Virus record (IMG/VR): IMGVR_UViG_3300044941_000073
Location: 1-21,929 of that record
DNA length: 21,929 nt
Source of the DNA: a virus
Direction: 5' to 3' (one strand)
In this document: positions 1 through 21,929 of the stretch, one piece after another
How positions within the stretch are numbered: position 1 is the first letter of the stretch
How the letters are laid out: the number at the start of each line of letters is the position of its first letter
Notes under the pieces: model-generated
What the model was told of the DNA's origin: nothing
Database searches by the model: none
What the model saw: only the letters and a program-made list of their open reading frames with translations
Program-made: the position numbers and the translations under genes

Positions 1-2143
1 TGTCGAACTTGGTGCCGTGATAGAACGTGGTATTGGCAAATTGACTAAGTACGTTTTTTGTCGGTGTCACCTTCACGCGTGGTCTGTTCAGGGTGATATC
101 CAGCACGCGGTCGTTCAGCAGTCCACGCTCATAGGTGCCAATATCCAGTGGGGTAACGTCCACCCTGAGTTTGGAACTTAGTCTCCTTATGTCATCCGCT
201 ACCTGCATTCTCAGATTGGTGGCATCGTCCAGCAGGTTGCGTAGTGTTGTCATATTGTAGTTAACCCTAGACTCAACCACATCTATGATGGGCTTTTGTG
301 GCGTGATAATGATTGGATTATCATCAACTCTGCGGATAAGCGCAAACTGGTTGTCGCTCACTTCCAGTAGACCAGTACCACGCTTAAGGTAGTTGTCAAG
401 TTGGTTAGCGTCAATTGGATGACCAACACCTGAGTAGATAGGCCCATGCTTTTTTTGAAGTTGTAATATCTCATCAGGTGTCAACACTTCAGCAGTGGGA
501 CTGACGTGACCCATAAACTTCCCTAGGGCTGTTAGGTCTTGGTCACTTCTGGCTGCCAGCTTAAGTACAGAAGTATCCACCATATCGCCTGGCTGAAACG
601 TTTTAATGGCACCATACACGCTTGACTGTGGGTTTGGTGGAACTAGCTGATTGGAGCGGATAACGGGAAATACGTCAGTGATAATGTCTGGTTTAGTAAC
701 CTGGATAAGTCCCTCTTTGCTGACAGTCGCAGCACCATCTTTGATGGCTTTCCGCAACGTGTCATCACCAACTGTTTTTGGTGGTTGGTTTGGTAGTGTT
801 GGTCGTGGTTTAAGGTTTGGGTTCTCAAAGACATTTAACTTAGGGGTGTTGGTTGGCGCTTTCTTTAGTCCAGTGACAATGTTGGCAAGTGGACTATCCA
901 ACCCATCGACTACTTCACGGATAGCACTAGCAATGGCAGCTTTACGTGTCGCTTGGGTGATACCCTTACGGGTAGCTAGCGCAAGCGCTTTACGTCCTGC
1001 ACCTAGCGGGTTCAAACTGGTTAGTGTATCCAGGATAAACCCAGCACCAACACGCGTCCAGAACTCTGCACCTTTAGCGTTGGTGCCAAGTACAGAGTTA
1101 GGACTGTTTGGGTCAAGGAAACTGTAACTCTTTCCCGCAGTGATTGCTCGCGATACACTACTCCAATCCGGTGCTTCGCCCTTGCGGATACGTGACAGAT
1201 TACCACCAATGTCAGCAATAATCGCACGGAATACGTTACCGTCAAGCAGGTTATCTAGACCATAGTTGACCGCGCCGATAACACCTGAACCATAGTCACC
1301 AAACCGTGCCTTAGAAACATCAACCTTACCATCGACTGGTTGTAGTCCACGGATAACAGACATTTCATCTTTTGTCAGTGGACGCTTGTTGAAGTTAAAC
1401 GCGCTATCCCAGCTTTCGCGGGCAATGGCACCAATATCTAGTTTGGTGTTAGTTGTGTTACTTTTGATTGGTGGCAAAACGGAGCTTGTGCCAAAACTAC
1501 CACCAACCGCAGTAGCACCAATACCGAGCATTGATGACGGTACGTGTGATGCAACCTTACCCGTAAACGTGGTAACTGCATCCATTAATCGCTTGCCAAA
1601 ACTGAACACACCTCTCGCTTGCTCAAAGAAGTCCCACCCACCCGTATCGTCGTTAACGTTGCGGGTTGGGTCAGTGTTTAACCCTTTAGCAAGCATCTCA
1701 CGCATGCGTGCTGCAACTTGTGCATCAGTCTCACCAGTTCCTGGTTCTGGTGGTAGAACAACCCCACCCCGGTATGGCTGAATGTCGTACACCTGCTCTA
1801 GACTCTGTATTGGTGTAAAGTCTACGTAATAGGGTAGTTGATACTCAGCCTGACGTGCTACCAACCAGTCCCTACGTTGCAGCACGTCATCCATTGCCTT
1901 GTCAGCAAAGTCGTTGGGGATGACACCAGAAGATACTAACTGCCCTGACTGTACTGTGTTTGGTGCTGTCTGCGCGTCAGGAATAAAATCGGGGTTATCG
2001 ACTGGTGGTGTAAACGCAGGTTCAAGAGGTGGTGGTGCAGGTGGTGGTGGTTGAAACGCAGCATTATTAACGACTGGTATGGTTGGGTCATACTCCAGGC
2101 GTGGGTCGTTCTCACGGCGATTCTCTTCAATCAGTCCACTCAT
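1..2143 (-). CDS. Large virion-associated protein, 3' end cut by window; possible ADP-ribosyltransferase domain beginning at the cut
   Basis: An open frame runs from ATG at 2143 to the window edge without a stop (714 codons visible). The start overlaps the stop of the upstream virion protein in an ATGA, so it is translationally coupled to it. The N-terminus (about residues 1-60) is charged and then proline-rich (runs of PPPP and PPP), followed by glycine/alanine-rich stretches (about residues 200-225, VPSSMLGIGATAVGGS) and long soluble segments. The last visible residues include FYHGTKF. A YHGT motif after a hydrophobic residue is typical of the first conserved block of ADP-ribosyltransferases, including those found in phage polyvalent proteins. 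The rest of such a domain would lie outside the window. Its position after the ejection proteins suggests a protein packaged in the virion. The frame is certain; the enzymatic role is inference. Alternatives are a third internal core protein or a tail-fibre-related protein. Confidence 0.75.
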   Translation of the reverse strand, partial: MSGLIEENRRENDPRLEYDPTIPVVNNAAFQPPPPAPPPLEPAFTPPVDNPDFIPDAQTAPNTVQSGQLVSSGVIPNDFADKAMDDVLQRRDWLVARQAEYQLPYYVDFTPIQSLEQVYDIQPYRGGVVLPPEPGTGETDAQVAARMREMLAKGLNTDPTRNVNDDTGGWDFFEQARGVFSFGKRLMDAVTTFTGKVASHVPSSMLGIGATAVGGSFGTSSVLPPIKSNTTNTKLDIGAIARESWDSAFNFNKRPLTKDEMSVIRGLQPVDGKVDVSKARFGDYGSGVIGAVNYGLDNLLDGNVFRAIIADIGGNLSRIRKGEAPDWSSVSRAITAGKSYSFLDPNSPNSVLGTNAKGAEFWTRVGAGFILDTLTSLNPLGAGRKALALATRKGITQATRKAAIASAIREVVDGLDSPLANIVTGLKKAPTNTPKLNVFENPNLKPRPTLPNQPPKTVGDDTLRKAIKDGAATVSKEGLIQVTKPDIITDVFPVIRSNQLVPPNPQSSVYGAIKTFQPGDMVDTSVLKLAARSDQDLTALGKFMGHVSPTAEVLTPDEILQLQKKHGPIYSGVGHPIDANQLDNYLKRGTGLLEVSDNQFALIRRVDDNPIIITPQKPIIDVVESRVNYNMTTLRNLLDDATNLRMQVADDIRRLSSKLRVDVTPLDIGTYERGLLNDRVLDITLNRPRVKVTPTKNVLSQFANTTFYHGTKFD

Positions 2144-5073
2144 TTTCCTGTGTGTGCGATAATCTTTCCAAACTGCTGTAACTGTTGTCTGCATGTTGCG
2201 CAGTTACTGTACGGTCTTGTGTGGGTACGCTCGCTACCCCGTGCCAGTGCATGCGCATAGCTGCGTTGTGCGTGTTCTCCAAGACGGTTCAGGTAGTCAA
2301 TGTACTTGATATCACCGTCACTTTGATTGGCCCGTTTTGAGTCTGGCGTTCTGACTAGTCCACCGCCTCCCCAAACATAGGCAAACAAATCATCAATCCG
2401 CTTGTATGGGCCAACACCCTGCTCTTGTATGCCAGCTTTCAGGTACTTTTCCACGTAGCGTAGTTGCTGGGTTCGCGTCATCTTTCGCAACTCTGACGTA
2501 GTCGTACCAATAAGTGATGCAGTAGCTGGGGTGAACTGTATAAGGCCAGTGGCACCAATCCCGTTGGTGATTGATGGGCTGAATGAACCGCCTGTTTCAA
2601 ATGCCATAATGTCCGCTAACCACTGTGCTGGGATATTTAATCTGTCTGCAACTCCAGCTAATGCACGCCTGAACTGCGCGTCTTCTGCCAATACCTTGTA
2701 ACCGTAATCCGCTTCCGGGTCGTTGCGTTGCGGATAATCTGAACGAAGTCCCGACATTCGTGTACCAGTCATAGGTCTTGCCTTGTTAATGTGTTTTTCA
2801 ACTTTACCAACTTCACGATACCCACCCCCTTGCGCAGCAGGACGGTAGACAGTTCCACCCCACACATATCCTCCTGATGGTAGTAGCAATGCGCCATATG
2901 GCGGTGCACCTGGTGGGAGTGGACGTACCGTAGCACCAGACTCGAATGTGGTTCTACCGCCTGGTGCACCTTGTCTTGGTGGTAAGCCTAACCCACGTGC
3001 GATTGGTGGTGGACTTTCAGCAGTTATGCTGCGTAGATACGCAACCGGGTCAATGCCGTGGTTGTCGGTGTCTGAGTTGAATATGGATAAGTGAAGGTGC
3101 GGGCCAGTAGAACCTCCCGTGCTACCCACCTTACCAACGACTTGACCTTGTACTACTGTCTGACCAACCTTAACACTGACACTGTCAAGGTGACCATACA
3201 GTGCATATTTACCGTCGTTCATCTTCACTTCCACGTAGTTGCCATAACCGTTTGGGTCGTTGGCAACTTTTGTAACGACACCACTACGTAGGGCTGTTGT
3301 TGGGGTTCCAGTGGGTGCAGCCAAGTCAATCCCGTTATGGTGTCGAACACCTCCACGAATCGGATGAGAACGTGGGCCAAACCCTGACGTGAACTGTACC
3401 TTACCAACGTGTTGCGCAATGAACGGTACGGGTATGTCGTTACCGTTAATGTTCATCCTGGCTAACGGTGCTGCGGGTTGTTTCTGTCCTGGGCTACCCT
3501 CGCCCCTATTAAAAGGGTTACGCTTACCAACAAACCCACCCTCAGCGATTCTCTGCTTTTGAATCTCTAGGTCACGCATGAGTTCAGGGTTTAACTGGTA
3601 GCGTCCATTTGCGTCAAACACAACACCAAGCCTGGATAGTGACTGAAGGGTGTTGTTGGTTGCGCCTGCTACGGTTTGATACTCAGCCTGTAGTCCACGT
3701 ATCTCAGCCTGTATTGCTGGAATCTGAGATGGGTCAGGTACCATTAATCCCGCATTCTTGAACTTTTCAATCAGTGCCGGATTACGTTGAACCGATTCAG
3801 CCCGCTCCAGTAATGCTGTCTTTTTTTCGATTTCCCGTTGGAGAGACACCAGTTGTTTTTGGGTACCCTGTACCTTAGGTATGGTGTCCTTAAGGTATTC
3901 GTACATCGACAGCACGCGTTGATTGTCAATGGTCTTAAGTTGTTTGTATTGCCAAACCATTGACGGATTGTCTAGCAACTTTAGAGCGTCAGCAGTAACT
4001 TGTGCCTCAAGTAAGGTGGCTGCATCATACTTTTTCAGGAATTGCTTTTCCTGTAGTTCTTCAAGTGCAAACTGAAGATTGGCGTAGCGGTTCTGCTGCT
4101 CTAGTGCGTCCAACGTTGTAACTGGTCGCGCTGCTGTCTGGCCAAACTCAGCGTCAACTTGCTGACGTAGGTACTGAGCCTCTTCAAACGAAACCTGTCC
4201 AGATTGTTCTAGTGCTTCTATCTGTGCGTACTTTTTCTGTGCCTCGATAGTACGTGCCAGTCTGTCTTGTGCCGCAGCCCTAACACGGTATACATCGCCT
4301 GCTACGTCAGCTACCTGCTTCAGTATAGAGGCACGTAGGGTGCTTGTTTGCCATGGGTCAAGGTTAAGCTTGCGTGCGGTTTCATTGGTGCGTGCTTCAA
4401 TTTTCTGAAACACCATATCAATCGCTTCAGGGTTTTCCCGGTCAGCAGATTGTACCAGTGCCGCAACGTCCTGGGCAGACTGAAATCTGACGAGTGCTTC
4501 AGCTTGACCAACTTCAGTGCGTTTGATATCACGGTTTTCTTCATAGGCGTTCTTGAAGAACAGGTTCTCCATTTCATCGAGATGACTGTAAGCACGCCTA
4601 GCCAATTCCTTTTTTGCTTCAGGTGATAGGTTAGGGTTACTCAGGATTAACTGACGTACCTGCTCTCGGACATTCACAAGACCACGCTCATAACCCTCTT
4701 TTTGCAGGCGATTGCGCAGCCCAAACATCACGTCTTCTAACTGGATGGCAGCATCTGATTCAGCCTCTTTCTGTAACTTTTGTTGCTGTGCCTCAAGTGC
4801 TTTAGCCTCAGCCGCCTTGATTGAGTTCCACCTATCCAGCAATCTCCCAGCAGTGTCCATGACTGCTGCCAGTGTATTCGATTGCTGTGGTGGTTGTGAT
4901 TGTCGCGCTACAGTAGTAACGGTATCCCTGGCAAACTCGAACGACTGAGTTACTGCGGCATCGCCTGACGCTAGGTACTTACCCGTCACGTCAGGTATGG
5001 ATACCTCCTGCTGTTGAAACGGTAAAGAAATACCACTGTTAGGGGTGTCAACACCAACAATACGTAGAGTCAT
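2140..5073 (-). CDS. Internal virion / ejection protein with M23 endopeptidase and lytic transglycosylase domains
   Basis: A 977-residue protein. Residues about 70-510 are rich in Gln, Glu, Ala and Lys and look like long helices or coiled coil. Residues about 550-680 form an M23 (LytM-like) metallopeptidase: HHNGIDLA (H579, D583), YGHL (H628) and PHLHLS (H659, H661) supply the expected zinc ligands and catalytic histidine. A Gly/Pro-rich linker (about 685-760) leads to a lytic transglycosylase-like domain (about 800-900) with the catalytic-type glutamate E826 in AFETGG and the conserved GATGLIQFTP. The family role is local peptidoglycan opening during DNA ejection. T7 gp16 carries only a transglycosylase, so having both cleaving activities in one chain is notable. 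The ATG start overlaps the previous stop (ATGA), and the stop overlaps the next gene's start. The very C-terminus has a CATC pair (C958, C961). Domain calls are strong; the virion location is inferred from gene order. Confidence 0.9.
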   Translation of the reverse strand: MTLRIVGVDTPNSGISLPFQQQEVSIPDVTGKYLASGDAAVTQSFEFARDTVTTVARQSQPPQQSNTLAAVMDTAGRLLDRWNSIKAAEAKALEAQQQKLQKEAESDAAIQLEDVMFGLRNRLQKEGYERGLVNVREQVRQLILSNPNLSPEAKKELARRAYSHLDEMENLFFKNAYEENRDIKRTEVGQAEALVRFQSAQDVAALVQSADRENPEAIDMVFQKIEARTNETARKLNLDPWQTSTLRASILKQVADVAGDVYRVRAAAQDRLARTIEAQKKYAQIEALEQSGQVSFEEAQYLRQQVDAEFGQTAARPVTTLDALEQQNRYANLQFALEELQEKQFLKKYDAATLLEAQVTADALKLLDNPSMVWQYKQLKTIDNQRVLSMYEYLKDTIPKVQGTQKQLVSLQREIEKKTALLERAESVQRNPALIEKFKNAGLMVPDPSQIPAIQAEIRGLQAEYQTVAGATNNTLQSLSRLGVVFDANGRYQLNPELMRDLEIQKQRIAEGGFVGKRNPFNRGEGSPGQKQPAAPLARMNINGNDIPVPFIAQHVGKVQFTSGFGPRSHPIRGGVRHHNGIDLAAPTGTPTTALRSGVVTKVANDPNGYGNYVEVKMNDGKYALYGHLDSVSVKVGQTVVQGQVVGKVGSTGGSTGPHLHLSIFNSDTDNHGIDPVAYLRSITAESPPPIARGLGLPPRQGAPGGRTTFESGATVRPLPPGAPPYGALLLPSGGYVWGGTVYRPAAQGGGYREVGKVEKHINKARPMTGTRMSGLRSDYPQRNDPEADYGYKVLAEDAQFRRALAGVADRLNIPAQWLADIMAFETGGSFSPSITNGIGATGLIQFTPATASLIGTTTSELRKMTRTQQLRYVEKYLKAGIQEQGVGPYKRIDDLFAYVWGGGGLVRTPDSKRANQSDGDIKYIDYLNRLGEHAQRSYAHALARGSERTHTRPYSNCATCRQQLQQFGKIIAHTGK

Positions 5074-6194
5074 CCAATATTCCTCAAACTCATCAAATCG
5101 TTTGCACCAACGCCTAGTCCTGCTGTACCACCAATACTCAGCTTTCCAGATAGTAAACCATCAGCATCAAACGTACCCGTGTATGGTGTCAACCTGATAT
5201 TACTCATGACACTGTATGGTGACTGTTGCTGTTGTTGTGGTTGTCGCTGAAATATTCCTGACTGATATAAACCAAGACCAAGATTACCAATCGCACCCAA
5301 ATAGTCAGCGAATGAAGCACCCCTAATCGCACCCATTTGTGCCTTGATTGCTTGTTGCTGCGATGACGCTTGTACATCCTGGGCTGCGCTACCGATTGCG
5401 TACATTGCCTTTTTGCTGGCTAGGTCATAGTCAATCGCATTCAGATTGCGCGCAGATTGAGTATCAATATTCTGAGCAATACCACGTCGCTGTATCTCAT
5501 TGAGCAACGCAGCACGTTGCAGTGCATCCCGTTGGGCTGAGTTACTGACACTACCAAGTTGACGCTCCAACTCTGCTACTGTTTTTTCGTACGCTAGTTG
5601 CTTTTCAGCGTCCGACATACCAGAATTGAATACATTGGTTGTGTTGGTAACCCTATCTGCTATGGTGTTAATCATCCGGTCAATCAACGCTTTACCACTC
5701 TCAGTGTTGGCTGCACCGATACCCTGTAACAGCAATCGCTGTGCAGCAATTGCGTTTGCCTCTTGCTCGGTCTTGGATTGTTCACCTCTACTTTGCGCAA
5801 CTACACCCTGAAGTTGTTTCAGTGTCTCCATAGCGGCAAGCGACGCTTGTGCCTCACGTGCAATGGCGCGTTGATTGTTCATATACTCCTGTTGGTCAGC
5901 CGCAATCTGCGCTTGTGTTTGCGCAATACTCTGCTGTGCCGCCTGCATCTCGTTACTTATCAAGCCCATCGTCTTGGCTTGTACACTCAGCAATCGCTCA
6001 CGTTCAGCCATTGCCTCAGCTTGTCGTCGTTGCTCTGCTATCTGTAGTTGGTTAAGCTTTCGTTGGTCTTCAACACTTTGTGCCTGTACCGCCAACGCCT
6101 GACGTTGTGCTTGTGCTTGTCGGTTCTGTTGTGCAATAGATGCAGCAGAGCTAGCTGCACCTACTGCAACACCTATGATGGGTGCTGCTGCCAT
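5070..6194 (-). CDS. Putative internal virion protein (Gln/Ala-rich, helical)
   Basis: A 374-residue protein. It begins with a short Ala/Gly-rich hydrophobic segment (MAAAPIIGVAVGAASSAAS) followed by roughly 120 residues of Gln/Ala/Arg-rich sequence with strong coiled-coil character. A QPQQQQQ run occurs near residue 320, and the last 30 residues are Gly-rich. No enzymatic motif is visible. T7-like phages encode internal core proteins of this style (gp14/gp15 position) between tail tubular protein B and the large transglycosylase protein; these are ejected and help build a channel across the cell envelope. The ATG at 6194 lies two bases after the upstream stop, with a GGGGGAG ribosome binding site inside the end of the upstream gene. 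The stop overlaps the next ATG. The assignment rests on position and composition, not on a recognised domain. Confidence 0.7.
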   Translation of the reverse strand: MAAAPIIGVAVGAASSAASIAQQNRQAQAQRQALAVQAQSVEDQRKLNQLQIAEQRRQAEAMAERERLLSVQAKTMGLISNEMQAAQQSIAQTQAQIAADQQEYMNNQRAIAREAQASLAAMETLKQLQGVVAQSRGEQSKTEQEANAIAAQRLLLQGIGAANTESGKALIDRMINTIADRVTNTTNVFNSGMSDAEKQLAYEKTVAELERQLGSVSNSAQRDALQRAALLNEIQRRGIAQNIDTQSARNLNAIDYDLASKKAMYAIGSAAQDVQASSQQQAIKAQMGAIRGASFADYLGAIGNLGLGLYQSGIFQRQPQQQQQSPYSVMSNIRLTPYTGTFDADGLLSGKLSIGGTAGLGVGANDLMSLRNIG

Positions 6195-6195
6195 A

Positions 6196-9100
6196 TTAAC
6201 TCCCCCAAAATTGGTACTTGGTTCCCTTTATTTTGCCGCTTATCTGATAACCTATAAGCTTGAACCCGGCTTCATCAGTCGTCCAGATTAAGCATTGAAA
6301 ACTGTATCCAACACCCTGTAACGCCTGCTTGAGTAGCACGTAATCGTCGTACTGGTACGGTAGGTAAATGTCAAATAGTCCGAAGTCCCAAACCAGTTCA
6401 TCAAACCCGTACAAGTCAGCACTGGTGTACCCTTCCTCAGTGTTGTTGTAGACGAAACTAACGTTACAATCAAACCGTGTCTTGGGCTTACCTACCAGTG
6501 ATTCTGCGTCTTGGTTAGAGTTGGTGTTAACGTCAGTAATCGTGTAACGTTCTGCTGCGTTGTCAAACAACCCAGTCCAGTATAACAATCGCTTATAGTT
6601 TCTTAGCGTGTCCCAAGTAAATGTAGGTGTAGCGTACACTGTTGTGTAGATAACACCTACCTCAATCTTGGAGTTGTTTGGTGCTGTACCTATGTTGACT
6701 ACAGTATCAGTGGGGTTATGGGTAACCGTGAACCCGTTGAACTCCAGCAGTGGTATATTGTCCACGTAGCAGAATGCATGCGACAAATCAAGTGCTGTCT
6801 GTGTGTTGTAACGTAGCTTGCCTGCATCGTAATCGGTATCTGGTCGTCGATGGCTGATGGTCAGGGTTGCGTTGTTGACCGGGTCAAATAACAGGCGAAT
6901 ACCGTTATGTGTCTTAACGTATCCAACACCAAAATCCAGGGTTTGGTTGTTGTACTTGACGGTAACATCTTGCACGTCAGATAGTGGTAAAACCGGAAAG
7001 GTTATCCGATAGTCACGTACACCCTGACTGGTTGTGTGCTGGGTATACGGTAGACGTGGTACTGTCACATTTAATCCTGAACCTGTACCAGTCGCACTTA
7101 CCACAAAGTCAAGATACCGCCTGTCATCCAACTTCAGATACACAGTGTCGGTGGGAGACAATCGGTTTCTACTGACCACCAATATGAATGCATCGCGACT
7201 AGCAATATCTGTGCACGTCGCACCAGTAAACGTGTTGAAGTGACCAACGGTATCAAACTCTGACCACGCCTGACGAAACATGTCAAACGTTAGCAGATAA
7301 GACGCTACCTTGGTGTCATCCTTGCGTGGTTGCGCAACGACCAATGTCTTGCTCACTGCGTTAAACGCAACCCACGGTAGTTCCCGTTTGGTTGGTGTTG
7401 TGTTACTAAACCGATTGCGTACCTTGGTGCTGATTTCCTCAAGTTTGTAATCGACAACTGACGATGTATCACCTGCACTTGGCGTGACCAGATAAACACC
7501 ATCATCAGACATAAACACCAACGTATCGTTTGCCTTGGTGATGCAGTTCTGATTAGGAGTACCTTTCTTGGCTACTGAACTGATGGCGACATTATCTGCT
7601 GTCAGTACCCCACGTCCTGCTGCGGATACCCGGAACAGTGAGTTCCTTGTGAACACGAATAAATTACCCTGGTGCTCTACTAATCCAGTAATGAAATCAT
7701 CCGCAGTGCTAGTGATTAACACGTCTACTGGGTCTTGTGGTTTGTCGTTAAACGTGCCAATCTGGAACGACATATACAATTCGTTAGGTACAGTGAAGTC
7801 AGTCACTGAACTGAACGCTACTGCTAACGGGTTTTGTGGAAAACCTGCAAACACCAATCTACCCTGGTAAAGCGCTACGCAACCAGGAAACGAGCCAGTG
7901 TAATAGTTGGCGTAAGCACTAATCCCGTAGCAGGGTACCCATGAACCATCCACCCTAGGGGTGTCAGAGTTGGTAGCTGATGTTCCTACAAACTTGGAAA
8001 TTTGTTTGTTGACGATACGTATCTTGGCGCTAGCTGGAACACCAACCTCACTGCTACCAGTAAAGTCAATGTGAGTAGCCACTGCTGTCAATGACGTAAG
8101 TGCCGTGTACTGTCCCTTGAAGTTGAATAGTTGATAGTCTCCGTAGTTACTGTTTGGCCCTCCAATGTACTGGAACTGTATGATATCGTCGCGCTTTACG
8201 TACAGATTCTGACCAATGATACCGTTACCACCATTAAACGGTAGACCACGCTGTCTACTGATATATACAGTCTGTTGGTCTCCACGTGGTTGAATAGCAC
8301 CAAACGTGATGAAAAATGGACTTGGTACAATTGGCATGACGTTGTGTAGCACCTGTAGGATATCGTAATTCCCAGGTGGTGGTGGGCCGGGTGTTACACC
8401 ATTACTCAGGGTTACGGTTAGGGTGTTACCATTAAACGATAAAGATTGTACAAATACTTGTGTACCGTTAAACACAGCATACGTTGTTTGGGGTGTTGCC
8501 CAATACCAATTACTGTCCGTCGTCCCAATGTTGAACGTAACCTGACCATTGGTTGCTGTACCTATCCAGTTTGCTACTATTGGTTGTTGTACCGTACCGT
8601 CCGAGAAACCATATTGTCGAAACCCTAGCGGTAGTCTGCTAGCGTTAGGGGTGTAATAAACGTAGTTTGGCGAATTGTGGTACAGTACAGTAATGGGATA
8701 CAAATTGGGAAACGTGTCTAACGGGTCTATGTCATCACGTAGGTTAGCAGGAATAGCAACATGTCTGTCTGTTGGTTTGTCGTTGAACCGGGTTACTGTA
8801 TCAAAGAATCTATCACCATAGTAGAACAGTGCTTCTGTCCACCATTGCCAGGTTATCAGCACAACATCGAGCACATAACTCCCAGGTGGAAACGTTTGGT
8901 TATAGGTGATGTTTAGACGCTTCAGTGGCGCGTTATAGCTGACGTTAGTAACTGCGGTTAAAGCACCATCCACAAAGTACAGTGCATTGGTTGTTGTGGC
9001 TGTCTTTAACAGTTCAGCTTCAGGAATGAATGTACCGTTCCACGCTTGACTAGCAGTGAACAGATAACGTCGCTCAGTAAACGTCAACTGTACGGGTACG

Positions 9101-9540
9101 TTCAATCCCGTACACATAATGATACGTTGCTCAGGTTCACTTGTGCTGACGTAGCTTGCCTTGATGTTTTCTGCTTTACTTGACCAAACGTTAGGCTTGG
9201 TCATTCGCAACAAAAGCTCGTTGCCTACAAGCTCGAACAGTTGTATATCTTTACCGTTCTTGACTACCTGAAAGTAATAGCCAAGTGTAGTGGTAACTGG
9301 AATCAAAGTGATACCAGTACCTGGTATGGTGTCACTTCGTACCACGCGTGAACCTTTACGCTTTTCGATAGCACCATTGATGTTAACCACTGCGTTGAGT
9401 AGCAGTGGACTGTCTTCATACGGTATAGCTAGTGGACTGGAAACAGTATTTAAACCGCCAAAATTAGACGCTTGTATACCATCGAGAGTTGGTGGTTGGC
9501 TACGTTCCAGTGTACCACGATTAGTGGGAATGTTAGTCAT
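6196..9540 (-). CDS. Tail tubular protein B (gp12-like nozzle protein), enlarged
   Basis: A 1114-residue, beta-rich protein. The N-terminus has the pattern typical of the T7 gp12 family: an NFGGLN-type segment, then NINGAIEKRKGSRVV. The middle (about residues 540-600) has ALYQGRLVFAGFPQNP and a following FSSVTDF, the family's beta-propeller signature, then VEHQGNLFVFTRNSLFRV. In T7 this protein forms the hexameric nozzle of the short tail that binds the fibres and seals the channel. Here it is about 300 residues longer than T7 gp12 (794), so extra domains are likely, perhaps in the C-terminal third, which carries Tyr/Asp-rich strands. The ATG at 9540 overlaps the upstream stop in an ATGA, and the product ends at TAA 6196-6198. 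Family confidence is good; the extra length is unexplained. Confidence 0.87.
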   Translation of the reverse strand: MTNIPTNRGTLERSQPPTLDGIQASNFGGLNTVSSPLAIPYEDSPLLLNAVVNINGAIEKRKGSRVVRSDTIPGTGITLIPVTTTLGYYFQVVKNGKDIQLFELVGNELLLRMTKPNVWSSKAENIKASYVSTSEPEQRIIMCTGLNVPVQLTFTERRYLFTASQAWNGTFIPEAELLKTATTTNALYFVDGALTAVTNVSYNAPLKRLNITYNQTFPPGSYVLDVVLITWQWWTEALFYYGDRFFDTVTRFNDKPTDRHVAIPANLRDDIDPLDTFPNLYPITVLYHNSPNYVYYTPNASRLPLGFRQYGFSDGTVQQPIVANWIGTATNGQVTFNIGTTDSNWYWATPQTTYAVFNGTQVFVQSLSFNGNTLTVTLSNGVTPGPPPPGNYDILQVLHNVMPIVPSPFFITFGAIQPRGDQQTVYISRQRGLPFNGGNGIIGQNLYVKRDDIIQFQYIGGPNSNYGDYQLFNFKGQYTALTSLTAVATHIDFTGSSEVGVPASAKIRIVNKQISKFVGTSATNSDTPRVDGSWVPCYGISAYANYYTGSFPGCVALYQGRLVFAGFPQNPLAVAFSSVTDFTVPNELYMSFQIGTFNDKPQDPVDVLITSTADDFITGLVEHQGNLFVFTRNSLFRVSAAGRGVLTADNVAISSVAKKGTPNQNCITKANDTLVFMSDDGVYLVTPSAGDTSSVVDYKLEEISTKVRNRFSNTTPTKRELPWVAFNAVSKTLVVAQPRKDDTKVASYLLTFDMFRQAWSEFDTVGHFNTFTGATCTDIASRDAFILVVSRNRLSPTDTVYLKLDDRRYLDFVVSATGTGSGLNVTVPRLPYTQHTTSQGVRDYRITFPVLPLSDVQDVTVKYNNQTLDFGVGYVKTHNGIRLLFDPVNNATLTISHRRPDTDYDAGKLRYNTQTALDLSHAFCYVDNIPLLEFNGFTVTHNPTDTVVNIGTAPNNSKIEVGVIYTTVYATPTFTWDTLRNYKRLLYWTGLFDNAAERYTITDVNTNSNQDAESLVGKPKTRFDCNVSFVYNNTEEGYTSADLYGFDELVWDFGLFDIYLPYQYDDYVLLKQALQGVGYSFQCLIWTTDEAGFKLIGYQISGKIKGTKYQFWGS

Positions 9541-10196
9541 CGCCTACCTCGGTACATGTTTGCTGAACCACGTGGTACGTACCGCTCCCGGTTTCGAAAT
9601 AGTTGCACCATCAGTTCAAACTCCTTGTCGTACTGTGCGGATAACCCTGCGTCATCAAGGTGACGAAGCACAAACAACGACAAGGCACGCTTGATAATCA
9701 ATGGCATAAACCTATCGGGTAACGGAAACTTGTGGGTGTCAAGCGTTGGTGGATTAAGGGCTTTAATCACGTCAAACTTAACCCGGTTCTGGTGCTGCAC
9801 AGTGGATGGTGCTACCGTAAGTCGAACAGCACCATATCCGTCCACTGTCCAGCACGCTCCAACTGGGTCACCAGTGGTAATAGGGATACGGTCAAAGTCT
9901 GAACTGTCCAGATACACCAATCTACGGTAGCCAGTAGATGGCTCACCGTAGAGTGCGCGTATTACCCGTTGCACGTTACCAAGTTCTGCTCGCTCACCAA
10001 CCCAGGAAATAGCACCAATCCGTTCACGCGTGAATGACCAGTCGTCAAGGAGCGACACCTCCAGGACGGCTTCCTGAAGGCATGCGGCAACCTTACGTGC
10101 TACTGGATTACTACCCAGTGTCAGCACTGGGCGTTCTCCAGCCATCAGCAAAACATCATTGCTTACCTCCAATAGTGTCTTGGTGCTACTTGCCAT
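9537..10196 (-). CDS. Tail tubular protein A (gp11-like adaptor)
   Basis: A 219-residue protein close in size to T7 gp11 (196 residues). The N-terminal helical part includes NPVARKVAACLQEAVLEV followed by DDWSFTRER, the arrangement seen in gp11-family adaptors (helical bundle, then a W-F turn at about residue 52). The C-terminal part (about 160-205) is again helical and highly charged. In the virion this family forms a twelve-subunit ring linking portal and nozzle. The location directly after the capsid gene and before tail tubular protein B is the canonical T7-like position. The start ATG shares one base with the capsid stop (TAATG), implying coupled translation; the stop overlaps the next start (ATGA). 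Confidence 0.85.
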   Translation of the reverse strand: MASSTKTLLEVSNDVLLMAGERPVLTLGSNPVARKVAACLQEAVLEVSLLDDWSFTRERIGAISWVGERAELGNVQRVIRALYGEPSTGYRRLVYLDSSDFDRIPITTGDPVGACWTVDGYGAVRLTVAPSTVQHQNRVKFDVIKALNPPTLDTHKFPLPDRFMPLIIKRALSLFVLRHLDDAGLSAQYDKEFELMVQLFRNRERYVPRGSANMYRGRR

Positions 10197-11254
10197 TATG
10201 CAGCTTCACCGCTTTCAATGATAACCGCACATTCAGGACGGTACACCTTGCAGCCATAGTACTGAGTGGTAACTACAGCATCAGCTTGAAACAGTACTTC
10301 TCGACTGCTTTCCACCTTGGGCTCTATACCCATCCAAAATGCTAGCCAATCGTTGTGGCACATAATAGCACTGTACTTGTTGGCAGCTAGGCTTGCGTGG
10401 GTGGTACCGTTAATTAACTCAGCATCATGCTGTCCACCTACTTTCTGTGCAGCAGTCCACTGACCAAGTGTTGATGCTGGATAGTAACGTGACAGTGGGT
10501 TACCACCGTTTGTGGTAGCCATGCCAGGAGTCGGGCCAAGTGGGTCGTTATCACCAATTCGAAAAACGTTACCCAAACTGTTTTTCTTGATAGCATTGGT
10601 GACCACAACTGGGATACCAAAAATGGTTCCCACTTGTCCAGTAACGACGGGTTTGTTGTCCACGTAAAACCCGTTAATGAACTGGTCAATCTGCAACAAA
10701 CTGGTGTATTGTGCCGGGCTCACAATTAATTTGACACCCTCCAGTGGTACATCTGCTTGTTCCAGTTTAAGTTTGGCTGCCAGTATTGACGCAAGTGTGA
10801 TGTTACCATTCACGTCAATCACGTTGTTCAATGCCTTGATAACTACCCTGTGTGCCAAAATCCAACTATCAATATCACGTGCCAGTGCTAAGCCTGCTTC
10901 CTCTGTGTAGATAGAACGTGCATCGTAGTTAGACTGGATAGCTGCAATGTCTTCAATCATGAATGAACTTTCCACGTAACGGTCACGTAGAAACGTGAAC
11001 TCTGTGGGTTGTCCATTCTGTAGGTTTACTGGTGTTTCTGCAACTTTGGGGTTGACGGCTAAGCGTCCTACTTTAGGTACGTGTAGTACGTCACCCTTTT
11101 TCATGCTGTCAGGTATGCGCTTCACATGGTCAAGCATGACCAGTGCTGAGTTTCGCGCGCGAATTATTTCTGAACTCCATAGTTCAGGTATAAACTTGTC
11201 AAGGTCACTCTGCTTAAACGCGCTACCAGAATAACCTCCTCCAGGTAAAGGCAT
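10196..11254 (-). CDS. Major capsid protein (HK97-type fold, T7-like podovirus)
   Basis: A 352-residue protein, the expected size for a T7-like capsid protein. Recognisable elements are an early FIPELWSSEI segment (about residues 21-30), a central helical spine region (DARSIYTEEAGLALARDIDSW, about 110-130), a segment LEGVKLIVSPAQYTSLL (about 172-188) and the FGIPVVVTNAI strand near residue 215, all typical of phage capsid proteins of this class. It has the best ribosome binding site in the cluster, AAAGGAGGAAACTA directly before ATG, and is one of the few genes not overlapping its upstream neighbour. Both features fit the need for high expression. No separate promoter is visible in the 19-base gap, so its level is presumably set by translation. 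Confidence 0.9.
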   Translation of the reverse strand: MPLPGGGYSGSAFKQSDLDKFIPELWSSEIIRARNSALVMLDHVKRIPDSMKKGDVLHVPKVGRLAVNPKVAETPVNLQNGQPTEFTFLRDRYVESSFMIEDIAAIQSNYDARSIYTEEAGLALARDIDSWILAHRVVIKALNNVIDVNGNITLASILAAKLKLEQADVPLEGVKLIVSPAQYTSLLQIDQFINGFYVDNKPVVTGQVGTIFGIPVVVTNAIKKNSLGNVFRIGDNDPLGPTPGMATTNGGNPLSRYYPASTLGQWTAAQKVGGQHDAELINGTTHASLAANKYSAIMCHNDWLAFWMGIEPKVESSREVLFQADAVVTTQYYGCKVYRPECAVIIESGEAA

Positions 11255-11273
11255 TAGTTTCCTCCTTTATGTG

Positions 11274-11810
11274 TTATCCGTTCATGTCTACCAAACCTTG
11301 AGCATACGCTTGTTGTATGTCACGCGCCTGCTTTTGGTACTCATCCCGTTTCATTGCCAAAATCTCAGACTGTTTGTAGCGGTAACGTCCGTTTGGTAAA
11401 CCACTTCCACCTGTGCCTCGGTCGAATTTTGGCACATCATTGCCGCTTTTCTTTTCCTCTTCAAGTAGTTGCTGATACAGGAATCGAGCACCATCGGTGT
11501 TGTCGTATATCGCTTGTAGGTGCGGAGGTAGTTGTCTAAAGCGCTCCTGCACCTTAGCAAAGATGGTGTCAAAGTTTTCACCCCACTCATCACGTAACGG
11601 CTTCAGTGCGTGGTACTGTCTACGTTCATCAATATACGCAAACCGTTGCTTGATTGGGTCTTGCTCTAACAGATAGCTGATAAACGCCTGTGCCGCTTCA
11701 GGTGTAATACCGTACTGTTCCAACGGGAAGCCAGTACCAAGTGTTGGTGTTGGTGTTGGTGTTGTGTCTACCGCAACGGGTTCATTGCTGTTTGTGATTT
11801 CTTCACTCAT
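11274..11810 (-). CDS. Putative scaffolding protein
   Basis: A 178-residue acidic-to-basic helical protein between portal and capsid genes, the standard position of the scaffold in T7-like phages. The N-terminus is low complexity (TTPTPTPT) and acidic. The middle is helical (about residues 35-125), and the C-terminus is basic (residues 130-178, with GRYRYKQSEI and MKRDEYQKQARD), as expected for a tail that contacts the capsid protein. It is shorter than T7 gp9 (307 residues). The ATG at 11810 overlaps the end of the portal gene by 8 bases. The function is inferred from position and composition only; no domain is recognised. Confidence 0.65.
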   Translation of the reverse strand: MSEEITNSNEPVAVDTTPTPTPTLGTGFPLEQYGITPEAAQAFISYLLEQDPIKQRFAYIDERRQYHALKPLRDEWGENFDTIFAKVQERFRQLPPHLQAIYDNTDGARFLYQQLLEEEKKSGNDVPKFDRGTGGSGLPNGRYRYKQSEILAMKRDEYQKQARDIQQAYAQGLVDMNG

Positions 11811-13737
11811 TGCTTTCTCCAGTTATTCCAAGATTTTGTAGTGATTGTTGCAACATTGCCTGACCACCATCAGTGGTTAGTTGTGCTTGCAGTGCTTGCT
11901 GTGCAGGTACTCCACCCACTGCTGCTGCTGATTCCATTACATCAGGATGTGCCATTACCGATTCTGTTGGTGCGGGTGGTTGTGGTTCTGGTTGTTTGAT
12001 GTACCGTTCGATATCATCAAACCCAAACCGCTTAGCCATATCCTTCATGACTTCAAGCCAGTTCATACGCTGCGCCATTTCAGGATTCTGCGATACCAAA
12101 CCAATAAAGTCAAGCCTGCGTTGTAACTCATACTCCTTGTCTGCAATGTGTCCTGCACCTACTGGTTCAATGTCAAAGTCATGCACCAATTCGTCAGCAC
12201 CTACCTTAACGTAAAGGTATTCGCCCGGTTGATAACCTGGAATTCGAATTACCTCATCCTCAGTCACAAACTGCTGGCACATACGATACACCTTACGCAG
12301 AACCGGGATAAGTGCTGTACTTTCAATGTGGTTGTAAATACCACCAAGTCGATTGCCGCCTGCGTCGCGCACAGCCTCTACCTCTTTTGCTGTTACGCGT
12401 TCTCCACCCCTACCCTGACCAACGCCAATGAACGCACCCGTACCAGTTACCTTGTCGATGTTCTGTTCTAGTACCGCAGCCTCTTGATAGGTGACCATGA
12501 ACTGTTGGTTGTGCTGGATTGGTCGAATGCTGTTATGGTCAGCCACTTCTATTAGTTTTCCAGGTGCGGTATAGATATCTTCAGGGTTGATAGTGCCGTC
12601 ATCAATGTACGTCCACATAGAGTCCACGCTTAGTTCCAGGTTATCCAGGCGTTGGTTGGTGACAATGGATAGTTCATGCAACAACCCCAGGACTGGTTCA
12701 ATCGCGCCAACACCATACGTTTGGTGGCATACGGGGATGTAAGTGCCAATCACAAATGGCTTACCCGCCCAGTACGGATTGTTTTCAAACTTAGCCACTT
12801 TGTCACCCAAACATGTAACCACTACGTCCTGGTAGTATCCTTGTCCTGTTTGAACGTTACCCCAAAATTCCAATAGTTCGACCATCTCATTGGGATTCCA
12901 CTCCATACCGTGAAAGCTGGCAACTACACGCTTGCTGTTGTGTTCAGCGTTGCCGCGGTAAGACACTACATCTTTTGGCTCTAGATATGGGTAAAAGCCA
13001 GCGTTGACTAGACGCATAAGCTCACCCTTAGACTTGGTGATACGCCTGATAAAGTTGGCTCGGTTAATATCGGTCACCTCATCCGGGTCAAGGTAGCAGT
13101 CGAACACGGAGAGTGTCTCAAACTCAGTCCCATTGTAGATGGTCTTTTGTACTGTCTTGGTTGTGAACGTGGTAGTTTGGGTTTCATCAGTCGGTGGATA
13201 CTCTACCTTAACCTTGGTTGTGTATGGTGCTAGCTCTTTGCGCCATGGTAGAGCCAGCACTGAGGTACCACAGATTAGTAGTTGGCGAATAAACATACCC
13301 CAATGTGATTTGAAGTTCGCCTGCTTCAGCTTGTACTTGAGGTACTTTTTGACAACTTCCGCTACCTCTAGGGAGCCTGAGTACATTGGCACCAAGTCGA
13401 ACCAATCCCGGTTGGGAAAGAAAGCGGATTGCAAGTAGCTGGAAATAGTCTCGACGTTTTCGAACGCCTTACCAGTCGATACCTTGTGCCTCCACGCTAC
13501 TGCTGCGTCTCCAACACTGCGTGACGCTAACCGTCGCGCGTGCTCTATTGCACGTGGGGAACCGTTGTACGCAGCCCAGCACTCAACCCAGATATCCTCT
13601 TTTTCTTGACGCGCGCGTTTATAGCGGTGAAACTCAGAACTCACAAACTCACCAACCGCAACTAGGTCTACGTCAGACTGACGTTGAGTCTCATCGCTCA
13701 GACTGACGTAGATGAAATCTTTATTCTTCAGTATCAC
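11803..13737 (-). CDS. Portal protein (head-tail connector)
   Basis: A 644-residue protein with the features of T7-like portals: helical N-terminus (VSSEFHRYKRARQEKEDIWVECW), then DAAVAWRHKVSTGKAFENVETISSYL near residues 76-103, a mid-region VFDCYLDPDEVTDINRANFIRR (about 208-229), and a Pro/Gln-rich C-terminal tail (PEPQPPAPTESVMAHPD). It would assemble as a dodecameric ring at the DNA-packaging vertex and serve as docking site for the terminase encoded immediately upstream. Translation starts at GTG 13737, which overlaps the terminase TGA (GTGA) and sits behind GGAGGAG. The stop lies 8 bases inside the scaffold candidate. Terminase directly followed by portal differs from T7, where terminase is at the far end of the late region. 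Confidence 0.9.
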   Translation of the reverse strand: MILKNKDFIYVSLSDETQRQSDVDLVAVGEFVSSEFHRYKRARQEKEDIWVECWAAYNGSPRAIEHARRLASRSVGDAAVAWRHKVSTGKAFENVETISSYLQSAFFPNRDWFDLVPMYSGSLEVAEVVKKYLKYKLKQANFKSHWGMFIRQLLICGTSVLALPWRKELAPYTTKVKVEYPPTDETQTTTFTTKTVQKTIYNGTEFETLSVFDCYLDPDEVTDINRANFIRRITKSKGELMRLVNAGFYPYLEPKDVVSYRGNAEHNSKRVVASFHGMEWNPNEMVELLEFWGNVQTGQGYYQDVVVTCLGDKVAKFENNPYWAGKPFVIGTYIPVCHQTYGVGAIEPVLGLLHELSIVTNQRLDNLELSVDSMWTYIDDGTINPEDIYTAPGKLIEVADHNSIRPIQHNQQFMVTYQEAAVLEQNIDKVTGTGAFIGVGQGRGGERVTAKEVEAVRDAGGNRLGGIYNHIESTALIPVLRKVYRMCQQFVTEDEVIRIPGYQPGEYLYVKVGADELVHDFDIEPVGAGHIADKEYELQRRLDFIGLVSQNPEMAQRMNWLEVMKDMAKRFGFDDIERYIKQPEPQPPAPTESVMAHPDVMESAAAVGGVPAQQALQAQLTTDGGQAMLQQSLQNLGITGESNE

Positions 13738-15347
13738 CGCACTCCTCCATAGCGTTGATTAATGTTATAGTGCTGACGTATTCGCTTGCGCCTGCTACTC
13801 ATAACACCATTACGGGTAGGTGTCGCCGATTGACAAATCATCACCATCCCGTCAAGACAGTCATCGTGTGCCCCACTTCTAGGAAAAAACTGAATCTCTT
13901 CCATAAGGATGGTATTTTTGGCCATCCAAGTCATCAGGTAAACTTGGTGATTTACAAACAACGGTTCCAAGTACGTAACGATACGTGCTTTCTTTTCTCC
14001 TTCTGCACGGTACTCACGTAGCGCAACTGGCTTAAACCTGCTGAACGATTGACGTATGGTGTACATCAACGCTTGACCAAGTTTCTCGTTATCAATGGTC
14101 AAGGCGTTCAATTTCCACCTGTCCACTAGCTCAAACACCAACCGCACTGTTTCTTCTGGCTTGAACTTACCTACCTTTAGGTCAAACAGATAAAGACTTC
14201 TGTTGGAGTCCAGTCCACCAACCATGAGCACAGTATTGTCAGCACGTTTACTTTGCGAGATAGCTGGGTCAACTACTAGAATCGGCTTTACTCTAGTTGG
14301 CGGGGAATTGTGACTGGTACGTATCTCGATGACACCATCATCCTTGATGATAAGTTGTGATGGATTAATGTACTGAATGTTATCCGCGTTCAGTACTGTT
14401 TCTTCATCCGTCATTATTGTGTTCAAATACTGTGAGGCAAACCGTCGCATACCGTTAGGCAACCTCATCAGTCTTGACTTTAAACGTGATACTACCTCGG
14501 CGTTGAATCGCTCAGGCCATAAATACCCGTCACTGTCATCCTTGCCGTTGGCGTAGATGTTGCGCTTGAAAACTGCATAGTCCTCACTACCGTCACCCTG
14601 TTCTTCATCCGATAAATCCTCACCCGTGTAAACACCATACAAGTCACGGTAGTAGTAGCGGGTACCCAGAATCAGAAACTCTCCACCTAGGTCGGTGTCA
14701 GGGTTGTATGGGTCGATGACACTCTCAACGTCACCAACCCAGTCCATAATCTTTTCCCGTCGTTCTGCTGTCTGACTGTTCTCAAACGTAACCACGTCAT
14801 CCAAAATCGCTATGTCAAAGTGGAAGCCAGTCGATGGGCTGCCAACTGATGCCGCTAACAGTGTTGGCTCCTTCATAATTTTGGGACGCAGTACCTGGAT
14901 TGCATCCACGCGCCATACGGTTTTACGGTCAACTTCCTCATCACCTGCTGACTGGTTATCAAGTTGTGGAATTAATCTACCGTATCGAGGGTGTGTATTC
15001 CAAACGGTTTCCTGAAGATGGGTGTCTTCCAAGTACTGTTTGACTTCACGCACAAACGAAGTCGCAAGTGGTTTGGTCGCAGTCCCTACCAGAATGCGAA
15101 TACATGGGTTCTGGTAGATACGCCATAGGACGTAGCCTACTGAACACAGTGTAGACTTAAGGTGACCACGTGGCATAAGCACCAACCGTCTAGGGTGTTG
15201 GTGTCGGTCAGCGATGAACGCAGCCAGTTCCTTGTGGATGGTACTGAACGACTTGGTACCTCCTTTAAAGTTAATCAGGTCTATGAAGTCCCAGTAGGAC
15301 TCCATAGCCTGCACCTTTTTGCGGTAAAGTGATTTACTTTCCGTCAT
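13734..15347 (-). CDS. terL: Large terminase subunit (ATPase and nuclease)
   Basis: The motor that pumps DNA into the prohead and cuts concatemers. Numbering from ATG at 15347 (537 residues): Walker A-like LMPRGHLKST at about 57-66, the T7-like form lacking the classic GxxxxGK; Walker B DIAILDD at about 178-184; coupling motif LGTRY at about 227-231. The RNase H-like nuclease has DP in ILVVDPAIS (D360), the acidic pair in TIDNEK (about 419-421), and HDDCLD at about 494-499. All expected catalytic residues are present. The frame extends upstream to 15404, but that would overlap the holin candidate by 71 bases. ATG 15347 overlaps it by only 14. ATG 15305 (behind AAAGGTG) is a second alternative. 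The stop overlaps the portal's GTG. A small terminase is not recognised; see the coiled-coil proteins just upstream. Confidence 0.93.
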   Translation of the reverse strand: MTESKSLYRKKVQAMESYWDFIDLINFKGGTKSFSTIHKELAAFIADRHQHPRRLVLMPRGHLKSTLCSVGYVLWRIYQNPCIRILVGTATKPLATSFVREVKQYLEDTHLQETVWNTHPRYGRLIPQLDNQSAGDEEVDRKTVWRVDAIQVLRPKIMKEPTLLAASVGSPSTGFHFDIAILDDVVTFENSQTAERREKIMDWVGDVESVIDPYNPDTDLGGEFLILGTRYYYRDLYGVYTGEDLSDEEQGDGSEDYAVFKRNIYANGKDDSDGYLWPERFNAEVVSRLKSRLMRLPNGMRRFASQYLNTIMTDEETVLNADNIQYINPSQLIIKDDGVIEIRTSHNSPPTRVKPILVVDPAISQSKRADNTVLMVGGLDSNRSLYLFDLKVGKFKPEETVRLVFELVDRWKLNALTIDNEKLGQALMYTIRQSFSRFKPVALREYRAEGEKKARIVTYLEPLFVNHQVYLMTWMAKNTILMEEIQFFPRSGAHDDCLDGMVMICQSATPTRNGVMSSRRKRIRQHYNINQRYGGVR

Positions 15348-15522
15348 CCCGGTCGTCACCCTTGTTGCGGGTTTCTCTTGGTACCTCAGCACCAAAAAAT
15401 CCACAGACTGCGCCAGTAGCTAGCGCAATAAACTCTCTGCGATAACTACGGTCCAATATTGCAAGTGTCAGTGCACCAACCAGTGCCACTACAACGATGA
15501 AACTCTTGACCACGCGTGTCAC
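15334..15522 (-). CDS. Small two-membrane-segment protein, holin candidate
   Basis: A 62-residue protein with two predicted membrane segments: about residues 8-24 (FIVVVALVGALTLAIL) and about 31-47 (FIALATGAVCGFFGAEV). A very charged C-terminus follows (PRETRNKGDDRDDGK). Size, topology and charged tail fit a class II holin, and the position just before the large terminase matches the T7-like lysis cluster. It starts at GTG 15522, overlapping the upstream stop in GTGA, and ends inside the terminase gene. Alternatives are a small spanin-like or other inner-membrane protein. There is no sequence family I recognise. Confidence 0.6.
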   Translation of the reverse strand: MTRVVKSFIVVVALVGALTLAILDRSYRREFIALATGAVCGFFGAEVPRETRNKGDDRDDGK

Positions 15523-15971
15523 CCCATAATATTTTGACGCGTGAACTGTACTGGTAAGTAAGCAGTACTGAACACGCGTTGACGGTTTTGCTGTTGCTGG
15601 GTGTTGCGTCTTGCTCCCATTATTGACAGCAACTTGTTTGCCTCTTGTATGCTTTTCTCTTGCTCGTTGCGTGCCAGGATTGCTTGACGTTGACGCTCAG
15701 CATCTACAGCTTTTTGTTGTTCCTCTTGCTGTTTGGCAAGCGCTTCCAGGTAGCGGGTTTGTTCTGCGCGTGATGCCTCCAATGCCGCTATCTGCTGCTG
15801 GTACAAACCCAGCATTTGATTGTATTGTTCAGCCTGCTGTGCTGTCTGCTGTTGAATCAGTTGTTGTTCTCGCACGCGTGCTTCATCAGCAAGACGTTGT
15901 TGTTCCTGCATCGCGCGTACCATTTCCGGTGTAATCGCGCTACTGACTTTTGTTGGTTTTGGCTTGCGCAT
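15519..15971 (-). CDS. Gln-rich coiled-coil protein, function unknown (possible small virion protein or small terminase)
   Basis: About 150 residues. From about residue 15 to 125 it is an almost uninterrupted Gln/Glu/Ala/Arg-rich helix with coiled-coil character, and it ends in a short non-helical tail (STAYLPVQFTRQNIMG). The start at ATG 15971 is chosen because GGAGGT precedes it at good spacing; the longer GTG start at 15986 would place that ribosome binding site inside the gene. It overlaps the upstream gene by 32 bases and the holin candidate by 4. Composition resembles the 374-residue internal virion protein at 5070-6194, so a structural role is plausible. Position before terminase also allows a small terminase role. 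Neither is supported by a motif. Confidence 0.6.
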   Translation of the reverse strand: MRKPKPTKVSSAITPEMVRAMQEQQRLADEARVREQQLIQQQTAQQAEQYNQMLGLYQQQIAALEASRAEQTRYLEALAKQQEEQQKAVDAERQRQAILARNEQEKSIQEANKLLSIMGARRNTQQQQNRQRVFSTAYLPVQFTRQNIMG

Positions 15972-16242
15972 TCGACTTACCTCCACGCCTGCGCTGTTCG
16001 TAGTATCGTTGCAATCCTTCCCGTTGCTTGCGAGCTATCTCAAACCGCTTAAAGTAGGTTTCCAGTTCCCGTCCTACTTCAGCCTGCTGTTGCCGCATGC
16101 GTTCTAGAAACGACTGTGGTGATGTTAACGCCTGCGCTACCTCTTCCATTGCAGCCAGGGTGTTATCTGCATCCGTTTGGGTGTCACTGCTGTTGTGGTT
16201 GCTGTTGTCGTTCTCTGCTAAAGAAATGAGTCCAGATTCCAT
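15940..16242 (-). CDS. Small hydrophilic helical protein, function unknown
   Basis: The N-terminus is Asn/Asp/Ser-rich (SLAENDNSNHNSSDTQTDAD). After about residue 30 it becomes a charged helix (LERMRQQQAEVGRELETYFKRF, then YYEQRRRGGKSNAQAK) with a basic C-terminal tail that could bind nucleic acid. The reading frame stays open upstream to 16443, deep inside the peptidase gene, so the start is uncertain. ATG 16242 gives a 59-base overlap with the peptidase. ATG 16248 and ATG 16149 are alternatives, and none has a strong ribosome binding site. It is a second candidate for a small terminase because of its size, coiled helix and place upstream of the large subunit. Confidence 0.45.
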   Translation of the reverse strand: MESGLISLAENDNSNHNSSDTQTDADNTLAAMEEVAQALTSPQSFLERMRQQQAEVGRELETYFKRFEIARKQREGLQRYYEQRRRGGKSNAQAKTNKSQ

Positions 16243-16735
16243 TGTCATCCGTGAGTTGTAGAAATCGTCGATAGCTGAGCCAGTACACTTTTGGTGCACT
16301 GGTATCGTACCCATTGGGCCACCATTCACCGTATGGGTCATGTATCCGTACTTGGTTGGTGCTGTCATCGTACCCGGTAACACAAACAATGTGTCCTGAA
16401 CGCGTGAAGTACCCGTGAACCACGCACGGGAAAGCTGCGTCAATGTTTAGCTTAATGTCGTTCAGGATTGCGTCTTCTGCAAACACGTCCACAATTGGTG
16501 GTTTAAGTCTGGCACCATACTCGTTGGCTATCTGCTGTAGGTGGTACGGATTGTGCCTGCTTAGTCCCTTGCGCTTAAGTGCCAGATTGATTTGGTCTTC
16601 GAGTTGACCATTACCGTCGCCACGAATACCAAAATAGTAAAGGCACATAGCAATGCACGTCACGTTGCATGAACCGTATGGGTCAAACTTGTTGTCAAGC
16701 TGACCGAATAGCGGAAAATTCTTTAGAGTACGCAC
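16184..16735 (-). CDS. C39-like cysteine peptidase (papain-like fold)
   Basis: A 183-residue protein with the order expected for the C39-like peptidase family (Peptidase_C39_2): oxyanion glutamine Q12 in FGQLDN, catalytic C23 in GSCNVTCIAM, histidine H115 in SGHIVCVTGYD and aspartate D133 in HDPYGEW. All four key residues are present, so it should be active. No signal peptide or membrane segment is visible, and the C-terminus is a Gln-rich tail (QQQPQQQ). Translation starts at GTG 16735 behind AAGGGG. It is the first gene of the long leftward virion/lysis block, just downstream of a terminator. Possible roles are cell-wall endopeptidase (lysin), virion maturation protease or attack on a host protein. 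Peptidase identity is well supported; the substrate is unknown. Confidence 0.8.
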   Translation of the reverse strand: MRTLKNFPLFGQLDNKFDPYGSCNVTCIAMCLYYFGIRGDGNGQLEDQINLALKRKGLSRHNPYHLQQIANEYGARLKPPIVDVFAEDAILNDIKLNIDAAFPCVVHGYFTRSGHIVCVTGYDDSTNQVRIHDPYGEWWPNGYDTSAPKVYWLSYRRFLQLTDDNGIWTHFFSRERQQQPQQQ

Positions 16736-16774
16736 AGTTACCCCTTGATTGGTTTACATCCGTGTAGTAGCTGC

Positions 16775-16810
16775 ACAATAAAAGAAACCACCGGGTACGT
16801 ACCCAGTGGT
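16775..16810 (-). terminator. Intrinsic terminator, leftward
   Basis: An inverted repeat at 16787-16810 pairs ACCACCGGGTAC with its near-perfect complement (one mismatch). Read leftward it is followed directly by TTTCTTTTATT. It lies between the gene ending at 16837 and the peptidase gene starting at 16735, so it should end transcription from the promoter at 17297-17325. Confidence 0.8.
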
Positions 16811-16836
16811 ATTTGCGAGTTACCCGTGACTACACG

Positions 16837-17265
16837 TTACAGCAGTGTTTCCAGTTCGCACCACCGCGCAGTCAAGGATTGGGAGGAATCTCCAGCAATG
16901 AAGCCGCCTCCTACCTGACCGTCATGGATATGAACGAAGCGCTTGCTAACAGAACGACGAGCCAGTAGCTGCGCGCGCAAAAACGAAAATGTCATGGTGA
17001 CCAGGTAGCACCCGTATGAGTCATCGTACCTTTTTACCACGAGCAATCCATCTGCGGGTACAGCACCAACCGTTTCAGCAAGGGCTGCGTGTACATCCTT
17101 TATGGACGGGTAGGGGTGCCCGTTTCCGGTATCGACCAACCGCACGCGCGGTTCATAATCTGGTATGACCACGTAACCGTTACGTGCATCGGTGTAAGGT
17201 ACATACGCAAACCCGTAGTTTCTTGCGTACCCTATGGCTTCCCTTAGTTGTCTCTTGGAGAGCAT
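16837..17265 (-). CDS. Small protein of a three-member phage paralogue family (member A)
   Basis: 142 residues, no recognised domain. It shares a pattern with the products at 20842 and 21244: an N-terminal helix, then a Gly-aromatic segment (YGFAYVPY), GYVV (30-33), an ADGLLVV strand (71-77), YGCYLV (84-89) and a late F-V/I-H-I/V strand (RFVHIHDGQV, 109-118). It is longer than the other two by a Gly/Ser-rich C-terminus. The frame is open upstream to 17418, but ATG 17265 is chosen because GGGAGGTGG lies just before it and because the promoter at 17297-17325 would otherwise be inside the gene. It appears to be a one-gene unit: own promoter, own terminator at 16775-16810. The homology to the other two is by eye and weaker than that between those two. 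Confidence 0.75.
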   Translation of the reverse strand: MLSKRQLREAIGYARNYGFAYVPYTDARNGYVVIPDYEPRVRLVDTGNGHPYPSIKDVHAALAETVGAVPADGLLVVKRYDDSYGCYLVTMTFSFLRAQLLARRSVSKRFVHIHDGQVGGGFIAGDSSQSLTARWCELETLL

Positions 17266-17296
17266 ATCGTGCCACCTCCCAATAACTACACCCACA

Positions 17297-17325
17297 ATAT
17301 AAAACACCCACCCAGGTGTTGTCAA
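17297..17325 (-). promoter_or_regulatory. Leftward sigma70 promoter with ACACC..GGTGT dyad in its spacer
   Basis: Read leftward: TTGACA (17320-17325), 17-base spacer, TTATAT (17297-17302). The spacer holds the dyad ACACC-N6-GGTGT (17304-17319), a shortened version of the 20-bp dyad seen elsewhere. The predicted RNA start is about 25 bases before ATG 17265. Confidence 0.75.
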
Positions 17326-17357
17326 GTGGGTGGGTGAGTGAGGAAGTAGGTTAACGA

Positions 17358-18023
17358 TTAGTAGGCCAACTTTAGATACTCGCTTGGCACAATGTCCAGT
17401 AGCGCCTGTAATTCGCACGGTTGGATGCCAAGACTGAGTGCAACAAATGTGGTGTCGTTTGCAACCCTGGCATAGAGTGAACCAGTTATCGTGGTCGTTG
17501 CAGCGTCACCACCACTCCATACATCGTAGATGTTCTGGGTTATTACCAGTGGTCTGCGGTCAAGGTTGTACATGATGCAATGCGCAAGGCTGCGACGATT
17601 TTGGTCAGTAACCACCTTGTCAATATCTGTGTCACTCTTGACGTTGCGGTAGCAGTCAAGCGCAGTCCTGACTTGACGGTTGGTGACACCCCCAGTCAGG
17701 TTTACATCGTCTCCCATCCGAATTGCGCGGGTAACCAGTTTTTCCAGATTGGAAAACGTCACGTCCCACCCATGCTTGGTGTTGTGAATCACCGCTAGCA
17801 TAGCGGCTACCGTAGCCTTGTCAATATCAAGGTACTTGGCCATACTGTCAGAGCGACGGGAAAGCCCCTTGTAGAATTCAGTGGCACCACAGATTTGGTC
17901 ATCAGTGGCACCCAACGCAACATCCAGAAGACGTTGCTTGTGTGGGGTGTTAATCCGCTTCAAAACGGATTGCGATAGATTCTGCCGCAGGTATTCACGG
18001 TTATAAAAGTATTTGTGGTTCAT
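17358..18023 (-). CDS. Unknown helical protein, early/middle gene
   Basis: 221 residues with no family that I recognise and no signal peptide or membrane segment. It is mostly alpha-helical by composition. Two stretches could be helix-turn-helix-like (SDSMAKYLDIDKATVAAML about residues 57-75; FVALSLGIQPCELQALLDIV near the C-terminus), but neither is a convincing match. Two basic patches (RINTPHKQR; RQVRTALDCYRNVK) might bind nucleic acid. The frame is open to 18104, but ATG 18023 is preferred because GGAGG lies five bases before it and the longer form would overlap the upstream gene. It follows the 81-residue gene by 13 bases, so both are likely read from the promoters at 18313 and 18428. Confidence 0.75.
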   Translation of the reverse strand: MNHKYFYNREYLRQNLSQSVLKRINTPHKQRLLDVALGATDDQICGATEFYKGLSRRSDSMAKYLDIDKATVAAMLAVIHNTKHGWDVTFSNLEKLVTRAIRMGDDVNLTGGVTNRQVRTALDCYRNVKSDTDIDKVVTDQNRRSLAHCIMYNLDRRPLVITQNIYDVWSGGDAATTTITGSLYARVANDTTFVALSLGIQPCELQALLDIVPSEYLKLAY

Positions 18024-18036
18024 CGGTGCCTCCAAG

Positions 18037-18282
18037 TTACCAGACAAGGGTGTAAACGTCAGATGGGTCATAGGTTGGCTCATCAAGGGCAATGACCTCA
18101 GCAAAGTCAGTTAGTCCAGCACAGACTTTGTCCATGATTGCAGGCGTGGCATCAGTAACAAGTAGGTACATACCACATACCGGATTGATGTTGACATTGG
18201 CGTTGAAGCCATAGGAGCGTAGCTTGTCAACTACCGTGTTGTAGATTTCAAGACTGTCGGTGAAGAGTTCGAATTCGTTCAT
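18037..18282 (-). CDS. Small acidic protein, function unknown; first gene of leftward unit
   Basis: 81 residues, acidic (many Asp/Glu, few Lys/Arg), with a predicted alpha-beta pattern: helix EIYNTVVDKLRSYGF, strand GMYLLVTD, helix AIMDKVCAGLTDFAEVI. The YGF followed by GMYLLV faintly recalls the N-terminal half of the paralogue family at 16837, 20842 and 21244, but I would not claim homology. GGAG lies nine bases before ATG 18282. The predicted RNA start of the nearest promoter is about 24 bases upstream. Small acidic early proteins of phages often bind or inhibit host proteins; that is only a possibility here. Confidence 0.7.
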   Translation of the reverse strand: MNEFELFTDSLEIYNTVVDKLRSYGFNANVNINPVCGMYLLVTDATPAIMDKVCAGLTDFAEVIALDEPTYDPSDVYTLVW

Positions 18283-18312
18283 ATCTAGCTACTCCTTTCA
18301 TTTGTTGACTCA

Positions 18313-18341
18313 AGTCTAACACCCATCCCGGTTGGTGTCAA
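18313..18341 (-). promoter_or_regulatory. Leftward sigma70 promoter with 20-bp operator dyad
   Basis: Read leftward: TTGACA (18336-18341), 17-base spacer, TAGACT (18313-18318). The dyad ACACC-N10-GGTGT occupies 18319-18338, overlapping the end of the -35 and filling the spacer. A bound repressor here would block polymerase. It drives the genes at 18282 and 18023. Confidence 0.8.
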
Positions 18342-18427
18342 CCCCTTATGCGGCAAAAGAGTTGCGGTTTGGAGGCAATGTGACGTGCACTGACGGAAGT
18401 AAGAAAATAGTACCAGTGACTTTTGGC

Positions 18428-18456
18428 ATTGTACCCCGGCCGCCCGATTTTGTCAA
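18428..18456 (-). promoter_or_regulatory. Second leftward sigma70 promoter without the dyad
   Basis: Read leftward: perfect TTGACA (18451-18456), 17-base spacer, TACAAT (18428-18433, 5 of 6). The spacer is GC-rich and lacks ACACC..GGTGT. It would read into the promoter at 18313 and the leftward small genes, giving an unregulated or differently regulated entry. Confidence 0.75.
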
Positions 18457-18522
18457 CCCCCCTTGTGACACTTTTTCCTGTTACAATTCGTTACCTATCA
18501 AAATCCCTTATCATTCGCCCCA

Positions 18523-18727
18523 TTCGATAAGTTATCCGCGCGCTTCGATAAGTTATCCGCACCACTGTATCCGCATTCGATACGATATCGCCAATGCTCC
18601 AAACGCCCATGCAGAGAGGGTTTCAGCGATTAGTGCCCGCGAATCGCCAATGAATTCGGTAAATTGCAACCCGTTACGATAAGATATTTCCGATAAAATT
18701 GTGCTCCGTTCGATAAGGAAAACAAAT
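18523..18727. repeat. TTCGATAAG repeat cluster with a 17-bp pair 21 bp apart
   Basis: TTCGATAAGTTATCCGC occurs exactly at 18523-18539 and 18544-18560, offset by 21 bp, about two helical turns. Each contains the palindrome GATAAGTTATC. Degenerate relatives follow: TATCCGCATTCGATA near 18568-18582, ACGATAAGA and CCGATAAAA around 18677-18698, and TTCGATAAGG around 18709-18718. GTTATCCGC is near but not equal to the DnaA box TTATCCACA. It looks like a protein-binding cluster (regulator or initiator). Confidence 0.7.
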
Positions 18728-18767
18728 GGATGCAAATGGAAGGCCATATAAAGTGTCACAATACCCC

Positions 18768-18803
18768 TTGACGGGGGGGTCACGGCCATGGTATAATGGC
18801 CGT
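18768..18803 (+). promoter_or_regulatory. Rightward promoter with perfect inverted repeat around its -10
   Basis: TTGACG (18768-18773), 18-base spacer, TATAAT (18792-18797) preceded by TGG (extended -10). The 8-bp arms ACGGCCAT (18782-18789) and ATGGCCGT (18796-18803) bracket the -10, so a regulator would occlude it. No gene starts within the next 2 kb; any transcript would be non-coding and run through the repeat region. Confidence 0.7.
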
Positions 18804-18900
18804 CACGCCGCTAGAATCCGCACATATTTTCATACGCGCAGAGCAATCGTGACCGTTACTTCTGTACCGTGCAACGTAATCGCGCACCCGTACCTGTCAC

Positions 18901-18949
18901 TGTCTATACCTTTTTGCTACAGAAAGACGCTGTCAGAATCGCCTGTAAG
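18901..18949 (+). repeat. 49-bp repeat, copy 1
   Basis: Shares the skeleton TGTCTA..C..TTT..CTACAGA.A...C..TCAGAATCGCCTGTAAG with the copies at 20187 and 20467, without gaps over 49 bp. It is the most diverged copy and the similarity stops at 18949. Confidence 0.75.
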
Positions 18950-19110
18950 CCGTCCAGATACCGTTCAGGTACCGTAACCCCAGAAACAAATTTCAGACGT
19001 ACTACAGAGCCAAATAACGCGCGTAAAGTGACACCATACGGTACCGATTGAGGTGTTTATCCAGCAACCATCATAAAGTAACGTACTTCTGTCACGGGTA
19101 CCCGGCACCT

Positions 19111-19828
19111 TGTAACCCTGCGTCACGTGTACCCGATTGCTGTTGATTGTGACACCCACCTACGGTATCTTGTCACGCGTGCTTGTGGTTTCTGTCACCT
19201 GCGTATCTCTATTCGTGCACGTATCACCTTGTCACATGTACACGGTTGCCGTCACAGTCACAGGTTTGGTGTCACCTTATTCGTGTATCTGTACTTTGTT
19301 ACGTGTACCTGGTTGCTGTTGATATGACACCCACACAGAAGATACTTCTGTTGCTGCATAACACCCATCCGTATTGGTGTCACTGTACGTATTACCATGT
19401 AACTTCTGTCACGTATTACCGTATATCTGTTGCTGTTGATGATTGTGACACCCATACAGTCATGGTTAAGTATCTCTATGCAACAACACTCTACAGTAAG
19501 TACCATGTAACTTCTGTCACGTGTACTTGTGGTTGTTGTTGATATGACACCCCTAAGTCTTGATTGGTGTCATTATTACGCATAATGGCTACTTGTGCTT
19601 ATGCGTAAGTATTTCTATGCAACAACAGCAATACCTATCGCTATGTAACTTAAGTACTATGTAACTCCTATTACTGTTGCTGTTATATAACACCCATACC
19701 GTATAGGGGTGTCACTTTCTCGGTAACTAAACTACCTGGTACGTATTATCATGTAACTTTTGTCACGTAGTACTATGTAACTCCTGTTGTTGTTACTGTA
19801 TAACACCTACCCATATTGGTGTCACTAT
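19111..19828. repeat. Array of operator-like dyads and iterons
   Basis: Three interleaved elements recur. (1) ACACC..GGTGT dyads at 19361-19380 and 19803-19822 (20 bp, the same spacing as in the promoters at 18319 and 20792), 19690-19712 (ACACCC..GGGTGT, 23 bp) and 19545-19572 (TGACACC..GGTGTCA, 28 bp), plus half-sites near 19150, 19328 and 19447. (2) TGTCACGTGTAC-like blocks, followed in several units by TTGCTGTTGAT and a TGACACCC half-site, at about 19122, 19299, 19408 and 19516. (3) TGTAAC at 19111, 19399, 19506, 19644, 19660, 19752 and 19776. Unit spacing is irregular, about 110-180 bp. Several dyads read leftward resemble weakened promoters (GTGACA, 17 bases, TATGCA or TATACA). Confidence 0.75.
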
Positions 19829-19900
19829 TACGCATAAATACTACTTGCAAGTATATTGGTAATTATTTTTTTCTATGCAACAGCAGCAATATGTAACAAG

Positions 19901-19978
19901 GTACTACTGAACACTAGAGTTACATAGTACTACTGAACACTAGAGTTACATAGTACTACTGAACACTAGAGTTACATA
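19901..19978. repeat. Three perfect tandem copies of a 26-bp repeat
   Basis: The unit begins GTACTACTGAACACTAGAG and ends TTACATA; copies start at 19901, 19927 and 19953, and a fourth begins at 19979 but diverges after GTACTAC. Each copy holds GTTACA (reverse of the TGTAAC iteron) and each junction makes the palindrome TAGTACTA. The period is about 2.5 helical turns. Identity between copies suggests recent expansion. Confidence 0.95.
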
Positions 19979-19990
19979 GTACTACGTAAC

Positions 19991-20058
19991 AAGATAATAC
20001 TAGATACAAGTAATATATTAAATTATTATTTTTATATAATACAACAACAACAACAACA
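19991..20058. other. AT-rich stretch followed by CAA microsatellite; candidate unwinding element
   Basis: 19991-20042 contains only 6 G or C in 52 bases. It runs into CAA repeats (20041-20058). It lies directly beside the 26-bp tandem repeats. An easily melted stretch beside iterons is the usual arrangement at replication origins; this is inference. Confidence 0.5.
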
Positions 20059-20186
20059 CAACTAGAGACTTTCGTACAAAACTACCTACCCCCACTCCAT
20101 AGCCTCTCCCCCTCCCACGCGCCAAACAACACCACTCCCTTTCCGGTTGGGGTGTCACCAAAACGGCACTTACGGCCATTGCCATG

Positions 20187-20299
20187 TGTCTATGGCTTTT
20201 TCCTATAGAGAAACCCTCTCAGAATGACCTGTAAGGTGTTTGTACCCCCTTCTGGCTAGTACAGTACCCTTACCAGTTAAAGGCGGCCTTCCTGAGCCT
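20187..20299 (+). repeat. 113-bp direct repeat, copy 2 of the 49-bp family
   Basis: Aligns without gaps to 20467-20579 at an offset of exactly 280 bp. It contains CCTATAGAGAAACCCTCTC and later CTTCCTGAGCCT. The first 49 bp also match 18901-18949. Weaker similarity continues upstream, where both copies follow a CCGG(A/T)TGGG(G)TGTCAC segment. Confidence 0.8.
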
Positions 20300-20466
20300 G
20301 CTAGATGCCACAGAGACCACAAACGACCAGTGGGTACAGTACCAGTTACGGCACCCGGTTGCGATTGCCATATTCCCACTTGCCGGATGGGTGTCACGCT
20401 CTCCTTTGCCGCTTGGTGGTTGTACCGTTGCGGTTGTCATATCGCTCCCATTACCGCCTGCCCCTG

Positions 20467-20579
20467 TGTCTACAGCCTTATCCTACAGAAAAACCCTCTC
20501 AGAATCGCCTATAAGACACTTGACACCCCTTTTGGCTACCACAATACCTTGACCAGATTACTGGCACCTTCCTGGGCCT
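20467..20579 (+). repeat. 113-bp direct repeat, copy 3 of the 49-bp family
   Basis: Same skeleton as 20187-20299, with CCTACAGAAAAACCCTCTC and CTTCCTGGGCCT. Unlike copy 2 it contains TTGACACCCC (20519-20528), a half-site of the ACACC dyad with a -35-like hexamer but no -10 at usable spacing. Confidence 0.8.
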
Positions 20580-20604
20580 TACAGTAGCCATAGCGGTGAC
20601 GTTT

Positions 20605-20690
20605 GGCGAATACCTGTAGCCCATAGGTGAATACCTACATCCACCCGTGCACCTACCCCCACATCCGCAGCCAGGCGGTGAACACCTGCA
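20605..20690. promoter_or_regulatory. Operator-like cluster GGYGAAYACCTRYA, three copies
   Basis: GGCGAATACCTGTA (20605-20618), GGTGAATACCTACA (20626-20639) and GGTGAACACCTGCA (20677-20690). Start-to-start distances are 21 and 51 bp, roughly whole helical turns, so the sites face one side of the DNA. The core GGTGAACACC of the third is a perfect dyad. The cluster lies directly upstream of the tandem promoters at 20696-20765, a place suited to an activator or repressor. Confidence 0.6.
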
Positions 20691-20695
20691 CCCGG

Positions 20696-20726
20696 TACCG
20701 TAGTTACACGTAGAGTTTGGTATAAT
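20696..20726 (+). promoter_or_regulatory. Rightward extended -10 promoter, first of a tandem pair
   Basis: TATAAT at 20721-20726 preceded by TGG (extended -10); the -35 region is CCGTAG, far from consensus. GTAGTTAC (20700-20707) and GTAACTAC (20730-20737) form an inverted repeat bracketing the -10. It matches the copy at 20735-20765 in 25 of 31 positions. Confidence 0.6.
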
Positions 20727-20734
20727 CGCGTAAC

Positions 20735-20765
20735 TACCGTAATTATACGTGGGTTCTGGTATAAT
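20735..20765 (+). promoter_or_regulatory. Rightward extended -10 promoter, second of a tandem pair
   Basis: TATAAT at 20760-20765 with TGG in front, -35 region CCGTAA, 39 bp downstream of its twin. With a poor -35 in both, activation by a factor bound at the conserved TACCGTA or ACGT motifs is plausible. It would read into the gene at 20842. Confidence 0.6.
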
Positions 20766-20788
20766 TTAGAACAGCACCAAGCAGGCGA

Positions 20789-20817
20789 TTGACACCCACC
20801 GGGATTGGTGTTATTCT
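20789..20817 (+). promoter_or_regulatory. Rightward sigma70 promoter with 20-bp operator dyad
   Basis: Perfect TTGACA (20789-20794), 17-base spacer, TATTCT (20812-20817, 5 of 6). The dyad ACACC-N10-GGTGT (20792-20811) fills the spacer and abuts the -10. The predicted RNA start near 20824 leaves a short leader before ATG 20842. Confidence 0.85.
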
Positions 20818-20841
20818 GTTGCTGTTGAGTTGAGGGTGGAT

Positions 20842-21192
20842 ATGACAATCAACAATGCACTGGATGTTGCTCGTCGCAACGGGTATGCGTTTCTGTGGAA
20901 TAATGGCGATAAGTCACCTTACACTGGCTATGTCGTTGTGGATTATGCATCGTACGTTGAGTTCCCAGCAGAAGACGTTTCAGCAGATAACGTGCTGGCT
21001 GCGGTTGACGGTTGGAGCGGCGATGGTCTTTACTTTGCACTCAGCCACGATAGACTCTACCGTGGGTTTATCTACGTTTATCCAGTTGTACAAGCACCAA
21101 CCTTCAAGGATGTTTGTCGGTTTGCGCTTGAACCTGAATTGACATTCTTGCGCGTGGAAAACGACCAAAAAGTTTGCACACTTACCACTTGA
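20842..21192 (+). CDS. Small protein of a three-member phage paralogue family (member B)
   Basis: 116 residues, no recognised domain. Side by side with the product at 21244: NGYAFLWNNGDKSPYTGYVV (13-32) matches VGHSLVWYNTSKPFRGYML; VDGWSGDGLYFALS (55-68) matches IDGYNGYDALFMVS; RGFIYVYPV (74-82) matches EGVIYVHPV; FLRVENDQKVC (102-112) matches FIHVVDNKPVC. The two are clear paralogues, about 120 residues of alpha-beta character ending near a conserved VC. ATG 20842 is preferred to TTG 20830 because the RNA start is predicted near 20824 and GAGGGTGG precedes the ATG. No membrane segment or catalytic motif is visible. Small size and tight promoter control suggest an early host-interaction or regulatory role, unproven. 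Confidence 0.8.
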   Translation: MTINNALDVARRNGYAFLWNNGDKSPYTGYVVVDYASYVEFPAEDVSADNVLAAVDGWSGDGLYFALSHDRLYRGFIYVYPVVQAPTFKDVCRFALEPELTFLRVENDQKVCTLTT

Positions 21193-21217
21193 CAACTAAC
21201 CGTAGGGGTGTCACAAT
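21189..21217 (+). promoter_or_regulatory. Rightward sigma70 promoter overlapping the previous stop codon, half operator
   Basis: Perfect TTGACA (21189-21194), sharing bases with the TGA of the preceding gene, 17-base spacer, CACAAT (21212-21217, 4 of 6). Only the right half of the dyad, GGGGTGT (21205-21211), is well kept; the left side is ACAACTAACC. Confidence 0.6.
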
Positions 21218-21243
21218 ACTATTGTTGTTGCATAGGTGATATC

Positions 21244-21606
21244 ATGTTTCTTGAACGAGTTGAGGCTGCACTGGAACAAGTCAAGTCTGTTGGTCACTCA
21301 CTAGTTTGGTACAATACCAGCAAGCCGTTTCGCGGGTATATGTTGGCCAGACATGACAAGTGTGTTTCAATAACACATGACACTACTGCTACGGAGCTAC
21401 TTGACGCAATACGCGGAATCGACGGATATAATGGGTACGATGCCCTTTTCATGGTGAGTAACGAAGATGAGGGTGTAATCTATGTGCACCCAGTCTCGAA
21501 AGTGCGCAATTTCTATAAGGCACTAGATGCTGCACGTGGTACTGTAACCAAGTCGTTTATCCATGTTGTTGATAACAAACCAGTGTGTATCTGTGAAGCA
21601 GTGTAG
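21244..21606 (+). CDS. Small protein of a three-member phage paralogue family (member C)
   Basis: 120 residues, clear paralogue of the product at 20842 (shared GxxxxWxN..K.F.GY, IDGYNG, GVIYVHPV and a terminal F.HV.NKPVC), and a more distant relative of the product at 16837 (shared F-V/I-H-V/I strand, GY segment). The N-terminal helix MFLERVEAALEQVKSVG is amphipathic. The start at ATG 21244 follows AGGTGAT; the frame extends upstream to a GTG at 21208, which would lie in front of the predicted RNA start. The next gene follows after 11 bases, so the ribbon-helix-helix protein is probably co-transcribed. Having its own promoter despite following member B closely suggests the two are meant to be controlled as separate cassettes. 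Function unknown. Confidence 0.8.
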   Translation: MFLERVEAALEQVKSVGHSLVWYNTSKPFRGYMLARHDKCVSITHDTTATELLDAIRGIDGYNGYDALFMVSNEDEGVIYVHPVSKVRNFYKALDAARGTVTKSFIHVVDNKPVCICEAV

Positions 21607-21617
21607 GAGTGGAACCA

Positions 21618-21782
21618 ATGCGCAAGCGTACATTCTTGATTAGTCTAGATGAGTCAACACTTGACGAATTGCTGCGTGTTGCGTATGACCGTGTAGGCGG
21701 AAACATATCAGAGTTCATCCGTCGCGCTATCCATGCTGAACTAGACCGTATTCGCAATGGCAATGAAGAGGTAACGCTATGA
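21618..21782 (+). CDS. Ribbon-helix-helix DNA-binding protein (CopG/Arc-like), candidate repressor
   Basis: 54 residues: a short N-terminal strand RKRTFLISL (2-10), helix DESTLDELLRVAYDR (11-25), turn GGN, helix ISEFIRRAIHAELDRIRN. This is the length and order of ribbon-helix-helix repressors; the strand side chains around residues 3-9 would read bases in the major groove of a dimer. Such proteins bind short inverted repeats, often in cooperative arrays, and commonly repress their own operon. AGGAGTGG lies before ATG 21618. It sits between two promoters carrying parts of the ACACC..GGTGT dyad, so it is the obvious candidate reader of that operator; this link is inference. A toxin-antitoxin antitoxin is an alternative, but no partner toxin is visible here. 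Confidence 0.8.
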   Translation: MRKRTFLISLDESTLDELLRVAYDRVGGNISEFIRRAIHAELDRIRNGNEEVTL

Positions 21783-21811
21783 ACAGGATTACAGAGTCAA
21801 TACCAAGGCGG

Positions 21812-21841
21812 TTGACAAACCACCCTTAGGGGTGTTATCGT
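21812..21841 (+). promoter_or_regulatory. Rightward sigma70 promoter with degenerate operator
   Basis: Perfect TTGACA (21812-21817), 18-base spacer, TATCGT (21836-21841). The spacer has ACCCTTAGGGGT, a shortened form of the dyad (right arm GGGGTGT kept). The predicted RNA start falls in or near a second palindrome, CGTCAGACTGACG (21839-21851), which could be an additional operator. Confidence 0.65.
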
Positions 21842-21871
21842 CAGACTGACGAGTTGGCGGAGTCGATAGTT

Positions 21872-21929
21872 GTGAACACGCGTCGAGAACAATTCCTGAG
21901 TGACTGGTGTGGCGGACACAAGTCCGAGC
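21872..21929 (+). CDS. Start of a further rightward gene, cut by window edge
   Basis: A frame open from GTG 21872 to the edge (19 codons, beginning VNTRREQFLSDWCGG). GGCGGAG lies nine bases before the GTG, and a promoter at 21812-21841 is correctly placed. Too short to identify; it could be chance. Confidence 0.35.
   Translation, partial: MNTRREQFLSDWCGGHKSE

Follow-up and report, generated by a model that had tools for sequence, protein, structure and literature searches.

Operators that overlap the core promoter are known from phages and plasmids, as in the Arc/Mnt system of P22 and the OR/OL regions of lambda. Dispersed site families are also known; in cluster A mycobacteriophages (PMC9283540) a monomer binds stoperators, which are 13-mers with an asymmetric sequence and a set orientation, many of them in short intergenic gaps where elongation is halted. 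The DNA analysed here (21,929 nt, IMG/VR record IMGVR_UViG_3300044941_000073; hereafter the window) covers part of the genome of a podovirus with kinship to the Saffermanviridae cyanophages and carries a recurrent palindrome between the -35 and -10 elements of its promoters, where a bound protein would obstruct RNA polymerase much as at the P22 and lambda operators. As with Arc, a small ribbon-helix-helix (RHH) protein is the candidate repressor; unlike in P22 and lambda, one site recurs at five promoters on both genome arms and in a variably spaced array, and the repressor is a candidate. Such overlap of operator and promoter is an already known kind of viral gene switch, of which the present phage is probably a new example. 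The first-pass annotation had likened the arrangement to stoperator networks. Both arrangements do scatter one family of sites across the genome of a phage and place some members in promoters, but the likeness fails in the form of the site, since a palindrome, TNACACC-N10-GGTGTNA, is locked here to the -35/-10 frame whereas the stoperators (PMC9283540) are asymmetric and oriented. Nor do sites occupy short gaps along transcribed blocks, as positions 1–17,295 hold one exact N10 site, which is inside the terminase gene.

Kinship with the Saffermanviridae was judged on this 21.9-kb fragment from the terminase, which has 44 % identity to those of Pf-WMP3 and LPP-2 and 40 % to that of A-4L, and from the divergent arms and the Saffermanviridae-like order of the late genes, for which Pf-WMP3 served as the reference in a comparison by eye. 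Most of the early genes are missing from the window. A search of IMG/VR for exact DNA near the right end gave no match, so the remainder of the genome was not reached, and Rfam at gathering scores and ARAGORN had no match in the window. Podoviruses of this kind appear to depend on the host RNA polymerase; an RNA polymerase annotation is absent from Pf-WMP3 and A-4L, in which many genes are unnamed. With the host enzyme apparently in use, a small self-encoded repressor that acts on promoters in both arms would offer these phages a simple way to time their gene expression.

All five promoters, each with a perfect TTGACA, and their inverted repeats were found as the first-pass annotation had described. 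On the minus strand, P1 (17296–17325) reads TTGACA ACACCTGGGTGGGTGTTT TATATT, with an 18-nt spacer, ACACC-N6-GGTGT and an ATG at 17265, 30 nt on, while P2 (18313–18341) reads TTGACA CCAACCGGGATGGGTGT TAGACT, with a 17-nt spacer, ACACC-N10-GGTGT and an ATG at 18282, also 30 nt on. On the plus strand, P3 (20789–20817) reads TTGACA CCCACCGGGATTGGTGT TATTCT, with a 17-nt spacer, ACACC-N10-GGTGT and an ATG at 20842, 24 nt on; P4 (21189–21217) reads TTGACA ACTAACCGTAGGGGTGT CACAAT, with a 17-nt spacer, TGACA-N14-TGTCA with GGGGTGT and an ATG at 21244, 26 nt on; and P5 (21812–21841) reads TTGACA AACCACCCTTAGGGGTGT TATCGT, with an 18-nt spacer, AGGGGTGT and a GTG at 21872, 30 nt on, which opens a frame that runs past the window end. 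Leaders from the -10 to the start codon thus measure 24–30 nt at all five. The feature common to P1–P5 is GGTGT at an offset of 17–19 from the start of the -35; the earlier claim of ACACC..GGTGT in the spacers holds to that extent, but the full N10 dyad is present in only two of the five, P2 and P3, and the left arms are shifted or degenerate in P1 (N6), P4 and P5. P2 and P3 face in opposite directions and share 18 of 20 dyad bases, with differing flanks. A strain variant of the phage (L005) has 17 differences, none of them in P1 or P2, which are too few for a test of constraint.

The site tracks promoters. Eight promoters in the whole window match at least 10 of the 12 consensus bases, none of them within 1–17,295, and five of the eight have GGTGT at this place; the strong promoters at 18456 (minus) and 18768 (plus) lack the site, as do the intergenic TTGACA hexamers at 18456 (minus) and 20520 (plus), which have no GGTGT. 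With genes defined by the analyst's own selection of 18 frames, GGTGT occurred 12–26 bases downstream of 5 of 7 intergenic but 0 of 25 intragenic TTGACA hexamers (Fisher 1e-4), against an intergenic background of 4.9 %, and none of 5,000 random draws of seven intergenic segments gave a 5-mer common to five or more of them. The ACACC-N10-GGTGT dyad occurs five times in the window versus 0.06–0.09 expected (400 simulations with Markov models of order 1, 2 and 3; maximum 1, 2 and 2) and four times within 16800–21929 versus 0.02–0.04 expected. Similarly, 16 of 31 TGACACC half-sites lie in the 14 % of the window that is intergenic (p 9e-7).

A symmetric matrix was built from P2, P3 and P4, and its five best matches were all intergenic, three of these being its own training sites. 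The sixth (22 bits; the next scored 13.9) was in the terminase gene, the one gene match among the top six, so the site is rare in genes. This match is an exact N10 dyad (13804–13823) that the first-pass annotation had not seen; it was rejected as an operator (13802–13825) since its left half encodes the family-conserved ATPTR, and it is probably due to chance. Equal numbers of matches in late genes and promoters had been named beforehand as the outcome that would count against a regulon. In the window, strong matches are not spread equally into late genes, but P5 and P1 scored only 10.0 and 5.8, below several gene matches. The intergenic position of the top five matches, the three training sites included, supports the proposed dispersed regulon, in which the site is part of the promoter itself.

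A different account of these promoters is that they descend from duplicated promoter-plus-gene cassettes and obey a common promoter grammar, in which case the dyad would mark no regulator. The 116-aa product behind P3 (20842–21192, plus; searched from 20845, one residue short) and the 120-aa product behind P4 (21244–21606, plus) are paralogues (E 1e-10), and the 142-aa product behind P1 (16837–17265, minus; searched from 17268, one residue long) is possibly a third (E 4e-4 to 4e-3 versus 21244–21606), but in a comparison of nine window proteins the 81-aa product behind P2 (18037–18282, minus) was not detectably related to any other. Likewise, a TTGACA with an extended -10 (TGnTAnnnT) behind it is nearly symmetric by itself (TGACA/TGTTA) and TG precedes the -10 in P2–P5, but the inner CC/GG lies outside the promoter consensus, GGTGT is missing from the intragenic hexamers and from the two strong promoters without the site, and the further exact dyads at 19361 and 19803 do not belong to good promoters. 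Ancestry and grammar alone are therefore an unlikely explanation. No relatives were found for the P3 protein in IMG/VR or for the P4 protein and 17358–18023 in phage records.

Between the arms lies a 2.5-kb divergent non-coding region (18283–20841) of degenerate repeats, which contains TGACACC half-sites, GTTACAT boxes, a 26-bp tandem repeat at 19901–19985 and a 132-nt repeat pair. The two 20-bp dyads outside good promoters that had been reported at 19361–19380 and 19803–19822 were confirmed here as the cores of TAACACC-N10-GGTGTCA dyads (19359–19382 and 19801–19824). The earlier list was incomplete, lacking, besides the terminase dyad (the fifth exact N10), the variants with N16 (19031–19056), N14 (19547–19570), N13 (19690–19712) and N17 (20129–20155). 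Repeats, half-sites and a stretch of 35.8 % GC at 19501–20000 would suit an origin or centromere-like region bound by a replication initiator or partition protein with autoregulated promoters, as in iteron plasmids, and small RHH proteins also serve as plasmid partition proteins. However, an initiator or ParA-like gene was found in none of 16 proteins scanned (the frame at 6196–9540 being among those left out), the array is irregularly spaced, and a different word, GTTACAT, is strongly enriched there too (10 copies versus 1 elsewhere), which makes this interpretation rather improbable. It is more doubtful still that the sites act as RNA hairpins, terminators or stoperators on read-through transcripts, an idea to which we give very little weight; all seven sites folded can form structures (-4.3 to -9.6 kcal/mol), but z-scores were only -0.12 to -1.83, the dyad lies upstream of the start of its own promoter and the sites track promoters.

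On balance, we favour the reading that the dyad is a core-promoter operator read by a phage repressor, most likely the RHH protein, and that it regulates both genome arms. One arm of the dyad overlaps the -35 (TTGACACC) and its partner stops at the -10 (GGTGTTA). A dimeric or tetrameric protein on both arms would thus cover what the sigma-70 RNA polymerase needs. As P1 and P2 would fire leftward, toward the terminase-capsid block, and P3–P5 rightward, one phage protein could turn down both arms together. A palindrome in this position might also serve a MerR-like activator that binds the spacer and remodels the promoter. MerR-type promoters have spacers of 19–20 nt, but those seen here are already optimal at 17–18 nt and none of nine proteins scanned against Pfam had a MerR match, so an activator is very unlikely. 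Evidence against the operator itself comes from the weak arms in P1, P4 and P5, the variable array spacing, which a rigid dimer would tolerate poorly, and the two array dyads and many half-sites outside good promoters. These extra dyads may be further binding places, for titration or cooperative loading, or decayed promoter copies.

For the single repressor that the first-pass annotation had proposed, a candidate gene was found; its role is our inference from sequence. The gene encodes a 54-aa protein (21618–21782, plus) downstream of P4, through which the protein could also limit its own synthesis. It matches Pfam RHH_1 (PF01402) at 20.9 bits, barely over the curated cut-off of 20.5, and has two weak PHROG matches (E 0.06 and 0.22), both annotated as transcriptional repressors. 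A monomer model predicted without an alignment (pLDDT 78.6, pTM 0.46) has helices at 12–26 and 28–46 and no strand assigned in 1–11. Against known structures the best Foldseek E was 1.2 and the VIA-align Z at most 5.8, and no PDB match was convincing; the matches, with weak scores, were large RNA polymerase subunits and, in one weak case, a transcription factor, and were set aside. The matches listed included no known RHH protein. Relatives of the gene were found neither in IMG/VR nor in phage records, and the RHH_1 family was detected in none of 11 related records searched, nor in the one other phage. Other regulators may be involved, because the window lacks most early genes.

Among 10 relatives, allowing up to two mismatches to the dyad gave six sites in five records, all with two mismatches and about the control level (two matches on each strand, in two of the 10 records). 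That neither RHH_1 nor an excess of the dyad was seen in relatives counts in favour of the operator reading. Single exact N10 dyads occurred in 8 of 164 related loci (L034–L037, L087, L105, L114 and L118), none after TTGACA, so chance can produce the bare dyad as well. In the relative L007, the word ACACGACAACA was considered as that phage's own promoter-spacer site, but of its 14 places several are just before start codons and others within genes (by eye), and it is apparently a different thing. Further repeated dyads were compiled for 21 records, and by eye those inspected in L096, L147, L085 and L086 did not resemble promoter sites.

Database scans found the same layout, a dyad running from the -35 to the -10, in 33 contigs of unrelated uncultivated phages, which is further support for the operator reading, with promoters of the form TTGACACC-AAGACGTATT-GGTGYTA and the dyad sequence TTGACACCAAGACGTATTGGTGYTA. 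In 5 of 11 records searched such promoters occur at two or more places, ahead of small frames as in the present phage. These phages differ in their dyad core, in the detection of RHH_1 in none of four dyad records searched, and in a T4-type capsid gene (PF07068) in at least one, a single record of six searched, which does not support a T4-like label for the group. The group may be marine, to judge from Melnitz (Bermuda). Melnitz and phiM12, isolates that share small proteins with this group, have no dyad in the 49.9 and 45.0 kb read, which counts against wide conservation. A scan of genome contigs gave one match, in a Clostridiales MAG, also promoter-like (TTGACA-17-TATACT), which is weak evidence because the search pattern itself required TTGACACC. 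It is conceivable, if speculative, that this switch arose independently in unrelated phages, with half-sites that are core promoter elements (-35 TTGACACC and extended -10 GGTGTTA) and the polymerase's fixed 17-bp spacing setting that of the repressor, and that here the same site also fills the 2.5-kb array, which links the switch with replication or partition. That the layout recurs among unrelated phages suggests that a -35 and an extended -10, being nearly symmetric, invite such a design.

All five promoters proposed in the first-pass annotation were found in place, each with a perfect TTGACA: P1 (17296–17325, − strand), P2 (18313–18341, −), P3 (20789–20817, +), P4 (21189–21217, +) and P5 (21812–21841, +). 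The inverted repeat ACACC-N10-GGTGT, here termed the dyad, occurred five times in the window, with 0.06–0.09 copies expected from simulation at three Markov orders and a simulated maximum of 2 per run (400 runs for each order). Among the five promoters, the full N10 dyad was present only in P2 and P3; the site is an N6 form in P1 and TGACA-N14-TGTCA in P4, and only one good arm is left in P5, in agreement with the 16-bp form (P1) and the half or shortened forms (P4 and P5) previously described. Exact TTGACA was identified 32 times (7 intergenic and 25 intragenic by our own list of 18 frames), and GGTGT was located 12–26 bases 3′ of it in 5 of 7 intergenic versus 0 of 25 intragenic cases (Fisher P=1e-4). 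The offsets of GGTGT from the −35 start in the five promoters were 17, 18, 18, 18 and 19 bases, and a 5-mer common to five of seven intergenic segments was never seen in 5,000 random control draws. Strong promoters (at least 10 of 12 consensus bases) numbered eight in the whole window, five with GGTGT and none inside 1–17,295. Leaders in the sequence, measured from −10 to start codon, were uniform, with 30 nt for P1 (start 17265), P2 (18282) and P5 (21872), 24 nt for P3 (20842) and 26 nt for P4 (21244), which argues that P1–P5 are genuine.

A symmetric matrix was then derived from P2, P3 and P4 and used to scan the window. The top five matches (20790, 18317, 19359, 21190 and 19801), three of them the matrix's own training sites, were all intergenic; the sixth (22.1 bits) was in the terminase gene, overlapping codons of the conserved ATPTR, and the seventh scored 13.9. 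As expected of the dispersed regulon proposed earlier, strong matches were not as numerous in late genes as in promoters, with one gene site in the top six. P5 (10.0) and P1 (5.8) scored below several gene matches because their spacing differs, which speaks against one rigid site. P3 and P4 have paralogous products (28 % identity, E 1e-10); in a nine-protein comparison the P1 product was a possible third paralogue (E 4e-4 to 4e-3) and the P2 product had no similarity to the others. Given this paralogy, the main rival explanation is that the likeness of P1, P3 and P4 may be partly inherited along with the genes.

On balance, we favour the dyad as a putative core-promoter operator. A repressor is preferred as its reader because the arms cover the −35 and −10, the spacers are 17–18 nt and RNA folding at seven dyad sites was not clearly better than that of shuffles (z −0.12 to −1.83). 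With arms extending over the −35 and up to the −10, a bound protein would shut out sigma-70 polymerase, and with these spacers a remodelling activator would not be needed. Operators that overlie core promoters are a textbook design, of which the dyad promoters are a further case; it is their recurrence elsewhere that is interesting. The suggested parallel with stoperator networks was not supported, as stoperators differ in symmetry and placement (PMC9283540). A literature search found nothing on Saffermanviridae promoters of this kind among the papers listed.

The candidate repressor, which would be autoregulated through P4, is a 54-residue ribbon-helix-helix (RHH) protein encoded behind the first gene of P4 (21618–21782, +). 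It narrowly passed the Pfam RHH_1 cut-off (20.9 versus 20.5 bits) and had two weak PHROG matches (E 0.06 and 0.22), both annotated as transcriptional repressors. A single-sequence structure model comprised an extended N-terminus and two helices, as expected for an RHH monomer; comparison of the model with the PDB gave nothing usable, with no known RHH protein among the matches listed. The phage is related to the Saffermanviridae, podoviruses of filamentous cyanobacteria, since its terminase shares 44 % identity with the Pf-WMP3 and LPP-2 enzymes and 40 % with the A-4L enzyme. No RHH_1 match was found in 12 other records, one from a phage of the other dyad-promoter group and 11 from relatives by terminase match. 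A search of 10 relatives for the dyad, with two mismatches allowed, gave six sites in five records, none with fewer than two mismatches, and a reversed-pattern control gave two matches per strand in two records. Single exact copies occurred in 8 of 164 other loci, some overlapping, and none followed TTGACA. The promoter dyad set and the RHH gene are thus both private to the window phage in the set examined; with one positive case, and many of the records being fragments, this is consistent with the RHH protein as reader but does not prove it. The RHH protein is a tentative candidate for the reader of the dyad.

The −35-to-−10 dyad layout recurs in unrelated phages. Scanning IMG/VR with GACACCNANNNGNNTNGGTGTTA, which left the outermost core bases free, gave 20 matches in 19 stretches. 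TT preceded 17 of these and so completed a TTGACA that the pattern itself did not require; one of the 17 is the window species again (the contig of locus L005) and several others are mutual copies. Most other matches read TTGACACC-AAGACGTATT-GGTG[T/C]TA, a form found at two or more places, up to five, in 5 of 11 such records (whole-record search, one mismatch allowed). The outermost core bases were complementary in 18 of 19 distinct first-scan sites (A/A 15, G/G 2, T/T 1), the lone exception being the window phage's own P2. A stricter second scan with the same form yielded 37 stretches from 33 contigs, which were excluded from this count as the pattern forced complementarity. The longest frame starting 35–84 nt past the −35 start began at 35–69 nt and spanned 32–185 codons at 35 of 35 sites, although a search of this kind rarely fails to yield a start. 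One of six such records contained a T4-type capsid gene. The dyad was absent from the parts read of the isolates Melnitz and phiM12, which have small proteins in common with phages of TTGACACC-AAGACGTATT promoters, and a literature text search for its core word returned nothing on phages, judged by titles. Strong promoters of the form TTGACACC-AAGACGTATT-GGTGYTATA, a family that includes symmetric arm variants, were seen before small frames in uncultivated phages, at L191 (3082–4318), L192, L193, L199, L211, L222 and other loci.

The window (21,929 bases, a virus record) had no near record among the phage records compared by megablast; L005, of the same species, shows 17 differences over 14,460 bases and has an extent of only 4058–18517. 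The leftward arm of the window, from about 18.3 kb, carries genes for terminase, portal or adaptor, scaffold, capsid and tail proteins, as well as for small proteins, a C39-like peptidase and a large protein containing a peptidase domain, and the rightward arm consists of small genes from 20.8 kb on. The non-coding array between them (18283–20841) holds more dyads (spacings 10, 10, 13, 14, 16 and 17), a 26-bp tandem repeat, a 132-nt repeat pair (20182–20313 and 20462–20593, 72 % alike) to which a third copy of 49 nt (18901–18949) can be added, and 10 GTTACAT boxes versus one in the rest of the window. The array also contains TGACACC half-sites; of 31 in the window, 16 were intergenic, against an intergenic share of 14 % of the DNA (P=9e-7). 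The array could be an origin, packaging region or binding reservoir. The dyad was absent at three perfect TGGTATAAT extended −10 boxes (18789, 20718 and 20757).

Several minor features were also observed. GTTACAT boxes at 19386–19985, in both orientations and some within the tandem repeat, look similar to the cyanobacterial HLR1 element. A rightward promoter at 18768–18803, without the ACACC site, has a perfect TATAAT inside its own dyad, ACGGCCAT/ATGGCCGT, by eye. Three TTCGATAAG copies and a single TTCGATACG, possibly DnaA-box-like, lie at the late-gene edge of the array (18517–18717), with TTATCC after two copies. Among other loci, L007 (with L090 and L091) and L094 repeat the word ACACGACAACA or ACACAACAACA, by eye often directly before early-gene start codons, perhaps as a translation leader element. 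In the relative L096, a hairpin CTAGC-GGGGGGACTAA-GCTAG occurs between small early genes at 4410, 4713 and 6661.

Follow-up and report, generated by a model that had tools for sequence, protein, structure and literature searches.

An irregular array of operator-like repeats in the early/late junction of a Saffermanviridae-like cyanopodovirus, tentatively read as an accessory operator cluster

Mycobacteriophage L5 carries stoperators, asymmetric 13-mers scattered throughout its genome in many copies, several of them off promoters, which are bound by a known repressor. The pSM19035 omega regulator, a ribbon-helix-helix (RHH) protein, has contiguous heptads in both orientations within control regions, and T7 has 7-mer repeats (SRL and SRR) beside its terminal repeats, without operator dyads. 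The repeat array described here compares with all of them. Like the L5 stoperators, it has many copies of a putative regulator site, the same site being found at promoters and at several positions away from them, although here we have dyads grouped within a single junction and the regulator is only a candidate. With the omega heptads it shares short repeated words in both orientations and a candidate RHH regulator encoded nearby (at a marginal Pfam score), whereas its half-sites lie 10–140 bp apart instead of forming contiguous short direct or inverted heptads, and no partition gene is seen in this half genome. As with SRL/SRR, these are podovirus non-coding repeats, and they would adjoin a direct terminal repeat (DTR), the start of which is predicted here at about 20063 by C-run analogy; in contrast to T7, the array has operator dyads. 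Pf-WMP4 (NC_008367, with annotated host-type promoters) resembles our phage in that nearly all its early genes are preceded by a TTGACA promoter, several of these promoters beginning with TTGACACCC, but lacks both the GGTGTCA right half and the array. These phages are reported to have terminal repeats and to lack an RNA polymerase of their own (PMC10140849, PMC6129581), and the sections of these two papers available to us describe no comparable array.

The window, i.e., the whole stretch of DNA analyzed, is a virus record of 21,929 bases representing approximately half of a podovirus genome. Judging from its TerL, portal and capsid genes and its two divergent gene clusters, it belongs to a Saffermanviridae-like cyanopodovirus, kin of Pf-WMP3 and A-4L. 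TerL is 40–49% identical over 95% of its length to those of freshwater cyanopodoviruses, the closest (ca. 44%) being from Pf-WMP3, PP and Mastigocladus phage CHP58, members or relatives of the Saffermanviridae, and capsid identity is 45%. The late genes (TerL, portal, capsid, and tail) are all on the minus strand, as indicated by the ORF list and gene families, while the plus-strand early genes begin at 20842. The junction between them contains 2,559 non-coding bases (2.56 kb), vs. roughly 300–1200 in isolates and ca. 400–1600 in most metagenomic relatives with a delimitable junction. A tRNA search of the whole window retrieved no genes. The coordinates of all features are collected in Table 1.

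Table 1. Features of the junction and the adjacent early genes, in positions of the window.
Feature	Coordinates	Strand	Remarks
Non-coding divergent junction	18283–20841		Separates leftward late genes from rightward early ones; from ORF list, late-protein families and relatives with the same two-cluster layout
Late-side promoter	18313–18341	-	Embedded dyad TTGACACC-N10-GGTGTTA
Irregular array	19085–19890	+	Last unit starts 19398, 19506, 19644, 19752, 19892
Array dyad	19149–19176	+	GTGACACC-N12-TTGTCA, no TTGACA; GTGACA at the -35 place
Array dyad	19358–19382	+	ATAACACC...GGTGTCA, gap 10
Array dyad	19544–19572	+	ATGACACC...GGTGTCA, gap 14
Array dyad	19687–19714	+	ATAACACC...GGTGTCA, gap 13
Array dyad	19800–19824	+	ATAACACC...GGTGTCA, gap 10
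26-bp tandem repeat	19901–19985		3.3 perfect copies; contains GTTACATAGTACTAC, the inverted form of array word GTAGTACTATGTAAC
AT-rich tract and ACA run	20000–20062		Right of the 26-bp tandem
C5 run	20089–20093	+	DTR start predicted at ca. 20063–20070 by analogy with relatives
Early gene 1 promoter	20789–20817	+	Dyad TTGACACC-N10-GGTGTTA
Early gene 1	20842–21192	+	Paralogous to early gene 2; 116 aa, function unknown
Promoter of early gene 2 and RHH gene	21189–21217	+	Dyad TTGACAAC-N10-GGTGTCA
Early gene 2	21244–21606	+	120 aa, function unknown
Third early ORF	21618–21782	+	54-aa RHH (CopG family) protein (21618–21779), candidate dyad regulator
Promoter after RHH gene	21812–21841	+	Imperfect dyad TTGACAAA...GGTGTTA

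The array words were compared with 2000 dinucleotide shuffles of positions 19111–19828, and in none of the 2000 was the observed count of any tested word reached. Within this stretch TGTAAC occurs seven times (1.0 expected), TGTCAC/GTGACA 12 times (1.4 expected), TTGYTGTTGAT four times (0.003 expected), TGACACCC four times (0.02 expected) and the half-sites TRACACC/GGTGTYA 12 times (0.5 expected), with 365 bases under 10-mer repeats vs. 21 expected. The array noticed in a preliminary description is thus real and far above chance, but the bounds given there (19111–19828) were too short; it extends from about 19085 to 19890 and, together with the adjoining 26-bp tandem, covers about 0.9 kb. The same description saw one word order repeated from unit to unit; about three units (19111, 19398, and 19506) preserve it in full, while unit 19287 lacks TGTAAC and units 19639 and 19747 are degenerate. 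Four units (19111, 19398, 19506, and 19752) show an invariant 9-bp step in TGTAAC-N3-(T/C)GTCACG, the starts of the last units are spaced by 108, 138, 108, and 140 bp, and inverted TGTAAC (GTTACA) is also present within the 26-bp tandem repeat. A coding role was discarded, the 119-aa open frame at 19183–19542 having no match to any family, as was a structured RNA, with weak z-scores for the array (down to -2.8) and no meaningful Rfam match.

Six dyads with gaps of 8–14 bp are found in the junction, where 0.05 would be expected. All four gene-side promoters hold an embedded dyad, TTGACAcc-N10/11-GGTGTyA, that includes TTGACA and scores 10/12 as a sigma-70-type promoter, vs. none of the five array dyads with TTGACA, and the proposal that binding sites had been kept here without a promoter agrees well with this distribution. 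The specific replacement of TTGACA by GTGACA was overstated, since the hexamer at the -35 place is GTGACA in a single array dyad (that at 19149), ATGACA in another and ATAACA in the remaining three. Gaps vary among the array dyads (Table 1), vs. 10 or 11 bp in the gene promoters, and because a drift from 10 to 14 alters the helix face, several of these dyads may bind a symmetric protein poorly. A further gap-10 dyad (13802–13825) was located in the terminal part of the TerL gene, upstream of the minus-strand portal gene; for the late region, 0.1 such dyads would be expected.

Early genes 1 and 2 are paralogous (28% identity, E 1e-10) and have similar promoters, so cassettes do duplicate in this phage. 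Decayed promoter-gene cassettes had been suggested as the source of the array, and pieces of promoter, operator and leader are indeed shared with the junction (a 14-bp match to the gene-1 leader and a 13-bp inverted match to the gene-2 leader), but the gene bodies have left no remnants, as tblastn gave no traces of the three early proteins, RHH included, in the junction (best E 0.33). The third early protein scores marginally against Pfam RHH_1 (20.9 bits vs. a cut-off of 20.5) and its structure model has two helices (pLDDT 79); a PDB sequence search gave no support and Foldseek no RHH match. No relatives of early proteins 1–3 were found in the phage collection, nor of protein 1 in viral contigs. 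Within view, i.e., in the half genome covered by the window, outside of which other possible regulators may lie, this RHH protein is the best candidate regulator, and given that its gene is downstream of a dyad promoter it could regulate itself.

Taken together, we lean, tentatively, toward considering the array a cluster of accessory operators that lack promoters, placed where early and late genes are controlled and meant for the early regulator of the phage. Such a reading is suggested by the enrichment of half-sites and dyads and by promoter-like dyads being confined to the gene side, by the operator also being found at the late-side promoter, by the RHH gene being among the first early genes, by a junction free of coding remnants and by a different operator-like word that is repeated at the early promoters and late side of two relatives (see below). 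The drifting gap length, the marginal RHH score and the coverage of the array by a single genome count against it, as do TGTAAC and TTGCTGTTGAT, which are not parts of the operator, and the left half could in part represent promoter sequence, since TTGACACCC is found at Pf-WMP4 promoters without the right half. The operator, TGACACC-N10-GGTGTCA, would serve the early-gene promoters and the facing late-side promoter, and the array half-sites, having no -35 box, could bind the regulator, most likely phage-encoded and with the RHH protein as candidate, yet start no transcription. We infer that protein binding at these extra sites would raise the local concentration of the regulator, form a coat along the junction or sequester part of the regulator, and the effect on transcription would be a sharper early-to-late switch. 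The array probably arose by local duplication of leader and operator pieces. A shared early/late operator, a candidate small regulator and promoter-less sites make a concrete, testable circuit for the early-to-late switch, one that matters in freshwater cyanopodoviruses of this group, which lack a phage RNA polymerase. What makes the array interesting is less a proven function than where it lies and the operator logic it shares.

Among the 80 TerL loci obtained with an alignment-based scan, the dyad is present in none but L002, which is 99.9% identical to the window and breaks off at 18517, short of the array, so that the array is known from one genome. Pattern scans located the array words in none of the related phages, the sole hit being one match in a 136-kb contig, and the operator in L002 alone, and there were no TerL relatives in bacterial genome contigs. 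In the nearest relatives with a junction, L018 and L019 (TerL 56–57%), the successive early promoters carry GACAACA as a direct repeat, with a further copy on the late side, and this operator-like word differs from the dyad of the window. Their junctions also hold two non-coding units of 120–122 bp with a conserved inverted pair. Relatives thus have the layout and some form of repeats in common with the window, but not the sites. A lack of conservation in relatives, named beforehand as what would undo the proposal, thus applies by half: sites and spacing are unshared, yet L018 and L019 keep other units at the same position. The tRNA genes of these two closely related phages differ at the same place of the junction (Leu in L018, 1739–1814; Trp in L019, 1106–1181). 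A family-wide TTACAT leader motif was dropped, as it probably reflects the usual CAT at transcription start.

These comparisons also bear on the rival that survives best, somewhat unlikely in our estimation, by which fragments of early promoters and leaders were duplicated through slippage or terminus-linked repair and are functionless, neutral or nearly so. Unit length, order and gap are irregular, regularity and AT content increase rightward up to the perfect 26-bp tandem at the end, relatives have unrelated repeats at the same place, and no relative shares the sites, all of which would fit such an expansion. However, 12 half-sites have been retained in 0.7 kb despite largely diverged spacers, and L018 and L019 are as similar in the junction (74.9% identity) as in their genes (75.5%), i.e., this type of region is constrained like coding DNA.

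Less probable, and in our view unlikely, is that array and 26-bp tandem act as a right-end signal in concatemer processing and DTR duplication, like the T7 DTR-flanking repeats. The DTRs of four isolates measure 234, 810, 216, and 107 bp. In four Saffermanviridae isolates (right ends of L003, L005, L098, and L100) the DTR starts 19–26 bp left of a C6 run, and in the metagenomic relatives L018, L020, L026, and L088 a tandem repeat ends 30–33 bp left of a C5–6 run. In the window (region 20041–20093), 26 bp separate the end of the ACA run from the C5 to its right at 20089, and by analogy the DTR may begin at ca. 20063, with the array just outside it, on the left. Repeats hence recur at this boundary, with the array directly to its left, but the isolates are almost repeat-free there, the DTR position in the window comes from analogy only, further C runs are present in the junction (18457, 20108, 20245, and 20656) and packaging has no need of shared operator words. 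The spacing of DTR start or tandem end to the C run is a possible genome-end signature, and such a fixed distance would allow the genome ends of uncultured relatives to be predicted. A broader idea, which we judge improbable, is that the terminus-proximal control region of this phage family keeps making new arrays at a fixed DTR-side position, here from the operator of the regulator, and that a single protein may thereby link the early/late transcription program to replication or to the processing of genome ends.

Less probable than the terminus reading, and improbable in our estimation, is that array and 26-bp repeats form an iteron-like replication origin beside an AT-rich unwinding tract, in spite of the repeats being followed by the 50-mer that is richest in A+T within the junction (5 G+C of 50) and of a DnaA-box-like cluster with TTCGATAAG iterons (18523–18575), given that this cluster is 600 bp from the array, the G+C skew of the junction remains negative across the array, changing only where gene direction does, near 20.8 kb, and the replication genes lie outside the window. 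AT tract and 26-bp repeats are there, while an initiator gene is absent from this half genome, and GC skew was set aside as uninformative for an origin. Binding of host DnaA within the array, also proposed at first, finds no DnaA-box-like site there, a cluster of three being 600 bp off at 18532–18575. The iteron-like cluster (TTCGATAAGTTATCCGC, 18523–18717) has three DnaA-box-like sites in 44 bp (18532, 18553, and 18567), and L002, a contig of another record, stops exactly within it (18517).

Other elements were seen around the array. A strong extended -10 promoter at 18768–18797 (TTGACG-N18-TATAAT, 11/12, with a GGCCAT/ATGGCC inverted repeat) points into the array, with no gene directly downstream. 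Ahead of the early promoter, at 20696–20765, a 31-bp word is present twice, each copy ending in TGGTATAAT, an extended -10 pair. Lastly, a second repeat family of 49 bp (ca. 80%) flanks the array on both sides (18901–18949, 20187–20235, and 20467–20515), and its copies at 20187 and 20467 extend to 132 bp, 280 apart.
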